Below are positions 1-64,000 of a DNA stretch of 64,000 bases, piece after piece; position 1 is the stretch's first letter; each line of letters starts with the position of its first letter. The notes beneath the pieces are model-generated. The model was not told where the DNA came from, did no database searches, and saw nothing but the letters and a program-made list of their open reading frames with translations. Source of the stretch: Paenibacillus urinalis. Its GTDB lineage: Bacteria; Bacillota; Bacilli; Paenibacillales; Paenibacillaceae. Made by a program: the position numbers and the translations under genes. The DNA is taken from NCBI RefSeq assembly GCF_028747985.1, contig NZ_CP118108.1, positions 4,407,001 to 4,471,000 on the forward strand, written 5' to 3'.

Positions 1-80
1 AACATGGTAGAAATCATGATTTATAATGACCCAATACAGCTTAATAATAAGTACTACCCTTAATGAAGGAGGGATGTCCG

Positions 81-959
81 ATGATTAACATCGGTCTGAC
101 CGGCTGGGGAGACCATGACGACTTATATTTGCCCGGTACGAAGCCGAAGGACAAGCTGATCGAATATAGTGCCCATTTTCCGGTGGTAGAAGTCGACAGC
201 TCCTTCTATGCAGTGCAGCCGGCGGAGAGAATGGCAAGATGGACGGAGGAAACGCCTGATCAATTCTCCTTCATTGTCAAGGCCTATCAAGGCATGACCG
301 GTCACCTGCGCGGTAAGCCCTATTTCCCGGATACAGACACCATGTATGCCGCTTTTATGGAGTCGCTTGCCCCCATGGTCGAGAAAGGTAAAATGAAAGC
401 CGTATTGTTCCAGTTTCCGCCTTGGTTTGATTGTAATCGAGAGAACGTAGGTACACTTCGCAGTATCAAGGAGCGCATGCAGCATATTCCTTGTGCACTA
501 GAATTCAGACACCGCAGCTGGTTTGAAGGTGAGATGATGCATAGAACACTCGCTTTTATGAAAAAAGAAGGCTGGATCCACAGCATCTGCGACGAACCGA
601 ACGCAGGGCAAGGCTCCATCCCGACCGTACTGAGCGCGACAGATGCAGATCTCAGCATCGTGCGATTCCATGGGCGGAACGCATCCGGCTGGCATCAGAG
701 CGGAGCTCCAAATTGGCGGGAGGTAAGATATCTCTATCGATACAATGAGGAGGAGCTCTCTGAATGGAAGGAACGACTGGATCAACTAGAGAAGCAAAGT
801 CAGGAGATTTGCGTCGTGTTCAATAACAACTCCGGCGGAGATGCCGCAGCAAACGCTAAGCAGCTCATGACCATGCTCGGCATGACACCGCAGCCGCTGG
901 CATCTGAAGTGATCCGGAAGAAGCAGGAGGAAGAACCGGAGCAGCTGGAGTTATTTTAA
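81..959 (+). CDS. DUF72 domain protein (YecE/YunF family)
   Basis: A 292-residue soluble protein of the DUF72 family, which folds as a TIM barrel and has no firmly assigned reaction. It opens with IGLTGWGDHDDLY and carries the family features FPVVEVDSSFYA, ALEFRHRSW near residue 150 and VVFNNN near the end. An ATG exists at 63, but the AAGGAGGG at 66-73 sits seven bases before the ATG at 81, so 81 is chosen. It stands alone, ending just before the terminator shared with the converging iron-uptake operon. The acidic Glu-rich C-terminus (EEEPEQLELF) is unremarkable. Family call is secure; function unknown. Confidence 0.9.
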   Translation: MINIGLTGWGDHDDLYLPGTKPKDKLIEYSAHFPVVEVDSSFYAVQPAERMARWTEETPDQFSFIVKAYQGMTGHLRGKPYFPDTDTMYAAFMESLAPMVEKGKMKAVLFQFPPWFDCNRENVGTLRSIKERMQHIPCALEFRHRSWFEGEMMHRTLAFMKKEGWIHSICDEPNAGQGSIPTVLSATDADLSIVRFHGRNASGWHQSGAPNWREVRYLYRYNEEELSEWKERLDQLEKQSQEICVVFNNNSGGDAAANAKQLMTMLGMTPQPLASEVIRKKQEEEPEQLELF

Positions 960-988
960 ATAATCGCGGCTCATTTATTTATCAAAAT

Positions 989-1033
989 CAATAAAGCCTT
1001 TCTTCTGTTACGAACAGAAGAAAGGCTTTATTG
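989..1033. terminator. Bidirectional intrinsic terminator
   Basis: A near-perfect hairpin: an 18-base arm (AATAAAGCCTTTCTTCTG), a six-base loop and the matching arm. A-rich and T-rich flanks occur on both sides. It separates the DUF72 gene on the plus strand from the end of the iron permease operon on the minus strand, and can serve both. Confidence 0.85.
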
Positions 1034-1039
1034 TCAATA

Positions 1040-2053
1040 CTATACCTGAGCCTGCTTCCGGGATTCCCGCCACAATAAGAATACAAAAAAAGGGGCCCCA
1101 ATTATAGATGTTACAAGACCCGCAGGAAATTCAATGGGCGGCAGCAGCACTCTGCCCATCGTATCTGAGAGCAGGAGCATGACTGAGCCCGTCAAAGCTG
1201 CCGCAGGAACATATGCCCTATGTCCACCAGAAACAAGTTTACGCGCAATATGGGGGCTCACCAATCCTACAAAACCAATCATCCCAACAGTAGCAACCGA
1301 TCCGCTAGCAAGCAGTACCGTCAACAGCAATAGAATCAGTCTCATCTTTTCTAGGCTCACACCAAGTCCCTTGGACATAGACTCTCCGAGGGCAAGAATA
1401 TCCATAGCTCTGCTGAACAGCCAGACCATGGGAATAAAAATAACGATAAGCGGAGCAAGCTGCAGTACCTGATCCCAGGTTCTACCCCATAGCGAACCGT
1501 TCAGCCACAGCAATACCGTACTGGTACCCGCCGAAGTCTTCGTTATCAGCAACTGAATCCAGGTACTTCCGCAGGCACTGACTGCCACACCTATAAGAGC
1601 AAGCCGCACAGGGTTTAGGCCCTTCTGATATGCAAGTACATAAACAAGCAGTGCGCCTGCTGCGCCCCCAGCAAATGCAGCAAGTGCAGTAAGAGCTTGG
1701 CTGTGCATATTGGGAGTTAGAAGCAAAACGGTTGCAACAGCACCCAAGGCCGATCCTGCTGAGATCCCCAGCGTATCCGGTGCTGCCATCGGATTCATCA
1801 AAATAGCCTGCGATATTAGTCCGGAAACAGCAAGGCCTGCTCCCACCATAATCGCAAGAATTATACGCGGCAGTCTGTAATGGATGATAATGTGGGATAC
1901 ATCGGGGTCACCCTTGCCTGTAAAAGCATGCAAGATATCCATGAATGTAACAGATACCGCACCCACGGCAATATTGATGAGAGCCAGGAGGATGACGAGA
2001 ATGAATAGAAACCCAAAGGTAAGTTTATTTCTCGATCTTATAGATCCATTCAT
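1040..2053 (-). CDS. FecCD-family iron-siderophore ABC permease (second subunit)
   Basis: A 337-residue polytopic membrane permease of the FecCD/BtuC family, expected to pair with the neighbouring permease to move a ferric siderophore. Visible family features are LPRIILAIMVGAGLAVSG, NPMAAPDTLGISAGSALGA and GFVGLVSPHIARKLV. The frame is open further upstream, but the ATG at 2053 overlaps the TGA of the preceding permease (ATGA) and begins MNGSIRSRNKLTFGF, typical of translational coupling. It is the last gene of the operon and is followed by a terminator. No ATPase gene follows, so a shared housekeeping ATPase such as FhuC/YusV is presumably used (inference). Confidence 0.92.
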   Translation of the reverse strand: MNGSIRSRNKLTFGFLFILVILLALINIAVGAVSVTFMDILHAFTGKGDPDVSHIIIHYRLPRIILAIMVGAGLAVSGLISQAILMNPMAAPDTLGISAGSALGAVATVLLLTPNMHSQALTALAAFAGGAAGALLVYVLAYQKGLNPVRLALIGVAVSACGSTWIQLLITKTSAGTSTVLLWLNGSLWGRTWDQVLQLAPLIVIFIPMVWLFSRAMDILALGESMSKGLGVSLEKMRLILLLLTVLLASGSVATVGMIGFVGLVSPHIARKLVSGGHRAYVPAAALTGSVMLLLSDTMGRVLLPPIEFPAGLVTSIIGAPFFVFLLWRESRKQAQV

Positions 2054-3099
2054 GAAGTACTCCTTGCTTGGCGTCTTGCTAAATACACAAAATAAGGTGC
2101 GCCTATCAAAGCTGTGATAATTCCTACCGGTGTCTCTGCCGGGAAGCTGACAAGCCTCGCGACCATATCCGCAAGGAGCAGCAAACAAGCGCCCATTAGG
2201 GCAGAGAACGGCAGCACAATTTGATAATTATTACCCAGCATGTATCTGGAAATGTGCGGAACGATCAATCCAACAAAACCTATCGGACCGCATACTGCTA
2301 CTGAAATACCTGCCAGCATGATAACAACAGCACTTCCCGTTATGCGCAGCAGCCATATTCGCTGACCTAACCCTTGCGCAACCTCTTCTCCTAAACTAAG
2401 CAGAGAAAGAGCTCGGCTCAGAGCAAAGGCAATGAGAAGGCAAATCAGACTGACAGGCAACAGTATTCTAAGTTCCTCCCACTCAACTCCTGCCACCGAT
2501 CCTGCAAGCCAAAAGATCATTTTACCAGCAGATTCCTCATTAAATATAAGTAAGCCCTGGGTTAAAGAGGACAAGACAGCTTGTATCATCATACCGATCA
2601 ATGCCATTCTTACAGTCGCACTTCCACCTTTGATGAGCGCGCTCATCAACAGAACGAGAAGCACAGCTAAAAGCCCACCGGCAAAGCCGAATCCAGCCAT
2701 CGCTAATCCGCCGAAGCTTGGAAACAGCACCATGCATAGAACAACCATGAATGATGCTCCAGTATTCACCCCAAATACGCCCGGAGAAGCAAGCGGGTTC
2801 CTTGTTATTGCCTGCATGATGCAACCAGAGACAGCGAGGCTGGCACCTATAGCCAGCGACGCGAGCGCTCTCGGCATACGGAGCAAATGGAGAATCAGGT
2901 GATTTTTATCCCATTCTGAATATTGAAACAAATAGCTCCCCACCACTTCAGCCGAGAAAAAAGCAGGGCCAATCATTAAAGAGCCTATGAACAATATACC
3001 GAGTAAGACCACAATAAGCACAAAGTATAAAGGAATACACCAAGATCTTCTGGTAGAAAAATGATGTACCATCACGTCAGAAGATATCCGCTGCTTCAT
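2050..3099 (-). CDS. FecCD-family iron-siderophore ABC permease (first subunit)
   Basis: A 349-residue membrane permease of the FecCD family. It shows LLRMPRALASLAIGASLAVSG, NPLASPGVFGVNTGASF and GFVGLIVPHISRYMLG, the usual family signatures, and about nine hydrophobic segments. It overlaps the 3' end of the upstream lipoprotein reading frame by 23 bases and the downstream permease by four, so the three are one translationally coupled unit. The start is uncertain: the ATG at 3099 has no strong ribosome site, and the ATG at 3072 (MVHHFSTRRSW) is possible. The substrate is inferred to be an iron chelate because of the Fur-type promoters upstream. Confidence 0.92.
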   Translation of the reverse strand: MKQRISSDVMVHHFSTRRSWCIPLYFVLIVVLLGILFIGSLMIGPAFFSAEVVGSYLFQYSEWDKNHLILHLLRMPRALASLAIGASLAVSGCIMQAITRNPLASPGVFGVNTGASFMVVLCMVLFPSFGGLAMAGFGFAGGLLAVLLVLLMSALIKGGSATVRMALIGMMIQAVLSSLTQGLLIFNEESAGKMIFWLAGSVAGVEWEELRILLPVSLICLLIAFALSRALSLLSLGEEVAQGLGQRIWLLRITGSAVVIMLAGISVAVCGPIGFVGLIVPHISRYMLGNNYQIVLPFSALMGACLLLLADMVARLVSFPAETPVGIITALIGAPYFVYLARRQARSTS

Positions 3100-4063
3100 C
3101 CATAATTTGATTCAGCGACACAATACTGCGCTGTCTGGACCAAGTTGCCAGCTCCACCTCGTGAACGTTATTGTTCTGAACCGCTGCCAGGCTGTTCCAT
3201 AATGGATTATCCGCCTGTGCTTCAATAACCGACGTAGCATCTTCATTAAGAAGGATCAACATGACATCCGGGTCAATTGCAAGCAATTGTTCCGTCGTCA
3301 TCAGCTGATTCGTTTCGTCCTCATCCATAAGAGCATACTGTAGCCCAGCCTCTATTAAGAACGAAGGATGGAAGGAAGTGCTCGTCCGAACTTGAAAAGA
3401 CTGACCATCCTCTTCATCGGGTGTAATCATTAGCACGGTCTTATTCCTATCGATTTGTGTTCTCAGCTCTTCAATTCCATCCTGATGCTCCTGAATCAGG
3501 ACTTGTGTTTCGCTTCCCTTGCCAAGTGCTTCACCAATTGCCTCAGTGGCAGCCAAAGATTGCGCGTAGTCCGCCGTATCATTCTTAAACACAATTGTAG
3601 GTGCAATCTCGGAGAGCTGTTCATAGATGGCAGAATGCCGGCTTGTGTCTGCAATGATCAGATCCGGCTCAAGTGTGCGGATCACTTCCAAATTGGGCTC
3701 AGAACGTGTACCTACTGAGGTATAACCTTGAATGTATTCAAGTGTATCCTTAGGAAAACGCTCCGGCTTGTTATCATCTGCAACCCCAATCGGCTTAACC
3801 TCAAGAGCAGCAACAATTTGGGCAAAGCCCTGTTCAAGAACAACGATCCGCTCCGGAGACTCAGGTACATTTGTTTCCCCAAGGTCATGCTGTATGATTC
3901 GAGCTGTTCCTTCCGATGCTAATGCCTCTGTCCCATTCGCAGCAGTATGAGAAGAATTATGGATTACTGTAGTTCCTGATGCACCTCCGCATGCGGCAAG
4001 AAAAATGCTGAGACTGATAAACAGCATAATTGCTGTTGATTTTTTAACATTGCTTTTATTCAT
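3077..4063 (-). CDS. Siderophore-binding lipoprotein from internal start (alternative product)
   Basis: Internal ATG at 4063 in the same frame as the AraC part, giving a 328-residue product. It starts with two lysines, a hydrophobic core and the lipobox LAAC-GG, so it should be exported and lipidated by signal peptidase II. The rest is a Peripla_BP_2 domain (ESPERIVVLEQGFAQIVAAL; SVGTRSEPNLEVIRTLEPDL; VMLILLNEDA). Upstream of the ATG lie GGGGGT, a Fur box at 4081-4102 and a well-spaced promoter, which supports independent expression. It would feed the two permeases downstream. Independent expression is inferred from these signals. Confidence 0.7.
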   Translation of the reverse strand: MNKSNVKKSTAIMLFISLSIFLAACGGASGTTVIHNSSHTAANGTEALASEGTARIIQHDLGETNVPESPERIVVLEQGFAQIVAALEVKPIGVADDNKPERFPKDTLEYIQGYTSVGTRSEPNLEVIRTLEPDLIIADTSRHSAIYEQLSEIAPTIVFKNDTADYAQSLAATEAIGEALGKGSETQVLIQEHQDGIEELRTQIDRNKTVLMITPDEEDGQSFQVRTSTSFHPSFLIEAGLQYALMDEDETNQLMTTEQLLAIDPDVMLILLNEDATSVIEAQADNPLWNSLAAVQNNNVHEVELATWSRQRSIVSLNQIMDEAADIF

Positions 4064-5026
4064 GGTGTAACCCCCGTCTTGATAATAATGATTATTATTA
4101 TCAATATAGCGACGCAGCTTGTTAGCGGCAATGGAATATTCGGACCTGCCAAATGACATTTTAGGACCCTTCTCCTTCATCTGGATCATCTGGAATGGCT
4201 CTTTACGGTATTCCATCGGAGAAACGCCAGTATACTTTTTAAACATCCGGCTAAAATAGTACCCATCCTGATAACCTACATTTACTGCAATCTCCTGTAA
4301 GGTCAGACTCGTATCCCTTAACAATTCCCCTGACTTCTCCAGCCTAAGTCGAGCCAAATAATCAGAAGGCGTCTCTCCAAGACCGCTTTTCTGAAACAGT
4401 CTGGATAAATGCCTTGGCGAGCAGTCTAGCGCATCAGCAACAGAAGATACACTGATCGGACGCATGTAATGATTGTCCATATACCCTATCGCCTGCGATG
4501 TAAGATCCGGGACCGTTACAGCCGTTCCTTCCTGCTCAAGCTGCTTAAGCAGTTCATAAACCAGCCCTAGAAACAAGGACTGTACAATTACACCCTTTAA
4601 TCGGTCATCACTGATCCAGCTTCTGTGCATATCTGTAAATAATTCCTTGATAAACACGGGTCTGGCAGGTTGAAGTACATAATGAATGTCATATGAATTT
4701 CGCTTCTCCAACAGACCAAGACGCTCTCTGGATCGGGACAACATATCAAAAGGCTTATAGAATACAATTTGATATTCAAATGGTTCAGACAGCCTGGGAA
4801 TATTTAAGATCATTCCTTTGAAACTATGTATGATGTAAAACGGAACAGCCGCATGCTCCTGTCCATCCAGCTTCAATTGTGCGTTTCCACGAATGACATA
4901 TATAAAACATTTTGCTGGCATGCTGTACGCTGACAACGATTCTCCAGCCTCCATAACGATGTGACGCACATCGAGAACACGGACAGAGGCCTTCCCCCAT
5001 AAGTGGATATATTCACTCATGTTCAT
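3077..5026 (-). CDS. AraC regulator fused in frame to siderophore-binding lipoprotein
   Basis: One 649-codon open frame joins two parts. Residues 1-290 are an AraC-type regulator: an N-terminal cupin-like sensor, then a double helix-turn-helix (SPRHLSRLFQKSGL, and IAVNVGYQDGYYFSRMFKKY followed by the GVSPMEYRKE ending). After a short linker, residues 322-649 are a FecB/BtuF-type binding protein that still has a complete lipoprotein signal (MNKSNVKKS, hydrophobic stretch, lipobox LAAC). Bacillus Btr/YbbB also fuses AraC to a binding domain, but without an internal lipoprotein signal. Here the linker DNA holds a Fur box and promoter, so the lipoprotein is probably also made separately from 4063. 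Whether the full fusion exists as a membrane-spanning regulator is unknown. Confidence 0.85.
   Translation of the reverse strand: MNMSEYIHLWGKASVRVLDVRHIVMEAGESLSAYSMPAKCFIYVIRGNAQLKLDGQEHAAVPFYIIHSFKGMILNIPRLSEPFEYQIVFYKPFDMLSRSRERLGLLEKRNSYDIHYVLQPARPVFIKELFTDMHRSWISDDRLKGVIVQSLFLGLVYELLKQLEQEGTAVTVPDLTSQAIGYMDNHYMRPISVSSVADALDCSPRHLSRLFQKSGLGETPSDYLARLRLEKSGELLRDTSLTLQEIAVNVGYQDGYYFSRMFKKYTGVSPMEYRKEPFQMIQMKEKGPKMSFGRSEYSIAANKLRRYIDNNNHYYQDGGYTMNKSNVKKSTAIMLFISLSIFLAACGGASGTTVIHNSSHTAANGTEALASEGTARIIQHDLGETNVPESPERIVVLEQGFAQIVAALEVKPIGVADDNKPERFPKDTLEYIQGYTSVGTRSEPNLEVIRTLEPDLIIADTSRHSAIYEQLSEIAPTIVFKNDTADYAQSLAATEAIGEALGKGSETQVLIQEHQDGIEELRTQIDRNKTVLMITPDEEDGQSFQVRTSTSFHPSFLIEAGLQYALMDEDETNQLMTTEQLLAIDPDVMLILLNEDATSVIEAQADNPLWNSLAAVQNNNVHEVELATWSRQRSIVSLNQIMDEAADIF
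4081..4131 (-). promoter_or_regulatory. Fur-regulated promoter inside the AraC-lipoprotein reading frame
   Basis: Reading the minus strand: -35 TTGCCG (4126-4131), 17-base spacer, -10 TATATT (4103-4108). Immediately after it lies a near-perfect Fur palindrome at 4081-4102, GATAATAATAATCATTATTATC in two halves, so the box covers the likely start of transcription. The lipoprotein ATG is 17 bases further on. The box is simultaneously coding, giving the linker peptide IDNNNHYYQ. Confidence 0.75.
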
Positions 5027-5080
5027 TCGATCACCTCCATGTCGTGAACATACATATCTATTTTTTAAAACTCAAATCTA

Positions 5081-5109
5081 ATTCTAATGATAACCGTTCT
5101 CATTTACAA
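5081..5109 (-). promoter_or_regulatory. Fur-type promoter of the araC-lipoprotein operon
   Basis: Minus strand: -35 TTGTAA (5104-5109), 17-base spacer, -10 TAGAAT (5081-5086). The spacer contains TGAGAACGGTTATCA (5088-5102), which matches the 7-1-7 Fur consensus TGATAATnATTATCA at 12 of 14 fixed positions. The gene start at 5026 has GGAGGTGATCGA before it. Confidence 0.6.
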
Positions 5110-5120
5110 TGTTTTCACAG

Positions 5121-5160
5121 AAAAAAAGAGCCGGACATGCGTTCAGCATCTCCAGCCCTT
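5121..5160 (-). terminator. Intrinsic terminator after the GH105 gene
   Basis: On the minus strand GGGCTGGAGATGC and GCATGTCCGGCTC form an imperfect stem with a short loop, followed by seven T. It lies just after the stop at 5192 and separates the sugar locus from the iron operon promoter. Confidence 0.65.
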
Positions 5161-5191
5161 GATTATACCCTTTAGCAATATCCAAAATAAA

Positions 5192-7414
5192 TTAATGCTG
5201 TGCTGACACTGCAAAAGCATCTGTATCTGCACTCTCTCGGAGGGCCACCTGCATTCTCAGAGCTTCTACCCCTGCAAGCAGTACAATGCCGATTCCGTGG
5301 GTATCATTCAGGTTCCAACCGAGATCATCCTTGTAGTAAGAAGCCGTGAAGGAATATCCTGAACCTCTGCAGACCCCATAAATGTTGCCTTTGTAGTCGA
5401 TAGCGATCCGGGTGAGACCCTCCCAGCCCCTTAACACGGAATCCACATACTTGCCTGTATCCTCCAGCCAGCCAGAACGAATGCCCTTGGCGTAAGCGTA
5501 TATAAACATTGAAGTACAGGAGCTCTCCTCATAGCTGTCTGGGCGGTTCAGTACCTGATGCCATAGACCGTTTTCTCCCTGCAGCGCAACATATCCTTCA
5601 CATAAGTCACGGTAGAAGCCAAGCAGCTCAGGCCGCTTCTCGTGTGTATCAGGCAGCATCGTCAGCAGCTCTGTCAGTGAAAACAGCACCCAGCCATTGC
5701 CTCTTCCCCATGGGATACCTGTAGCACTGCCTCTGACAAAGTCATAAACATGTGACATGATCTTCAGTTCTGGAATATAGAGATATTGCTTGAACAACAG
5801 AAACTGCTGAACGGCATCCTCAAGATAGGTGCTGTCACCAGTCAGCTTGGCGTACCGCGTCAGAAACGGAGTGCTCATGTATAGATCATCACACCACATC
5901 GTCTCCTGTCTCATCTCTGCAGCTCCTCTTCTTCGGAAAAAAGCTCCGTCCGGCAGACGCTCCTGATCTTCTCTCATGTACTTGGCAATCCGATCCGCCG
6001 TGTCCCTGCCGCCCGGAATAGAAGCCTGCTCCATGGCAAACAGCATCGTTGCTCCAAAGGATCCGCAGTCATCAAGACTATCTATAGCGGACAGCTGATT
6101 ATTAATTCCTGCTGCACCATAAGTCGCTCTGTCCCATAATCCATACTTATCAAATGACGTGCTGAGCGAAATATGCTCTACCGCATAACGGACATACGCT
6201 TCCTCGCCGAGCTCCAGCCCGGTCTGCATCAATCCAAGCAGCGTCACACCCAGTGGATAGTTCCATTTCCCATAATGCGTGCTCTCTAGATAAGGCCGAA
6301 TGACCGTATTCGGAAAATCGAGCCGGTAGTATACACCTCTAGAATCGTCACCATGGATTCGGTTCACTTCTTGAACGGTGCTCAGCTGCGGCTCATTTGA
6401 AGGATCAAAAGGCCCTAAATACAGCCATGAATCCTGGCTGCCTGCCACCGAATAAGGTGAATGCCAGCTTACTCCGCTGTTACGTCCGAAGTCCTTGAGC
6501 TCAAATCCCCACCTTGCAGCCGCGTCCTCTGTGTTGGTCCCTTTGGCGATGAGCTGATGCGCTCCGAATATCCGCGGAAGCTTCAGGTCGATCTCACCGG
6601 AAGCACTTGAAGCATAGACTTCTTCGTCGTCGACATATAGCGATAGCGCTCCATCATGACGTCCCTTAATCCGCACCGGCTTGCCCTCGGGCTGCTTGAC
6701 GTGGAAGGTGCTCCATGCATAAGCCGTCTGCAATGGCTCCAGCCCATAAATTCTGCCGAATACCCCCTGATCCAGCTCCTCCCTGGTCCAGCTGTGGCGA
6801 GGATACCAGATAAGATCTGTGTCCTTCTCCTTCATTCCAAGTCTAGGCAGCTTCTGCTCCGGATTGGTAAAAAACTCCGAGTACATCCATCCCTCCTGAT
6901 CGTTTCGATCAGCGCTCGGATTGATGAAGTGCAGTGGGAAATTTTTAAAAGAGCCTGTACCAAACACACCCCCAAAGCCGACATCGGTCTTCACGAACTG
7001 AAGCACAATATCATTCCAGCCATACTGAACGGGAACAGCAAGCGGCCAGCGTCTGTCGGGAAACAGCTCCTGATGAAGATCTGATTTGAAGAACAGTTCC
7101 CCATTCACGTATATGGTTACCGGGCTATAGCAGCTCAGGCTCATATTCAGCTTGGTTTCATTCAGATTCGGACTCCACAGCTTCCCCCAGATAAAGGCAT
7201 AGCTTCCTGACGGTGCATCCGGCAGACGATCATTCAGATTCATCTCATATCTATAGTCAGGCAGTCGGTTAAAGCCTGCTTCATTATATGCCCTGAACAA
7301 GAAGGACTGCTTCGGATTATCACCGATATAACGCTGCGCAATGGTGGACAATACATCCTCTATCGCATCGTGGTTGCGACTTGCAATGGACTCATTTTCG
7401 TGAAAATAACGCAT
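5192..7414 (-). CDS. GH105/GH88-type unsaturated uronyl glycoside hydrolase with N-terminal extension
   Basis: A 740-residue cytoplasmic protein (no signal peptide). The C-terminal half, from about residue 370, is an alpha/alpha-barrel of the YteR/YesR type (GH105). It shows SLDDCGSFG near residue 446, MWCDDLYMSTPF near 503 and the family hallmark WGRGNGW near 570. GH105 enzymes hydrate and open the unsaturated uronic acid at the end of lyase-made oligosaccharides such as rhamnogalacturonan. The N-terminal half is beta-rich and appears to hold repeated sugar-binding-like modules (IYVNGELFF, LSLYVDDEEVY); GH105 enzymes are normally about 370 residues, so this is an unusual extension. It is the last gene of the locus. 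Confidence 0.85.
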   Translation of the reverse strand: MRYFHENESIASRNHDAIEDVLSTIAQRYIGDNPKQSFLFRAYNEAGFNRLPDYRYEMNLNDRLPDAPSGSYAFIWGKLWSPNLNETKLNMSLSCYSPVTIYVNGELFFKSDLHQELFPDRRWPLAVPVQYGWNDIVLQFVKTDVGFGGVFGTGSFKNFPLHFINPSADRNDQEGWMYSEFFTNPEQKLPRLGMKEKDTDLIWYPRHSWTREELDQGVFGRIYGLEPLQTAYAWSTFHVKQPEGKPVRIKGRHDGALSLYVDDEEVYASSASGEIDLKLPRIFGAHQLIAKGTNTEDAAARWGFELKDFGRNSGVSWHSPYSVAGSQDSWLYLGPFDPSNEPQLSTVQEVNRIHGDDSRGVYYRLDFPNTVIRPYLESTHYGKWNYPLGVTLLGLMQTGLELGEEAYVRYAVEHISLSTSFDKYGLWDRATYGAAGINNQLSAIDSLDDCGSFGATMLFAMEQASIPGGRDTADRIAKYMREDQERLPDGAFFRRRGAAEMRQETMWCDDLYMSTPFLTRYAKLTGDSTYLEDAVQQFLLFKQYLYIPELKIMSHVYDFVRGSATGIPWGRGNGWVLFSLTELLTMLPDTHEKRPELLGFYRDLCEGYVALQGENGLWHQVLNRPDSYEESSCTSMFIYAYAKGIRSGWLEDTGKYVDSVLRGWEGLTRIAIDYKGNIYGVCRGSGYSFTASYYKDDLGWNLNDTHGIGIVLLAGVEALRMQVALRESADTDAFAVSAQH

Positions 7415-7468
7415 CTTATCCGCTCCTTTATACCGATATAGATTAGCTGCACGAGTTGATCACAGGGA

Positions 7469-8761
7469 TCAGTTATAGAACTTAACGAGATCTTTGATCT
7501 GAACAGGCAGCCCTGTGCGTATCGCTCTATTCGCCGCAATACCTGTCAGAATGGACCTTGCCCCGTCTACGTGATTGGCTGCACGATGAAACGGATCCTC
7601 CACTGGCTCTCCGAACAGATCGTTAAGCAGCACCGGGTCACCACCGCCATGGCCTCCTTCGCCTTCCTCTACCTCGACACGATAAGGGGCATCAAACATG
7701 GGATACACGGTAATGTTATGTCCCTGAAGGGCACCTTCTATGGCTCTGTCACCACCGGCATTCACATAGGACTGCTCAACGATGTTCATCTCGATCCGGC
7801 CTTTGCTGCCATTAAAGGCAATTCGGTATCCTTCCCACGGCATGTAAGCATTTAAGGAATACGTCAGCACAGCACGGTTCTTGTATTTAACGAGAACGCC
7901 CATCGTGTCTTCTATACTGATTCCGTCTCCGAACACATTCTGATCACGCTGATAGCCGTCCTCGTGCTCAGCATCGAAATACATGGCCTTCAGTCCCTCG
8001 CTTTGATCCAGGTGCAGCGCAAACGGGTCCTCCTTGGCTTTCGCATGCCCCGTCGCTCTTGGATAGTCATGACGCTCACCGCGTCTCTCGGCATTTTCCT
8101 TGCCATAGAAGAGCAGATCCCCAAAGGCAAATACAGTCTCTGGCTGCGAGCCAATCCAGAAATTGACGAGGTCAAAGTGGTGTGTTGATTTATGTACCAG
8201 CAGACCTCCGCTGTTTCGCTTATCCCGGTGCCATCTGCGGAAATAGTCGGCCCCATGCTGAGTGTTCAGCAGCCATTCAAAATGTACAGAATGCACATCT
8301 CCGATCGTACCGTTCATAATAAGCTCACGAGCTTTGGTATGATGAGGAGCATAGCGGTAGTTGAAGGTCACTCTCACGTTTCGTCCGGTCTTCTCCACCG
8401 CATCGAGTATCTCCTGGCACTTCTCTTCGTCAACCGTCATCGGCTTCTCTGTAATGACGTCGCAGCCAAGCTCCATGGCTCGAATGATATAACGATGATG
8501 TGTCCGGTCAATACTCGTGACGATGACATAGTCCGGCTTGTGCGCCTCAATCATTTCGTCAAACTGATGATCCTTGTAGGTAGGAACCTCGTGATATCCG
8601 CACTGCTCGGTTAATATTTGATTCGCGTAATTCATCCGTGTCTGATTCGTATCGCAAAATGCCAGCAGCTCCGACTGCTCCCGAAAATCTTTGGCCAGTG
8701 CCGTATAGAAAAATCCAGCTCTTCCGCCCGTACCGACAAGTACATACGTTTTTTTGCTCAT
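7469..8761 (-). CDS. Gfo/Idh/MocA-family oxidoreductase
   Basis: A 430-residue NAD(P)-dependent sugar dehydrogenase. The Rossmann motif LVGTGGRAG lies at residues 8-16, and the family motif EKPMTVDEEKC near residue 103. DKRNSGGLLVHKSTHHFDLVNFW near 185 has the catalytic-site His pattern typical of the family. It lies between the GH105 enzyme and the broken GH106-like gene, in the same direction and with very short spacing (one base after the upstream frame), so it is likely one transcript. It probably oxidises or epimerises a sugar released by the hydrolases; the substrate cannot be read from the sequence. Confidence 0.9.
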   Translation of the reverse strand: MSKKTYVLVGTGGRAGFFYTALAKDFREQSELLAFCDTNQTRMNYANQILTEQCGYHEVPTYKDHQFDEMIEAHKPDYVIVTSIDRTHHRYIIRAMELGCDVITEKPMTVDEEKCQEILDAVEKTGRNVRVTFNYRYAPHHTKARELIMNGTIGDVHSVHFEWLLNTQHGADYFRRWHRDKRNSGGLLVHKSTHHFDLVNFWIGSQPETVFAFGDLLFYGKENAERRGERHDYPRATGHAKAKEDPFALHLDQSEGLKAMYFDAEHEDGYQRDQNVFGDGISIEDTMGVLVKYKNRAVLTYSLNAYMPWEGYRIAFNGSKGRIEMNIVEQSYVNAGGDRAIEGALQGHNITVYPMFDAPYRVEVEEGEGGHGGGDPVLLNDLFGEPVEDPFHRAANHVDGARSILTGIAANRAIRTGLPVQIKDLVKFYN

Positions 8762-8762
8762 A

Positions 8763-11700
8763 TCAAATTCTCTCCTTAGACAGCGATTTTGGCTTGCGAT
8801 AACGTTCCTTCACGTTTCTGAGCGCATGCTCTTTCTGATCAAAATAAGCTCCTTCAAGCAGTCCGATCAGCGTTCCCGTCACACTCACTTCGATCTCATT
8901 CTCCCCATCCTTCAGAATGGAGGTGCTTCCGGTCCACTGATACGGCGACCATGCTCTTACACCGAGTGAATGGCCATTTACACGGAGCTCGACCACATCC
9001 TGAATCCGGAAATCGTCGAAGGTAAGCTCGAATTTATCCGTGTTCTGAATGACTGGAGCTGAGTACATAAAGGTACGGCGATAACGCATGGTGCCCGCAT
9101 AATGCGGATACCCCTCTACAGGCTCCGGCTGGAGAATGGCGGTCTGGTCTGGTATATCCTGAAGCAAAAGCTGTTCACCCACGTAATAAACACCAAAGCT
9201 GCCCGAGAGCATCAAAGGATCCAGAAGCCCGTCGTGGTCATTCTCGATCCGAACCTCAACCACAATCTTATTGACGCCTTCATAGAGATAAGCCCCGATG
9301 CTCGCAGCGATATTATTGTGATCGGTAATATTGACGGACCTAAACTCGTCCCCTGTAAGCCGTCTTCCATTTACATCAAGAGTGTACTCACCCGAAATGG
9401 CATGTCGATCGAAAAAGAGCAGCGCCTGTCTCAGCTTCGTACGGCAATCAAATTCAGTAACATATCGAGCGTACAAAGGATAGGCCAGCTGAGCCTTTTT
9501 CGGTGTCCCGAATACTTGTTCAAACCTGATAGGCAGCCCTTCGCTGCCCCATTCAGCAACCTGGTCAATGAAGGGTTTGGCCGTAACTTGGGCGCCACGG
9601 AGATGTACCTTGCCATCCGCATCCATGACAGTCAAAGAGAATTCGCCAAGTCTCAATTTATTCTCCTCAGCAGCCTTCAGCTCCCAGGCTCAAGATAAAG
9701 GAATCAACACTTCCTGACAGCATCGACTCGATTCCTTCACGGCTTTCACTGTCTGAGTAGAAATTGCCTCTGGCTTAGGACTCCGTTCGATCAGATAAGC
9801 TTGTGCTTCGTAAGGAGCCAGCTCGATCGATCGTTCATACCCGGTCACATTGCCTGTTTCCGAATAGAGCGGGGTAAGTATAGCTGGTGCAGCGTCATCT
9901 CCCGTCTCCAGCGTTATTTGCTTCATCCTAATGTAGAGCTGATCTTGTGCGTCATCTGCGGCATCGCCTCTGTCCACTCTCGCCTTAAATTCCTCCGCAT
10001 CTATCCGCAGGTTTGCTCTGATTAGCTCTCCTTCCTGATTCGTTACAAACAGAAGCGCCTGATCATCAGATATCCACCGAATCTGCTGAAGTACTGCTAA
10101 CGGGTCCTCCTTCATTTCTAAAGTGACGAATTCGGGGGCCCACTCATCAAGCAGCGGCAGCACATCTCTGGTAAAAGCCTTCTCCAAGCCCTCATCGGTA
10201 CGGATAAATCGGGCATTCTCCGCATCCAGGAGTACTTCAATCTGTTCCTTCCCAGGACTTGCAGCCTGAATCATTTCATTCGGAAGTCTGCCGATGGAGA
10301 TCACTTTGCCGCCAGCCTGGACGTAAGAGCATAGCTTCTGCCATGGTTCTGCCTCCAGATTGTTGAGCGGCGGTAATATCAGCACATCGTATCGGGCTTC
10401 GCCAATCCGAATCTTACCATCATCCACGGTGCTGCTTGCTAACAGCTCCGGGTCAAGATGATCATAATCCCGGCGATGCTTAAGCAGAAGTGTGGTCAAA
10501 GTAAGCCAGTCGTGCTTAAGCTGTTCGAGCTCCTCCATCTCCTCCTCGTCGACTCCTGCATAGCTGAATCCATGCAGCGGATTCCCCATCAAGGTCCAGA
10601 AAGAGGTTGTCGGATCCAGCACCGCGATTCGAATATCTGCATGTCCCTTGACATCAGGTAGCTGATTCGACCCACATAATCGCCGAGCTCACGGAAATAA
10701 GGCCAATACGGGTTCTGCACGAACTGCGATGGGGGAGCATCATGCTTCGCAAGACCGCCAATGGTATAGAAAAAGGCATGAAAATTATAAAAATTCGTAC
10801 CCAGTGCCGCCATTCGGTCGATCATCCACTTGGCATCCTGCAATGTCATCGACCAGCCTACACTGTGGAAGCATTCAATCATATTTCGTTTTCTCCCCAG
10901 CTGTCTTGCTAGAGAGCTGACCATCTTCGGATTATCCCGCATCTTGAGTCCATATCGGTCAAGGATATAGGACAGCGATCTTCCAATCTTCTCGTGCGCC
11001 GAATCTCCACCGGGAAGATGACTGTACAGCTGTGTCGTCATTCGGACGGAGGGAACCTCTGCCGCATACTGTATTCCCGTCCGCTCACAGAAATCATGGG
11101 CCTGCTTGTGCACCGATTGTCTCAGCAGCAGATGAACCGATTGAAAGTAATCGTAGCGGATTCGAGCAGCATCTCTTGCATCTCTGCATATCAGTGCAGG
11201 CAAGTGCTCCAACAGATCATACCCGTTCTGCGACTTGAAAAAAGCAGGCAGCTGCGATGACCACGGTATGCGGCCCAGCGGCGCAATTTCATCCGTGAAT
11301 ATCCCTTTGATGACACCCCCAAACTCTTCACCCAATTCTGCCTCATACCGTTCATGTGTCAGCTCAATGAATCGTTTCATCGCCTTTTCATTCATGGGAT
11401 CTACAAAATTGCCGTAATATTTAAAATCCGTCATTTCCTTCTCCATGAAGATGATCAATTCCCAATCTCCTGCGGGAGGATCCCATTCGAGCTGAAATGC
11501 CGTTTCATAGGTGAAAAACCGTTTACGATTATAGGAGGTAAGGCCCGTCTCCTGGTAGACCTGCTCCAGCTGAACGTTCCCGATGGATTTGCGAAGATCA
11601 ATCGTTTCTTCCCATACACGTCTGCCACACTCATCCAGGCGAATGGCCTTCGCATACAAGATTACCGCCCATGGCAGAGTCCAGGACACTGTTTCCCCAC

Positions 11701-12055
11701 TGGAGACCTGTCTCGTGTAATGCTCCAGCGTACGCTGCTTCGCCTCCGGCATTTCGAGAGTGACCTCTCCTCCTGCCATTCCGCTTGGGTAAGGATACTC
11801 GTCGTACAGCCACACATGGAGTCCGTATTTCTTCGCCTCACTCAATGCACACCTCACCTTGTCAAACCAAGCCTGTGACAGATAAGGAATGGTCAGCCCC
11901 TGTCTTGCACAGATAAAAAAACCGCCAACACCTTGCTTCGCCATTTCGGCAATCTGGAATGCAATCTGCTCGTCATCCATCTCCCCATTCCAGAACCAAA
12001 AGGGCTGTACTCTGAATTCGTTACCCGGATTCTGGAACGTCTGTGACACCAACAT
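8763..12055 (-). pseudogene. GH106-like (alpha-L-rhamnosidase-related) glycoside hydrolase, broken by a frameshift and a stop
   Basis: Three adjacent open stretches (10589-12055, 9690-10622, 8763-9656) encode consecutive parts of one protein of about 1,097 residues. The first has the hydrolase core (QPFWFWNGEMDDEQ, GVGGFFICARQG, LHVWLYDEYPYPSGMAGG). The second is the glutamine-amidotransferase-like middle. The third is the beta-sandwich end. Joining them needs one base restored near 10650 (ISYLM then KGHADIRIAVLDP in the next frame). The second and third parts are in the same frame, separated only by TGA at 9690-9692, after which coding continues as AWELKAAEEN. Either the gene has decayed or the two lesions are sequence errors. 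No signal peptide. GH106 removes alpha-L-rhamnose, which would fit rhamnogalacturonan use beside GH105 (inference). Confidence 0.8.
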
Positions 12056-12169
12056 AAAGCCACCTCCTCAGTAAGGAATTATTTCCCTTCGAATTGTTCA
12101 TCAGCGGAAAAGGAGAGGGGGACATCCCGCTCTCCTCATCTATGAATGCTGCTGGTTAATGAAGAGCTC

Positions 12170-13705
12170 TTACTGTTTAACCTCAGCGTACAGCTTGTTT
12201 ACTTCCTCGATATATTCCGTACCTCCGTTTGCCTCCCACAGCTCAAAGGCTTCCTGCAGTCCTTGTTCATCAATCTGGCCGACAATAAACTTGGTACGGG
12301 CATCATTAATAATGTTGTCGAGCTGAGGTCCTTTTTGGGCATACACATCCGAGATTAGAGGCTCGCCTGGGTTAGGAATGACAATCTCTTCATTCGCCTT
12401 CTGAATTTCAGCAACCTTCTGACGGACTGGTGTCTGCTCTACGCTGAGACCCCGCGTTTCCGGAATGAACATCAGGATCTGATTCGTACCATTCAAATCG
12501 CGCAAAATCTGTTTATCCGTACTCGGTACGATATAGTCCTCTTTCTTCTCATAGTGCGTACCCTCAATGCCTGAACTCATCAGCATCTGCAGCTCTTCCT
12601 CGTTCAGCTTGTCTAGGAAGGTCAGCACTTCCTTCAATTCTTCTTCTGTCTTCACACTCTTCGAAATAGCAATCATTCCGGAATATCCCGAGGTCGGCAG
12701 ATCTCGATGCCCTTCAGGTCCAACCATGGCAGGCAGCACGTCGATGGCTCCCGTCGCATTTGGATCCTTCTCCAACACCTTCTGATCGATCCGCTGAGCG
12801 TTATCCGCTACGTCGACCATAACACCGCCTTTTCCATTGACCATAAGATCCGGCATCTTCGTTGCATCCATGACCGCAAAATCCTTGTTGACGAGTCCTT
12901 CCTCATATAGCTTGCGGAAAAATTTGAGCGCTTCCAAATATTGTGGTGTCTTATGAGCCGGAACGAGCTGACCGTTCTCATCCTCACCCCAGCGATTCGG
13001 TGCACCAAACCACACCGACATGATATCCCAAGGTCCGTTGAATTTACTTGCAATCAGCCCGTACGTATCCTTCTTGCCATTGCCGTCCGGATCATTCTCC
13101 GTGAAGGCCTTCATTACGTTATAAAATTCATCAATAGTCGTCGGTGCGCTGAGTCCGAGATTATCCAGCCAATCCTTACGGATGGTAACACCGTTACGTC
13201 CCAAAACCCGTGCACGATATATTCCATACGTCTTCCCATCTATCGAAGCATTGTTCAGAATAATCTCATTCGCTTGAGATAAGTTTGGATAGTCCTTCAG
13301 ATAAGGACCCAGTTCCCAGAAGGCACCGTTGCGTGAGGCATTGATGAAGCTTGGCGATTTACCGAGAACGACCATGACGTCCGGCAGCTTGCCTGAAGCC
13401 AGTGTAATGTTGAACTTGTCTTCATATGAGCTGCTAGGCACCCACTGAAATTCCAGCTCCGTATTGGTCAGCTCCTCCAGCTTCTGAATGACAGGATTAT
13501 TGGCAGCCGGCGTTTCCGCTTCAAAATTTGGTACCATAATGCCAAGCTCCAATTTGCCTGCGGCTTCTCCTCCGGATGAACCGGATTGCGCCTGCTCACC
13601 GTTACCGCCCGGCGAGGATGAGCAAGCGGCAAGCATTGCCGCCACAAGGAACGAAGTGCTTAGAACTTTGATCGAATGCTTCACAGACTTCTTGGCTTGT
13701 TTCAT
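12170..13705 (-). CDS. Lpl-type extracellular sugar-binding lipoprotein of ABC importer
   Basis: A 511-residue family 1 solute-binding protein. It has a signal peptide with a lysine-rich start (MKQAKKSVKHSIK) and a lipobox LAAC at about residue 27, followed by a Ser/Gly/Gln-rich linker. Downstream features such as SPTTIDEFYNVMKAF-like text (actual APTTIDEFYNVMKAF) and DPDGNGKKDTYGL, an EF-hand-like loop, are typical of LplA/YtcQ proteins. The start at 13705 is chosen because GGGGGT lies seven bases before it; a weaker upstream start at 13720 exists. It is encoded after the two permeases, the usual YteP-YtcP-YtcQ order, and delivers oligosaccharide to them. The ATPase is missing and is normally supplied by MsmX (family knowledge). 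Confidence 0.92.
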   Translation of the reverse strand: MKQAKKSVKHSIKVLSTSFLVAAMLAACSSSPGGNGEQAQSGSSGGEAAGKLELGIMVPNFEAETPAANNPVIQKLEELTNTELEFQWVPSSSYEDKFNITLASGKLPDVMVVLGKSPSFINASRNGAFWELGPYLKDYPNLSQANEIILNNASIDGKTYGIYRARVLGRNGVTIRKDWLDNLGLSAPTTIDEFYNVMKAFTENDPDGNGKKDTYGLIASKFNGPWDIMSVWFGAPNRWGEDENGQLVPAHKTPQYLEALKFFRKLYEEGLVNKDFAVMDATKMPDLMVNGKGGVMVDVADNAQRIDQKVLEKDPNATGAIDVLPAMVGPEGHRDLPTSGYSGMIAISKSVKTEEELKEVLTFLDKLNEEELQMLMSSGIEGTHYEKKEDYIVPSTDKQILRDLNGTNQILMFIPETRGLSVEQTPVRQKVAEIQKANEEIVIPNPGEPLISDVYAQKGPQLDNIINDARTKFIVGQIDEQGLQEAFELWEANGGTEYIEEVNKLYAEVKQ

Positions 13706-13737
13706 AAACAGTACCCCCATTGAATAGTTTATTTGGA

Positions 13738-14622
13738 TTAACCTTTAATTGAACCAAGCAGCATGCCTTTGGCAAAGTGCTTCTGAAGGAACGGATAAAC
13801 CAGCAGAATTGGGATCGTACCGACGACGATGACCGCCATCTTAATGGATTGCTCCGGAGGCTGAACAAAATTAGGATCCATGTTTGCCATATCTCCGGCT
13901 GTGCCCTGCGAGAGCAGCACAATCTGTCTGAGCATAACCTGCAGCGGCCACATGGCACTGTCCGACAGGTACAAGAGCGCCGAGAAGAAGTTATTCCAAT
14001 GCCCTACTGCATAAAACAACGCAAACGTAGCAATGACCGGCTTGGAAAGGGGAAGAACAATGCGCCAAAATACACCGAGATCTGTACAGCCGTCAATCCG
14101 CGCCGCCTCTTCCAGTCCTGCAGGCAGCTCCTGAAAAAAGTTTTTGACGACAATCAGGTTAAAGGCACCGATAGCACCAGGTAGAATCAAGGACCAGTAA
14201 GTATCCAGAAGACCCAGCTCTCGAATGACCAGATAGGTTGGAATCATCCCTCCTCCGAACAGCATGGAGAAGATGACGAGGTTCATGATGACATTCCGTC
14301 CCCAAAAATCCTTGCGGGAGAGCGGATACGCCATGGTTAGTGTGAACAGCAGATTAACGAGTGTTCCCACAACCGTAATATATACGGAGTTACCAATGCT
14401 CTTAAAAATCGTAGATGATGAAAAGATGTACTGATACGCACTGAAGGAAATATCATGTGGAATGAGAAAGAAGTTTCGCGCCGTGATTTCGGCTTCCGTT
14501 GCAAACGAGTTGCCGATAATATATAGAAACGGAAGCACCGTGACAATCCCGAAGATGCTGAGAATCAGGTAATTGAATACGTCAAAGACTCGTCCGCCCG
14601 GCGTATTAAACCTTTTGTCCAT
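13738..14622 (-). CDS. Sugar ABC transporter permease, LplC/YtcP type
   Basis: A 294-residue inner membrane permease with about six membrane segments. The conserved cytoplasmic EAA loop is EEAARIDGCTDLGVFWRIVLPLSKP, near residue 195, which contacts the ATPase. It belongs to the MalG-like half of LplB/LplC-type importers for oligosaccharides. A good ribosome site (AAAGGAGGGA) precedes the ATG at 14622. It lies 47 bases after its partner permease and 32 bases before the binding protein. No ATPase is encoded in the locus. Confidence 0.93.
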   Translation of the reverse strand: MDKRFNTPGGRVFDVFNYLILSIFGIVTVLPFLYIIGNSFATEAEITARNFFLIPHDISFSAYQYIFSSSTIFKSIGNSVYITVVGTLVNLLFTLTMAYPLSRKDFWGRNVIMNLVIFSMLFGGGMIPTYLVIRELGLLDTYWSLILPGAIGAFNLIVVKNFFQELPAGLEEAARIDGCTDLGVFWRIVLPLSKPVIATFALFYAVGHWNNFFSALLYLSDSAMWPLQVMLRQIVLLSQGTAGDMANMDPNFVQPPEQSIKMAVIVVGTIPILLVYPFLQKHFAKGMLLGSIKG

Positions 14623-14669
14623 CTACTATCCCTCCTTTGCAAGAGTCATGTTATTGGCCGATATTTTGT

Positions 14670-15656
14670 CTAGTAGATGCCGGAGTGGCCGAACTTCTTG
14701 GCAAGCTTATTCGCTCCAAGAATGAGGATAATCCCTACAACCGACTTGAATAATCCAACCGCTGTACTGTAACTGAATGCCCCTTGAGTGATACCGACCT
14801 GGTATACATAAGTATCGAACACATCGGCAACATCGCGGTTAAGGGAGTTGGTCATGAGGAAGATTTGCTCAAATCCGGTATCAAGGAAGTTCCCCAGACG
14901 AAGAATAAGCAGAATGATGATGACATTACGGATGGCCGGCAGAGTAATATGCCACATCCGGCGAAAGCGTCCCGCGCCATCCACAATTGCAGCCTCGTAC
15001 TGTTCGGTATCTACACCAGCGAGTGCCGCTAAGAAGATAATCGTGCCCCAGCCAACTTCCTTCCACAGCATCTGAACGATAATGAGCGGTCTGAAGGCAT
15101 CCGGATCAGACAGAACATCGATGGGCGTGCCTGTAATCCAGGCGATCAGCTCATACAGAACCCCGCCGTCAGGCGTAAGAAATACATACGTAATACTTGC
15201 AATAATAACCATGGATACAAAATGCGGAACATAGACTAACGTTTGTACGGTTCGTTTAAACCAGGATTTTGAAATTTCATTGAGAAGTAAGGCCACGAGA
15301 ATGGGAGCCGGGAAGAAAAATACGAGATCATACACGGCCAGAATCAGGGTGTTGCGCAGCAGCCTGTAGAAATCAGGATTTTGGAAAAAGGTCGTGAAAT
15401 TTTCGAATCCAACCCATTCACTTTCCCGAATACCGAGAAAAGGCTGATAATCCTGAAAGGCAATGACGATTCCCCACATCGGCGCATATTTGAATACAAG
15501 AAAGTATAGAAGTCCAGGCGTGACCAGCAAGTATAACCATTTGTTGCGTTTCAGCTGGGACAGCCATCGTTTTCTTGCATTCCTTTTCATGTCCGCCTTC
15601 GTAGGAATTTGAGAGCCGTAACCGACGATTCCCGGGATCTGCGAATCATTTTTCAT
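14670..15656 (-). CDS. Sugar ABC transporter permease, LplB/YteP type
   Basis: A 328-residue MalF-like permease, partner of the following gene. It has hydrophobic segments from LYLLVTPGLLYFLVFKYAPM onward and the EAA loop EQYEAAIVDGAGRFRRMWHITLPAI. The open frame extends upstream to 15728, but GGAAAGGAGA lies six bases before the ATG at 15656 (MKNDSQIPGIVGY), which is taken as the start. It is the first gene of the transport operon, with a cre site 33 bases before the start codon, so glucose repression through CcpA is expected. Confidence 0.9.
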   Translation of the reverse strand: MKNDSQIPGIVGYGSQIPTKADMKRNARKRWLSQLKRNKWLYLLVTPGLLYFLVFKYAPMWGIVIAFQDYQPFLGIRESEWVGFENFTTFFQNPDFYRLLRNTLILAVYDLVFFFPAPILVALLLNEISKSWFKRTVQTLVYVPHFVSMVIIASITYVFLTPDGGVLYELIAWITGTPIDVLSDPDAFRPLIIVQMLWKEVGWGTIIFLAALAGVDTEQYEAAIVDGAGRFRRMWHITLPAIRNVIIILLILRLGNFLDTGFEQIFLMTNSLNRDVADVFDTYVYQVGITQGAFSYSTAVGLFKSVVGIILILGANKLAKKFGHSGIY

Positions 15657-15688
15657 AGACGTCTCCTTTCCATTTTCTTCGTTCATTT

Positions 15689-15702
15689 TGAAAGCGTTGT
15701 CA
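15689..15702. promoter_or_regulatory. cre site (CcpA operator)
   Basis: TGAAAGCGTTGTCA matches the cre consensus TGWNANCGNTNWCA at every fixed position. It lies in the leader of the permease operon, between the probable promoter and the ribosome site, a position where CcpA blocks elongation. Confidence 0.7.
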
Positions 15703-15924
15703 AAATGTATGATCCTTACTTTATCCAACGTTTTGCGTTTCCGCCAACATTCATTTTTTGTTCCGGCCCTTCAATTCGGCAGAAAAGAACGTCATTACAG
15801 CGTTTTAAGAAGCTTATTAAATCGGGGGTTTTCATGTGATTGAACTTTTTTGCCTGAATTACTTTTTTTTGTAAATTAGATGAAATCATGTGTATCCATG
15901 CATGAAGAATGGCTTCGTACTCAT

Positions 15925-15975
15925 AAAAAAGCTCTACTTATCCACCGAATAAATTTCAACGAGGACAAGTAGAGA
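15925..15975 (-). terminator. Intrinsic terminator after the membrane AraC sensor
   Basis: On the minus strand TCTCTACTTGTCC pairs with GGATAAGTAGAG across a 19-base loop and is followed by CTTTTTT. It lies 20 bases after the stop of the sensor gene and before the permease operon. Confidence 0.8.
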
Positions 15976-15997
15976 CTTCCTGATCTTCAGCACACTG

Positions 15998-18406
15998 CTA
16001 TTGATGCCATTGATCGCGATATTGACCCGGCGTCATTCCTTCCTGCTTCTTAAAAATCCGGTTAAAGTAGCTGTGCTGATAACCAACTCGGTCCGCGATA
16101 TCATTCATTTTCAAATCTGTTTCTCTCAGCAATTCCTTCGCTGCCTCAATCCGTTTGTAAGTTACATAATCGATAAAATTGATGCCTGCTACCTGTTTAA
16201 ATGCTTTGCTAAGTGCGTAAGGGGTCATTCCCTCTTGGTCTGCACAGCTTTCCAGCGATATGTCTGTCATGTACTGCTCGTCGATACGCTGCATCGTTCG
16301 GTCAATAACGGGCTTAAGTCCGGCATGAGATCTCTCTTCCATGTAACGGATATAAGGAAGAAATACTTCTTGTCTCATCCACTTCTCAATTGGAACCCGT
16401 TCCTTCAAGGATGCAATCTCCTCATACAGATTCCTCCCCTTGAACAGCTGATGAGAGGGAACTCCGGACTGAAGCATCATGTGAAGCAGGCTCGCCAGCA
16501 GCTGAAGCATCGTTTGCTGTAATTGGTACTCGGTCGTATGCTGCTTAATGGCCTCCTCCATAAATTGAGACAAGATACGCTGTGCCTCTTCCATTTTGCC
16601 TGTACGCACCGCCTGGACGATATCGCGCTCAAGGAGGAAAGGATAGCTTGACTCTTCTATTTTTTGATATTGCAATTCTTCATCCAGATCCAGAAGCTGA
16701 TTCAGATCTTCAATGCTTCTAAACGCTTCTGCCTGCTCCAGCTCCAGGAATCGTGCCGGAAGCTCGGATACCAAGCCTGCTGGCCTGCTGATCAAGATCG
16801 TTACGTTCATCTTCATAATCCGGTTGATCACCAGCATCAGCTCATCTCCCCACACAAGGGCAGCGGACTTCAGTGACTCCTCATTCGTGCCCGTAAGGAG
16901 CACAGCCGCGGATAAATCATGAAAATTCAGGACTGCAGCCTGCTCAAACCGCTGTGCGGCAAACTCTTCAATAATATTAACAGCAGCAAAAGTGACAAGT
17001 CCTGTGTCCTGCTCGTTAAAACGACCGTTTAGATTCGAATAGCCCGTCAGCCGCAGCTTCACCAGCAAAAATTGGCGATCCTCCACCTTGAACCCGAGAT
17101 CCGACATCTGTTCAATGAGATATGCTTCTGAATGGGACGATAGATGCCCTTGAATCAGCTGCATAACGAAGCTTCCACGCAGCATGGGCAGCTGATCATC
17201 CAGCTTGCGTCTTGCTCTGCTTCTCTCCGTAAGAAGGTCGTTCCAGTAGGTTTCAAGTAATTCAAACTCGTCATGATGCAGTAATGTTCCTTGAAGTCGC
17301 TCCTTTTCATTCGTACCCAATACACCGAGCAACCGCTCAATAGGGGAATAAATACGCCGTGAGGCCAGCCAGGATAATAAAATGGCAATAAGCAGACCTG
17401 CCGCGCTGACGATTACAATGAATTTGGACACCGACAATAAGGGTGCTGTAATATCCGTTATCGGAGCGGCGGATACATAGACCCAATCAGAGTCAATGCG
17501 ACTCAGCTTGCCATAGGACACTGAATACGTTGTATTTTCAAATGTATATAAAAAAGAACCGTTATTACGCTCCAAATCGACCTGCTGCCTAATCTGCTCG
17601 TTCAGCTCACCGGAGGAGGCCCCTTTGTGATCACCGCCGGACACCAGCACCTCTCCGCTCTTATCCAGCAAAAAGGTCGAGCCCTGGTCATATGGAGTAA
17701 GCGTTTTCAGAATACTTCTGACTTTATCATTATCTAGCGTCACAATAAGGGCTCCGAACGGTGCCGTGCTCCCTCCGGGAATTTTGTGCACCAGCACCAG
17801 CGCTTCATTAGTGTCTGTATGCAGCAGCTCCTCAGCCGTGTTCACATCACCTTCGGGCAGGAGCTGTCCTGGAAGCCTATCTGTCCAGTACACCTGACTG
17901 CCGCCCGTTAAATATTGATGATAGGATCGGATCAACTGTTCATCCGACAGCTCTCCATAAGAGCGGTTAAACAAAATCGGCTTCGGCTCATTCAAATAGA
18001 GCTGTACCTTATCTATCAGCGGATGTGACCCCTGTAACACATATAAGGTTGTAACAATATCCTCCGTCTGGTCAAAATGATAGACGTAATCCATATCCTT
18101 TAATTCTTCGCCGAATCGAGGCTCAAAGGCCCAGTGGGATAATCCAAGCTCCATATATGAAAATTGATCAGCGATGTTCGCTGCCCGATTACTGATCTGA
18201 TTCTGATGCAGCCGACTGAACTCCTCCTCCATCTGGGAGACGACCAGCCAGTAAATAACGATTCCTGTAATTAAGCCCGGAATGCTCGCGATGAGCAGAA
18301 TCGTAATGAGATTCTTCCGATAGTACCGGCCTTTGAAAGGCCGCTTCTTCTCACTAGGTAGTGGATCGTATTCTTTCTCTCCCGTCAACACCTGCTGCGG
18401 ATTCAT
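15998..18406 (-). CDS. Membrane-bound AraC-family sensor-regulator
   Basis: An 802-residue one-component regulator. A membrane segment at about residues 33-53 (NLITILLIASIPGLITGIV) and another at 329-350 (FIVIVSAAGLLIAILLSWLA) enclose a 275-residue extracellular sensor of the dCache type. A cytoplasmic linker follows, and the last 100 residues are an AraC double helix-turn-helix (ESCADQEGMTPYALSKAFK; IADRVGYQHSYFNRIFKKQEG-MTPGQYR). Such proteins sit next to Lpl-type importers in Paenibacillus and activate them when an extracellular sugar is sensed. It lies immediately upstream of the permease operon in the same direction but is separated from it by a terminator. The ligand is unknown. Confidence 0.92.
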   Translation of the reverse strand: MNPQQVLTGEKEYDPLPSEKKRPFKGRYYRKNLITILLIASIPGLITGIVIYWLVVSQMEEEFSRLHQNQISNRAANIADQFSYMELGLSHWAFEPRFGEELKDMDYVYHFDQTEDIVTTLYVLQGSHPLIDKVQLYLNEPKPILFNRSYGELSDEQLIRSYHQYLTGGSQVYWTDRLPGQLLPEGDVNTAEELLHTDTNEALVLVHKIPGGSTAPFGALIVTLDNDKVRSILKTLTPYDQGSTFLLDKSGEVLVSGGDHKGASSGELNEQIRQQVDLERNNGSFLYTFENTTYSVSYGKLSRIDSDWVYVSAAPITDITAPLLSVSKFIVIVSAAGLLIAILLSWLASRRIYSPIERLLGVLGTNEKERLQGTLLHHDEFELLETYWNDLLTERSRARRKLDDQLPMLRGSFVMQLIQGHLSSHSEAYLIEQMSDLGFKVEDRQFLLVKLRLTGYSNLNGRFNEQDTGLVTFAAVNIIEEFAAQRFEQAAVLNFHDLSAAVLLTGTNEESLKSAALVWGDELMLVINRIMKMNVTILISRPAGLVSELPARFLELEQAEAFRSIEDLNQLLDLDEELQYQKIEESSYPFLLERDIVQAVRTGKMEEAQRILSQFMEEAIKQHTTEYQLQQTMLQLLASLLHMMLQSGVPSHQLFKGRNLYEEIASLKERVPIEKWMRQEVFLPYIRYMEERSHAGLKPVIDRTMQRIDEQYMTDISLESCADQEGMTPYALSKAFKQVAGINFIDYVTYKRIEAAKELLRETDLKMNDIADRVGYQHSYFNRIFKKQEGMTPGQYRDQWHQ

Positions 18407-18654
18407 GAATCGCTCACCTGCCCGTTTCCTATGAAGTTTACTATAATATTTTATTAATTTATTTATAATTTTGTAAATGTTTTATATATTCTCTGTTTGC
18501 ATTCGCTGTTCCCTCTTCATTTCCTGCTAGCTTGGATGAATTCCGTATCTCAACCCGGAATAATTTCGTATTCTGCCAAAAAGAGTGTAAAATAATAGGG
18601 CAAAGCAATATCATTGCTGCTGTTTATGATGAATCAAGGAGGATGAATATTACA

Positions 18655-20016
18655 ATGAGCGTTGATTATAAAGCATATTTTGCTGAACATCGCGAGACAC
18701 ATTTGAATGAATTAAAGGAATGGCTTGCGATTCCAAGTATTTCTGCTCTGTCCGAACATAAAGGAGATGTTCTGAAGGCGGCAGAATGGGTAGCTGACAA
18801 ACTAAAGACGGCGGGTCTTGAGCATGTAGAGATTCACCCTACGCAAGGCCATCCTGTTGTTACGGCTGATTACCTTCATGCAGAAGGGAAGCCAACGCTT
18901 CTCATCTACGGCCATTACGATGTACAGCCAGTCGATCCGCTCCATCTGTGGCAGACACCGCCATTTGAACCGGATATTCGGGACGGTAAGCTATACGCCC
19001 GCGGAGCCACAGATGACAAAGGTCAATTATTCCTGCATGTGAAGGCCATCGAAGCGATTTTGAAGCAGGAAAAAGAGCTGCCTGTAAACATTAAATTCTG
19101 TATTGAAGGGGAAGAAGAAATTTCAAGTCCAAATCTTCCGCTATACTTGGCAGACAACACGGACAAGCTTGCTGCTGATGCGATCCTGATCTCCGACACC
19201 TCGCTGCTGGCTCCAGGCAAGCCTGCGATCTCAACAGGACTGCGCGGACTGTGCTCTATGGAACTGTCACTAAATACGGCAAACACGGATTTGCATTCGG
19301 GATCATATGGCGGTGGTGTTCCCAACGCCCTTCATGCCATGGTGTCTCTGCTTGCTTCCCTGCATGACGCACAGGGCCGTGTTTCTGTAGATGGGTTCTA
19401 CGAGGGTGTGCAAGAGTTAAGCTCTGAGATGCGCGAAGAATTCGCAAAACAAAATTTTGATGAGGATCAGCTGAAAAAGGATCTGGGGCTTGACGCTCTG
19501 TTTGGTGAAGAGGGCTTCTCCTTCGTAGAACGTGTAGGCGCACGTCCAACCCTGGAGCTGAACGGTGTATGGGGCGGCTTCCAAGGGGAAGGCAGCAAGA
19601 CGGTCATTCCGAAGGAGGCCCATGCCAAGATCACCTGCAGACTCGTCGCAGATCAGGACCCTCAGAAGGTGATGGATGCGATCGAAGCCCATCTTAAGGC
19701 ACATACGCCGGTGGGAGCACAGCTCTCCTTTACTCCTAAGGAAAAAGCATTTGCCTTTAACATTGATCCAAACCATCCATTTCTGCAAAAAGCAGCGGAT
19801 GCCTTCGAGAACGTCTATGGCACACGTGCTCTATTCACCAAAGACGGCGGATCAATTCCAATTGTTGAGAAGCTGTCCAGTACCCTGAATGCTCCTGCTG
19901 TCATGATGGGCTTTGGCCTTCCGGATGAGAATCTGCATGCACCGAATGAGCATTTTAATCTGGAGAACTTTGACAAGGGCTTGCTGACGATTGTGGATTA
20001 TTTGAAGCAAATCTAA
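18655..20016 (+). CDS. M20-family dipeptidase
   Basis: A 453-residue zinc metallopeptidase of the M20/CNDP-like family, cytosolic. Metal-binding and catalytic elements are visible: LLIYGHYDVQPVDP near residue 83, ARGATDDKGQL near 115, and CIEGEEEISSPNL near 148. The dimerisation domain is in the middle and the final motif MGFGLPDENLHAPNEH near 425. The start at 18655 (MSVDYKAYFAEHRETH) matches relatives. AAGGAGG lies twelve bases ahead, with an ATG at 18643 too close to it; the frame is open to 18532. It is a single-gene unit followed by the terminators in the tandem repeats. Confidence 0.92.
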   Translation: MSVDYKAYFAEHRETHLNELKEWLAIPSISALSEHKGDVLKAAEWVADKLKTAGLEHVEIHPTQGHPVVTADYLHAEGKPTLLIYGHYDVQPVDPLHLWQTPPFEPDIRDGKLYARGATDDKGQLFLHVKAIEAILKQEKELPVNIKFCIEGEEEISSPNLPLYLADNTDKLAADAILISDTSLLAPGKPAISTGLRGLCSMELSLNTANTDLHSGSYGGGVPNALHAMVSLLASLHDAQGRVSVDGFYEGVQELSSEMREEFAKQNFDEDQLKKDLGLDALFGEEGFSFVERVGARPTLELNGVWGGFQGEGSKTVIPKEAHAKITCRLVADQDPQKVMDAIEAHLKAHTPVGAQLSFTPKEKAFAFNIDPNHPFLQKAADAFENVYGTRALFTKDGGSIPIVEKLSSTLNAPAVMMGFGLPDENLHAPNEHFNLENFDKGLLTIVDYLKQI

Positions 20017-20336
20017 GGCGGGTTACATAGGAGCTGGGGCTGAATTGCGAAATTAAGAAGTGTTGCTGCGGAGATGGAGGGCGTATTGGATGTGATGCTT
20101 CGGATATGGGTGGGCTCGCTTCGGGTGCTCCGTGGACGGATTGGGTTCCGATCGTTGTTGCCCTCAGACTTCTTGATTCTACTGTGATTACACGGTTGAA
20201 GTCTGACGGCAAAGACGAACGCTCCGCTTCTTCACTCCAATTCCGTCCTCTTCGCTCTTCGGCTCGCCTCTATGGTTCGAAGACAACATCTTATTGGTTA
20301 GAGCCCCAATCCTCTGCGTGGGGGATGGGGCTCCGT

Positions 20337-20371
20337 GAGCGGGCTGGCTGATTTACAGCCCGCTCTTTTTT
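20337..20371 (+). terminator. Intrinsic terminator in repeat copy 1
   Basis: GAGCGGGCTG and CAGCCCGCTC form a perfect ten-base stem with a nine-base loop, then six T. Terminates the dipeptidase transcript. Confidence 0.85.
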
Positions 20372-20652
20372 GTGTTGGGGATGCTTCGTGGAAGGGCGTG
20401 CTGGATGTGATGCTGCGGAGATGGGCGGCTCGCTTCGGGTGCTCCGTGGACGGATTGGGTTCCGATCGTTGTTGACCTCAGACTTCTTGATTCTACTGTG
20501 ATTACACGGTTGAAGTCTGACGGCAAAGACGAACGCTCCGCTTCTCCACTCCAATTCCGTCCTCTTCGCTCTTCGGCTCGCCTCTATGGTTCGAAGACAA
20601 CACCTTAAATGACTGGAGCCCCAATCCTCTGCGTGGGGGATGGGGCTCTGTT

Positions 20653-20686
20653 AGCGGGCTGGCTGATTTACAGCCCGCTCTTTTTT
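20653..20686 (+). terminator. Intrinsic terminator in repeat copy 2
   Basis: AGCGGGCTG/CAGCCCGCT stem, nine-base loop, then a run of T. A duplicate of the terminator 315 bases upstream. Confidence 0.8.
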
Positions 20687-20720
20687 GTGTGGGTGATGCT
20701 GCTCGGATTTATGACTGAAT

Positions 20721-21323
20721 TTAGTTTTTCCGCCGCTTACGTAGTATTACCAGTAGAGTCACAGCAAGCATGGCAGCAATAATCATCAAAGGCACAATCC
20801 AAACTTGGCTTGATCCTGGGTTTTTATTCACGATGAGCGCTTCCGAAGCATTTTTTTCATGACTTGTATCTGCTACCGGCTTATACCCTGCTCCAAGTGC
20901 GGCCAATTCTTCCTGTGCGGAGCCCAGCTCCTTTGTCCCTTCGCAAATACCGGTCTTGAGCTGATCATACGGTCCATAAGCAAAAACGATAAATTCTTCA
21001 TCAACTTCGAATCCCTCATAACCGCAGCTTTCTGAACTTCTTGCAGTGTATACGGTGGCTTCTGCACCTAGCTCCCCTTTCCACACATTCATAACTTCAA
21101 ATTGTGCTGAGACCGGATCTGCGGAAGACCAGATCATTCCTTGGTCCGGTTGACTAAGACTGATCAGCTTTCCTGTAAAAATTGCCGTTTTCCGACTCAA
21201 CTGTTCTTCCATGCTGACAGGGCCAGCACAAGAACAGGCATGAGCTGTTAAGGGCGTTACAGAATGAACAAGACCAAGCAGAATTAAAAAACTCAGAAGG
21301 AACATTGTTAATTTGTTTCTCAT
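20721..21323 (-). CDS. Secreted TIMP/NTR-like protein with C-terminal membrane anchor
   Basis: A 200-residue protein. A signal peptide (MRNKLTMFLLSFLILLGL) is cleaved at about residue 28, exposing ACSCAGP, the Cys-x-Cys start typical of tissue-inhibitor-of-metalloproteinase-like (NTR) domains in Firmicutes. Further cysteines lie in SESCGYEG and KTGICEGTKEL, allowing two disulfides. A membrane helix near residues 174-195 and the basic end RKRRKN anchor it with the domain outside. A good ribosome site (GAGGTGATCTGA) precedes the ATG. It is a single-gene unit. The role in bacteria is not established. Confidence 0.75.
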   Translation of the reverse strand: MRNKLTMFLLSFLILLGLVHSVTPLTAHACSCAGPVSMEEQLSRKTAIFTGKLISLSQPDQGMIWSSADPVSAQFEVMNVWKGELGAEATVYTARSSESCGYEGFEVDEEFIVFAYGPYDQLKTGICEGTKELGSAQEELAALGAGYKPVADTSHEKNASEALIVNKNPGSSQVWIVPLMIIAAMLAVTLLVILRKRRKN

Positions 21324-21494
21324 TCAGATCACCTCGCGATCTAATCTTCATTTTGTTGGATTAGACGCTGTGATAAAATGAATAGTTCCATATAAGGAGC
21401 AACGTGCCTCGTCGTTCCTTTTCACGTAAAACACCTAATCAAACCACTCTTAATCGTTACTCTGCCGTCTTAAGATAATCGTGTAGCTGAATCA

Positions 21495-22463
21495 CTAATA
21501 AGGATATTGCCGAATAAATCCTTCCCAGCTTTGAACAAGATTATCTGAGGCCCATTTTAAATAATTGGTGTCTGTGTAACCACGGTAGGAACATTCAACA
21601 CACAATATCAGATCAAGGTACACATCATACAGCGCCCGCCGCTTATGTTCCGCCTCCGTAACCACATCCCGGCCATATCCTAAACGAAAATCTGTAACCT
21701 CATTTTTATGATTAAAATGGTACTCCATCAGCGGATCTCCCCAAAAAGCACGTTCAAAATCAATCAAGCCAGAAATCTTGTTATTTTCAATCATGACATT
21801 CCCGTCCCATAAATCCCAGATGATAAGCCTAGGCTCTGTCACTTCATCCAATGCGTCGGCAAGTCTGTACATCGCTGCATACATTTCGGTTCCTGACACG
21901 GGCAGCTTCACTCCGCGCTCTTCCGCGTCGGCAAAGTGATCATCCAGCATTAGAAAAAAAGCTTCCCTCCAAGTCGATTTTCTTCTCTCCTCTTGAGCGT
22001 AGAAGCCAAATCCGTCTCCCTTGATCTCATTCATCTCACGATTGTATACGCCCAGCTGCTGATAAATCTCTGTTAATGTGCTTTCCGGGAGTTCATTTCT
22101 GATCTTGTTTAAAGACTGACCTGGAATATAGCTCATTAGAAAATACTCAGACTCGATTATGCTTTTTGTAGCATCATGATAAATAACCCGTGGTGCAATG
22201 GTGAACCCCGAAGATTCCAACAGCCGCAGCACCTCAACCTCTGCACGCATCAAGTTACGCTCGTAACGCATGAAGGAGTCCATGCTCGCCGCGATCTTCG
22301 CTACTACCTTCGTATCATTCTCCAAGGTGATGAGATAAGCTGAATTTGCCCAGCCTTCAGTAAGCTCCTCTGCCATCTTAAGCTTCCCGGCTTCAGGAAA
22401 AGCAGCTGAACATATGCTTTCGATATCCTTACGCTTCAACTTCAGTTTAGTAGTACTTTCCAT
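21495..22463 (-). CDS. Aminoglycoside phosphotransferase-like kinase
   Basis: A 322-residue protein of the APH/choline kinase-like family. The Brenner motif region reads LIIWDLWDGNVMIE near residue 223, followed by GLIDFERAFWGDP, the metal-binding DxE/D segment. In classical APH the motif is HGDxxxxN; here the His position is Ile and the Gly is Trp, as in some Paenibacillus relatives, so activity on aminoglycosides is not assured. The substrate is unknown. It appears to be a single-gene unit. Confidence 0.85.
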   Translation of the reverse strand: MESTTKLKLKRKDIESICSAAFPEAGKLKMAEELTEGWANSAYLITLENDTKVVAKIAASMDSFMRYERNLMRAEVEVLRLLESSGFTIAPRVIYHDATKSIIESEYFLMSYIPGQSLNKIRNELPESTLTEIYQQLGVYNREMNEIKGDGFGFYAQEERRKSTWREAFFLMLDDHFADAEERGVKLPVSGTEMYAAMYRLADALDEVTEPRLIIWDLWDGNVMIENNKISGLIDFERAFWGDPLMEYHFNHKNEVTDFRLGYGRDVVTEAEHKRRALYDVYLDLILCVECSYRGYTDTNYLKWASDNLVQSWEGFIRQYPY

Positions 22464-22598
22464 AGTGACAGCCCATCTCCCTATTGTTATGTATAGGTAT
22501 TGAGTGCGCTTTCTTTCTACCTATCTAATTATGTACTATATCGATTACATGACAGAGAATAAAGTCAATTCTTCACGATCCTCAGCAAAAAATATGCA

Positions 22599-22646
22599 CC
22601 CCTTAACATTGAGTTTTTGCATGACATTCAAAATGTGTTTTGCACC
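22599..22646 (-). pseudogene. Decayed partial copy of gerE
   Basis: About 47 bases (CCCTTAACATTGAG, then TGCATGACATT and AAATGTG) match the segment of gerE at 23734-23781 at roughly 40 positions, in the same orientation. It corresponds to the recognition-helix end (VRNHISNVMQKLNVKG). It has no open frame of its own. It lies on the opposite side of the repeat region from the intact gene. Confidence 0.65.
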
Positions 22647-22668
22647 AAAATAAGCACCACGTGCAGCG

Positions 22669-23552
22669 CTCTTCACACTCAGACTGGTTGCTCACCTAGG
22701 AGAGCAACCACGTCCCCCTCCTCCACACCCCAGAGGAGATGAGAATTTCTGACGCTGCCCCCTGGGAATAAGCTGTTTTTGAGATGGGAACGACTTTTGG
22801 CTTTTGCTTGGACCACTGCTCCTTCGACCTACCCGCGTCCAAGCAAAAACAACCGGAGTGAGCAGCACAAAAACAGCGTTTCCCCTTGCTCCAAAGTACC
22901 CACCACGCGCAACATCTAACTGCGTTTCCCCTTCCACCAAAGTACCCACCACACTAAGCATCTCTTCACACTCAGACTGGTTGCTCACCTAGGAGAGCAA
23001 CCACGTCCCCCTCCTCCACACCCCAGAGGAGATGAGGATTTCTGACGCTGCCCTTCTCGGGAATAAGCTGTTTTTGAGATGGGAACGACTTTTGGCTTTT
23101 GCTTGGACCACTGCTCCTTCGACCTACCCGCGTCCAAGCAAAAACAACCGGAGTGAGCACCACAAAAACAGCGTTCCCCTCGCTCCAAAGCACCCTCCAC
23201 ACGAAGCATCTCTTCACACTCAGACTGGTTGCTCACCTAGGAGAGCAACCACGTCCCCCTCCTCCACACCACAGAGGAGATGAGGATTTCTGACGCTGCC
23301 CTTCTCGGGAATAAGCTGTTTTTGAGATGGGAACGACTTTTGGCTTTTGCTTGGACCACTGCTCCTTCGACCTACCCGCGTCCAAGCAAAAACAACCGAA
23401 GTGAGCAGCACAAAAACAGCGTTTCCCCTTGCTCCAAAGTACCCACCACGCGCAACATCTAACAGCGTTTCCCCTCGCTCCAAAGCACCCTCCACGCGCG
23501 CCATCTAACTGCGTTTCCCCTTCCACCAAAATACCCTCCACGCGCACACCTT
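22669..23552. repeat. Three tandem copies of a nested repeat (core plus 46-bp submodules)
   Basis: The core, about 200 bases beginning CTCTTCACACTCAGACTGG, occurs at 22669, 22962 and 23210 with very few differences. Each core is followed by a variable number of a 46-base submodule beginning CAGCGTTTCCCC: two after copy 1, one after copy 2, three after copy 3. The core holds a hairpin GGTTGCTC/GAGCAACC and a 12-base stem TTTTGCTTGGAC/GTCCAAGCAAAA. Short open frames on the minus strand follow the repeat and look non-coding. It occupies the 1.2 kb between the APH-like gene and gerE. Confidence 0.85.
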
Positions 23553-23610
23553 TCCACCTATGTATAACTTCAGTCAGCCCACGATCTCATCTCCTCTAGC
23601 ACAAACGGAA

Positions 23611-23649
23611 GCCCTCCTCTCTCATCCAAATCGGATGAGCGAAGAGGGC
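23611..23649 (-). terminator. Hairpin downstream of gerE
   Basis: GCCCTC..CTCATCC and GGATGAG..GAGGGC form a strong interrupted stem with a five-base loop, 33 bases after the gerE stop. The T-run on the minus strand is weak, so this is a probable rather than certain terminator. Confidence 0.5.
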
Positions 23650-23681
23650 CATGACGAAAACGAAAGAACTCCGTGCCTTCG

Positions 23682-23903
23682 TCAGATTTTTAATTCTCCT
23701 AACTTGATCAATTCCACTACCGCTTGTGAACGACCCTTAACATTGAGCTTCTGCATGACATTAGAAATGTGGTTTCGGACCGTTTTCTCGCTGATAAAGA
23801 GAAGTCCTGCAATGTCGCGTGTCGTTTTGTCCTGCACCAGAAGCTCGAATACTTCGCGTTCACGATGGGTCAACAAAAATTTGCTCTTGTGGTCACCCTT
23901 CAA
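23682..23903 (-). CDS. gerE: GerE, late sporulation LuxR-type regulator
   Basis: A 73-residue protein that is a lone LuxR/FixJ helix-turn-helix and closely resembles Bacillus GerE (74 residues): LTHREREVFELLVQDKTTRDIA, LFISEKTVRNHISNVMQKL, VKGRSQAVVEL-IKLGEL. GerE acts in the mother cell, together with sigma-K, to switch late coat and outer-surface genes, including the cge genes in Bacillus subtilis. Translation starts at TTG (23903), eight bases after AAGGAGG. It is a single gene. Its presence fits the large spore-surface cluster further along the window, whose genes are plausible targets. Confidence 0.95.
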   Translation of the reverse strand: MKGDHKSKFLLTHREREVFELLVQDKTTRDIAGLLFISEKTVRNHISNVMQKLNVKGRSQAVVELIKLGELKI

Positions 23904-24071
23904 TGTTTACCCCTCCTTGCCCGGGTTTGTATGGTGTAACAAGGTTAAGGGATACAGTCAACTCATCTTATGTAAAATCACCTATATTGGTTCAATCTTC
24001 GGAAAAAAATGGGCTAAAGATCAAACTTCAAGTACATGCTAGGTAAGGCTGAGGAAATGTGTGGCTAACGG

Positions 24072-24100
24072 TTGATTTTGCCCTACATTTTGATTAAGAT
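24072..24100 (+). promoter_or_regulatory. Promoter of the rpiR-nagB-nagA operon
   Basis: -35 TTGATT (24072-24077), 17-base spacer, -10 TAAGAT (24095-24100), about 75 bases upstream of the regulator start. Confidence 0.6.
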
Positions 24101-24126
24101 GAAGGTATACAAAAATAATTTTCATT

Positions 24127-24155
24127 AAAATTAATATATTTGTGAAATTAATTTT
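24127..24155 (+). promoter_or_regulatory. Probable RpiR operator (inverted repeat)
   Basis: Perfect nine-base inverted repeat AAAATTAAT / ATTAATTTT with an eleven-base centre, just downstream of the predicted promoter and ahead of the ribosome site. A position suited to autorepression by the RpiR-type protein encoded next. Confidence 0.5.
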
Positions 24156-24174
24156 CTAACAAGGCGGATGAGTT

Positions 24175-25032
24175 ATGACGACGATACTTAATGCTCTCTC
24201 CAAAGAGCTCGATCAGCTTCCTTCCCAGGAACGCCGGATTGCAGAAGTTATTTTGACATCTCCCGCTGAGGTGACCGGGTTATCGATTAAGGAACTAGCT
24301 GAGAACAGCGGTACGAGTCCTGCAACGGTAACCCGTTTTTGCAAATCTCGTCATTTCAGGGGGTTTCCCGACTTCAAGATGAAGCTGGCAGCGGAAATTT
24401 CCCAGCCAACGGGCGTTACGGCTTATCAGGATATTGTCGCGGGAAATTCACTTTCTACGATTATAGAAGCCATTGAGGCGAACCATCTCGCTTCCATTAC
24501 CGATACTACTCGTTTGCTTGATCATGAACGCCTGGAGGATGCAATTAAGCTCTTATGCGGCGCTAGGCGCATTGATCTGTATGGGGTAGCCACCTCATCC
24601 ATTGTAACGCAGGACTTTTATCAGAAGCTGATCCGTATTGGCGTTTCCTGCACTGCTTTTTCTGATGGACATATGCAGGTCACTTCAGCCTCTTCATTGG
24701 GTGAGCAGGATGTTGCGTTTGCCGTGTCCTATTCGGGAGAAACACAGGATACAATTGATGCACTCCTTTGTGCCAAAGAAAATGGAGCCCGCACCATCTC
24801 ACTAACCTCTTACGGACACAGTACACTGGCCTCCATTGCAGATATTCCCTTGTTCACCTCTTCCCTGGAACAGGGTATGCGCAGAGGGGACATGGCCTCG
24901 CGTATTGCACTCCTTCATGTGATCGATATTATATTTACCGGCATGGTTAGTCATGATTTTGATCGATTTGTCCCTAGGCTGAATGTGTCCTATGAGCAAG
25001 TGCAGCGAATTAAACTAAGAAATGAAGGGTGA
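24175..25032 (+). CDS. MurR/RpiR-family transcriptional regulator
   Basis: A 285-residue regulator. The N-terminal HTH (SIKELAENSGTSPATVTRFCKSRHFRGFPDFK) spans about residues 35-70, and a SIS sugar-phosphate-binding domain (IDLYGVATSSIVTQDFYQKL; VAFAVSYSGETQDTIDAL) fills residues 125-250. Such proteins sense sugar phosphates and repress or activate amino-sugar genes. It is followed after six bases by nagB and then nagA, so it almost certainly responds to an amino-sugar phosphate such as GlcN-6-P or GlcNAc-6-P. The start is the ATG at 24175 after AAGGCGG. Confidence 0.93.
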   Translation: MTTILNALSKELDQLPSQERRIAEVILTSPAEVTGLSIKELAENSGTSPATVTRFCKSRHFRGFPDFKMKLAAEISQPTGVTAYQDIVAGNSLSTIIEAIEANHLASITDTTRLLDHERLEDAIKLLCGARRIDLYGVATSSIVTQDFYQKLIRIGVSCTAFSDGHMQVTSASSLGEQDVAFAVSYSGETQDTIDALLCAKENGARTISLTSYGHSTLASIADIPLFTSSLEQGMRRGDMASRIALLHVIDIIFTGMVSHDFDRFVPRLNVSYEQVQRIKLRNEG

Positions 25033-25038
25033 TTTCAT

Positions 25039-25764
25039 ATGAATATTTGGACTTTTGAACATGAGCATGACCTGAATGCAACCGGCGCTGGAATTATTGC
25101 CGCTCTTCTGCAATCCAAACGTAAGGCTGTACTGGGTCTGGCAACTGGCAGTTCCCCTGTCGGTATATATAAAGAGCTGATTCAAATGTACAACAAAGGA
25201 CTCGTGAGCTTTGCCCAAGCTTCCTCCTTCAATCTTGATGAGTATGTAGGACTTCCTGAAGATCATCCACAGAGCTATCGCAGCTTCATGAATGAGCAGC
25301 TGTTTAACCACATTGATATGAATATGGATCACACGCATGTACCGAATGGGAATGCATCTGACTTGGCAGCGGAATGCGTTCATTATGAACAGCTGGTCAA
25401 TGATCACGGCCCTGTCGACATCCAGCTGCTGGGCATAGGACATAACGGGCATATCGGATTTAATGAACCTGGAGCAAGCCTGACGAGCGGCACTCATGTC
25501 GTTGATCTCAAAGAGGAAACCCGCAAGGCGAATGCCCGATTCTTTGATTCTCCGACCGATGTACCTAAGCAGGCTATGACGATGGGCGTCGGTTCTATTC
25601 TCAAAGCAAAACAAATCCTTCTCGTTGCCCGCGGTGAAGACAAGGCAGACATCATTCGTACAGCGCTGACCGGTCCCATCACTACAGAGTGCCCTGCATC
25701 CTTGCTTCAGTGCCATCCGAACGTTATTGTACTGTTAGACCGCGGTGCAGGGAGGCTGATGTAA
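25039..25764 (+). CDS. nagB: Glucosamine-6-phosphate deaminase
   Basis: A 241-residue enzyme that converts glucosamine-6-phosphate to fructose-6-phosphate and ammonia in the cytoplasm. It carries the family motifs VLGLATGSSPVGIYKEL near residue 36, FNLDEYVGL near 65 and LLGIGHNGHIGFNEPG near 133, which hold the active-site Asp and His. The length is normal for Gram-positive NagB. It is the middle gene of rpiR-nagB-nagA, with its stop directly followed by the TTG start of nagA. Confidence 0.96.
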   Translation: MNIWTFEHEHDLNATGAGIIAALLQSKRKAVLGLATGSSPVGIYKELIQMYNKGLVSFAQASSFNLDEYVGLPEDHPQSYRSFMNEQLFNHIDMNMDHTHVPNGNASDLAAECVHYEQLVNDHGPVDIQLLGIGHNGHIGFNEPGASLTSGTHVVDLKEETRKANARFFDSPTDVPKQAMTMGVGSILKAKQILLVARGEDKADIIRTALTGPITTECPASLLQCHPNVIVLLDRGAGRLM

Positions 25765-26943
25765 TTGCTTACTAAAATATACGGAAATGTCGTTACCAAG
25801 GACAGTGTAATTGAGGATGGTGTCGTTGTCATTGAAAATGAAACCATCGTGTACGCAGGCACCCAGGCAGCTCTACCTCTTCGCTGGAATGAAGGCGTCA
25901 TAGAAACGTTCACAAGCGAGAATGGATATATCCTTCCCGGCTTCATTGATATCCATGTTCATGGCGGCGGTGGTGAAGACTTTATGAACTCAGACGAGAA
26001 CGTGCTCGATACAATTACGTCTTATCACGCTTCTCAAGGAACGACGACGATGCTTGCTACAACCATGACTGCGCCTAAAGATTGGATTGAGAAGGTGCTC
26101 AGCGAAGTGAACAAATACCGTTCCAAGGAGATGCCTTACGCACAGCTTGCAGGGGTTCATCTGGAAGGTCCCTTTATTAGTCCAAAATGGCCCGGAGCGC
26201 AAAATCCGGAGCATATTTCACTGCCGAATGTAGACTGGCTGATCTCCTGGGAACAGCAATATCCTGAACTCGTTCGGCAAGTGACGCTTGCTCCTGAACA
26301 GCAAGGTGCGCATGAGGTGATCGCATGGCTCAAAGATAAAGAAATTATCGCCGCATTGGGTCATACGGATGCAACTTATGAAGAAGTAGAAGCCGCTGTA
26401 GAAGTGGGACTCCACCACGCTGTGCATACCTTTAACGCGATGACCCCTCTTCATCACCGCAAACCCGGTGTAGCCGGTGCCGTGCTCAGTGATGAACGGA
26501 TCAGCGCCGAAGTCATTGCAGACGGAATTCATGTTCATCCTGCCGCAGTCTCTCTTCTTGCTCAGTTAAAAAGCAGGCTGCAGAAGCTGGTACTCATTAC
26601 GGATGCCATTTCGGCGACCGGGCTTGAGGATGGAAATTACACCCTCGGTGACCTGCCGGTCATCGTTAAGGAAGGTGTGGCTCGGTTAGAGGATGGAGTT
26701 ACCCTTGCAGGCAGTACACTTACGATGATTCGCGGCTTCCGCTTCCTCGTGCAGGAGGCCGGGCTCGATATTATAGAAGCTTCGCAGGCAGCTAGTCATA
26801 ATCCGGCCGAGCTTCTAGGCATATTGGATGCGACAGGAACCATTGAGCAAGGAAAGCAGGCGGATCTGCTGCTGCTGGATGACTCGCTTCAGCTTAAGCA
26901 AGTATGGATCAAAGGCCGTGCATTAAGCATGGACAGTAGATAA
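25765..26943 (+). CDS. nagA: N-acetylglucosamine-6-phosphate deacetylase
   Basis: A 392-residue amidohydrolase that removes acetate from GlcNAc-6-phosphate, feeding NagB. Metal and substrate elements: GFIDIHVHGGGGEDF near residue 55, LAGVHLEGPFISP near 127, ALGHTDATYEE near 200, HTFNAMTPLHHRKPG near 217 and LITDAISATGLEDG near 277. Translation starts at TTG immediately after the nagB stop, nine bases after GGGAGG. A terminator follows. No GlcNAc transporter is in the window. Confidence 0.96.
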   Translation: MLTKIYGNVVTKDSVIEDGVVVIENETIVYAGTQAALPLRWNEGVIETFTSENGYILPGFIDIHVHGGGGEDFMNSDENVLDTITSYHASQGTTTMLATTMTAPKDWIEKVLSEVNKYRSKEMPYAQLAGVHLEGPFISPKWPGAQNPEHISLPNVDWLISWEQQYPELVRQVTLAPEQQGAHEVIAWLKDKEIIAALGHTDATYEEVEAAVEVGLHHAVHTFNAMTPLHHRKPGVAGAVLSDERISAEVIADGIHVHPAAVSLLAQLKSRLQKLVLITDAISATGLEDGNYTLGDLPVIVKEGVARLEDGVTLAGSTLTMIRGFRFLVQEAGLDIIEASQAASHNPAELLGILDATGTIEQGKQADLLLLDDSLQLKQVWIKGRALSMDSR

Positions 26944-26964
26944 GAAGTTAAAATGAAGCAAAAT

Positions 26965-27009
26965 AAGGCGTTGTCCCTTAGAGCATCTCTCTGGAACAAC
27001 GCCTTTTTT
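26965..27009 (+). terminator. Intrinsic terminator after nagA
   Basis: AAGGCGTTGT and ACAACGCCTT form a ten-base stem around a 21-base loop, followed by six T. It lies between nagA and the convergent YhcN-type gene. Confidence 0.85.
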
Positions 27010-27042
27010 ATATTCATTCCCCATAAGCTCTTCTATGCTGGA

Positions 27043-27855
27043 TTAACGATTATTGTTGTTGTCAATCATGGTTCCGTTTGTCGGGAACAAACGATCCATC
27101 ATGGTTTGAAATTCATCAATAAATCCGCTGATGGGTCTGCCTTCGGTCACATCGTTAACATAACCTTGAGCACGACCTACAAAGTCTGCATTTGCTGAGA
27201 TGTATACATTTTTCACTTCTGGAGCCATTTCTTTGATCTTCGCTGTAATCTTTTTCTTCATTTGATCAGATACTTCTTCTTCGGCCTGGTCATGATCATT
27301 CATTTTAGTATACGTTGTCGGGCCTTTGGTATCATTCATTCGTACATTGTTCGGATTAAACAATCCGCCTGCTCCTCGAGGACCGTTCGCTGAATCTCCC
27401 AGCATGTTGCTCTGAGAATAATCATTAGTAAGTCCTGGAGCAATACCGCTGGTTGTATAAGGAGCTCTCGTCCCGGTCTTTACTCCCATGCTGCCAAGGT
27501 CCTTGCTCTTCATATTACGGTTATTGTGGTGTCTTGTGCTTTGCGGCTGGACCCCGTCTTTGAGCGATACCGCAACATAAGCGTTATGATCAGTAAGGAG
27601 AACATAAGCATTACCCACTCCATCCATATCAGATACAGTCTTTGATAAATCATCGCTGTTTCTGAGATTATTGGTACGATGAACACTGTTTGCATTTAAT
27701 CCGTACCGATTGTTATCGGTCTTGTTGTTACGCACATTATTGGTGTTCAAATCATGATTATCCGTGTTTGTGCCACAGCCTGTTAGACCAGACATGACAA
27801 GTAAAGCGGTGGATAAAGATAAAGTGATCGCTTTTGTTTTGTTCATTCCTGGCAT
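27043..27855 (-). CDS. YhcN/YlaJ-family sporulation lipoprotein
   Basis: A 270-residue lipoprotein. The signal peptide ends in the lipobox LTGC near residue 26. A long Asn/Asp/Arg-rich, low-complexity segment follows, then the YhcN/YlaJ domain (VSDMDGVGNAYVLLTDHNAYVAVSL), a variable insert rich in Gly and Asn, and the closing part KITAKIKEMAPEVKNVYISANADFVGRAQGY. The family is found in the inner spore membrane or forespore. The start at 27855 follows GGAGG by eight bases; ATG at 27870 and 27846 are alternatives. It converges with nagA. Confidence 0.88.
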   Translation of the reverse strand: MPGMNKTKAITLSLSTALLVMSGLTGCGTNTDNHDLNTNNVRNNKTDNNRYGLNANSVHRTNNLRNSDDLSKTVSDMDGVGNAYVLLTDHNAYVAVSLKDGVQPQSTRHHNNRNMKSKDLGSMGVKTGTRAPYTTSGIAPGLTNDYSQSNMLGDSANGPRGAGGLFNPNNVRMNDTKGPTTYTKMNDHDQAEEEVSDQMKKKITAKIKEMAPEVKNVYISANADFVGRAQGYVNDVTEGRPISGFIDEFQTMMDRLFPTNGTMIDNNNNR

Positions 27856-28012
27856 TCGTTCATCCTCCATTTCAAGTATAGGTTAGGGTACTCCATTAAG
27901 GTGCACAAACCAGTTAACCTATATGCTGAAAGGATTTGGAACCAACGATGCAAGGGAGTGAGAAGCTTCATTCATCCGAAGATAAGAATCATATAATATC
28001 AGCGCCCCCTGT

Positions 28013-28110
28013 AAAAAAGGAGAACCGCCATCTTAGATTAAGTGGACTGCGAGCTGAACTAAACATCTGAGTTCATTTCTATCGTCCAATCAAAATGGCA
28101 ATTCTCCTTG
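28013..28110 (-). terminator. Long-loop terminator after the Gld-like ABC operon
   Basis: On the minus strand AAGGAGAA-TT-GCCAT pairs with ATGGC-GG-TTCTCCTT over a loop of about 60 bases that contains its own TGAACT/AGTTCA hairpin; TTTTTT follows. It ends the four-gene ABC operon. Confidence 0.7.
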
Positions 28111-28127
28111 TTTATACATAATCGGCA

Positions 28128-29072
28128 TTACTCCGTATCTGCATCATTTACTTCGGTGCCGCTGCTCAGCAGCTCTTCTGCTCTATCCTTAATTTCTTGA
28201 ACAGCATCTGATGCAAGAACATAACTAAGTGAGTCCTCTGCGGTCTTAACAAAAATGACACCGGGCTCTGATGATTCCGTCCAGCCTTGATATACGCTGT
28301 TCGAACCGTCCTTGAATGCAGCCGTCAATGTAAAAGCAATCTGAGCCTGATCGGCATCAAGCGGCTTGAGCACTTGATCTGTCGCTGTATTTTTCGTCAG
28401 ATTCATTAAGGAATCGGCTCCAGCCAGTTCAACACTCTTCCCATTCATGGTCCAACTGTTCTCTTCATCCGTCGTACGATTCAGCATCCATGTCGAATCT
28501 TCGCCTTCCCACTCCAGTGATACCAGCTGATCATTATCCCATTCGAATGGTGTGGTATCCATAAATTGAAGCGGAGTGAGCATCAGACTTGAAACCTCGG
28601 CCTCACTGACAGCCGCAACCAGACTTCCATCGACCTGTACATAATTATCTTCTCCTGTAGGCAACATATGACCAACGGCCAAGGTGAATTCAGTGCCATC
28701 CTGAGCGGTCATAACGATACCGTCTCCTGCAAGGTCAAGACCGTATTTCTCAATATCGGTTGGCTCATTCTCGATTACTTTCGTAATTTCAGCTGCACGG
28801 AGTGCTTCCAGCCAGTTGTCTACCGCATAGCTGTTCACGGGGTAAGCTTCAGGCTCTGTCATAACCCAGCCACCCTGTTCTTTGGTCAACTGAACTTCTT
28901 CCCCTCCGTTAATAACACTGAATTTCTCGATTGCACTAGGATCAAAGCTGCTGGTATCTATGAGCTTGCGAGCCGCCTCCGGCTCTTCCTTGAAGTAGTT
29001 CTGGGAATGAGCGAAGATCCAGCCGCCTGCCAGAATAACGAGCAGCAACAGAGTAGGAATGAATTTCTTCAT
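28128..29072 (-). CDS. DUF4340 membrane-anchored protein
   Basis: A 314-residue protein with one N-terminal membrane helix (MKKFIPTLLLLVILAGGWIF) and an extracytoplasmic part that looks like repeated DUF4340 units (DPSAIEKFSVINGGEEVQL; PLQFMDTTPFEWDNDQLVSLEW). It ends with an acidic tail. The ATG at 29072 overlaps the stop of the gene before it (TAATG), so it is coupled with the Gld-like ABC genes. DUF4340 proteins commonly accompany these ABC systems, whose substrate is unknown. Confidence 0.85.
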   Translation of the reverse strand: MKKFIPTLLLLVILAGGWIFAHSQNYFKEEPEAARKLIDTSSFDPSAIEKFSVINGGEEVQLTKEQGGWVMTEPEAYPVNSYAVDNWLEALRAAEITKVIENEPTDIEKYGLDLAGDGIVMTAQDGTEFTLAVGHMLPTGEDNYVQVDGSLVAAVSEAEVSSLMLTPLQFMDTTPFEWDNDQLVSLEWEGEDSTWMLNRTTDEENSWTMNGKSVELAGADSLMNLTKNTATDQVLKPLDADQAQIAFTLTAAFKDGSNSVYQGWTESSEPGVIFVKTAEDSLSYVLASDAVQEIKDRAEELLSSGTEVNDADTE

Positions 29073-30457
29073 TATCTTCTCCGCCTCCACCATAATAGAA
29101 TACCTGCTGCAACAAATAACAGCGGGAATAAGATGACCGCAATAACAAAAATTCCGGTGCCTTGAGAAGGTGTCAGATACGCCAACTCATAGCCCGCCTG
29201 CTCTTTGGGTCTGATCGTAACCCCGTTCTCCTTCTCGGCCAGGTAATTTATCGTGTTCAGAATAAAATCACGATTCCCGCCTGTCGAGAATTCGGAATCC
29301 TGAATAAATGTAGTTGCACCCAGTATAACCGCCTTTGGCTTGCCATCCGGTGTACTTACGGCATATCCCACATCTACAGGTCCCTGCAGATCGGACTCCG
29401 CATCATTATCCGTATCGTTAACAAGAAGTCCTTCTACATTCGTCTCTCCATAACTGCTCTCCGAAGACTGCACAATCGGAGCGACCGTCCATTTATCCTG
29501 CTCGGTAGCGCTGAGCCCAAGAGTCAGTGAAAATACAGGAGTTAAATTATGCTCAATCAGCTTATCCGTAATGGCATGAGACTGAAACACCGGCATGGAC
29601 CACAGCGGTCCCATCGACATCGACTGTTCTGGGTCGACCATTACCGCATGCTCGTTATGGACTCCATATTGCTCAGCGAGTGCATCAATATTAGGCCAAG
29701 CGGTATCCATACTTTCATGAAAAGCCATCGTAAGCAGCAATTTCCCGCCATTGTCCATATAGGACTGTATCTGCTTCATCTCTGAATCCGTCAAATCGTT
29801 TTGCGGACCCAGAATCGCCAGTATATCCGTTCCTTCCGGAACAGCCTCTCCATCGGCAAGAGATATTTCTTCTGTCTCGACATTGCTTTGATTCAGGGAT
29901 GACTGAAAGCTTGCTGCGAGAGACAAATCCAGCTCACCATGTCCCGTTAGAAGTGCTACTCGGTGGACTTCATCCGATGAGAGCGAATTCAGTGCCTGTG
30001 TCAGCTTCTCTTCTCCAGAGAAGAGATAAGAGCCTTCTGTTTCACCGGAGGTGAATAGATCAATCATGGGAACAACCTGCTGCTTGTCCCCTTGCACCAG
30101 CACAATAGAGCTTGCCGTAAGACCGTACTGCTGGGCCAGGATGGGCTCGTTCTCCAGATTGTAATGCTCCACTTTCAGTTTATTATTTCGTTTGCTGTAT
30201 TCATCAACAATATCCTGCACTTCCCTGTTCAGCAGCTCATCACTGGAGGAATTCACGGTGAAGACCAGCATTCTGACGTCTTCTTCCACACCTTTTATAG
30301 TCTCCAAGGTTTGCTCAGACAACGTATTCTGCTTGTTCGCAGTCATATCAAGCTGGAAGCCGCCTAATGAATTCAGGAACAACGTAAGCAATATAAAAAT
30401 GCCGATCACTGCAATGGAAATAACAGCACTGTTCGTATGATTCAACCATTTTTTCAT
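29072..30457 (-). CDS. GldG-like ABC auxiliary protein
   Basis: A 461-residue membrane protein of the GldG/ABC_transp_aux type. It has an N-terminal membrane helix (VISIAVIGIFILLTLFLNSLG), a large extracytoplasmic domain with a Rossmann-like core (RVALLTGHGELDLSL; DILAILGPQNDLTDSEM), and a C-terminal membrane helix ending GILLWWRRRR. The start at 30457 (MKKWLNHTNSA) is seven bases after GGAGGT. It lies between the permease and the DUF4340 gene. The complex resembles the gliding-related GldAFG set in architecture; in Firmicutes its job is not known. Confidence 0.87.
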   Translation of the reverse strand: MKKWLNHTNSAVISIAVIGIFILLTLFLNSLGGFQLDMTANKQNTLSEQTLETIKGVEEDVRMLVFTVNSSSDELLNREVQDIVDEYSKRNNKLKVEHYNLENEPILAQQYGLTASSIVLVQGDKQQVVPMIDLFTSGETEGSYLFSGEEKLTQALNSLSSDEVHRVALLTGHGELDLSLAASFQSSLNQSNVETEEISLADGEAVPEGTDILAILGPQNDLTDSEMKQIQSYMDNGGKLLLTMAFHESMDTAWPNIDALAEQYGVHNEHAVMVDPEQSMSMGPLWSMPVFQSHAITDKLIEHNLTPVFSLTLGLSATEQDKWTVAPIVQSSESSYGETNVEGLLVNDTDNDAESDLQGPVDVGYAVSTPDGKPKAVILGATTFIQDSEFSTGGNRDFILNTINYLAEKENGVTIRPKEQAGYELAYLTPSQGTGIFVIAVILFPLLFVAAGILLWWRRRR

Positions 30458-30462
30458 CTCTC

Positions 30463-31173
30463 TTACCTCCACCTTTTCCGCTCGACGCCTTGAATGCTGA
30501 ACGTGAGGAATAAGGCTGTCAAAGTAAGATAGAAGATAACATCCGATCCGCTAATGACACCCTTTGTGAAATTCATGAACCGGCTCGATAAGGAGAAGGG
30601 TTCAAGCCACGCTGTAATCGCCGCATTTCCACCGAAAGAATCCAGCATCCATAATACAAACAGAATAATAAAGCCGGCTACTGCCGAGACCATCTGATGC
30701 TGGGATAACGAGGAGGCAAACATTCCGATCGCCATCATCGCCGCACCGAGCAGGAAGAGCCCCAGCGCAGATACACACACTGTCGTCTCATTGATATCTC
30801 CATAGAAGGACATCAGCAGCGGATAAGTAAGACTGCACATAATAAGAGCCAGGAGAATGACCAAGCTTGCCAAATATTTGCCGAACACAATCTCCAATAC
30901 ACTCGAAGGAGAAGTCATCAATAGCTCATCTGTACCCTGCCGGAACTCCTCCGCGATCAGACGCATAGTCAGAAGCGGGATAACATATAGCAGCAGTGAT
31001 ATCGTATCCCCCAGAACAAGCCGATAATCGACGATACTTGGCTGATAGTAAACAAAGCTCATAAAAAACAAAAAACTCGACAGCAAGACATACACTGCAA
31101 AGGCAAAATAGGTGGTTGGAGCGAGGAAATAGGATTGCAGCTCTTTGTAAAATATAGCGAGCATCCGTTTCAT
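30463..31173 (-). CDS. ABC-2-type permease (GldF-like)
   Basis: A 236-residue integral membrane protein with six predicted membrane segments, beginning MLAIFYKELQSYFLAPTTYFAFAVY, the usual opening of ABC-2/GldF permeases. Conserved text includes VIPLLTMRLIAEEFRQGTDELLMTSP. The ATG overlaps the stop of the ATPase gene by four bases (ATGA). It forms the channel of an exporter with the ATPase before it and the GldG-like protein after it. Confidence 0.92.
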   Translation of the reverse strand: MKRMLAIFYKELQSYFLAPTTYFAFAVYVLLSSFLFFMSFVYYQPSIVDYRLVLGDTISLLLYVIPLLTMRLIAEEFRQGTDELLMTSPSSVLEIVFGKYLASLVILLALIMCSLTYPLLMSFYGDINETTVCVSALGLFLLGAAMMAIGMFASSLSQHQMVSAVAGFIILFVLWMLDSFGGNAAITAWLEPFSLSSRFMNFTKGVISGSDVIFYLTLTALFLTFSIQGVERKRWR

Positions 31174-32201
31174 GAACCCTCACTTCCCTTCGGCGCTTCC
31201 AGCCCTTGCCCTGAGGCAGAGACAGCAAGTGAACCTTCCTTCCCGGATTTCACTCCGGCTTCATCTGTCGTCAGCTTTTGGAAAATCTCTTCAAGGGACT
31301 GATCCTGCTTCTTCAATTCGAGGATAGGGAGCTCCGATCTCGCCAGTAAATAAAATAATTCTTCTCGATAATCATGATGAGCAGAAGCATTCAGCTCTAA
31401 GCGGACGAGGCCGTCCTCTTCCTTGTGTGAGCTAAGCTCTACCTTCTCCTCCAAACTTTCTCCCCAGGTTTGAATCAACGGGACGACCGTCTCCGATTCC
31501 CCCTTCACAGTGAGAGAAACGTGAAACGATTGATTCATTGTACTGCCGATGGATGCAGGAGACCCATCCATTACCAGCTGTCCTTGATTAATGATCAGCA
31601 CTCTGCTGCAAAGGGTGCTCACCTCGGGCAATATATGGGTACTAAGCAGTACGGTATGATTATCGCCGAGCTCTCTGATGAGATTACGGATTTCCATGAT
31701 TTGATTAGGATCAAGCCCTGATGTTGGTTCATCGAGCACAAGCAAGTCCGGCTTATGTATAATGGCACCAGCCAGTCCTACTCTCTGCTTGTATCCTTTG
31801 GACAAGGTCCTGATGATCTGACGCTCCCGACCAGCGAGGCCCAGTCTTGATAACATTTCGTCGACTCTCTGCTTTTGCTCTCTGGCGGGCACGTCTCTCA
31901 ATTTAGCTACAAATCTCAAGTACGAAAGAATCGACATATCTGGATACAAGGGAGGCGTTTCGGGCAAATATCCGATACGGGATCGGGCTTTCTTACCCTG
32001 CTCATGCACGGATTCACCGTCGAGAAGCACTTTGCCTTCTGTCGGCCGTAAATACCCGGTGATCATACGCATGGTTGTCGTTTTGCCAGCACCGTTTGGA
32101 CCTAGAAAACCGACGATCTCTCCCCGTTCCATTGAAAAGTCCATATGATGCACTCCCCTATGGCTGTCGAACGTCTTGCTTACCTGATCTAACCTCAGCA
32201 C
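31170..32201 (-). CDS. ABC transporter ATP-binding protein (GldA-like)
   Basis: A 343-residue ATPase, first gene of the operon. Walker A is GPNGAGKTT near residue 35, the signature is LSKGYKQRVGLAGA near 134, Walker B is LLVLDEPTSGLDP near 155, and the switch His lies in LLSTHILPEV near 187. A C-terminal extension of about 100 residues may bind substrate or partner. Translation starts at GTG (32201) eight bases after AAGGAAG. It powers the ABC-2 permease encoded next. Confidence 0.94.
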   Translation of the reverse strand: MLRLDQVSKTFDSHRGVHHMDFSMERGEIVGFLGPNGAGKTTTMRMITGYLRPTEGKVLLDGESVHEQGKKARSRIGYLPETPPLYPDMSILSYLRFVAKLRDVPAREQKQRVDEMLSRLGLAGRERQIIRTLSKGYKQRVGLAGAIIHKPDLLVLDEPTSGLDPNQIMEIRNLIRELGDNHTVLLSTHILPEVSTLCSRVLIINQGQLVMDGSPASIGSTMNQSFHVSLTVKGESETVVPLIQTWGESLEEKVELSSHKEEDGLVRLELNASAHHDYREELFYLLARSELPILELKKQDQSLEEIFQKLTTDEAGVKSGKEGSLAVSASGQGLEAPKGSEGS

Positions 32202-32481
32202 ATTCGCTACTTCCTTTCTATATCAATTCAGACCGAAACATGATCCATACTAAGCATAGCCACCCAACTATAAACATGGCTTAAATGAATTTAAAAGAAC
32301 CCTTAAAAAAATATGTCCAAATTATGAACGAACAGCTCTCAGCCCACACTCTATACCGGTCAATCACGTACTTTAGATAGACGAACTAAATGGATACGGA
32401 CAAATACGATAACCTACAACCGCCCATTTTCCCCTTCGTTCTATCTAACCGGCGTATAAGAAACTGCGGGAGGGATCTGCC

Positions 32482-33552
32482 TTGAAAGTCCTCTTTACTT
32501 TCTTTATTCCAAGCGGAGGTGTGGAAACACTTAACCGTTTGCGATGCTCTGTGCTGAATCAACATGGCATTGAAGCCCACACGCTGTACCTTAAGCCAGG
32601 GACAGGTATGCAGAATAATACCGGTACCGTATTCATTACCAATCATGATAACGAGATCAAGTCACTGTTAGACCAGCAGCAATATGATGCGATCATCGTC
32701 ACATCGGATATCAACATGGTGGAACGGCTCCGGCTTGTACTGGATTACAGGGGGCGCATCATCTATGAAGCACAGGGTCTCGGCACGAGAGAAGCTGCGA
32801 TCGAAACGATATGTACAGCGATGCCCTATCTGCAAGCACATGCGAATGCCGTACTCATCCCCCCTACAGCTCATCTTCAGCAGTTATTCGCAGAGATTTG
32901 TCCATTCATGCATCGTTTCATTATTCCAAACATGCTGGATACAACAACATTCACGCCGATTGATACCGATATACCCCCCTATCCCGCCATTATGTGGATT
33001 GGAAGACTGGAGCATAATAAGAACTGGCGGGAGTTCCTTCATATCAGCCACCGCATTATTCAGCACAAGCCCAATGCGAAGATATGGGTATTTCATGACC
33101 CTACACTCGCGGTCCCGACCGACGAGCAGCAATTTTACGAAACGCTGAAGGCACTAGATCTGGAGGATAAGATTGGCATCTTCAGTAACATTCCGAATAG
33201 TATGATGCCGCAATACTATTCTATGGCCGCCAGATCGGGCGGAATCATGCTGTCGACTTCCATTATGGAAGGATTCGGCTATGCGGTTGCAGAAGCCATC
33301 AGCTGCGGTGTACCTGTACTTAGTTCCGATTCTGATGGCGTGAGGGCCTTCATCACCCACAATCAGACGGGTAAATTCTATTCGCTCGGCAATATTGAGC
33401 AGGCTGCTGCCGAGGCGATCGAGCTCATGGATAACCTGGCTCTTCGCGAACATATTCGGCGTGCAGGCAGGGAGCATCTCGTTAACCATTTTTCCGGCAG
33501 CACATATGCGGTCTCCTTCAGACAAATGATGAATGCACTCTCTATTTACTAA
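32482..33552 (+). CDS. Group 1 (GT4-like) glycosyltransferase
   Basis: A 356-residue GT-B fold protein. The N-terminal domain begins VLFTFFIPSGGVETLNRL, and the C-terminal donor-binding domain shows PAIMWIGRLEHNKNWREFLHI and the E-x7-E segment MEGFGYAVAEAISCGVPVL, with the two conserved Glu. Translation starts at TTG (32482) about eight bases after GGGAGGG. It is a lone gene, on the plus strand, outside the main glycan cluster but probably functionally related. Acceptor and sugar are unknown. Confidence 0.87.
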   Translation: MKVLFTFFIPSGGVETLNRLRCSVLNQHGIEAHTLYLKPGTGMQNNTGTVFITNHDNEIKSLLDQQQYDAIIVTSDINMVERLRLVLDYRGRIIYEAQGLGTREAAIETICTAMPYLQAHANAVLIPPTAHLQQLFAEICPFMHRFIIPNMLDTTTFTPIDTDIPPYPAIMWIGRLEHNKNWREFLHISHRIIQHKPNAKIWVFHDPTLAVPTDEQQFYETLKALDLEDKIGIFSNIPNSMMPQYYSMAARSGGIMLSTSIMEGFGYAVAEAISCGVPVLSSDSDGVRAFITHNQTGKFYSLGNIEQAAAEAIELMDNLALREHIRRAGREHLVNHFSGSTYAVSFRQMMNALSIY

Positions 33553-33698
33553 TCCATAGCGAACATTGACGCCCTGTTCTTCATGAAGACAGGGCCTAGG
33601 TTCGTTCCATGAGCACGATTCGCTTTCTGACCAAGCTATGGTTAAAATAAGACAATGAATAAAGTGAAGATAGCTGATATGAAGTAAAGGTGGTCCCT

Positions 33699-34397
33699 AT
33701 GAGCACAAAGATTCTAGTTGTAGACGATGAAAAAGAAATTGCGGATTTGGTAGAGCTATACTTAAAAGCCGAGAACTACGAGGTATATAAATTTTACAGC
33801 GGGAAGGAAGCGCTGGACTGCATTCAGCAAAATAAGCTGAACCTGGCCATCCTAGATGTTATGATTCCAGATATAAGCGGCTTTGATATATGCCAGCAGA
33901 TTCGAGAGAAGCACCACTTCCCGATCATTATGCTTACGGCGAAGGAAGAAGAGATCGACAAAATTACCGGGCTGACACTAGGTGCTGATGATTATGTAAC
34001 CAAGCCGTTTCGACCGCTTGAGCTCGTTGCCCGTGTCAAAGCTCAGCTCCGAAGGTTTACGAAGTACAATTTGGAGAATCCGCATACGGATGAGGACAGA
34101 ATCATTGCCTTCTCCGGTCTGGTTCTCAATAAGAATACCCACGAATGTTACTTGAACGAGAAGCTGATCTCCCTTACGCCAACGGAATTCTCCATCCTCT
34201 GGATGTTATGCTCTAACCGGGGTCAGGTGCTGAGCTCCGAGCAAATCTTCCAGGAAGTATGGGGAGAGAAATATTATACAAACAACAATACTGTAATGGT
34301 TCATATCAGGCATCTTCGGGAGAAAATGAATGATCATATGGACAAGCCCAAATATATAAAAACGGTCTGGGGAGTAGGTTATAAGATTGAAGGATGA
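33699..34397 (+). CDS. VanR-like OmpR-family response regulator
   Basis: A 232-residue response regulator. The receiver has the acidic pair DDE at residues 8-10, the phosphoacceptor Asp in LAILDVMIPD near 52, and KPF near 101. The C-terminal winged helix has LTPTEFSILWMLCSNRGQVLS and VMVHIRHLREKM. The start at 33699 is used because AAAGGTGG lies five bases ahead; GTG at 33690 is also in frame. It overlaps the kinase gene by eleven bases. It probably controls the carboxypeptidase gene downstream. Confidence 0.93.
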   Translation: MSTKILVVDDEKEIADLVELYLKAENYEVYKFYSGKEALDCIQQNKLNLAILDVMIPDISGFDICQQIREKHHFPIIMLTAKEEEIDKITGLTLGADDYVTKPFRPLELVARVKAQLRRFTKYNLENPHTDEDRIIAFSGLVLNKNTHECYLNEKLISLTPTEFSILWMLCSNRGQVLSSEQIFQEVWGEKYYTNNNTVMVHIRHLREKMNDHMDKPKYIKTVWGVGYKIEG

Positions 34398-35514
34398 TTT
34401 TCGAAAGCTCAAAAACAAAATAATTACTCAAATTCTGCTTACCGCGATCCTAACGGCCATTATTGGACTGGCAGCCAAGAACATTTTGATTGACGGTGTG
34501 CTTGAGGCTCCTTTTGCCGATGCATTCATCCGATTTGCAGAGGTCGTTCTAAGTATTGAGTACAAAACGGCGGTCCAGCTGTACTACCTTATATTTCAGC
34601 AGAACAAGGATCTGATACTCGGGATCTTTTTTATACTGCTGCTGTTCTTGATCTTCTATTGGACACTGAGCAGAGCAACCCATTATTTTAACGAAATCAA
34701 CCGGAGCATGGATAAGCTGGTCGAGGAATCAGACGAGCCTGTAACTCTATCTCCAGAGCTTGAAGTCGTCGAGCGTAAGATGAATCTGGTGAAGGACACG
34801 CTCCAAAAAAGGATGAAGGATGCCCAGGAGGCGGAGCAGCGAAAAAATGATCTGGTGGTCTATCTCGCCCATGATATCAAAACACCGCTTACGTCCATTA
34901 TCGGATATCTCAGTCTGCTGGATGAAGCCCAGGATATGCCGATGGAGCAGAAGGCCAAGTATGTGAACATTACTCTTGAGAAGGCATACCGCCTGGAACA
35001 GCTCATCAATGAATTCTTTGATATTACCCGCTTTAACCTGCAGAAGATTATACTTGAGCAGACGGATATCAGCCTCTCTATGATGCTCATGCAAATTGCG
35101 GATGAGTTCCATCCGATGCTGGCAGAGCATGAGCTTACCGTATCCGTACAGGTAGATGAGCAGCTGACACTGCATGGTGACCCGGACAAGCTTGCGCGAG
35201 TGTTCAACAACATTATGAAAAATGCGATACATTACAGCTATTCAGGTACAAATGTCGCTGTAACAGCCGTGAAGCAGCACGGTACGGTGGTCATCACCTT
35301 CGCCAATGTGGGGGAGACGATTCCTCCCCATAAGCTGAACACGATATTCGAGAAATTCTACAGGCTGGATACCGCCAGATCCTCTGCCACCGGCGGAGCC
35401 GGCCTTGGACTTGCAATCGCCAAGGAGATCGTGAATGCGCATGGCGGAACCATCACTGCGAGCAGTGACAGCTCACATACGAAGTTTATTGTCACGCTTC
35501 CGGGACAATCTTAA
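34387..35514 (+). CDS. VanS-like sensor histidine kinase
   Basis: A 375-residue kinase. Membrane segments lie at about residues 12-33 and 74-95, with a short external loop of roughly 40 residues. A HAMP-like linker follows, then the phosphoacceptor His in YLAHDIKTPLTSIIGYL (about residue 162), N-box NIMKNAIHYS and G-boxes in GGAGLGLAIAKEIVNAHGG. The start is TTG at 34387, overlapping the regulator gene. The short external loop resembles VanS-type kinases that sense cell-wall antibiotics or envelope stress; the signal here is unknown. Confidence 0.92.
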   Translation: MKDDFRKLKNKIITQILLTAILTAIIGLAAKNILIDGVLEAPFADAFIRFAEVVLSIEYKTAVQLYYLIFQQNKDLILGIFFILLLFLIFYWTLSRATHYFNEINRSMDKLVEESDEPVTLSPELEVVERKMNLVKDTLQKRMKDAQEAEQRKNDLVVYLAHDIKTPLTSIIGYLSLLDEAQDMPMEQKAKYVNITLEKAYRLEQLINEFFDITRFNLQKIILEQTDISLSMMLMQIADEFHPMLAEHELTVSVQVDEQLTLHGDPDKLARVFNNIMKNAIHYSYSGTNVAVTAVKQHGTVVITFANVGETIPPHKLNTIFEKFYRLDTARSSATGGAGLGLAIAKEIVNAHGGTITASSDSSHTKFIVTLPGQS

Positions 35515-35535
35515 GAAACTCTTAAGAACTTGACC
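35510..35535 (+). promoter_or_regulatory. Direct repeat with 11-bp period upstream of the carboxypeptidase gene
   Basis: CTTAAGAAACT (35510-35520) is followed directly by CTTAAGAACTT (35521-35531) and a -35-like TTGACC (35530-35535). Head-to-tail repeats with an 11-base period are how OmpR-family regulators bind, so the VanR-like protein is a candidate. No clear -10 is seen at the usual distance. Confidence 0.4.
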
Positions 35536-35545
35536 AGGAAAAATT

Positions 35546-35656
35546 AAAAAACAACTCCCTCTTACATGATTGAATGGAAGTAGTGCTCCTGAGTCCACAC
35601 TTACCTGCGGCTCGCAACATCCTAGAAGCACTGCTATGTAAAGGAGTTGTTTTTTT
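35546..35656 (+). promoter_or_regulatory. Structured leader with terminator-like stem covering the ribosome site
   Basis: Three nested pairings are visible: AAAAAACAACTCC (35546-35558) with GGAGTTGTTTTTT (35643-35655), TTACAT with ATGTAA, and AGTAGTGCT with AGCACTGCT (one mismatch). The outer right arm contains the only GGAG before the ATG at 35660 and ends in a T-tract, so the fold is both a terminator shape and a cover for the ribosome site. It could simply end the vanRS-like transcript, or act as an attenuator of the carboxypeptidase gene. Confidence 0.55.
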
Positions 35657-35659
35657 AGC

Positions 35660-36637
35660 ATGTCGAACACGAAGAAAAAGAATAAACGATTCTCGCTCAA
35701 AGGATTAATCTTAATTATCCTCACCATCCTGCTGCTTGCGGATCTGGAAGGTGTACTTCAACAGATCGATCGTGCTGCAAATCGCTGGTTCCAGAATACC
35801 AGAAACACTTCGGATGCGATCGTGCCTTATGAGCTGTACAGCTCGAACGCCAAGCTGGTACGTCTTGCTGACGACGAAGTATTGCTTCATGTTAATTCCG
35901 AAGAGAAAATATACCCCGCTTCCCTCACAAAGATCATGACGGCCATCCTGGCTATCGAAAGCTTGTCCAGTCTAGAAGAGAGCGTTCAGCTTAATCCTGC
36001 GTTATTTCCTCCCCTGGTGGCTGAAGGAGCAGCGATGGCCGGATTTCTGCCGAATGAAGAGGTAAAGGCGATTGATCTGCTCTACGGTACCTTGCTTCCA
36101 TCGGGAGCGGAGGCTTCTGTAGCTCTTGCACAGCTTGTGTCCTCCTCGGAGGAAACTTCTGGAGCTCTCGAACAGTTTGTTTCCTCCTCGGAGGAACAGT
36201 TCGTCGCCAACATGAACAAAAAAGCAGCCGAGCTCGGAATGCGAAATACGCATTTTACTAATCCGACAGGGCTGCATGATGAGGAACATTACTCTACCAT
36301 TGATGACCTGACCATTCTGTTGCAATATGCTCTTCACAACAAACAATTCAAGGAAATATTTACGACCACCCGTTACAGCACGAGTGTCAGCTCACTGCAT
36401 CCTGATGGTATAACGATATACAGCACCCTTGCAGAACAGTCAGACCGAATGAAGCTGGCAAATGGAGAAATTAAAGGTGGGAAAACGGGGTATACCGAAC
36501 GGGCGGGCTTATGTCTGGCGACTTATGCTGTCATCAACGGAGAGGAGTATATCCTAATTACAGCGGGAGCGGACGGCAATGCCCATTCCGAGCCCTATCA
36601 TCTTCAGGATGCCATTCAGATCTATAATCTAATCTAG
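35660..36637 (+). CDS. S11-family D-alanyl-D-alanine carboxypeptidase
   Basis: A 325-residue penicillin-binding-protein-type carboxypeptidase that trims the terminal D-Ala of peptidoglycan stem peptides. A basic start and a membrane helix (LKGLILIILTILLLADLEG) anchor or export it. The active-site motif is SLTK (Ser 88, Lys 91); the second motif reads SGAE where many relatives have S-x-N; the third is KTGYT. A 14-residue tandem duplication (VSSSEETSGALEQF, then VSSSEEQF) follows the second motif. It lacks the usual C-terminal extra domain. Located after the VanRS-like genes, it may be their target. Confidence 0.9.
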   Translation: MSNTKKKNKRFSLKGLILIILTILLLADLEGVLQQIDRAANRWFQNTRNTSDAIVPYELYSSNAKLVRLADDEVLLHVNSEEKIYPASLTKIMTAILAIESLSSLEESVQLNPALFPPLVAEGAAMAGFLPNEEVKAIDLLYGTLLPSGAEASVALAQLVSSSEETSGALEQFVSSSEEQFVANMNKKAAELGMRNTHFTNPTGLHDEEHYSTIDDLTILLQYALHNKQFKEIFTTTRYSTSVSSLHPDGITIYSTLAEQSDRMKLANGEIKGGKTGYTERAGLCLATYAVINGEEYILITAGADGNAHSEPYHLQDAIQIYNLI

Positions 36638-36667
36638 CTTGAATTTCTGGCCTTCAATATAAGTTCA

Positions 36668-37714
36668 TCATTTCAGCAGTGAACGGCTGACAATATCGTT
36701 CACAACACGCTCAAACTCGCTGTAGCTCCGTTCCCAGGTGAACGCATAAGAATCCTGTTCGCCTCGAACCGCCAGCTTGTGACGTAGTGCCGGGTCCTCA
36801 ATAAGCCGAATGATATCCTGTGCTAGCCGGTTCTCGTATCGGTAGGACATTAGACAATTTCGTTCATGTACCGCATATTCGGTATTCCCGCCTGAATACG
36901 AAGTGACAAGCGCTGCTCCGCACCGCATAGCTTCAAGTCCAGGCAAAGATCCGCTGTCATACGAACCAGAGCTTACATAGATGTCTGTCTGGTTGTAATG
37001 GAATCGAAGCTCTTCGTCATTCACCGGGGTGTATAGCCGATATTTACCGGATGCCTGCAGCTGCTGTATATCCTTTGAATCTGCATACTCGCCGGGCGGT
37101 GTAACAAGGTTAATGACCACGTCAGGATAAAGGGCCTTTACAATATCCAGCTGGCTGAGCAAATATTTCTGCTCCCGATGCCAGGAGAAGTCCCCTTCCT
37201 CCTTCCGATAGATGGAAGTGATATTAAGCGGCATATTCAGATGCTCGCGAATGTTCATGTTGTGAAAGAAACTGTTCACACCTACAGGAATGATGCGTCC
37301 CTTGATCCCATGATTTAAGTAGATCACATCCTGCTGCCATCGGGACAAGACAAGCAGATTCGGTGTCAGATTGTAAGAAGGAAAGGAATACTGATTATCT
37401 TGGAGAAAAGTCGGCTCATAGCATAATGATAAGCGGATATGCAGTCCTTTCCCCTCTTCACTGGCTTGCTGAGCAGGATAAGCTGTTGTATAGAAATTGG
37501 ACACGATCACATCGCCGGCTGGAATATGATGTGCCAGCAGCGTATCATCTCCGGTTTGAATCAGATTGGCCTTCAGCTCATATTCAACAACACCGTACTT
37601 CGGCATGACCACTATAACCTCATGCCCGATGGTCGCCAGCCGGTTGGCCAGCTCCGTGAGCATGCGCTGAGCTCCGCCTCGGCATAGCGTATATACAGGA
37701 AAAATAAAACGCAC
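36668..37714 (-). CDS. Group 1 (GT4-like) glycosyltransferase
   Basis: A 348-residue GT-B enzyme. The start region MRFIFPVYTLCRGGAQRMLTEL has the donor-side glycine motif. The donor half contains DIYVSSGSYDSGSLPGLEAMRCGAALV with the conserved E-x7-E-like pattern. Translation starts at GTG (37714), seven bases after GGAGG. It is the last gene of the long minus-strand glycan operon that starts near 47.5 kb. I see no terminator in the short gap to the convergent carboxypeptidase gene. Confidence 0.87.
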   Translation of the reverse strand: MRFIFPVYTLCRGGAQRMLTELANRLATIGHEVIVVMPKYGVVEYELKANLIQTGDDTLLAHHIPAGDVIVSNFYTTAYPAQQASEEGKGLHIRLSLCYEPTFLQDNQYSFPSYNLTPNLLVLSRWQQDVIYLNHGIKGRIIPVGVNSFFHNMNIREHLNMPLNITSIYRKEEGDFSWHREQKYLLSQLDIVKALYPDVVINLVTPPGEYADSKDIQQLQASGKYRLYTPVNDEELRFHYNQTDIYVSSGSYDSGSLPGLEAMRCGAALVTSYSGGNTEYAVHERNCLMSYRYENRLAQDIIRLIEDPALRHKLAVRGEQDSYAFTWERSYSEFERVVNDIVSRSLLK

Positions 37715-37733
37715 ACCTTCACCTCCCTATAGA

Positions 37734-38438
37734 TCATATTAAGGACCGTAGTGACGTCCTGTGCAAAGCTTGGATGATTTGCTTCTCATTTTCAATGGCT
37801 TCATGGTGCTTGAACGTTCCCATATCGTCGTGTACGCGGTAGTGGACTAGAGGCTTGTTAATGATGTCGAGGTCGTAATGGGGAAGGATTCTTAGCCACA
37901 TCTCATAGTCATTGGCGTATCGGAACACAGGACTGAACAGGCCGACCTTCTCAAATACTTTCATATCCAGCATGACCGTGCATCCATTGATTGGGCAGCC
38001 GATCAGGAGCGTCTCAACCATTTCTGCGCGCGTGCCAAGCTCTGGATATACCTCACCAATCTCTTCACTAAGGTGGTTAATATAGCTATAAGCAGAATGG
38101 CTGAAGGACAGGTTACGCCTCAGCATGAAATCGAGCTGCAGCTCGACCTTCTGAGGTACGAATACATCATCACTGCTCAGCCAGGCAAAATAATCTCCTG
38201 TCGCATGCACGATTCCCGTGTTCAGAGCCGTTGCTGTTCCTCCATTGATCTTGGGTATATAACGAATCTGGTCCAAGTAGGGAGTAACAAGCTCCTTGTG
38301 CACCGTCGAGCCATCATCGACTACAATGACCTCAACATTAGGATAGGTCTGATTCAAGGCACTCTCAATCGCTTCATGGACATATCTGCAGTTATATACC
38401 GGAATGACGATAGAAACTCTAGGAAGCTCTGCCCTCAT
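37734..38438 (-). CDS. Family 2 glycosyltransferase
   Basis: A 234-residue GT-A enzyme (GT2): VSIVIPVYNCRYVHEAIESALNQTYPNVEVIVVDDGST at the start, the DxD-type motif SSDD near residue 91 and EMWLRILPHYDLDII later. It is clearly a paralogue of the enzyme at 39144-39851, sharing the nucleotide-binding start and YxW..SSDD..P.KV. GAGGTGA precedes the ATG. Sugar and acceptor unknown; its position suggests assembly of the same glycan as its neighbours. Confidence 0.9.
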   Translation of the reverse strand: MRAELPRVSIVIPVYNCRYVHEAIESALNQTYPNVEVIVVDDGSTVHKELVTPYLDQIRYIPKINGGTATALNTGIVHATGDYFAWLSSDDVFVPQKVELQLDFMLRRNLSFSHSAYSYINHLSEEIGEVYPELGTRAEMVETLLIGCPINGCTVMLDMKVFEKVGLFSPVFRYANDYEMWLRILPHYDLDIINKPLVHYRVHDDMGTFKHHEAIENEKQIIQALHRTSLRSLI

Positions 38439-38508
38439 AACGAATCACCTCGCTTTTTGTATCAAGTTAAAACGGATTACAAGGAAGCGTCCAATCCTAT
38501 CCTAAGCT

Positions 38509-39141
38509 CTAGGTGTCAAGTGTTTTCCAGGCAAGAATGGCATCCATTGCTACATGCTCATTGTGGAAAGAAGTCTCAAAGGAAGGATTACCGAGATCAT
38601 GAAATCCCTTAAGGACAATGACATGATACCCCAGCGCGAGCAGCTCCTGCTCATCCCAGCCGCTATGATGCTTCTGATATGCTTCACCGTTCAATTTATA
38701 ATGATCCACACCTGACTGTGGAAAATATCCTCTTGGCGTAAAGATGATAATGCGGTGCTTAGCAATCTGTTCCGCTTGCTGCAGCAGCTTCATTCCGTCT
38801 TTCTTCGTAAAGTGTTCAAGAGAATCAATCATCGTAATTGTGGAGAACGACTTGTTGACGAACAACTGGCCTATTTTCCTTGCATCCGAATTAATCGGGA
38901 TAATATGGGGTGACAGGTTCACTCGATGCTCAAGATAAGGGCGGTGAATTTCTAGTGCAACGATAAGTCTGGATTCATAATATTCAAGCAAATGTCCCGG
39001 ACCGCTTCCAATATCCAGCACACTATCTGAGAACCTCAGCAGTTCACATAATAGAGGGAGTAAATCAGCTTGCTCAAGCTCCTGATACATAATGTAGGAG
39101 ATCACTCCTTTCTGGCAGGACCGTAAGAGAGCACTTATCAT
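38509..39141 (-). CDS. Class I SAM-dependent methyltransferase
   Basis: A 210-residue protein with the SAM-binding motif DSVLDIGSGPGHLLEYY near residue 40, then VALEIHRPYL and the motif IV region STITMIDSLEHFTKKDG. It probably O-methylates a sugar or the end of the glycan made by the cluster (inference). The start is uncertain: the ATG at 39141 lies three bases after the previous stop but lacks a ribosome site, while the ATG at 39090 has AAAGGAG fourteen bases upstream. Confidence 0.85.
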   Translation of the reverse strand: MISALLRSCQKGVISYIMYQELEQADLLPLLCELLRFSDSVLDIGSGPGHLLEYYESRLIVALEIHRPYLEHRVNLSPHIIPINSDARKIGQLFVNKSFSTITMIDSLEHFTKKDGMKLLQQAEQIAKHRIIIFTPRGYFPQSGVDHYKLNGEAYQKHHSGWDEQELLALGYHVIVLKGFHDLGNPSFETSFHNEHVAMDAILAWKTLDT

Positions 39142-39143
39142 GG

Positions 39144-39851
39144 TTAGATCTGCGCTCTTATACGATCCTGATACTTGGATTTAATCATACTAATCTCTTG
39201 TGATATCGCATCGCCGTGACGCAGGGTGCCCATCCCCTGATGTCTGCGATATGCGGTAAGCGGCTCTATAATATAGGGCATCGAGTATCCTGCAAGCAAT
39301 ACACGGTTCCACAAGTCATAATCGTGGGTATACCGTAACGACTCATCAAACAAGCCGACAGATTGAAAAATAGATTTGTGAAACATTACAGTACAGCCAT
39401 TCACCGGATTGCCCATCAGAAACATACGAAGCATTTCCTCTCTCGTCATGGGTGAAGTACCGGCCCGGTATTGGAGTACGTTTCCGTGCTCGTCGATAAA
39501 ATTAAAATTGGTATGCGATATAGAAGCGCCTGTCTCCTGCATCATGCGGACTTGCGCAGCAACCTTCTCTGGATAGATGATATCATCAGAGCTCAGCCAT
39601 ACGACATATTCTCCTGTTGAATACCGAATCCCATGATTCAGCGCTGTCGCTGTTCCACCGTTTTGCTTGCCAAGATAATAAATATAGGGCATATAAGGAT
39701 GAATTAGATCGGTATGCACCGTTGATCCATCATCAACGACAATGACTTCCGTAGAAGAGTAGGTTTGTTCCAGCGCGCTCTGAATGGCATGAGGAATATA
39801 AGGACAGTTAAAAAAGGGGATTACGATGGTAACTAAAGGCTGATCCTTCAT
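39144..39851 (-). CDS. Family 2 glycosyltransferase
   Basis: A 235-residue GT2 enzyme, beginning VTIVIPFFNCPYIPHAIQSAL and EVIVVDDGSTVHTDL, with SSDDIIYPEKV near residue 92 and DYDLWNRVLLAG near 180. It resembles the gene at 37734-38438 throughout, suggesting duplication within the operon. The ATG overlaps the stop of the preceding epimerase gene (ATGA), and GAGGAGG precedes it. Confidence 0.9.
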   Translation of the reverse strand: MKDQPLVTIVIPFFNCPYIPHAIQSALEQTYSSTEVIVVDDGSTVHTDLIHPYMPYIYYLGKQNGGTATALNHGIRYSTGEYVVWLSSDDIIYPEKVAAQVRMMQETGASISHTNFNFIDEHGNVLQYRAGTSPMTREEMLRMFLMGNPVNGCTVMFHKSIFQSVGLFDESLRYTHDYDLWNRVLLAGYSMPYIIEPLTAYRRHQGMGTLRHGDAISQEISMIKSKYQDRIRAQI

Positions 39852-40795
39852 GCAGCTCCTCCTCTCTCCTTATGGCGGGCATCATTAAGGATATCCTGGA
39901 TAGACTTCGCAAAAGGAATTTGAGGCGCCCATCCCAACTCGGATAGTGAAGAGTGATAGGGATACGACTCGCTTGACGCTCCTCCAGGCCCGGAGGTTGG
40001 AGAGCCCCATACGACAGGCACCTCTCCGGCAGCTTGGGACAGCATGAGCTCAGCGACTTCACCAAGTGTTCGTTCTTTGCCGGAGACAACGGGATAAACG
40101 ACGCCCGGTACTCCTTTTTGCAGCAATAGAACATACGCTGAAACTGCATCTCTTACATCGAGAAAATCGCGCCGATCTTCCGGCGAAGATAGCCGAAATG
40201 GATCAGGATTGCTCCCTCCTTCCGCAGAGGCAACATGCCGGGCAAGCAATGCACAGATGCCTGTGGAAGGACCCGGGCCTATTAAATTTCCAGGCTCCGC
40301 ATATATAATGTGCTGCCGATATAAATGTGTCCATGCCAATGTAACGATCTCTTCGACATATTTGCTGAGGCTGTAAGGATGGGGAGGTGCAGGTGGACTG
40401 CCAGCCTTCGGTGTATATTTCAGACGGGAACCGATAACAACGATCCTGCAGTGAGGTACTTCCCGCAGCGCATCAAGCAAATACAGCGGGGACATCACAT
40501 TCGTCTGGATCGTTGTCAGCGGATCAGACCATGAGGAGGGAACGGAATTCTGTCCTGCCAAGTGAAGCACATAATCTGGTTTCGTGCTCTGTATCAGCTG
40601 ATGAACAGAATGCCGATCTTCAAGATCGCATCTGTAGACATCCGCCTGATCAGGAAGGACGACGCCGGAAGATCCACGAAGCACTGCCGCTACTTTCGCA
40701 CCGAGGCGTGTTAACAGGTCTACCGCATGCCTGCCCGTAAATCCTGACGCGCCGGTGACCAGTACAACTTTATCCTTTAGCGAATTATCGTCCAT
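39848..40795 (-). CDS. NAD-dependent sugar epimerase/dehydratase (extended SDR)
   Basis: A 315-residue extended short-chain dehydrogenase resembling GDP-mannose 4,6-dehydratase or GDP-6-deoxy-lyxo-hexulose reductases. NAD site VLVTGASGFTGRHAV near residue 13, catalytic Tyr-x3-Lys as PYSLSKYVEE near 140. The frame is open upstream to 40924, but AAGGAG lies eight bases before the ATG at 40795, giving a 19-base overlap with the preceding gene. It may act on the amino sugar made by the next three enzymes, or on a second nucleotide sugar. Confidence 0.88.
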   Translation of the reverse strand: MDDNSLKDKVVLVTGASGFTGRHAVDLLTRLGAKVAAVLRGSSGVVLPDQADVYRCDLEDRHSVHQLIQSTKPDYVLHLAGQNSVPSSWSDPLTTIQTNVMSPLYLLDALREVPHCRIVVIGSRLKYTPKAGSPPAPPHPYSLSKYVEEIVTLAWTHLYRQHIIYAEPGNLIGPGPSTGICALLARHVASAEGGSNPDPFRLSSPEDRRDFLDVRDAVSAYVLLLQKGVPGVVYPVVSGKERTLGEVAELMLSQAAGEVPVVWGSPTSGPGGASSESYPYHSSLSELGWAPQIPFAKSIQDILNDARHKERGGAA

Positions 40796-41607
40796 TCCGC
40801 CAGCTCCTTCAGCATGTCGGAATACGATGGCATAGACCACTTTGCGTCCTGCCGTGTCACCGCCAAAGTCCGATCTTGAACCATTTTGCCGCTCGGCACA
40901 ATGACCGTATCCGATGCCTGCCATATTTCTTTGAATAGCAGAAGCAGCTCATACTTCGATACCGGCTCTTCGTGTGCGAGGTGGATCAGACCGGAAGTGT
41001 CAGATTGCATATAATGATCCACTGCCTTGGCCAGCTCGAGTGTCGTTACTCCGTTCCATCTCACATTCGTATAGCCTTGCACGACCCCCTTCTGATTCAA
41101 GAACCAATGCATAAGCCCAATACCGTGTTTTCGTATTTCAGGACCAATAATAGAGGTTCGGATGGTAAGATGACTCGGAGAACGAACTTCTCCGAGTGCT
41201 TTGGTAATCGCATAGACTGAATCGCCGTCAGTAACCGCATCCTCTGTATACTGGCCTGTGCCATCTCCTTTGAATACACAATCTGTACTGATATGGATCA
41301 TCCGTGCATGGATCTGATCCGCAAGAGCGGCAAGCCGGTGCGGCAGAAATCCATTCACATGATAAGCCTGAATAATGTCCCTATCCGCATGATGATTCAG
41401 GATACCTACGGCATTAATGATCATATCCGGGCGCACTGCCTTAACCAGTACATCTACGCTGTGAATGTCATTCACATCAAGGACCAGACTATGAGGATCC
41501 TTCTTATCACGTGACGTATAGAAGACAGCATGCCGGCCTTGCTTCTTGAAATATTGAACCAGCATATGGCCTGCCATTCCATGTCCGCCTACGATGAGTA
41601 ATTTCAT
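40777..41607 (-). CDS. RmlD-like nucleotide-sugar reductase (WbvR-type)
   Basis: A 276-residue SDR of the RmlD family. NAD site LLIVGGHGMAGHML at residue 3, catalytic Tyr-x3-Lys in SVYAITKALGEV near 130, and the substrate-side RTSIIGPE near 148. Located between a CapE/WbvB-type dehydratase and a WecB/WbvD-type 2-epimerase, it most likely reduces the 4-keto intermediate (UDP-2-acetamido-2,6-dideoxy-L-lyxo-hexulose). This three-enzyme set matches the route to UDP-L-QuiNAc or UDP-L-FucNAc in other bacteria. It overlaps both neighbours by a few bases. Confidence 0.87.
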   Translation of the reverse strand: MKLLIVGGHGMAGHMLVQYFKKQGRHAVFYTSRDKKDPHSLVLDVNDIHSVDVLVKAVRPDMIINAVGILNHHADRDIIQAYHVNGFLPHRLAALADQIHARMIHISTDCVFKGDGTGQYTEDAVTDGDSVYAITKALGEVRSPSHLTIRTSIIGPEIRKHGIGLMHWFLNQKGVVQGYTNVRWNGVTTLELAKAVDHYMQSDTSGLIHLAHEEPVSKYELLLLFKEIWQASDTVIVPSGKMVQDRTLAVTRQDAKWSMPSYSDMLKELAEWTIIR

Positions 41608-42590
41608 GCAAGAAACCCCCCGCGCTGCAGGATTTCACGGATTTCCTCTTTCGTCATCAGATTAAACTCGGAGCTGAAGCTGGAGAAGGTAACGGGCTCG
41701 GAGTCCTTGTATCTCTCCTTGAGAACCGGCAGATTTAGTGTCGGTAGAATAACGAGATATTGATCATCATAGACAACCGTAGTTCTGCTCTCGAACTCGC
41801 TCATCAGTATTTCATGAATCTTCTCCCCAGGACGAGTCCCACGTTCGACGATCTGGACACCAGGAACTCCTGCATCTTCAATGAGCACCTCGGCCAGATC
41901 TACAATTTTGCAGGTCGGCATGGTCATGACGAAGATTTCGCCGCCAACACTTTCGATAGAAGCCTTGAACAGGAGCGAAATGGCATCCCGCAGGGTGAGG
42001 AAGAAGCGCGTCATACGCATGTCCGTGATGGATACCATCCCTTTGTTGCGTATTTGATCCTTGAACAGATGCACCACACTTCCGTTCGTACCGAGCACAT
42101 TGCCGCCCCGCACGGTAACAAACGCTGTGCTGCTATGAAGCAAGTTGGCATAAACGATTAATTTCTCACCGATTGCCTTCGTCATACCGTAGAAATTGGA
42201 AGGATTCGCCGCTTTATCTGTGGAGATGTAGATCACCTTTTTAACTTGATTCTCAACCGCTGCTTCAATAACATTTTGTGTACCTATAACATTTGTTTTT
42301 AATGCTTCATAAGGCTGATCCTCACACACAGGCACATGCTTCAGTGCTGCCAAATGGTATACATAGTCGATTCCGCGGCAAGCAGCAACCAGCGCATCCT
42401 TATCCCGAATATCGCCAATACAAAATTTGAGACGTTCATCTTCGAATTCACGGCTCATTGCCACCTGGCTTGATTCTCCCCGTGAGTACACAATGACCTC
42501 TCTCGGATTCATGGTTAATAGCTGGCGTATCAGTTCGTGTACCCATGATCCTGTGCCGCCTGTCACAAGGATTCGTTGATTTTCAAACAT
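41604..42590 (-). CDS. UDP-GlcNAc 4,6-dehydratase, CapE/WbvB type
   Basis: A 328-residue SDR of the polysaccharide biosynthesis (CapD-like short form) family. NAD motif ILVTGGTGSWVHEL near residue 8, active-site segment STDKAANPSNFYGMTKAIGEK near 123 and VRGGNVLGTNGSV near 160. Such enzymes dehydrate UDP-GlcNAc, in the 5-epimerising case giving the L-configured 4-keto sugar. The ATG at 42590 follows GGAGGG by seven bases and overlaps the end of the 2-epimerase gene by eight bases. First reaction of the proposed L-amino-sugar route. Confidence 0.9.
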   Translation of the reverse strand: MFENQRILVTGGTGSWVHELIRQLLTMNPREVIVYSRGESSQVAMSREFEDERLKFCIGDIRDKDALVAACRGIDYVYHLAALKHVPVCEDQPYEALKTNVIGTQNVIEAAVENQVKKVIYISTDKAANPSNFYGMTKAIGEKLIVYANLLHSSTAFVTVRGGNVLGTNGSVVHLFKDQIRNKGMVSITDMRMTRFFLTLRDAISLLFKASIESVGGEIFVMTMPTCKIVDLAEVLIEDAGVPGVQIVERGTRPGEKIHEILMSEFESRTTVVYDDQYLVILPTLNLPVLKERYKDSEPVTFSSFSSEFNLMTKEEIREILQRGGFLA

Positions 42591-43674
42591 GCAGTTTCCC
42601 TCCAAGTAGAAATTTGACGACTTTATCCGATACATCCTGAACCAGGTATCCCTTCGGGCATTCCCAATTGGACTTCAGCTCTACCATCAGTGTCACCGAT
42701 TCTGAGATCCGATCCGCATCGATTCCTGATACAATATTGCTCCCACAGTCAACGGTTTCCGGTCTTTCCGTTGTCTTCCGCATTGTCACGGTCGGTATGC
42801 CCATAATGCAGCATTCCTCCTGTACAGTGCCGCTGTCCGTCAATGCACATCTGGCGTTCATTTCAAGCATCAGAAAGTCAAAGAATCCGAAAGGCTCATA
42901 AAATTCAACAAGTGGATGCATCTCCAGCTTGAGATGCTCTTTAATTCTGGCTCTCGTTCGGGGATGAATACTGCATATAATACGCTGGCCATGCACTGCT
43001 GCAACCTTGTTTAAGCCCTCCATAATTTGTTCCAGATTGTGGGGTACGTCTACATTTTCTGCCCGATGAGCGGTGACAAGAAAATATTGCCCTGACTTGA
43101 GTCCCAGCTTCGTCATAATATCGCTGGCCGTCGTTTGTGCTTCATAGTGCTTCATCACTTCGTAAATGGGGTTACCTGTCAATACGATTCGCTGACTCGA
43201 AACACCCTCGCGTATAAGATGATGCTTGCTCTGTTCGGTATATGGCATATTAATGGTCGATATCGCATCAATGACCCGCCGATTCTTCTCTTCGGGTACA
43301 TCCAGATCGAAGCAGCGATTACCTGCTTCCATATGCACGACCGGAATTCCCATACGCTCGGCAAGAATGGCGGATAATGCACTATTCGTATCACCCAGAA
43401 GCAGAATTTTGTCCGGCTTCTCTGTGACGAGGATGGACTCCAGCTGCTCGAACATTGCTGAGAGCTGGCGTCCCAGTGAGGCTGCCTTATCCTGTAATAC
43501 ATAATCAGGTGTTCGTAAGCCCAGTTCTTTGAAGAATTGACCGCTTAGACTTTCCGTGAAATTCTGTCCGGTGTGCACAAGGATATGTCGACTGGCATAC
43601 TCATCCAGCTTGGGAATGATTAGACTTAGGCGAATGATTTCCGGCCTTGTTCCGAGCACTGTCAGTATCTTCAT
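42583..43674 (-). CDS. UDP-N-acetylglucosamine 2-epimerase (WecB/WbvD type)
   Basis: A 363-residue non-hydrolysing 2-epimerase. Family motifs: VLGTRPEIIRL at the start, HTGQNF near residue 35, VHMEAGNRCFD near 112, TAHRAENVD near 210 and ALTDSGTVQEECCIMGIP near 280. Alone it makes UDP-ManNAc from UDP-GlcNAc; with the neighbouring dehydratase and reductase it more likely does the final 2-epimerisation to a UDP-L-amino sugar. The start at 43674 follows AAGGAGGG by seven bases; the frame is open to 43791. Coupled to the downstream dehydratase. Confidence 0.92.
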   Translation of the reverse strand: MKILTVLGTRPEIIRLSLIIPKLDEYASRHILVHTGQNFTESLSGQFFKELGLRTPDYVLQDKAASLGRQLSAMFEQLESILVTEKPDKILLLGDTNSALSAILAERMGIPVVHMEAGNRCFDLDVPEEKNRRVIDAISTINMPYTEQSKHHLIREGVSSQRIVLTGNPIYEVMKHYEAQTTASDIMTKLGLKSGQYFLVTAHRAENVDVPHNLEQIMEGLNKVAAVHGQRIICSIHPRTRARIKEHLKLEMHPLVEFYEPFGFFDFLMLEMNARCALTDSGTVQEECCIMGIPTVTMRKTTERPETVDCGSNIVSGIDADRISESVTLMVELKSNWECPKGYLVQDVSDKVVKFLLGGKLHV

Positions 43675-43687
43675 GTTACTTCCCTCC

Positions 43688-45118
43688 TTATCGAGCCTTG
43701 CGAGCTCGCTTTCTCTGCTTTCGTACCCCGAGCTTGGTTCGCAGGCGTTTTTTTCTAGTGATGGCTGTACTGCGTTTTTTGGTTTTCGCACGCGGTTTAG
43801 ATTTCAAGAGGGGAGCTTGCGACCGCTTTGTTTTTTTTCTTCGTTTTCTTTTGGTTGGAGAAGGCTGATTAGCGGCTTGGTAAGCCTGCAGAGAGATTAT
43901 GTTCCTTGCTGAATGCAGGTCAGAGAACCAATCGGGGAACAACGTGACCCACTGCTGCACCATGCTCGCGGTTCGCTTCTCATATGCTGCAGGTCCATAC
44001 ATCTGCTCAGCCTTGGAATGATTGTGTTGACCCGTCCGTGCAGATTCCTTCCGGTTGGTGATGAATGGGATCATCTTGGCGGCAAGCTCCTCTGTATCTC
44101 CCGGGCTGACAAGTAAGTGTCCATTGTCTACAGATTCCATCATTTCCGCGAGACCGCCCTGCTGAAAGGCAACAACTGGCTTAGCGAAGTACATGCTCTC
44201 AAGGGCCGTCATGCCAAACCCCTCTTTTACCAGGCTCGGAATGACTGCTAGATCCATCGCGCTGTATGCGCAGCTCACATCTTCAATGAAATCCGTGAAT
44301 AAAAATTGATGAGCAAATCCTGACTGCTGAATTAGAGATATGCACTCCTCATAATAGGCCGTATCCACTGCTGTACCGATCACCCAGAACCGGGTGTGGG
44401 GGAATCGTTCGCATAACAAGAGCGCGGATTGAATAAAAGGCTTAAGACCCTTTGCTTCATATATAAATGAGGAAATATATCCGATACAAAAATGTCCGGG
44501 GGTCAGCCCCAGCGTCTTCCGCTGAGTCTGACGCAGACCTTCCCATTCATCTGGTGCGGCAAGAGCTTCATTCCAGGTAGGAGGCAATACAGTTAGTTTC
44601 GAAGGGATCGAGCTGTGCACAAGCGGCTCAGTAACAGCATGAGAGATGGCAATCACCCAATCACTATGCTCATCAATGAACTGTATAGCCTCAGCCGTGT
44701 AAGGATTGGTTTGAATGATTTCAGTGAGCTTCCAGATGGCAGGAATGCCAAGTATGCGGGCAGCCATTACCGGGATAACATTTACACAGGTATTGGAGAC
44801 GATGAGGTGTGGATTTTCTTCATGAAGCAATTGCACAACTTCCTGGGAAGAAGGATGCTGCATTAACTCGGCAGCGTCCTCTCTCAGCTGCTCATAAGGA
44901 ATATACATATAGTGGAGAAGCTCATAAGGCTGAATGATGACTCGGATCTCAGCCTCTCTTGCCATTCGAGCGATAATTCCTTCACAGGGTACAACCAGTA
45001 CACAATCAAAATAGGATTCCATTTGCCTGCAGAAGCTGAGGAGCAGCTTCTCAGCCCCCGTGATACTCTGTGTACTGCTGATATGACTGAACAACATCAA
45101 TTTAGGTTTAAGTGTCAT
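43688..45118 (-). CDS. GT4-like glycosyltransferase with Lys/Arg-rich C-terminal tail
   Basis: A 476-residue GT-B enzyme. The N-terminal half starts LMLFSHISSTQSITGAEKLLLSF; the donor half shows CIGYISSFIYEAKGLKPFI and KEGFGMTALESMYFAKPVV with the two Glu of the E-x7-E motif. From about residue 418 the chain turns into a strongly basic tail (TKRKRRKKTKRS, KPRAKTKKRS, KKRLRTKLGVRKQRKRARKAR in pieces) with no fold. Such tails recur in this cluster. The ATG at 45118 has only a weak AAAGGG upstream, with a short TTG-started reading frame overlapping it. First gene after a 163-base gap from the CgeB pair. Confidence 0.88.
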   Translation of the reverse strand: MTLKPKLMLFSHISSTQSITGAEKLLLSFCRQMESYFDCVLVVPCEGIIARMAREAEIRVIIQPYELLHYMYIPYEQLREDAAELMQHPSSQEVVQLLHEENPHLIVSNTCVNVIPVMAARILGIPAIWKLTEIIQTNPYTAEAIQFIDEHSDWVIAISHAVTEPLVHSSIPSKLTVLPPTWNEALAAPDEWEGLRQTQRKTLGLTPGHFCIGYISSFIYEAKGLKPFIQSALLLCERFPHTRFWVIGTAVDTAYYEECISLIQQSGFAHQFLFTDFIEDVSCAYSAMDLAVIPSLVKEGFGMTALESMYFAKPVVAFQQGGLAEMMESVDNGHLLVSPGDTEELAAKMIPFITNRKESARTGQHNHSKAEQMYGPAAYEKRTASMVQQWVTLFPDWFSDLHSARNIISLQAYQAANQPSPTKRKRRKKTKRSQAPLLKSKPRAKTKKRSTAITRKKRLRTKLGVRKQRKRARKAR

Positions 45119-45281
45119 AGAGTGTACAACCCTTTAGTTTCCACTGGATTACGGATATCAAAGGGTGCCTTCACCTCCTTTTTCCAGGTACACTATAACC
45201 ACAATATATTCTGTATTTAAATATGACCGGCACGACAAATGAACCATACCATTCGTACAATTTCCACATCACTGTGCAAGC

Positions 45282-46448
45282 TCATCCGAATATAATCTGC
45301 AGCAGGCTGTTTAAGCGATGACTGTAGGTGTGTTCATTCCAGGTACGTTCGAATCCCCGAAGCGCAATCTCTCTTCTCTTGTCTTCATTTGCCAAATAAA
45401 ATTCAATCTTCTCTATCATTTCGGTCGGAGATTCATACGTTTCGATCTCGACACCCGGGGTGTAGAACCGAATCAGGTCGGAGCGGGCATCTGTAAGCTG
45501 CAAGGTAGCACACGCGGATATTTCAAAGGTGCGGGGATTGGGGGATAGAGGAGGGATCTTAATGCTGTTGTTGTTCATCGAATCATCCTCATGTGAACGG
45601 TGCAGGTTCAGGACGATTTTCGTTCCATTGTACACGTCCCTTGTCTCTTCAGGACTCATCCAGCGATTGAGTTCAATTTGGCTGCGATACATTTCGTAAT
45701 CGGGAAGTCGGTCCCACCATATCCCGTTAAACACTGTATTGTGAGACATGATCTGTGGAAGTACGGGATTAAAATACTGCACGCGGTTCCAGTAGCCAGA
45801 GCCGATGAAGCTGACATCTCTGCGGACAGCAGTCGGCGTCATGTTAGGATAATAGTGATGAATAAAGGCGCCGAACGGCAGATAATGCACCTCAGCACAC
45901 CCATGATTACGATACATTTCAACACAGTTGAGCTCAAGTGTAAAAATATAATCATAATGTGGAGCAATGTTTAGGGTCATATCGGTATAATAAGAGTCAT
46001 CCGTCAACCATACGGCGGTTCGAACCCCTAAGCCTCGAATTTGATCTACCACTTCCACAGGCAGGAACATTCCATCCAGTGCAAGCACAAGATCCGGCAT
46101 AAACATACGTACTGTTTCAAGCGCAGATTCATCAGGATTCACAATGTGTACAGCGGAGCAGAGCGTCTGCAAGGTCTCAATAATCGCTTGATCAATCGGT
46201 GAGTAGGGAAAGCCCTTCCCTGAGGAGATATATACAACTTGAATGGGGCGAACCGGCAGAGGCTCCTGAGCCCGGCTCATCAAAAAATTGGCGCGCCCTC
46301 TCAAATAGCCGTCATCGAACCCTCTTTGAAATTGCTGTCTGTGCACAAGAGATTCGGAATTGTAGCCAAATCTTCTTGTTGAAGAAGCCTTTTTCTTTGG
46401 TTTCTGTCTCACAGCCACGCCTATCGTCCTCCTTTTGTTTTTAAACAT
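45282..46448 (-). CDS. CgeB-family protein (spore-associated glycosyltransferase) with basic N-terminus
   Basis: A 388-residue protein of the CgeB/DUF3880 glycosyltransferase family; CgeB in Bacillus subtilis affects the outermost spore surface glycans. The catalytic part has VWLTDDSYYTDMTLNIA near residue 142 and the family signature NPRTFEISACATLQLTD near 320. Residues 1-30 are Lys/Arg-rich (KNKRRTIG, RQKPKKKASSTRRF), followed at about 40-50 by FQRGFDDGYLRGR, the aromatic-glycine motif shared by several proteins here. It overlaps the preceding CgeB gene by eight bases and is its paralogue. Confidence 0.9.
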   Translation of the reverse strand: MFKNKRRTIGVAVRQKPKKKASSTRRFGYNSESLVHRQQFQRGFDDGYLRGRANFLMSRAQEPLPVRPIQVVYISSGKGFPYSPIDQAIIETLQTLCSAVHIVNPDESALETVRMFMPDLVLALDGMFLPVEVVDQIRGLGVRTAVWLTDDSYYTDMTLNIAPHYDYIFTLELNCVEMYRNHGCAEVHYLPFGAFIHHYYPNMTPTAVRRDVSFIGSGYWNRVQYFNPVLPQIMSHNTVFNGIWWDRLPDYEMYRSQIELNRWMSPEETRDVYNGTKIVLNLHRSHEDDSMNNNSIKIPPLSPNPRTFEISACATLQLTDARSDLIRFYTPGVEIETYESPTEMIEKIEFYLANEDKRREIALRGFERTWNEHTYSHRLNSLLQIIFG

Positions 46449-47511
46449 GATTTAGCAGCATCTCAAGCCGGTGCTTCATGGTATGGCGCAGATTCGTCGT
46501 CATGAGACCTCGCCAGGCAACAGACAGACGCTCTTGTTCGTGCGTAAGATAATATTCCATTTTCTCCTGGAGGTCTTGTGCCGTATGAAAGGTCTCAATG
46601 TCATATCCCGGTCGATAATACAGCGTGAGATCATCTCGTACATCCGTCAATTGGAGCGTGCCGCAGGCACTGATCTCATACGTGCGGGGATTGATAGAGC
46701 CGCCCTGAATTTGATGGGTATTTCGATTATCTAATCCCGCTTCGCAAGGTCTGTGCATATTAATAACGATTTTGGCTCCATTGTAATAATTCACAGATTC
46801 AGCAGGCGGAATCCAGCCTGAGTGAATAAATGGACGAAGCAGCTCCAAATTGCTGAGCCGATCCCATTCCCCTCCTGCAATCATCACACGTTTGTTCTTC
46901 AAGTAAGGAGCAAGCGCATCGAACAAAGCGATTCGGTTCCAGAATCCACTGCCAATAAATACGATATCGTATCGATATTCCGGTGCGATTTGCCGCGGTC
47001 TGAACAACGAGGTATTCACTCCGAGCGGAACATAATGCACGTGCTCAGCACCCAGATTGCTGTAGAACGGTACTGTATTCAGCTCATGTGTAAACACCAG
47101 ATCATAATGCTGGGAGATCGATGCTGTTTCCTCTGTAAAATAGGGATCATCGACAAACCATATGGCCGTTCGGATTCCGTGTGATCGAATCTCTTGTATC
47201 TGTGCAAGATGATCTTCGGGGAAGATATGAAGTCCATTTAACACGAGCACCAGATCAGGGGTGTGCTCTATAGCGCTCCGGGCCATTGCAGATCGATCTG
47301 CCACCACGCATTCACGAACAGAAGAGTTCAGTGCATCGATGATCCCTTCATCAATCGCATCAAAGCCCTGAGGAACATACATGACCTTCAGATCTCGAAG
47401 CACGGGAGTAAATGGCTGTGTTCTGCCAAGCACCGCTTCACATCCGCCATATCGTATCCCCTGCTCATATCCATCCTGATAACCCTGCAGCCTCCGCTTA
47501 GTCCTGTTCAC
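46441..47511 (-). CDS. CgeB-family protein (spore-associated glycosyltransferase)
   Basis: A 356-residue CgeB/DUF3880-family enzyme. The N-terminus is short and basic (MNRTKRRLQ), followed at once by GYQDGYEQGIRYGG, the shared aromatic-glycine motif. The body has IWFVDDPYFTEETASIS near residue 130 and NPRTYEISACGTLQLTDV near 298. Translation starts at GTG (47511). First gene of the pair, about 180 bases after the terminator that ends the small-protein operon; CATATAGTT lies upstream, a near match to a sigma-K -10. Sugar unknown. Confidence 0.9.
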   Translation of the reverse strand: MNRTKRRLQGYQDGYEQGIRYGGCEAVLGRTQPFTPVLRDLKVMYVPQGFDAIDEGIIDALNSSVRECVVADRSAMARSAIEHTPDLVLVLNGLHIFPEDHLAQIQEIRSHGIRTAIWFVDDPYFTEETASISQHYDLVFTHELNTVPFYSNLGAEHVHYVPLGVNTSLFRPRQIAPEYRYDIVFIGSGFWNRIALFDALAPYLKNKRVMIAGGEWDRLSNLELLRPFIHSGWIPPAESVNYYNGAKIVINMHRPCEAGLDNRNTHQIQGGSINPRTYEISACGTLQLTDVRDDLTLYYRPGYDIETFHTAQDLQEKMEYYLTHEQERLSVAWRGLMTTNLRHTMKHRLEMLLNHV

Positions 47512-47693
47512 CTCTCGTTCTCACCCTCGCCCAAGTGGTATAGTGTAATCACTTCTAACTATATGCCAGGGTGTCAAATGCATCATGGACCGTTGTCCTC
47601 ACCTGTACAAATTTGGCTTTTGCCCCGAGTACATCTATCCTGATTTCTTACCTTAAGCCCAAGTTTCAAAAATAAAAAGGGCTTGTACCCTGC

Positions 47694-47753
47694 GTAAAAA
47701 AAAGAAAAACTGTCTACAAGTGACCGAAGTAATGTCGGCTTGAAAACAGTTTA
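47694..47753 (-). terminator. Intrinsic terminator of the small-protein operon
   Basis: On the minus strand AAACTGT/ACAGTTT close a stem that also contains CAAGCCGA against TCGGTCACTTG, followed by TTCTTTTTTTT. It lies 23 bases after the stop of the basic small protein. Confidence 0.75.
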
Positions 47754-47775
47754 TGCCATTCAAAAAATGAAGAAA

Positions 47776-48087
47776 TTATTGCGCCTCATAGGCCAGTTTA
47801 TGTCCATCTTCGAATCCTTGAGCGAACCCGGCGTTGAAGCCTTCGCTGTATGCGTCTTTGTACTCCGGTGCGGCGATGGTTTCTCGTGGAGACTGGACAC
47901 GTTTTTTGCGGAGCTGACGCTTCTTGCCCGCTGGAGATAACCGTTTCTTTACTCTCTTCTTGCTTGAAGTCATCTTGGTCAGCTTTTTCTTGGTCACCCC
48001 GGTGACCTTTTTCTTCTTTCTGACGGATGTAGCGCGGGCACCAGCCTTTGTACCGGAACCCGTTACCCTCTTTTTTTTTCTCTTCAT
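47776..48087 (-). CDS. Small basic protein with aromatic-glycine C-terminal motif
   Basis: A 103-residue protein with no enzymatic domain. Residues 1-70 are almost entirely Lys, Arg, Thr, Ser and Gly in runs such as MKRKKKRVTGS, KKKKVTGVTKKK and GKKRQLRKKR. The last 28 residues are YKDAYSEGFNAGFAQGFEDG and HKLAYEAQ, three or four repeats of (F/Y)-x-x-G. The same two elements occur as terminal additions on several glycosyltransferases of the cluster. GGAGGAG precedes the ATG at 48087. Last gene of the operon of small proteins. Not recognised as a known family; a role in localisation or packing at the spore surface is a guess. Confidence 0.8.
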   Translation of the reverse strand: MKRKKKRVTGSGTKAGARATSVRKKKKVTGVTKKKLTKMTSSKKRVKKRLSPAGKKRQLRKKRVQSPRETIAAPEYKDAYSEGFNAGFAQGFEDGHKLAYEAQ

Positions 48088-48155
48088 ATTTACTCCTCCT
48101 GTGGACTTAATCAACGATGAAACAGTTCACGGTATGACGAATTGAGCCGTACTGC

Positions 48156-48443
48156 TCACGTATTTCGGAGCAACACAAACGCTGTATCCTCATCAGGATA
48201 CCAGGGGGGAGCAGGGCTGCCTTTCTTGATCGGCTCAAGTGAGATCCCATGGATGCTCTCTGCCATCTCCTGCTGACATTTGGCGATGAGGTCAATATGC
48301 TTCATTAACTGTGCTGCAGGAATGGCTGCCAGCTCATAGCCATCTGCTATCGTCTCCAGCATACGAGAAAGTGCAGTCTGGCTTCTCGCAATCGACTCCA
48401 GCAGGGCAAGCTTCGCCTCCCTCTCTCTCGCTAACAGGCTCAT
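48156..48443 (-). CDS. Small helical protein, third of three
   Basis: A 95-residue protein not recognised as a known family. It is predicted helical: MSLLAREREAKLALLESIARS and ALSRMLETIADGYELAAIPAAQ, then LMKHIDLIAKCQQEMAESIHG, ending in an acidic, Pro-rich stretch (PPWYPDEDTAF). The ATG overlaps the stop of the previous gene by one base (TGATG), so it is translationally coupled. Three such proteins of similar length in a row suggest a heteromeric helical assembly in the spore cluster. Confidence 0.8.
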   Translation of the reverse strand: MSLLAREREAKLALLESIARSQTALSRMLETIADGYELAAIPAAQLMKHIDLIAKCQQEMAESIHGISLEPIKKGSPAPPWYPDEDTAFVLLRNT

Positions 48444-48766
48444 CACTTACCCACATCAAGATCCATCATAGAATCAAACGAACCGCCATCCTGCTCTCCT
48501 TGGCTTAACAAGGCCTTCAGATTGCTGTTCAGACCGGCTTCCATCCGATTAACTCCCTCAAGAAGCTCAATTAAATGCTCCTGCAGCTTAAGCGACATAT
48601 TCAACTGCTCCTCATGGCTCTCGAATACTGCCCCGCTTAAATGATTAACAGACCAATTTCTTATCTTCTCCGCTTCCAGCGCCTTAGCCTCCAGAATCAG
48701 AGATATATTATGCTGCAGCTTAACGGCAGCGTCCATAATTTGAAGCATAGATTCCTCTCTGCTCAT
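48443..48766 (-). CDS. Small helical protein, second of three
   Basis: A 107-residue helical protein with no recognised domain: MSREESMLQIMDAAVKLQHN, LILEAKALEAEKIRNW, then SLKLQEHLIELLEGVNRMEAG and an acidic end (DSMMDLDVGK). The ATG at 48766 is nine bases after AAGGCGG; GTG at 48775 is an alternative. It lies between two similar-sized helical proteins and is coupled to the following one. Confidence 0.8.
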   Translation of the reverse strand: MSREESMLQIMDAAVKLQHNISLILEAKALEAEKIRNWSVNHLSGAVFESHEEQLNMSLKLQEHLIELLEGVNRMEAGLNSNLKALLSQGEQDGGSFDSMMDLDVGK

Positions 48767-48789
48767 CACTCTCACCCGCCTTGTTGCTT

Positions 48790-49077
48790 CTATTCTTCAT
48801 CCGATGCAGCCATTTCCCTAACGATATGCGTAATGGAGTCAGCAATCATCTCTTCCAAATCAGCCAGATTACCCAAATACGATACAATTCCGGCATTTAA
48901 TTGTCCTGCTCCATCGATTAGTCCCTGCATATCGGTAAAATGCGGCAACATGTCCGGCATTACACTGATCATCTCTGCCATGCGCACATTCACATGCCGT
49001 TCCGCTTCCAGGACTCTTGCGACTTGATGATGGGCATGCGCTAGATGAGCGAGCACTTCATCGAGTTTTTGCTGCAC
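48790..49077 (-). CDS. Small helical protein, first of three
   Basis: A 95-residue helical protein, beginning VQQKLDEVLAHLAHAHHQV and ARVLEAERHVNVRMAEMISV, with a Met-rich centre (MPDMLPHFTDMQ) and an acidic end (AASDEE). The start is taken as GTG (49077), nine bases after GGGAGG; a TTG at 49086 is too close to that site. First gene of the four-gene small-protein operon, behind a good sigma-K-like promoter. No family recognised. Confidence 0.78.
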   Translation of the reverse strand: MQQKLDEVLAHLAHAHHQVARVLEAERHVNVRMAEMISVMPDMLPHFTDMQGLIDGAGQLNAGIVSYLGNLADLEEMIADSITHIVREMAASDEE

Positions 49078-49146
49078 TGGACCCAACCTCCCTCTTCAAA
49101 ATACAACTCAAGATTAAATTCCGGCCTCATCAGCATTTGCCTTCCA

Positions 49147-49175
49147 TAGCATATGCATGGCCCCGGAACTCAGTG
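49147..49175 (-). promoter_or_regulatory. Sigma-K-like promoter of the small-protein operon
   Basis: Minus strand: -35 CACT (49172-49175), 16-base spacer, -10 CATATGCTA (49147-49155). The sigma-K consensus is mACm, 16-17 bases, CATAnnnTA, so the -10 is a perfect match and the spacing is right. The start codon of the first gene is about 70 bases downstream. Confidence 0.6.
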
Positions 49176-49256
49176 CTTGTTAGACACGCTTGCCGCTGTG
49201 GATATTTTAAGGAACAATGATTGGCCATACAGGGAAGGTAAGGAGTCAGTATAAAT

Positions 49257-49290
49257 AAAAAAAAGCACTGGATGCTCTCATCCAATGCTT
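49257..49290 (-). terminator. Intrinsic terminator of the DedA gene
   Basis: On the minus strand AAGCATTGGATG/CATCCAGTGCTT with a four-base loop, one mismatch, followed by eight T. It lies 41 bases after the DedA stop. Confidence 0.85.
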
Positions 49291-49330
49291 GGTTGCTGGT
49301 TATATTTGGAATCATGGTGGAATCACCATC

Positions 49331-49957
49331 TTATTCTCGATTCTGCTGAGCTCTTCGGATTCTTCGAAGGATCCATCTTACCAGCTGGTACAAGACAAAG
49401 ACAATTCCAATCAGAATAAGAGTGCGTGTCAGCGACTTCTCCACCATGTTGAATACCTGCTTCCACTGCTCACCGAAGAGATAGCCGATGAGGAAGAACA
49501 CGGTCACCCACAGTGCCGTTCCACCATATGCATAGGTAGCTACGGTTCGATACGGAAGTCGAATAATGCCTATAAAATAGCCGATGAATTGTCTGACTCC
49601 CGGAACAAAAAAAACAAAAAGCAGAAGCTTGTCCCCATATTTGTCATACCGTTTTCTTGTTTTCTCAAGAAAATCCGGATGAATGGACAGCCACTTCCCA
49701 AACCGATCCACGAGGGGAGACCCAAATCTGTATCCGATCGCGTAGGTAATCGTCACTCCGAGACAGGCTCCAGTCAGTGCCAGCAGATAAGCCGGAAGCC
49801 ATTCCAGCAGTCCCAAATAAACAAGATATCCCGTATATGTAAGCGTGCTGTTGCCAGGGGGAATCGGCAAAGCGATAAAGTCCAGAGGCAGGCCAATTAA
49901 CAATACATAATAGCCGTATTGATCAAATAATCGTTCAACGACGTCAATTAAATTCAT
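49331..49957 (-). CDS. DedA-family membrane protein
   Basis: A 208-residue membrane protein of the DedA family. Features: GLPLDFIALPIPPGNSTLTYTG near residue 22, GYRFGSPLVDRFGKWLSIHPD near 75, the motif FFVPGVRQFIGYFIG near 115 and a C-terminal helix with a basic end. DedA proteins include flippases for undecaprenyl phosphate or phospholipids, so it might recycle the lipid carrier for the glycans built around it (inference). Single gene with its own terminator, AGGAGA before the ATG. Confidence 0.92.
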   Translation of the reverse strand: MNLIDVVERLFDQYGYYVLLIGLPLDFIALPIPPGNSTLTYTGYLVYLGLLEWLPAYLLALTGACLGVTITYAIGYRFGSPLVDRFGKWLSIHPDFLEKTRKRYDKYGDKLLLFVFFVPGVRQFIGYFIGIIRLPYRTVATYAYGGTALWVTVFFLIGYLFGEQWKQVFNMVEKSLTRTLILIGIVFVLYQLVRWILRRIRRAQQNRE

Positions 49958-50080
49958 ATAATCTCCTATATTCGGGCCCTAATGTTATTTTTGAGTAGAC
50001 AATCAAGGGCAGCTACAAACTCACTACTGAAAATATTATTAAAATTGGAAACTATAATCAAGTTTAACCCTTCCAGGCAC

Positions 50081-50120
50081 CAAAAAGCCGGACCCATGAG
50101 ATCTACCCAGGGATCCGGTT
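50081..50120 (-). terminator. Intrinsic terminator of the six-gene glycosyltransferase operon
   Basis: On the minus strand AACCGGATCC and GGTCCGGCTT form a stem with a 16-base loop, one mismatch, followed by a run of T. It lies about 56 bases after the stop of the operon's last gene. Confidence 0.65.
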
Positions 50121-50176
50121 TATTTATATTTTGACGAATATCCCCCTGACTCTAAACTATTACACCCTCATTCCAT

Positions 50177-51553
50177 CTATAATATAGGGCTGATCAGCAT
50201 AGGCGGTGCAATAATAGGAAGTCCTTGTGGAATGGATTGCAATTGTTCGGTCGTAAGCTCATAAATGTCTTGCTGATCAATTCCCCAGCACTCAGCTGCA
50301 TGGGGTGTAATGAACAGCCTTCGCTTTCCATCCTTCAACTGAAATAGATGCTGTGCTGCCTCAGGACTGCTGTCAGTCACGATGCTTCCATCAGGGATCC
50401 CGATCGTCATCTTCCCGGCTTGCTGCTGCTGTAACTCTTCGGGTGTATGGAGCTGGATGATATCCCCGGTTGGAATGGACTGCAGCTCATGACGAGACAG
50501 CCGAACAGCTCGATTGAATACCGCTGCTTGATGCACATCCTGCAGCTCTAGAGGATGCTTATGGCCATCCTGTAACCAGTACAGCTTGCTGCCGCTCGTT
50601 TTGACCAATCTGCGATCAGGATAAAATTGATAGCTCGGGATGCCGCGCACTCCAAATTGTTCATACGCTGCACCATTCGTATGCCGCGTTTCCTGAATCA
50701 ACTGATGCGGATTCCCCCATTTTGCCTCATAAAACTTCGCATTCCCATGATTGGTTTCTTCAAACTGTGAATTCTCTATGCTCTTCATGCTTACACTGCC
50801 GAAATGATGAATAAAGCTGTCTCCCGCGATGCAAAGTTTCCTCCCGGACAACCTGATACGAATCATCCAGTCATCATCCTCGTAATTGCCAATGCGATAA
50901 CCTTCGTCCAGATATCCAATGTCATACAGCAGCTCTCTTCGAAACAATAAACAGAAGCCTACAAGACGATCTGTATATTTCCATTTACCAGGATCAGGCT
51001 TATTAAACCCCTCTGCAAAGGGAAGCATATCCTTCACATCGGAGTAGGGAACCTCTATTTGCTGCTCTCCACCAATATAATTGGTGACGGGTCCTACGGC
51101 AGCTATACCTGCATCACTGTCCAAACAGCTGAGCATGTTCGTAAGCCATCCCGGCGTCACCACAACGTCATTGTTCAAGATGACAATATATTGACCTCTG
51201 GCCATCATCAGACCATGGTTAACACCGCCTGCAAATCCCAAATTACGCTCCAGCACCGTGTATCGGACATTCAAGTCTAGAGACCGGAGGTAATCTGCCG
51301 TACCATCCGTCGATGCATTATCCACAACTACAATTTCATAAGGATGAGCGGTGTGAGTCTGAATGCTGGCTATACATCCTTTCAATAGATCCATCTGATT
51401 ATAGGTAGGAATGACGATACTTGTTCCTTCCATCCACTTGCCGTATGAATGAATACCATGAGTCTTACCTTGATCGTACCCTTGTTGAAAGCCTTCCTGA
51501 AACGAAATCACTCGCGGCGTCTTCCGCATCTGCTTCTTGGTCTTTCGGTTCAT
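50177..51553 (-). CDS. Family 2 glycosyltransferase with basic/aromatic-glycine N-terminus and C-terminal repeats
   Basis: A 458-residue protein in three parts. Residues 1-40: basic MNRKTKKQMRKTPR, then FQEGFQQGYDQGKTHG, the shared aromatic-glycine motif. Residues 45-280: a GT2 domain (SIVIPTYNQMDLLKGCI, VVDNASTDGTADYL, NNDVVVTPGWL, EDDDWMIRIRLSG). Residues 300-458: two copies of a roughly 65-residue module (RRLVKTSGSKLYWLQDGHKHPL ending LQSIPTGD in pieces, and GSIVTDSSPEAAQHLFQLKDG ending LQSIPQG in pieces), resembling repeats seen in secreted surface proteins. Last gene of the six-gene operon. Confidence 0.88.
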   Translation of the reverse strand: MNRKTKKQMRKTPRVISFQEGFQQGYDQGKTHGIHSYGKWMEGTSIVIPTYNQMDLLKGCIASIQTHTAHPYEIVVVDNASTDGTADYLRSLDLNVRYTVLERNLGFAGGVNHGLMMARGQYIVILNNDVVVTPGWLTNMLSCLDSDAGIAAVGPVTNYIGGEQQIEVPYSDVKDMLPFAEGFNKPDPGKWKYTDRLVGFCLLFRRELLYDIGYLDEGYRIGNYEDDDWMIRIRLSGRKLCIAGDSFIHHFGSVSMKSIENSQFEETNHGNAKFYEAKWGNPHQLIQETRHTNGAAYEQFGVRGIPSYQFYPDRRLVKTSGSKLYWLQDGHKHPLELQDVHQAAVFNRAVRLSRHELQSIPTGDIIQLHTPEELQQQQAGKMTIGIPDGSIVTDSSPEAAQHLFQLKDGKRRLFITPHAAECWGIDQQDIYELTTEQLQSIPQGLPIIAPPMLISPIL

Positions 51554-51584
51554 CCTTGTCTTACCTCCTTCAAGAACAGCTGCA

Positions 51585-52616
51585 TCACTGCTGACTCTCC
51601 TGTATCATTTGATCCGCTAGATGACCGATATCAATGGCGACTTTTTTATCTTCACTCGCTATGCGCTGACAAAGAACAACCGCAGGAACTCCAGCAGCGA
51701 TTAAACAAATATCAAATTCATACCTGCGGCACTCCTCTAACACCCGCTCGATATCTTCAAATCCACGCACCGGGCTGACACTGCCAGTAACATTTACACC
51801 CTGCTTCCTCATCAAATCCGCTGTTTCTGCTGCTCTGTTTCCGATAAGAAGGACACGCTGCTCAGCAAGGATTGGCAGTAGCAGGCCATGATGATGCAGC
51901 TGGTAATTAATGAGTGAGGAGGTCAGCCGATTCTGCGTTAAGCTCCAGCCGTAATGCCGGCTTACGGCAAACAGCAGCATCTGGAATTCGGGCCGCCTGG
52001 ACATGGGAACCCCCACATAATCCGCCTTCATGATGGAGTCCAGCAGGAGACTCTGAACAGAAGCATCAGGTAAAGGCACCCCTGCATAAGGTAGAAATGC
52101 CCCTAACTCATGGGCTTCTGTGCTGGAGATTACCGTCCCATAAGCTAGGGTCAGCAGCTCGCCGTCTCCCAGCCGTACAAGCGAAAAAGACCGGCGTTCA
52201 TCCAGCGCCGACCGAATCTCATCCGCTACCTGTTTACTGTCTGTAATCTCAAGCATCTCGGCTTGATGCTGCATGAGACCTGACTGAATGAGAGCTTCGG
52301 CTGTAATTCCCGGCAGTATTCTTCCGCTTGGAATGAGCCGCTCTACAATTGCCTCCCCACCGTGGTACATTCCCTCTTTATACCCTGCGGCATAAGCCTT
52401 CTGAAGCGGACCCTCATGATCAAGCGGGAGCGGAGCCTGCGGTTGACGCGGATGTTTGTGCCTCTTAGCATTGGTTTTTTTCCTCATGGCCGGCTTTAAT
52501 TTGGATCCCTTTTTTCTGGCAGAAGCCTTATTCTTGACGGAAGACCTCTGCCGTCTCTTCTTCGCGGCGTGAATGACTGCCAGCCCGACATGATCCAGCT
52601 TCCTGCTTCGCTCCAT
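51585..52616 (-). CDS. GT-D-fold (DUF1792-like) glycosyltransferase with basic N-terminus
   Basis: A 343-residue protein. The C-terminal 230 residues fit the GT-D fold family: FSLVRLGDGELLTLAYG near residue 140 carries the metal-binding DGE motif, and VLLIGNRAAETADLMR near 255 follows. Residues 15-65 are rich in Lys and Arg (KKRRQRSSVKNKASARKKG), and residues 70-85 hold AYAAGYKEGMYHGG, the shared aromatic-glycine motif. Located between the nucleotidyltransferase and a GT2 enzyme in one operon. The sugar transferred is unknown. Confidence 0.85.
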   Translation of the reverse strand: MERSRKLDHVGLAVIHAAKKRRQRSSVKNKASARKKGSKLKPAMRKKTNAKRHKHPRQPQAPLPLDHEGPLQKAYAAGYKEGMYHGGEAIVERLIPSGRILPGITAEALIQSGLMQHQAEMLEITDSKQVADEIRSALDERRSFSLVRLGDGELLTLAYGTVISSTEAHELGAFLPYAGVPLPDASVQSLLLDSIMKADYVGVPMSRRPEFQMLLFAVSRHYGWSLTQNRLTSSLINYQLHHHGLLLPILAEQRVLLIGNRAAETADLMRKQGVNVTGSVSPVRGFEDIERVLEECRRYEFDICLIAAGVPAVVLCQRIASEDKKVAIDIGHLADQMIQESQQ

Positions 52617-52629
52617 ATGGATTGCTCCC

Positions 52630-53361
52630 TTAGGGTAAGATCTTCTTCATCTGAATGGCTGCATCCTGAAGAGATTCGAATGTCCCGGCATCACTCCAAT
52701 AACCGGAGAGAATATCGTACTCCAAGCCTTTCGCTCTGGCATAGGCATTGTTCACATCCGTAATTTCGAGCTCTCCCCGGGCAGAGGGAGATATGCCTGA
52801 AATAATATGGAATACATCCGCATCATATAGATAAAACCCAGTTACGCTGTAATTTGTCTCTGGATGCTCCGGCTTCTCTTCAATATATGAAATAAGCTCG
52901 CTATGCTCGGGATCAAATACAGGTACCCCATATCTTCTTGGATCATCGACTTCCTTCAGCAGCACTCTGGCTGTTCCCAGCTTCTGTTGCTTAAATGCGG
53001 TGACAAAGGGAGCAAGATCATCTGCAAACAGATTATCTCCAAGCAGAACAGCAAACTTCTCCTGCGGTAAAATAAACCCCTTGGCTAAATCCAGCGCCTC
53101 TGCAATTCCACCTGCTTCTTCTTGAATCCGATAGGTCAGACTCACCCCATACCCGGCTCCGCTCCCGAGAAAATCGGTATAGAGCCCAGCAGACTGCTTG
53201 CTAATAATAAGCATAATGTCTGTAATCCCTGCTTTGCGCAGTGTTTCAATTCCATATACAATCATCGGGTACTTGCCCACAGGGAGCAGATGCTTGCTCA
53301 GCAGCTGAGTCAAAGGATGAAGACGCGTACCCTTGCCTCCTGCAAGAATTATCCCTTTCAA
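52630..53361 (-). CDS. Sugar-1-phosphate nucleotidyltransferase (RfbA/SpsI type)
   Basis: A 243-residue enzyme that activates a sugar-1-phosphate, most likely glucose-1-phosphate to dTDP-glucose. Motifs: KGIILAGGKGTRLHPLT at the start, LLPVGKYPMIVYGIETL near 22 and VLLGDNLFADDL near 102. In length it is close to Bacillus spore-coat SpsI, shorter than RfbA. The start is taken as TTG at 53361, seven bases after AAGGGGG and matching the MKGIILAGG start of relatives; an ATG at 53367 is only one base from that site. No RfbB/C/D genes are in this window. Confidence 0.9.
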   Translation of the reverse strand: MKGIILAGGKGTRLHPLTQLLSKHLLPVGKYPMIVYGIETLRKAGITDIMLIISKQSAGLYTDFLGSGAGYGVSLTYRIQEEAGGIAEALDLAKGFILPQEKFAVLLGDNLFADDLAPFVTAFKQQKLGTARVLLKEVDDPRRYGVPVFDPEHSELISYIEEKPEHPETNYSVTGFYLYDADVFHIISGISPSARGELEITDVNNAYARAKGLEYDILSGYWSDAGTFESLQDAAIQMKKILP

Positions 53362-53375
53362 TTTCATTCCCCCTT

Positions 53376-54122
53376 CTATATAAATTGAAGTGGATCCACT
53401 TGCCATTTATCCATAAACAGCTGATGATTCCGCTTCACTAGCTGGCTCAGGCTGTCCTCACCTGATTTTCGAAAACTCGCACTGCCCTCATGGTGCACAA
53501 GTGTATCTCCACAGACAAGCAGCCTGTATCCGGCAAGCCTAGCCCTGTAGCAGTAGTCATCGTCCTCATAATGACCCGGGCTGAACCGTTCATCCAAATA
53601 ACCGATCTTCTCCAGCAATTCCCGCTTGAACAAGAAGCACAGTCCAACGATTCGAGGAACCTCTACCCAGCGTGAAGGATCATGTTCATTATGCTCTGCT
53701 GCAATATCTAAGAACTGGGCTTTGGAGTCAAATGGGATCTCCACCTGTTGTATGCCGCTTGCATAGTTTGTGACTGGACCTGTGATACCGACAGCAGGAT
53801 CACTGAACAGCCCCTGCTTAAGCTGAACCAGCCAATTTCGCGTCACGGTCACATCATTATTTAGCAGCAGCAGGCTGCTTCCCCTGGCGATACGCAAGCC
53901 GCTGTTGCATGCCTTTGGAAATCCCCGATTCTCCGGAAGAGAGATCACTCTAAGACGCTCAGATACGCAGTACTCGTAGGTTCCATCCGTAGAACGATTA
54001 TCTACGACAATGATTTCGTAGGGTTCCTCTGTCCATTTTCGTATCGAATCAATGCAGCTTCGCAGCAATTCAAGACCATTGTAGGAAGGTATAATAATGC
54101 TGGTTATCTCCTGGATATTCAT
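53376..54122 (-). CDS. Family 2 glycosyltransferase
   Basis: A 248-residue GT2 enzyme: SIIIPSYNGLELLRSCIDSI, VVDNRSTDGTYEYC, LLLNNDVTVTRNWL near residue 90 and GHYEDDDYCYRARLAG near 185. It closely resembles the GT2 domain of the gene at 50177-51553. The ATG at 54122 overlaps the stop of the preceding gene (ATGA). Third gene of the six-gene operon. It lacks the basic tail and aromatic-glycine motif of its relative. Confidence 0.9.
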   Translation of the reverse strand: MNIQEITSIIIPSYNGLELLRSCIDSIRKWTEEPYEIIVVDNRSTDGTYEYCVSERLRVISLPENRGFPKACNSGLRIARGSSLLLLNNDVTVTRNWLVQLKQGLFSDPAVGITGPVTNYASGIQQVEIPFDSKAQFLDIAAEHNEHDPSRWVEVPRIVGLCFLFKRELLEKIGYLDERFSPGHYEDDDYCYRARLAGYRLLVCGDTLVHHEGSASFRKSGEDSLSQLVKRNHQLFMDKWQVDPLQFI

Positions 54123-54994
54123 GGCGCATTTCTCCAACTGGCGACGGCCGCTCTATATTGAGGAGAAGGCTCTCCCATCCCTGTGCGGGCTTGAAGACAT
54201 TGCGACAACGCTTCAATATGGTCACCAATAATCATGCGCTCCACATCGTTGCCCTTGCCCGTATTGTCTTTTCTAAGACGATTGCCCTTTATCACATTCA
54301 CTTTGCTGACTGCCTCTACCTTCATTCCTTTTGTACAAGCCAGCATCTGTGCCACGGGAGGCACCATCAGACTCTGATACCCAACCTCACTGATACAGCG
54401 GCTGGATAAGGCATGAGGTACTGCGACAAGCGAATTTGCCGCAAGATCCCTCCGATCGAGCACCGAATTTAAGTAGGTCTTCATTCGTGTGACGTCATCC
54501 TGATCTGGAAATGCAGGAATATAGGAGGTTAAGTTATTCAACGCCATATCCACGCCTCGATCGACGGCCGACAGAAACGGGGCCAATCGCTCCGCCTTAA
54601 TCACGATGTCTCCGTCCGTAAACAGGACCATATCAGAAGTCGTAAGCTCTGCTCCGATTGCGCGTCCGACATCGTGCCCTACTCGGTCCGGTTCATGCAC
54701 AATAGTAACAGCCGGAAACTTTCGAGCGATCTCATAACTGTTGTCTCTGCATCCATTTAACACAACCACGATTTCCTGCAGGGGAAGACGACTCAGCTCC
54801 TTCAGCACTCCTCCGAGAGTTCCGGCCTCATCCGATGCAGAAACGACGGCAGAAGCTGAATTCTGCAAGGTTAAATGTAATGGTGCTGAAGCAGACAACT
54901 TCCTCTTTTTGCCTGGTGATTTTGACTTCCTGCTCTCCGGCTTCTTCAGCCCGCGCGAACTCTTCATTCGTACAGCCATCCTTCTCGTCCCCAT
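54119..54994 (-). CDS. Family 2 glycosyltransferase with Lys/Arg-rich N-terminus
   Basis: A 291-residue protein. Residues 1-36 are basic and disordered (RRMAVRMKSSRGLKKPES, SKSPGKKRKLS). The rest is a small GT2 domain: SAVVSASDEAGTLGGVLKEL, EIVVVLNGCRDNSYEIA, GHDVGRAIGAELT and VLFTDGDIVIKAERL with the DGD metal motif near residue 133. Paralogue of the next upstream gene (55005-56000), sharing GHDVGR.IGA and the ALS/AIS..VPHA segment. Second gene of the six-gene operon. Confidence 0.87.
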   Translation of the reverse strand: MGTRRMAVRMKSSRGLKKPESRKSKSPGKKRKLSASAPLHLTLQNSASAVVSASDEAGTLGGVLKELSRLPLQEIVVVLNGCRDNSYEIARKFPAVTIVHEPDRVGHDVGRAIGAELTTSDMVLFTDGDIVIKAERLAPFLSAVDRGVDMALNNLTSYIPAFPDQDDVTRMKTYLNSVLDRRDLAANSLVAVPHALSSRCISEVGYQSLMVPPVAQMLACTKGMKVEAVSKVNVIKGNRLRKDNTGKGNDVERMIIGDHIEALSQCLQARTGMGEPSPQYRAAVASWRNAP

Positions 54995-55004
54995 CCGGTT
55001 CTGC

Positions 55005-56000
55005 TCACCTCGCTCTTACCAAGTGCCTTGCCCTGTGGAGATCCGTAAATCCGCCGCGGCTTCCTTGATGCAGCGTTAGCCAGCGAACAGCTTCTTCATG
55101 ATCTCTTAGAACAATGCCGGTCAATAGGTCTTGGTTATGTTGATCCTTTCTTCTTAGCGGATTTAATCTCCCAACAGGCACGCGATGGACGGCTTTGACG
55201 AGAAGTCCCTGCTTGATCGCCATGGACTGAGCTAACGGAGGTATCTGTAATGCCCCTTCCTTGAGCATTTCAAATGCAGTTCTGCTGATCGCATGCGGCA
55301 CGGCCGTCATGGAGGCTCCCTTCAAATCCGATCGACCGAGCATGGTATTCAGTGCGTGCTTTGCTTCCACGACCGGATGAACCGGCACTGTACGAACGGG
55401 GCCATTATAATCGTTCAATGCAATATCGATTCCGGACAATACAGCATTAACAAAGGGCTTCAATTCCTGAGCAGGGATCAGCATATCCCCATCAATGAAG
55501 AGCAGCACCTGCCCTGCAGCTGCATCGGCACCGATTTGCCTTCCGACATCATGACCGAGAGCTTCTGAGTAAGTGATAATACGAGCTCCTGCTGCTATGG
55601 CTCTCGCTTCTGTCTGATCCGTAGAACCATTGACAACAACGATCACTTCCGTGGAAGAATGGATTCTCTTTGCTTCCCGAATGACGCGGGCAATCAATGC
55701 TTCTTCATTCATTGCAGGAATTATGACAGAGACTACTGGCTCATGAATGACAGATTCCTGTCCCTCAGGTTTCAGGTGATTACGATCTGATTGCTCAGCG
55801 ATCAGCTGAGCTGATTCGACCGAATTTCGGGATGTTGTCCGGCGATTTTTAATCGTTCGTTTGGTTAATCGACGCTTCTTCAGCGGCTTTATTTTTCCGG
55901 TTTGCTGTATATGGCCTCCCTTGTCAAGCACCCGTTTCTGGCTACCGGACCGGCTGGGAGCTTTTGAGCTTCGCTTCATTTTTCGATTGTTATCTCCCAC
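55005..56000 (-). CDS. Family 2 glycosyltransferase with long basic N-terminus
   Basis: A 331-residue protein whose first 70 residues are basic (NRKMKRSSKAPSRSGSQKR; KPLKKRRLTKRTIKNRR), followed by GT2: SVIIPAMNEEALIARVI, VIVVVNGSTDQTEARAIA, GHDVGRQIGADAAA and LLFIDGDMLIP with the DGD motif. Translation most likely starts at GTG (56000), seven bases after AAGGAGG; ATG codons at 56045 and 56033 lack ribosome sites. First gene of the six-gene operon, about 60 bases after CATATGCTA, a sigma-K-type -10. Paralogue of the following gene. Confidence 0.85.
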   Translation of the reverse strand: MGDNNRKMKRSSKAPSRSGSQKRVLDKGGHIQQTGKIKPLKKRRLTKRTIKNRRTTSRNSVESAQLIAEQSDRNHLKPEGQESVIHEPVVSVIIPAMNEEALIARVIREAKRIHSSTEVIVVVNGSTDQTEARAIAAGARIITYSEALGHDVGRQIGADAAAGQVLLFIDGDMLIPAQELKPFVNAVLSGIDIALNDYNGPVRTVPVHPVVEAKHALNTMLGRSDLKGASMTAVPHAISRTAFEMLKEGALQIPPLAQSMAIKQGLLVKAVHRVPVGRLNPLRRKDQHNQDLLTGIVLRDHEEAVRWLTLHQGSRGGFTDLHRARHLVRAR

Positions 56001-56059
56001 CGTATGTCCTCCTTCTACCTTCTTGTCAGGCATTGCTTCTATCAAGGAGTATTCACGTA

Positions 56060-56068
56060 TAGCATATG
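56060..56068 (-). promoter_or_regulatory. Sigma-K-type -10 element of the six-gene glycosyltransferase operon
   Basis: CATATGCTA on the minus strand matches CATAnnnTA perfectly, and the eleven bases GCATATGCTAT are identical to the promoter of the small-protein operon. No clear mACm -35 is seen at 15-17 bases, so this is weaker than that site. Confidence 0.4.
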
Positions 56069-56132
56069 CACTCAGATGAGGAGAGCAACGGCTTCTGTCC
56101 TTGCTGTCTTCACTGGATCCTCACGAGTATAT

Positions 56133-56184
56133 AAAAACAAGCAGTGCTCTCCCGCTGACACGCGTTCAGGGATTGCACTGCTTA
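56133..56184 (-). terminator. Intrinsic terminator after the decapeptide-repeat gene
   Basis: On the minus strand AAGCAGTGC/GCACTGCTT, a perfect nine-base stem, with a long G/C-rich loop, followed by GTTTTTAT. It lies 16 bases after the repeat-protein stop. Confidence 0.75.
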
Positions 56185-56199
56185 TTAACTGAAATGGGA

Positions 56200-57210
56200 T
56201 TACGGCTGGGTGCCAAGAGCTATCCAAGATACAGTGCCGTAATCACTGCTGTCCCCGCTCAAACGTCTAATTTTGAGCAATACGGAATCTTTACGCTGCT
56301 CAATCACACTGACTTGGAAGTCTGTCGTATTGCACATGGCGACGAATACATAGCCTGCGGATTCAAACTCTTCCTCTAAGGAGACTACCACTTCTTGCTC
56401 AGCTGCTTCTTCCTCTTCAAAAGCAATAATATACTGCCCAAACTGCTGTGTAACCGGCTGCTTCGATGCCGAACGTACCGGAGTAAAGCTCAAGTGCTCC
56501 GGACACAGTGCTCCTTTTGCAACATGCTGACCTTCAATCACTCGTTCCGCCAGCTGCTCGCCTGTAATCGATCGTGATGCAAGAACTGTAGCCGGAAGGC
56601 TCTCTTCAGCCAGCTTATCGCCTGTGATGCTCTTATCTCGAATCAGCTCGGCACCTATTGCCCCCTCCTCGATATGAGCACCGCTGATGCTGCGAAGCCG
56701 AATATGGTAAGGAAGAATGGCACCTTCAAATATATGTCTGGATTGAATGGACGACTGCTGCAAATGATTGGAGCCAATGATCTCAGCCTGCAGATGTGAA
56801 CCATTAATGGATAATGGCATCAGATGCTCCCATGAGATGGAGGATATACCATAGTGCTCATGCTGAATCAGACCCGGCGTAAGATGCATGGACTGAACCG
56901 CTTCACTGGCAAGATGGGCACTGCCGATTGCACCTTCTTCAATAAGTCCAGATGTGATGGACAGCGCCTGAATATGTTCTCTTTCAATCGTTCCAGGCTG
57001 AATATGGTAGGAAGAGATCGAACCTGGAGCCAGGTGATGCTCGCGAATAGCACTGTCCTGAACATGCCCTGAACCGATCGCAGCTTCTACAATATGCAAG
57101 CCTTGAATACTGCTATGCTCTAAATGCTCCGTGGATATGGCAGCTGCCTTTATATGATGGCGGTCGATAATCTGCTCCTGAAGTGCATCCTCATTAATGG
57201 AAGCGTTCAT
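56200..57210 (-). CDS. C-terminal part of split decapeptide-repeat spore-surface protein (WIAG-tail like)
   Basis: A 336-residue open frame that continues the protein encoded at 57225-59579. Residues 1-240 are 10-residue repeats of the form (S/A)-(I/V)-x-x-x-(H/K)-(L/I)-x-x-x, in unbroken register. The last 90 residues form a separate non-repeat domain (EEEFESAGYVFVAMCNTTDF; VSWIALGTQP), resembling the WIAG-tail described for Paenibacillus repeat proteins. Coding in the same frame extends upstream of the first ATG (TITGRKLARASIGEVHL), so this is not an independent gene start; one missing base near 57290 separates the two parts. A terminator follows. Confidence 0.75.
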   Translation of the reverse strand: MNASINEDALQEQIIDRHHIKAAAISTEHLEHSSIQGLHIVEAAIGSGHVQDSAIREHHLAPGSISSYHIQPGTIEREHIQALSITSGLIEEGAIGSAHLASEAVQSMHLTPGLIQHEHYGISSISWEHLMPLSINGSHLQAEIIGSNHLQQSSIQSRHIFEGAILPYHIRLRSISGAHIEEGAIGAELIRDKSITGDKLAEESLPATVLASRSITGEQLAERVIEGQHVAKGALCPEHLSFTPVRSASKQPVTQQFGQYIIAFEEEEAAEQEVVVSLEEEFESAGYVFVAMCNTTDFQVSVIEQRKDSVLLKIRRLSGDSSDYGTVSWIALGTQP

Positions 57211-57224
57211 CAGATGAACCTCGC

Positions 57225-59579
57225 CTATACTCGCACGGGCAAGCTTGCGTCCTGTGATCGTCTCATCAAGAATCCATTACCTTGTCGCAGATCACTGGCC
57301 AGATGCTCGGCTGTAATGGCGCTTTTCTTGAGATGATACCCCTGGATGCTCCGCTCTGCCACATGCTTGCCGAACACGGATTCATTCGCAAGATGAGTAT
57401 CAAGAATGGATTGGGGGGCAATTTTGTCAGACGTAATCGCATTCGCCTGGATCGACTCATGAGTGATGGATCCTGGATATATGTGTCCGTTCAGCACACT
57501 GTGCGCTGCTAGCTTCGTTGCGGTTACACTGCTGTCCGCGAGCTTCGCTCCGGTCACGGCCAGATTGGCCAGCTTATCGGTCGAGACACTTTCGGGCGAC
57601 AGCTTGAGCGACGTAACCGCATAGTCTGACAGATGCTGCGGAAGCACGGCCCCATTTTTAATCAGCTGATCGGTTATACTTGCCTGAGCAAGATGCCTGG
57701 TGTTAATGCTGTTGTCTGCTATTGCAGCGGAGAGGATCGAGCCTTTCTTCAGATGAATGCTGTCGATGGAATCGGCAGCAATATGCCCCGTATGAATGGC
57801 CTGCTCTTGAATGACCTCTCTGCCGACACTGCCGGGCGTCAAATGAATATTCTGAATAGACTTCTCTGCAAGATGCTCACTGCGAACCGCATTGTCTGCA
57901 ATAATTCCACTATCTACCGACCCTGTTGCCAGCTTAGATTCAGTTACACTCTTGTCGGCAAGCTTATCCGTAGTAACGGATGAGATTTGCAGATTCTTCG
58001 TATTCACGGCGTTATCACTCAAGTGCAGGTGCTGAATACTGCGTGGTGAGATCGCTGTGCTGATGACAGATTCAGGTCCCAAATGCTGTGCTTGAATCGT
58101 ACTGTTACCGATGTGTGCTGACTCAATGGCCTCCTTGGTCAAATGCCAAGCATAGATAGAACCTGCGGACAGATGAGCAGAGCCTACTGCTCCCCCTGCA
58201 ATATGTCTCGTATGCACGGCCTGGTCTGCAATTTTGGCTGCGAGAATGCTCTGGTCCGCAATCTTGGAAGAAGTCACGGCCTGCTCAACTAGCTGGGCCG
58301 TGCCCACGGATTGATCACTTAGCTTCGTGGTGCTTATAATCCCATCCGCCAGGTGATGACCCAAGATTTCGGACTGTCCAATTTGCTCTTTGCCGATGGC
58401 CCCTTTCAGAATCTGCTTCGCACCAATGGTCTCTTCCGCTATATGCATCCCGGTTATCGCTTGCTTCTTAATATGTGCTTCTCCGACTGCCCCTTCAGCT
58501 AGCAGATCGGCATCAATAATCTTCGCAGACAAGTGCTGCTTGCCAACAGCTCCCTCCGCAAGATGCTCAGAGGTTATGCCTCCCTGAACCACGTGCTGTG
58601 CAAGAACGGCACGATCCTCGATTTTTCCAGAGGTTACAGCTCCATCTCTTATCTTGCGTGAGGTTACGGCATCATCGGCCAGCTTGGAATTATGAACGGC
58701 TCCATTCCCCAGCTGTCTTGTTCCTATTGCGCTACCTGCAATCTTCTCCTGTGTAATGGATTCCTCCTGAAGCATTTCACTGGAAATGATCAGATTGGCG
58801 AGGTGCCGTGTACCGATGGATCCATCCGCGATCTTGTCTGCATCGATACTCTGGTCACTTAATTTTCTGGAAGTGATGCTGCCGTCCTTGATCTTGCCGC
58901 CTGTTATCGACGCGTCCTTTACCTTCTCTCCCGAAATCGCTCCATTGACCAAGTGCTCATCAAGTACAGAAGCTTCGGCCAGCTTGGAGGACACAATAGC
59001 CCGGTCCGCAATATGAATGGCAGTAACCGCATACTCCTGAAGAGCTTCGCTGCCTATAGCCCCCCGTTTAATATGTCCGCTGTTGATGGCATACGGAGCC
59101 AGCTGTGTACCTGTTACGGCATGCTCGCTAATATCCTCCGTGTAGATAAAAGCTTCTCCTCCCGGCATCTGTTTCTCTGCCAGCAGCTCTTTCTTCGCAG
59201 TGATCAGCTGGCTGTGACTGTGTGGCGTATCTTGTATTATATTCATTACCGGGCTATGGTCTGTCTCCTGCTGCAGCGTTTGATCTGACGTAGTAATGGG
59301 TGATGCCTGGGCGATAGGGGCTGCCTGGGCTGTTTCCTCTTCTTGAACAGGCTCGGGTACAATTACCGCACTCGCAATAGAAGCCTTCTCCTTGGAGGCA
59401 GGCTCTTCTAAGACGGTGGATTCAGCCTCAGCTTTTAATTTACTCTGCTGCCTGGCCTTAGCTCTCTCCCTCTCTGCATTTAACTGGTCCAGCAGTGCAA
59501 GCTCACTCGTATCGGGGTCTATCCCAAAACGATGTTTGGCTGCATTCTGGCTCGTTTTGAACTTCCCTCTTTTTTTCAA
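57225..59579 (-). CDS. N-terminal part of split decapeptide-repeat spore-surface protein
   Basis: A 784-residue open frame. Residues 1-150 are a basic, then Ala/Glu-rich leader with no signal peptide (KKRGKFKTSQNAAKHRFGID). From about residue 157 come 61 consecutive ten-residue repeats such as SITSRKLADQ, SIDADKIADG and AVTSSKIADQ, with no insertion or deletion. Hydrophobic residues at positions 2 and 7 suggest a beta-solenoid rod. The final residues (GFLMRRSQDASLPVRV) are out of register and result from a one-base loss. Translation starts at TTG, nine bases after AAAGGAG. Probably the scaffold of the spore surface glycans (inference). Confidence 0.8.
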   Translation of the reverse strand: MKKRGKFKTSQNAAKHRFGIDPDTSELALLDQLNAERERAKARQQSKLKAEAESTVLEEPASKEKASIASAVIVPEPVQEEETAQAAPIAQASPITTSDQTLQQETDHSPVMNIIQDTPHSHSQLITAKKELLAEKQMPGGEAFIYTEDISEHAVTGTQLAPYAINSGHIKRGAIGSEALQEYAVTAIHIADRAIVSSKLAEASVLDEHLVNGAISGEKVKDASITGGKIKDGSITSRKLSDQSIDADKIADGSIGTRHLANLIISSEMLQEESITQEKIAGSAIGTRQLGNGAVHNSKLADDAVTSRKIRDGAVTSGKIEDRAVLAQHVVQGGITSEHLAEGAVGKQHLSAKIIDADLLAEGAVGEAHIKKQAITGMHIAEETIGAKQILKGAIGKEQIGQSEILGHHLADGIISTTKLSDQSVGTAQLVEQAVTSSKIADQSILAAKIADQAVHTRHIAGGAVGSAHLSAGSIYAWHLTKEAIESAHIGNSTIQAQHLGPESVISTAISPRSIQHLHLSDNAVNTKNLQISSVTTDKLADKSVTESKLATGSVDSGIIADNAVRSEHLAEKSIQNIHLTPGSVGREVIQEQAIHTGHIAADSIDSIHLKKGSILSAAIADNSINTRHLAQASITDQLIKNGAVLPQHLSDYAVTSLKLSPESVSTDKLANLAVTGAKLADSSVTATKLAAHSVLNGHIYPGSITHESIQANAITSDKIAPQSILDTHLANESVFGKHVAERSIQGYHLKKSAITAEHLASDLRQGNGFLMRRSQDASLPVRV

Positions 59580-59619
59580 AACCGCTCGCTCCTTTATGAC
59601 AAAACAGTTGTTTTTCCTG

Positions 59620-59628
59620 CATCCTATG
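59620..59628 (-). promoter_or_regulatory. Possible sigma-K -10 of the decapeptide-repeat gene
   Basis: CATAGGATG on the minus strand, one mismatch from CATAnnnTA, with CAC fifteen bases upstream. About 40 bases before the TTG start. Confidence 0.35.
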
Positions 59629-59750
59629 CACGGCTATAGGCATGTGACACTCCCCCGGCATACTTTCATGAAGGTCCATGCCCTAATTTTAGGCTTGTAT
59701 TTCAACGGCTCGATGGGGGCTGCTCTCCCTATCCGGACAAACCCTGCAAT

Positions 59751-59759
59751 CATAGAATA
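59751..59759 (+). promoter_or_regulatory. Possible sigma-K -10 of the YheC/YheD-type gene
   Basis: CATAGAATA matches CATAnnnTA perfectly, 46 bases before the ATG at 59805. No clear mACm -35 is seen. Confidence 0.35.
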
Positions 59760-59804
59760 GAATCGAGCCTTTCTTTAACGTATCCGAAAGGAGGAATCAA
59801 GCTT

Positions 59805-60920
59805 ATGGAACATGTCGGCATCCTTCTGGACTCTTCCGTCCATCGGAGAATTCCTCATGGCAGAACAGGGCAGGAATCTCTTGCACAATATGAACTGGAA
59901 GCAGCTTCCTACAACCTCATCCCCTGTTACATGAGACTTGAAGATATCAATCTGTCTGCAGGGACATGCAGAGCCTATATCCACTCAGAGAACAGATACA
60001 AGCTGAATACCATCAAGCTTCCCTATATTATCCATAATCGGGCTATGTACTTTACTACAGCCAGTCACCATAAAATGGCCGGACTGATCCAGCGGGGAAT
60101 TCTCATCTATAACCTTAGAAATCGATATAAAAAAGTTCAGATTCATAAACTGTTATCCCGAAAGCCGGAGCTTGTACCTCATTTGCCCGAGACAGAGCCG
60201 GCCACCAAGCAATCCATAGCACGGATGATGGGTAAGCATTCGGATTTAATCATCAAGCCCAGCAATGGAAGTATTGGGACCGGAGTGATGCGGCTAACAC
60301 AGCAAAGTGCCTTCTGGCAGCTCACCTTCCATCCGAAACCAGGCAAATGGAGACAAGTCAGATTCAAGCCAGGACGACTGCCTTCTTTTCTGCCCGCACG
60401 CATTGCCCGCAAGGAGCACCTCATTCAGCAAAGAATACCTTTGGCCACGTATGAAGACCGGCCTTTTGATCTGCGTGTAACCGTACAGCGAGGAATGACC
60501 GGGGAATGGGGAGTTACGGGGATGTTCGCCAAGCTGGCAGCCTCTAAGGATGCCTTTATCACCAATGTGGCTCGCGGCGGATCTGCCATGACGGTGGATC
60601 GCATATTCCCAAGCGTGTTCCCTTATGTTGCGGCAGATAAACTCCAGAGCAGCATTCATCATCTGGCTCTGACTGCAGCGCACCAGCTGTCTGCCGAGCT
60701 GCCCCATATTGCGGATCTTGGCATTGATCTGGGTATTACTACGGCAGGTGAACTCTACTTGATTGAATGTAATGGAAGAGATCAGCGCTATGGCTTCCGC
60801 AAAGCCGGCATGCCGGAAGAATGGGCCCGCAGTTATCGTGAACCGATGGCGTATGGGCGTTATCTCCTTGATCAGAAACGGTCTGCGCTTCTGTCAAAGA
60901 CCTCAACCTTATTGCAATAA
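59805..60920 (+). CDS. YheC/YheD-family spore coat-associated ATP-grasp protein
   Basis: A 371-residue protein of the YheC/YheD family, found on Bacillus endospores. ATP-grasp elements are visible: DLIIKPSNGSIGTGVMRL near residue 148, PFDLRVTVQRGMTGEWGVTG near 222, and the metal-binding LGIDLGITTAGELYLIECNGR near 305-325. It begins HVGILLDSS, as relatives do. AAAGGAGG precedes the ATG. It is divergent from the repeat-protein gene and followed by phosphatidylserine decarboxylase. The ligated substrate is unknown. Confidence 0.92.
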   Translation: MEHVGILLDSSVHRRIPHGRTGQESLAQYELEAASYNLIPCYMRLEDINLSAGTCRAYIHSENRYKLNTIKLPYIIHNRAMYFTTASHHKMAGLIQRGILIYNLRNRYKKVQIHKLLSRKPELVPHLPETEPATKQSIARMMGKHSDLIIKPSNGSIGTGVMRLTQQSAFWQLTFHPKPGKWRQVRFKPGRLPSFLPARIARKEHLIQQRIPLATYEDRPFDLRVTVQRGMTGEWGVTGMFAKLAASKDAFITNVARGGSAMTVDRIFPSVFPYVAADKLQSSIHHLALTAAHQLSAELPHIADLGIDLGITTAGELYLIECNGRDQRYGFRKAGMPEEWARSYREPMAYGRYLLDQKRSALLSKTSTLLQ

Positions 60921-61020
60921 CGTCATATTGATTTCGAACCCGTTCTGTGTCAATATTATGCAGAGTGGCCGGACTTTACGAACGTCCGGTCTAGACGCTC
61001 GTTTCCTAAGGGGGATATAC

Positions 61021-61833
61021 ATGTCGAAACCGTTGCTGCGCCTCATGACAGAGCTTTCTTCACGCAAATGGATCTCCCGGCTTACCGGCACTTTTTCCAA
61101 GAGCAGTGCGAGTAGGCTGCTCATTCCGTGGTTTATCCGAACCTACGAAATAGATCCTAATGAGGCCGAACTAGAACCAGGCGAATACCCTTCCCTGAAT
61201 GCTTTTTTTACACGAAGGCTGAAGCCCCATGCGAGGCCTCTGCATGAACATCCAGATTCTCTGCTTAGTCCGGTGGACGGCAAAATTACAGCGATGAGTC
61301 CGATAACCAAAGGCACCATTCTTAATATCAAAGGTCACGATTATACCCTCGCTGATCTGCTGAACCAATCTCCTCACATGGAGAAGTATAAAAATGGGTG
61401 GGCTGTCATTCTGTATCTGAGTCCAAAAGATTATCATCGAATTCATGCTCCGGTCACGGGTAAACAGGTAGAGAGCGAGCATATCCGCGGTAAAGTGTAT
61501 CCGGTGAATGATTTTGGTCTGCGTCATATGAGAACCGTATTAAGCCGGAATGAACGGCTTATTACATATATCAAGCATGAGCATGGCGAGATTGCGCTTG
61601 TGAAAGTCGGGGCTATGAATGTAAGCAGCATTCAATATGCTGATGACACCGTGAAGGCTTGGCAGCGCGGGGATGAGCTCGCTTACTTCGAATTCGGCTC
61701 TACTGTCGTATTGCTGTGTGAGAACGGCACCTTTGTACCAAGGGAAGACCTGGCGGAAGGAGACAGTGTCCGGATGGGTGATCCGCTTGGGGTCATTGTT
61801 TCGAAGTCAGCAGCAATAAGAAGGCCATCATAG
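61021..61833 (+). CDS. psd: Phosphatidylserine decarboxylase
   Basis: A 270-residue membrane-associated enzyme that converts phosphatidylserine to phosphatidylethanolamine. Motifs: YPSLNAFFTRRLKPHARP near residue 55, LLSPVDGKI near 80, HRIHAPVTG near 140 and the self-cleavage site F-G-S-T near 223 that generates the pyruvoyl group (FEFGSTVVLL). The frame is open upstream to 60763 inside the YheC/YheD gene, but the ATG at 61021 follows AAGGGGG and matches relatives. The terminator at 61871 follows. Confidence 0.95.
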   Translation: MSKPLLRLMTELSSRKWISRLTGTFSKSSASRLLIPWFIRTYEIDPNEAELEPGEYPSLNAFFTRRLKPHARPLHEHPDSLLSPVDGKITAMSPITKGTILNIKGHDYTLADLLNQSPHMEKYKNGWAVILYLSPKDYHRIHAPVTGKQVESEHIRGKVYPVNDFGLRHMRTVLSRNERLITYIKHEHGEIALVKVGAMNVSSIQYADDTVKAWQRGDELAYFEFGSTVVLLCENGTFVPREDLAEGDSVRMGDPLGVIVSKSAAIRRPS

Positions 61834-61870
61834 AAGAACACCGAATAATAGCGTGCGGATTGAATAGTAA

Positions 61871-61921
61871 AAAGCAGCAGTCTCTTTGAAAAGCATTTTC
61901 CAGAGAGACTGCTGCTTTTAT
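61871..61921. terminator. Bidirectional intrinsic terminator
   Basis: AGCAGCAGTCTCT and AGAGACTGCTGCT form a perfect 13-base stem with an 18-base loop; A and T runs flank both sides. Serves psd on the plus strand and the small minus-strand gene opposite. Confidence 0.85.
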
Positions 61922-62028
61922 CATTTGAGGCTTTTGCACAATTCGGTATGATTGGTCTTAGGATGTATGCAAATCCTCTGTATATGATGAATCCATATTT
62001 TGATTCACTCCACTAATTTCAATCCATT

Positions 62029-62133
62029 CTAGAACCAGACATTGTCCACCGGTTTACGGCGCAAACGGTTACGGAACAGAGAACAGCCTTTGCCAAAACA
62101 GCCGCGATTTCGAATTCTGCGAATTCCGTTCAA
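62029..62133 (-). CDS. Small Cys/Arg-rich protein (34 residues)
   Basis: A 34-codon frame starting at TTG, seven bases after a perfect AAGGAGG. The peptide begins MNGIRRIRNRGCFGKGC and ends RRKPVDNVWF. It has two Cys four residues apart and is strongly basic. It lies 103 bases after the AraC-type gene on the same strand and before a strong terminator, so it has the setting of a real gene. I do not recognise a family; small Cys-containing spore proteins are one possibility. Confidence 0.55.
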   Translation of the reverse strand: MNGIRRIRNRGCFGKGCSLFRNRLRRKPVDNVWF

Positions 62134-62236
62134 AGTAGACCCTCCTTACTCCTGCATGATATACATTAAAGCATATACCCCGCAGCATTAGGTTTGAAAC
62201 TTTGATTAACGCTTTGCGTCATTTTACAATCTCGAA

Positions 62237-63025
62237 TCAACGAATCTCTGATGGACTTCTCCCTGTATATTGCTTGAACTGCCTGCTGAAAAAGAAGATA
62301 TCGCGATACCCGAGGGCATCCGCCACCTCTGTTACATTCATTCCTGCATGCACCAGCAGATGCTCTGCACGCTCAATGCGCATCTTGATAATATAGGACT
62401 GGACGGATGAACCGATCAGCTCTTTAAATTTTATGGAGAAATAACGGGGGGAAAGTCCTGCTCTCGCCGCAAGATCCTCTACCCGATGATTAATGCCGGG
62501 ATGCTGACGCACGTAGTTAGCGATCTCCTGAATCGCTTCAGCAAGCTGGTTACTGACCTTCTTCTCCGCAGGGTGCTCCTCATATTCCAGCCGCAGCAAA
62601 TGAATCATCATCTGCTTCAGAATAAGCTTATTCTCTTCTTCACGTCCATAGGCTTGGGACAAAAATAACCTCACGTATCTCGCAAGCATATGCTCAAAGT
62701 CAATCGTCTCTCGAAGCCGGTTATACGTACCCGGGACTTCTGTAACCGGCTCCTTGACATCAAAATGTATATACGTTAGTACAAACGGCTTCTGCGGATT
62801 ATGAGTTGCACTTGTATGGTCACCAGGACGGAACAAGAAGCAGCTTCCCTTCTGGGCATGATAAGGCTCATCATTTACAATGACCGTACCTTCTCCGCTC
62901 CACACATAAAATAAATCGTAGTTTTGCATCGGTTTTTCGCGTTTCTGCCATTTCCAGCCTGGCTCACAGACAATCTTGGCGACGGCGGGCAAAATCACAA
63001 AAGACGACGGTGACGCATGTAACAT
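62237..63025 (-). CDS. AraC-family transcriptional regulator with cupin sensor
   Basis: A 262-residue regulator. The N-terminal cupin-type sensor has YDLFYVWSGEGTVIVNDEPYHA and GSCFLFRPGDHTSATH near residues 35-70. The C-terminal double HTH has VEDLAARAGLSPRYFSIKFKELIG and VADALGYRDIFFFSRQFKQYTGRSPSEIR. The ATG at 63025 follows AAGGAGG by nine bases; the frame extends to 63055. No catabolic gene adjoins, so its target is unclear; the 34-residue gene downstream is the only neighbour in line. Confidence 0.92.
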   Translation of the reverse strand: MLHASPSSFVILPAVAKIVCEPGWKWQKREKPMQNYDLFYVWSGEGTVIVNDEPYHAQKGSCFLFRPGDHTSATHNPQKPFVLTYIHFDVKEPVTEVPGTYNRLRETIDFEHMLARYVRLFLSQAYGREEENKLILKQMMIHLLRLEYEEHPAEKKVSNQLAEAIQEIANYVRQHPGINHRVEDLAARAGLSPRYFSIKFKELIGSSVQSYIIKMRIERAEHLLVHAGMNVTEVADALGYRDIFFFSRQFKQYTGRSPSEIR

Positions 63026-63122
63026 GTCGTCCTTCCTCCTTATTAAGTGGATCATTACCCCTTATTATAGCGTGAAACGAGGCGGAAGAAAAACGCTACA
63101 TCATGTAGATATGATTAAACAT

Positions 63123-63902
63123 TTAACGCCCATCCAGTAAATTGCCGAGTCCTCCAAGAACGCTGCCTTCCTCTTTTTTCCCCATGCTTGCAGACAGCAC
63201 TTTATCAGCCAATCTGGAGAATGGCAAAGACTGCACCCAGACCTTACCCGGTCCACGCAAAGTGGCAAAGAACAGACCTTCACCGCCGAATAAGGCGGTC
63301 TTCACTCCCTTGACGAACTCAATATCATAATCAATAGTAGATGTCATCGCGACTAGGCAGCCTGTATCTAAACGGAGCGTTTCACCTGGCTGGAGCGTTC
63401 TTTCGATCACTAAACCGCCGGAATGAACGAAGGCCAGGCCATCCCCTTCAATTTTTTGCATAATGAAGCCTTCACCGCCAAAGAAACCTGCACCCAGCTT
63501 ACGACGGAACTCAATGCCTACCGATACTCCCTTGGCTGCACACAGAAAGGCATCCTTCTGGCAGATCACTTTACCTCCCAGATTGACCAGGTCGAGAGGG
63601 ATGATCTTGCCTGGATACGGTGAAGCAAAGGTTACACTTTGACGGTACCTGCCTTCGTTCGTGAATACCGTCATGAATAAGCCCTCCCCTGTGATGAGTC
63701 GTTTGCCTGCCCCCATCAGCTTGCCCATCATGCCTCTTCCCGCTGAACTGCCGTCTCCGAAGATCGTTTCCATACGAATATCCTGATCCATCATCATGAA
63801 GCTGCCTGCCTCAGCAACGACACTTTCACCCGGATCGAGCTGAATTTCTACACACTGCATCTCTGAACCGAGAATCGAATAATCAATTTCATGTGCTGGC
63901 AT
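63123..63902 (-). CDS. AIM24 family protein (TIGR00266)
   Basis: A 259-residue protein of the AIM24/TIGR00266 family, a beta-barrel-like fold of unknown role. Typical text: [32 protein letters not shown] (in pieces), [44 protein letters not shown] and [22 protein letters not shown]. The start at 63902 ([10 protein letters not shown]) has GGGGGG seven bases ahead. Single gene. Confidence 0.93.
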
Positions 63903-64000
63903 TTGAATTCCCCCCATAAGTTTAATTATTTGTCAAATGAGTCCTTATTAATGACTATGATTACGTGAAATGATCTTAACTGGTTTCAACACCTTGATTT

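Follow-up and report, generated by a model that had tools for sequence, protein, structure and literature searches.

How the glycosyltransferases of late sporulation reach the spore surface and act there in sequence is, to our knowledge, an open question. It concerns a gene cluster, probably for the spore coat of Paenibacillus-type bacteria, in the 64,000-nucleotide stretch of Paenibacillus urinalis DNA analyzed here (the window; contig NZ_CP118108.1, positions 4,407,001 to 4,471,000). An initial annotation had noted an aromatic-glycine motif on two CgeB proteins, a GT2 enzyme, a GT-D enzyme and a small protein, and had interpreted it, together with nearby basic stretches, as a portable localization or docking tag. 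We found the strict form [FYW]xxG[FYW]xxGxxxG in all five, confirming that unrelated proteins of one cluster share the motif (Table 1). Of 527 units surrounding strict motifs, about 80% had an aromatic residue (F, Y, W or H) at position x1, a proportion partly built into the search pattern. A helix of this GxxxG kind, here predicted, is already familiar from FliH and Yae1-Lto1; a literature search at the level of listings returned no description of a GX3 helix module on glycosyltransferases.

Table 1 Features of the tagged proteins and their surroundings in the window
Feature	Positions	Strand	Basis or remark
CgeB1, DUF3880 + Glyco_trans_1_2	45282..46448	-	
CgeB2, DUF3880 + Glyco_trans_1_2, GT-B fold	46441..47511	-	
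Small tag-only protein, 103 aa, last gene of the hel3-hel2-hel1-small group	47776..48087	-	
hel1, hel2, hel3, three small untagged proteins of the same gene group	48156..49086	-	Judged helical by reading
GT2a, Pfam Glycos_transf_2	50177..51553	-	
GT-D fold glycosyltransferase	51585..52616	-	
GX3 aromatic helix (predicted), CgeB1, FQRGFDDGYLRG	46296..46331	-	Motif search, coordinates checked
GX3 aromatic helix (predicted), CgeB2, YQDGYEQGIRYG	47446..47481	-	Motif search, coordinates checked
GX3 aromatic helix (predicted), small protein, C-terminal, YSEGFNAGFAQGFEDG	47803..47850	-	Motif search; conserved in relatives
GX3 aromatic helix (predicted), GT2a, FQEGFQQGYDQG	51467..51502	-	Motif search, coordinates checked
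GX3 aromatic helix (predicted), GT-D enzyme, YAAGYKEGMYHG	52359..52394	-	Motif search; within predicted helix 70-94
Basic tail, small protein, residues 1-69	47881..48087	-	Charge scan
Basic N-terminal stretch, CgeB1	46371..46448	-	Charge scan; rare in relatives (9/69)
Short basic N-terminus, GT2a	51512..51553	-	Charge scan
Basic tail, GT-D enzyme	52410..52616	-	Charge scan; predicted to be unstructured
Basic C-terminal tail, GT4, no helix	43691..43858	-	Charge scan; strongly basic in 61/63 relatives
Basic N-terminal tail, GT2c, tail only	54875..54994	-	Charge scan
Basic N-terminal tail, GT2d, tail only	55821..55988	-	Charge scan
Sigma-K-like element AC-N17-GCATATGCTA, upstream of hel3 (first gene of the group)	49147..49174	-	
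Sigma-K-like element, looser pattern, upstream of the repeat protein gene	59621..59645	-	

The tagged enzymes represent three folds. Both CgeB proteins exceeded the cut-offs for DUF3880 and Glyco_trans_1_2 (GT-B), the GT-D enzyme exceeded those for PF22882 and NF040628 and matched a DUF1792-like fold (4pfx, E 2.4e-5), and GT2a presumably adopts the GT-A fold of its family. The position of the motif had been described as changing between the enzymes and the small protein; instead, the order proved constant, with the tail followed by the helix and then by either the catalytic domain or the end of the chain, and the small protein is thus the module without an enzyme. Indeed, its 103 residues consist of basic tail and motif only, as first proposed. 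Structure prediction placed the motif of the GT-D enzyme within a helix preceded by an unstructured tail, and a helix was likewise predicted in CgeB2. At E ≤ 0.01, sequence searches returned no solved relative of CgeB2, nor any of the small protein at E ≤ 1; the GT-D enzyme with its module gave only a ribosomal match (E 0.69).

Across 80 named loci, the strict motif occurred in the small protein (44/44, an ascertained set), CgeB2 (53/61), GT2a (41/51), the GT-D enzyme (28/42) and CgeB1 (28/69); the remaining 41 CgeB1 proteins kept GxxxGxxxG in all but one case (40/41), and the strict motif was missing from 14/42 GT-D and 10/51 GT2a enzymes despite their tagged families. It was absent from GT4 (0/63), GT2b (0/40), GT2c (0/44), GT2d (0/49), WecB (0/61), PolysacE (0/62), RmlD (0/57), SDR (0/57) and NTPt (0/52) in these loci; among the cluster enzymes, only transferases are tagged. 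Outside the tagged families, the motif appeared in 1 of 790 neighboring proteins, itself a GT4-type transferase that bears both a basic tail and the helix. Beyond the order, the 22 GT-D and 27 CgeB-like loci that were read all lacked the strict motif, and the second GT-D copy of genome G002 carries no helix. The notion of a portable tag is thereby borne out insofar as an added module sits, within conserved clusters, on different folds and on a tag-only protein, and is missing from the GT-D and CgeB relatives read beyond the order. Overall, the initial interpretation is partly supported, with localization or docking as the putative role of the module.

We tentatively favor, at close to an even chance, a reading in which the helices bring the tag-only protein and transferases of three folds into one packed assembly at the forespore surface, anchored by the basic tails. 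The module would be an N-terminal addition, comprising a disordered Lys/Arg-rich tail, variable and sometimes missing, and then a GxxxG-repeat helix in which aromatics follow the glycines; a glycosyltransferase domain would come next, except in the small protein, where the module stands alone. Because a glycine face would pack helices tightly, GT-A, GT-B and GT-D transferases and the tag-only protein could join in mixed bundles, which the basic tails, including those standing alone on GT4, GT2c and GT2d, would hold on an acidic surface of the developing spore. Successive sugars would be added there to one acceptor, perhaps the neighboring repeat/WIAG-tail protein, and we propose that the sugar-nucleotide enzymes are untagged because their products diffuse. 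We infer the packing between proteins, the acidic anchor, the spore timing and the acceptor. Confidence in joint packing is weakened because GT2b and three further transferases (at 36668, 37734 and 39144) are bare, making 4 of the 11 in the wider cluster of the window, and because glycine changes in Yae1-Lto1 only weaken binding, according to the study cited below. A bolder form, in which one GX3 helix and a tag-only hub constitute a fold-independent assembly code that zips a glycan assembly line on the forespore, with basic tails anchoring it, is possible, if somewhat doubtful. Enzymes would join such a line by acquiring the helix, as hinted by the single tagged GT4-type enzyme compared with its bare GT4-type relative at 36668-37714. 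If true, the sharing of a short helix of about 25 residues by enzymes of three folds and a natural tag-only partner would offer a possible scaffold for enzyme assemblies, and would extend the GX3 motif beyond FliH and Yae1-Lto1 to the co-assembly of enzymes.

Known systems resemble this module in part. In a report on FliH, GxxxG units carry Tyr or Phe at x1 in more than 45% of cases and helix pairing is proposed (BMC Microbiol 2009, PMC2674601). FliH/YscL thus share a GxxxG-unit helix with Tyr/Phe favored at x1 and Glu/Gln/Ala at x3, and most profile matches outside the clade were proteins reading like FliH. However, the small protein ends after the helix, without the C-terminal FliI-binding (ATPase-binding) domain, and the module here sits on glycosyltransferases and a basic tag-only protein, among glycosyltransferase neighbors and in no flagellar operon. 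In the Yae1-Lto1 deca-GX3 adaptor, GX3 segments on two different proteins serve complex formation, which glycine changes weaken (eLife 2015, PMC4523923); the module here is shorter, aromatic, bacterial and carried by enzymes, with no Fe-S link seen. The small protein was rejected as a member of either family: it shares the kind of motif, but its best matches, NCBIfam FliH models (E 4.4e-5), scored 22.8 bits where the cut-off is 200, and its only Pfam match at E ≤ 1, PF09811 (Yae1_N; E 0.0077), reached 16.3 bits against a gathering score of 27.5. Bacillus subtilis crust glycosyltransferases include CgeB, CgeD and SpsA (PMC10502511), and the likeness extends to the CgeB family and a probable role in spore-surface glycan; the 27 CgeB-like loci free of the strict motif, which do not include B. 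subtilis itself, mark the difference.

Doubtful on balance, though a real contender, is that each helix serves only the enzyme that bears it, packing against the catalytic domain or forming homodimers; the likeness between families would then be convergence on a good helix-packing pattern, and the small protein an independent basic coat protein that homodimerizes through its helix. The distance from helix to catalytic domain was fixed in GT2a (49/49 measurable proteins), CgeB1 (48/50) and CgeB2 (56/60), and was constant in 92/106 CgeB2 homologues among those listed; the looser two-glycine form was present in 110/120 listed CgeB2 homologues (556 found). For GT-D, spacing by pattern was 18 in 12 proteins, 8 in 12 and 12 in 3. 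Portability in the sense of loose attachment therefore does not hold for GT2a, CgeB1 and CgeB2. Furthermore, the distal part of the CgeB2 module (residues 21-30) was predicted with high confidence (mean pLDDT 90), which, with the constant spacing, suggests that the helix is packed in part against the enzyme that carries it. When the modules were compared as profiles, CgeB1 was linked with CgeB2 at 92% and GT-D weakly with CgeB2 (33%) and CgeB1 (22%), and a shared origin with GT2a or the small protein found no support (1.5-4.4%). Of a proposed descent of all modules from one source, only the CgeB1-CgeB2 link is firm, and similarity between families is weak beyond the GX3 pattern. FliH, moreover, is itself dimeric (PMC2674601). 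Against this account, convergence would be needed in three folds and a non-enzyme within one cluster and one clade, while 789 of 790 neighboring proteins lack the motif, and those GT-D and CgeB loci that were read beyond the order manage without the helix.

It is improbable that the basic tails are the sole localization signal and the helix a mere spacer between tail and enzyme. We measured basicity as the best net charge over any 40-residue stretch, the 95th percentile being +9 in 201 other proteins; in this survey, longest-ORF picking labeled only 8 small proteins in 20 loci. The expected basic stretch near the motif was strong in the small protein (+21), the GT-D enzyme (+19) and CgeB1 (+12) and weak in GT2a (+7) and CgeB2 (+4). 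As the initial annotation had stated, three further enzymes bear a tail alone, GT4 at its C-terminus (+22), GT2d (+14) and GT2c (+13), and where both elements are present the tail comes before the helix, both of which favor a tail-only signal. In relatives, a strongly basic stretch recurred in the small protein (44/44), GT-D (41/42), GT4 (61/63), GT2c (32/44) and GT2d (23/49), was found in 15/51 GT2a, 9/69 CgeB1 and 0/61 CgeB2 proteins, and in 1/289 sugar-nucleotide enzymes. CgeB2 nevertheless keeps its helix, so helix and tail, once described as one tag, are separable and form a unit only in part. Averaged over 80 relatives, the small-protein tail contained 36% K+R and 3% D+E, and between relatives the helix region was 68% identical compared with 27% for the tail, in a search seeded with part of the helix.

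Chance or the composition of glycine- and aromatic-containing low-complexity N-termini has a negligible probability and was ruled out by shuffling, by a leave-genus-out profile and by the background count, even though weak profile matches occur in other proteins and the two-glycine form has two further occurrences in DedA (49331-49957) and one in a minus-strand frame (61143-61331), matches taken as unrelated to the tag. Shuffling the first 110 residues, or the whole small protein, produced the strict motif 0, 1, 2, 4 and 11 times per 20,000 trials across the five proteins. In a six-frame search of the nearest genome at E ≤ 10, a 25-column profile, 5 of whose 20 rows came from the five proteins themselves, matched exactly these five places (E 5e-7 to 1e-4), and when built without that genus it ranked the cluster first in 12/12 genomes. 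The wider profile search proposed at the outset returned matches that were not widespread: at E ≤ 0.001, 5 of 299 phylum genomes (three of the same family, one FliH-like and one GX3-repeat protein), and 18 of 200 class genomes (14 of the same family and four FliH-like).

The gene group ending in the small protein carries a candidate late-sporulation promoter. Using a presumed sigma-K consensus, we located the element upstream of hel3 in 41/51 loci of relatives, compared with 6/41 for GT2d, 1/69 for CgeB1, 1/51 for GT2a and 0 for most other cluster genes; this scarcity elsewhere in the cluster counts against the favored reading. RNA folding after the small gene gave z -0.88, with only a terminator-like stem and T-run, a stem that was not among the results of the terminator scan.

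The repeat/WIAG-tail protein is not known as a crust protein. In 99 genomes, motif and WIAG occurred together in 67, the motif alone in 5, WIAG alone in 20 and neither in 7 (Fisher P 0.016, uncorrected for kinship); the genomes with only one of the two count against the favored reading. Among the 67, the motif matches of G071 and G077 fell outside the matches listed. The best listed match shared a contig with WIAG in 55 of the 67 genomes, within 60 kb in 53/55, with G109 and G113 as the two beyond that distance. It lay off the WIAG contig in ten (G027, G033, G050, G060, G064, G070, G082, G091, G096 and G103), of which G082 and G103 have a second motif match on the WIAG contig.

Between about 36.7 and 59.6 kb, the minus strand of the window carries a cluster that encodes glycosyltransferases and sugar-nucleotide enzymes together with small proteins, a repeat protein and a protein with a WIAG tail (NF012201). 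The initial annotation had proposed that five of these proteins share an aromatic-glycine motif, and this was borne out: the strict form, [FYW]xxG[FYW]xxGxxxG, was found in CgeB1, CgeB2, GT2a, the GT-D enzyme and the 103-residue small protein, and in 0-11 of 20,000 shuffled sequences per protein. A 25-column motif profile searched against the nearest genome, G001, matched only five places at E≤10, namely the five proteins. Because five of the 20 rows of this profile came from G001, we built two further profiles. A ten-row profile from other families was run on 16 genomes of the same genus: in 15 the small protein was the top match (E 1e-4 to 0.04), and in the remaining one it was GT2a. Lower-scoring matches included GT2a and CgeB1, along with proteins that read as FliH-like, GT2 or transposase-like. 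When the genus was left out, a profile of 16 rows gave the cluster as its top match in 12/12 genomes, and 22 of the 27 matches at E≤0.1 lay inside the cluster.

We then counted carriers in relatives' loci, keeping 80 of at least 157 confirmed small-protein relatives and classing proteins by best BLAST match to the window proteins. All 80 were named Paenibacillus, Cohnella, Thermobacillus, Fontibacillus or Paenibacillaceae, except one record labelled Neobacillus mesonae. The strict motif occurred in 44/44 recognised small proteins, a count that is ascertained, unlike those of the neighbours, because the loci were found via the small protein's helix; it occurred in 53/61 CgeB2, 41/51 GT2a, 28/42 GT-D and 28/69 CgeB1 proteins. 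It was absent from the other transferases (GT4 0/63, GT2b 0/40, GT2c 0/44, GT2d 0/49), from WecB (0/61), PolysacE (0/62), RmlD (0/57), SDR (0/57) and NTPt (0/52), and from the hel (0/124) and unclassified proteins (0/405) of these loci. Among 790 proteins of at least 150 residues outside the tagged families, the single carrier was a GT4-type glycosyltransferase of Paenibacillus arenilitoris (L203, 13741-14919), a further enzyme bearing the module, with its own basic N-terminus and helix; its window relative (36668-37714) is bare.

Basic tails were distributed differently. We called a 40-residue stretch strongly basic at a net charge of at least +12, the 95th percentile of 291 unclassified neighbours being +11. 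In the 80 loci such stretches were found in small (44/44), GT-D (41/42), GT4 (61/63), GT2c (32/44), GT2d (23/49), GT2a (15/51) and CgeB1 (9/69) proteins, in no CgeB2 (0/61) or GT2b (0/40) protein, and in 1/289 sugar-nucleotide enzymes. By these counts, tail and helix are separable. The tail and helix initially annotated together form a joint tag only partly: all five proteins carry the helix, CgeB2 lacks a strongly basic tail, and GT4 has the tail without the helix. In the window, seven of the eight transferases in the block around the five proteins carry tail and/or helix, the exception being GT2b. Neither feature is present on the sugar-nucleotide enzymes or on the transferases at 36668, 37734 and 39144, which belong to the wider cluster.

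The GT-D and CgeB relatives read elsewhere lacked the strict motif. Outside the order, none of 22 GT-D matches in 12 genomes had the strict motif; their N-terminal extensions, read from the earliest start codon, spanned 7 to 85 residues, or 113 at one locus (L124) with two-glycine matches within an 824-codon frame. CgeB-like matches occurred in 32 outside genomes, and the strict motif in none of the 27 whose loci were read; the two closest such proteins start at the first strand. Two further, more distant CgeB-like matches in G001 gave no motif-profile match, and a second GT-D gene in another compared genome (G002) lacked the strict motif. Judged from sequence, the helix behaves like an added module. 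Two genomes of another family (L246 in G136, L247 in G179) hold a related NTPt, GT2, CgeB and GT-D cluster without the helix, whose best 40-residue charge was +12, on one CgeB under an earliest-start reading; this untagged cluster is possibly the ancestral form.

In the enzymes read, the order was tail, helix, catalytic domain. AlphaFold2 (67 input sequences) predicted for GT-D an unstructured tail at residues 1-69 (block means 40-57), a single helix at 70-94 spanning the motif (79-82 across residues 71-90) and a DUF1792-like catalytic domain. For CgeB2 (34 sequences) it predicted a GT-B fold with the module as helices 3-14 and 17-30; since the means were 90 for residues 21-30 versus 57 for 11-20, the distal part probably packs on its own enzyme, whereas the proximal part may be free. 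The chief rival reading, that each helix is a private stalk serving its own enzyme, is favoured by weak profile similarity between families and by fixed helix-to-domain spacing: the last GxxxGxxxG lay 20 residues from the first strand in 49/49 measurable GT2a, 28 in 48/50 CgeB1 and 29 in 56/60 CgeB2 proteins, with one common spacing in 92/106 CgeB2 homologues. For GT-D this measure was ambiguous; among the best 120 of 300 homologues, 105 had the two-glycine motif, most had a conserved GGE.. segment after the helix, and the pre-domain stretch ranged from 25 to 287 residues. We propose instead that helices of different transferases and the small protein, which is the module of the tagged enzymes minus a catalytic domain, would join one another, and that the basic tails would hold them on the spore. 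Precedent for such pairing comes from GX3/GxxxG helices: PMC2674601 gives Tyr and Phe above 45% at the residue after the motif glycine in FliH and proposes helix pairing, and PMC4523923 describes GX3 segments serving complex formation of two different proteins, Yae1 and Lto1, which glycine changes weaken.

In the profile search of genomes envisaged in the initial annotation, 72 of 99 genomes of the order matched at E≤0.01. At E≤0.001, 5 of 299 phylum genomes matched; three of these belong to the same family, a fourth match reads like FliH and the fifth is a short GX3-repeat protein. In the class, 18 of 200 genomes matched, 14 of the same family and four reading like FliH, one adjoining FliG. 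The motif is thus of the FliH kind and, FliH-like proteins aside, was nearly limited to this clade in the sampled genomes of the order, class and phylum. A distant phylum member (G256; L109/L260) has a 108-residue open frame of mostly GX3 repeats.

The small protein itself matched (E≤0.01) in 22/24 genus-group genomes and 4/15 others of the order. Paenibacillus sp. FSL H7-0326 has an identical copy, in keeping with a Paenibacillus-like source of the window. Its gene follows hel3, hel2 and hel1 consecutively and precedes a terminator-like stem and T-run. None of the hel proteins, whose net charges are -3, -8 and -11, matched a Pfam family above its cut-off. In 41/51 loci the 200 bases ahead of hel3 contained AC-N(14-18)-GCATANNNT[AG], which resembles the sigma-K consensus, against a background of 0.06 per kb and strand across the same loci. 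The element was rare ahead of other genes: it preceded GT2d (6/41), CgeB1 (1/69) and GT2a (1/51), and was absent upstream of CgeB2 (0/61), GT-D (0/41), GT2c (0/44), GT4 (0/62) and WecB (0/61). This element supports a putative late-sporulation expression of the small protein's gene group.

Features of the small protein's gene group and neighbouring reading frames
Feature	Position	Remark
Small protein	47776-48087	103 residues
Three small proteins, hel1-hel3	48156-49086	head of the small protein's gene group
WIAG-tail protein	56200-57210	ORF separate from the repeat protein
Repeat protein	57225-59579	ORF separate from the WIAG-tail protein

One cluster in a genome of another family (L034, G025) has two small tag-only proteins. 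The WIAG match sits in a 358-codon frame in G001, and in a frame of more than 1000 codons in many relatives.
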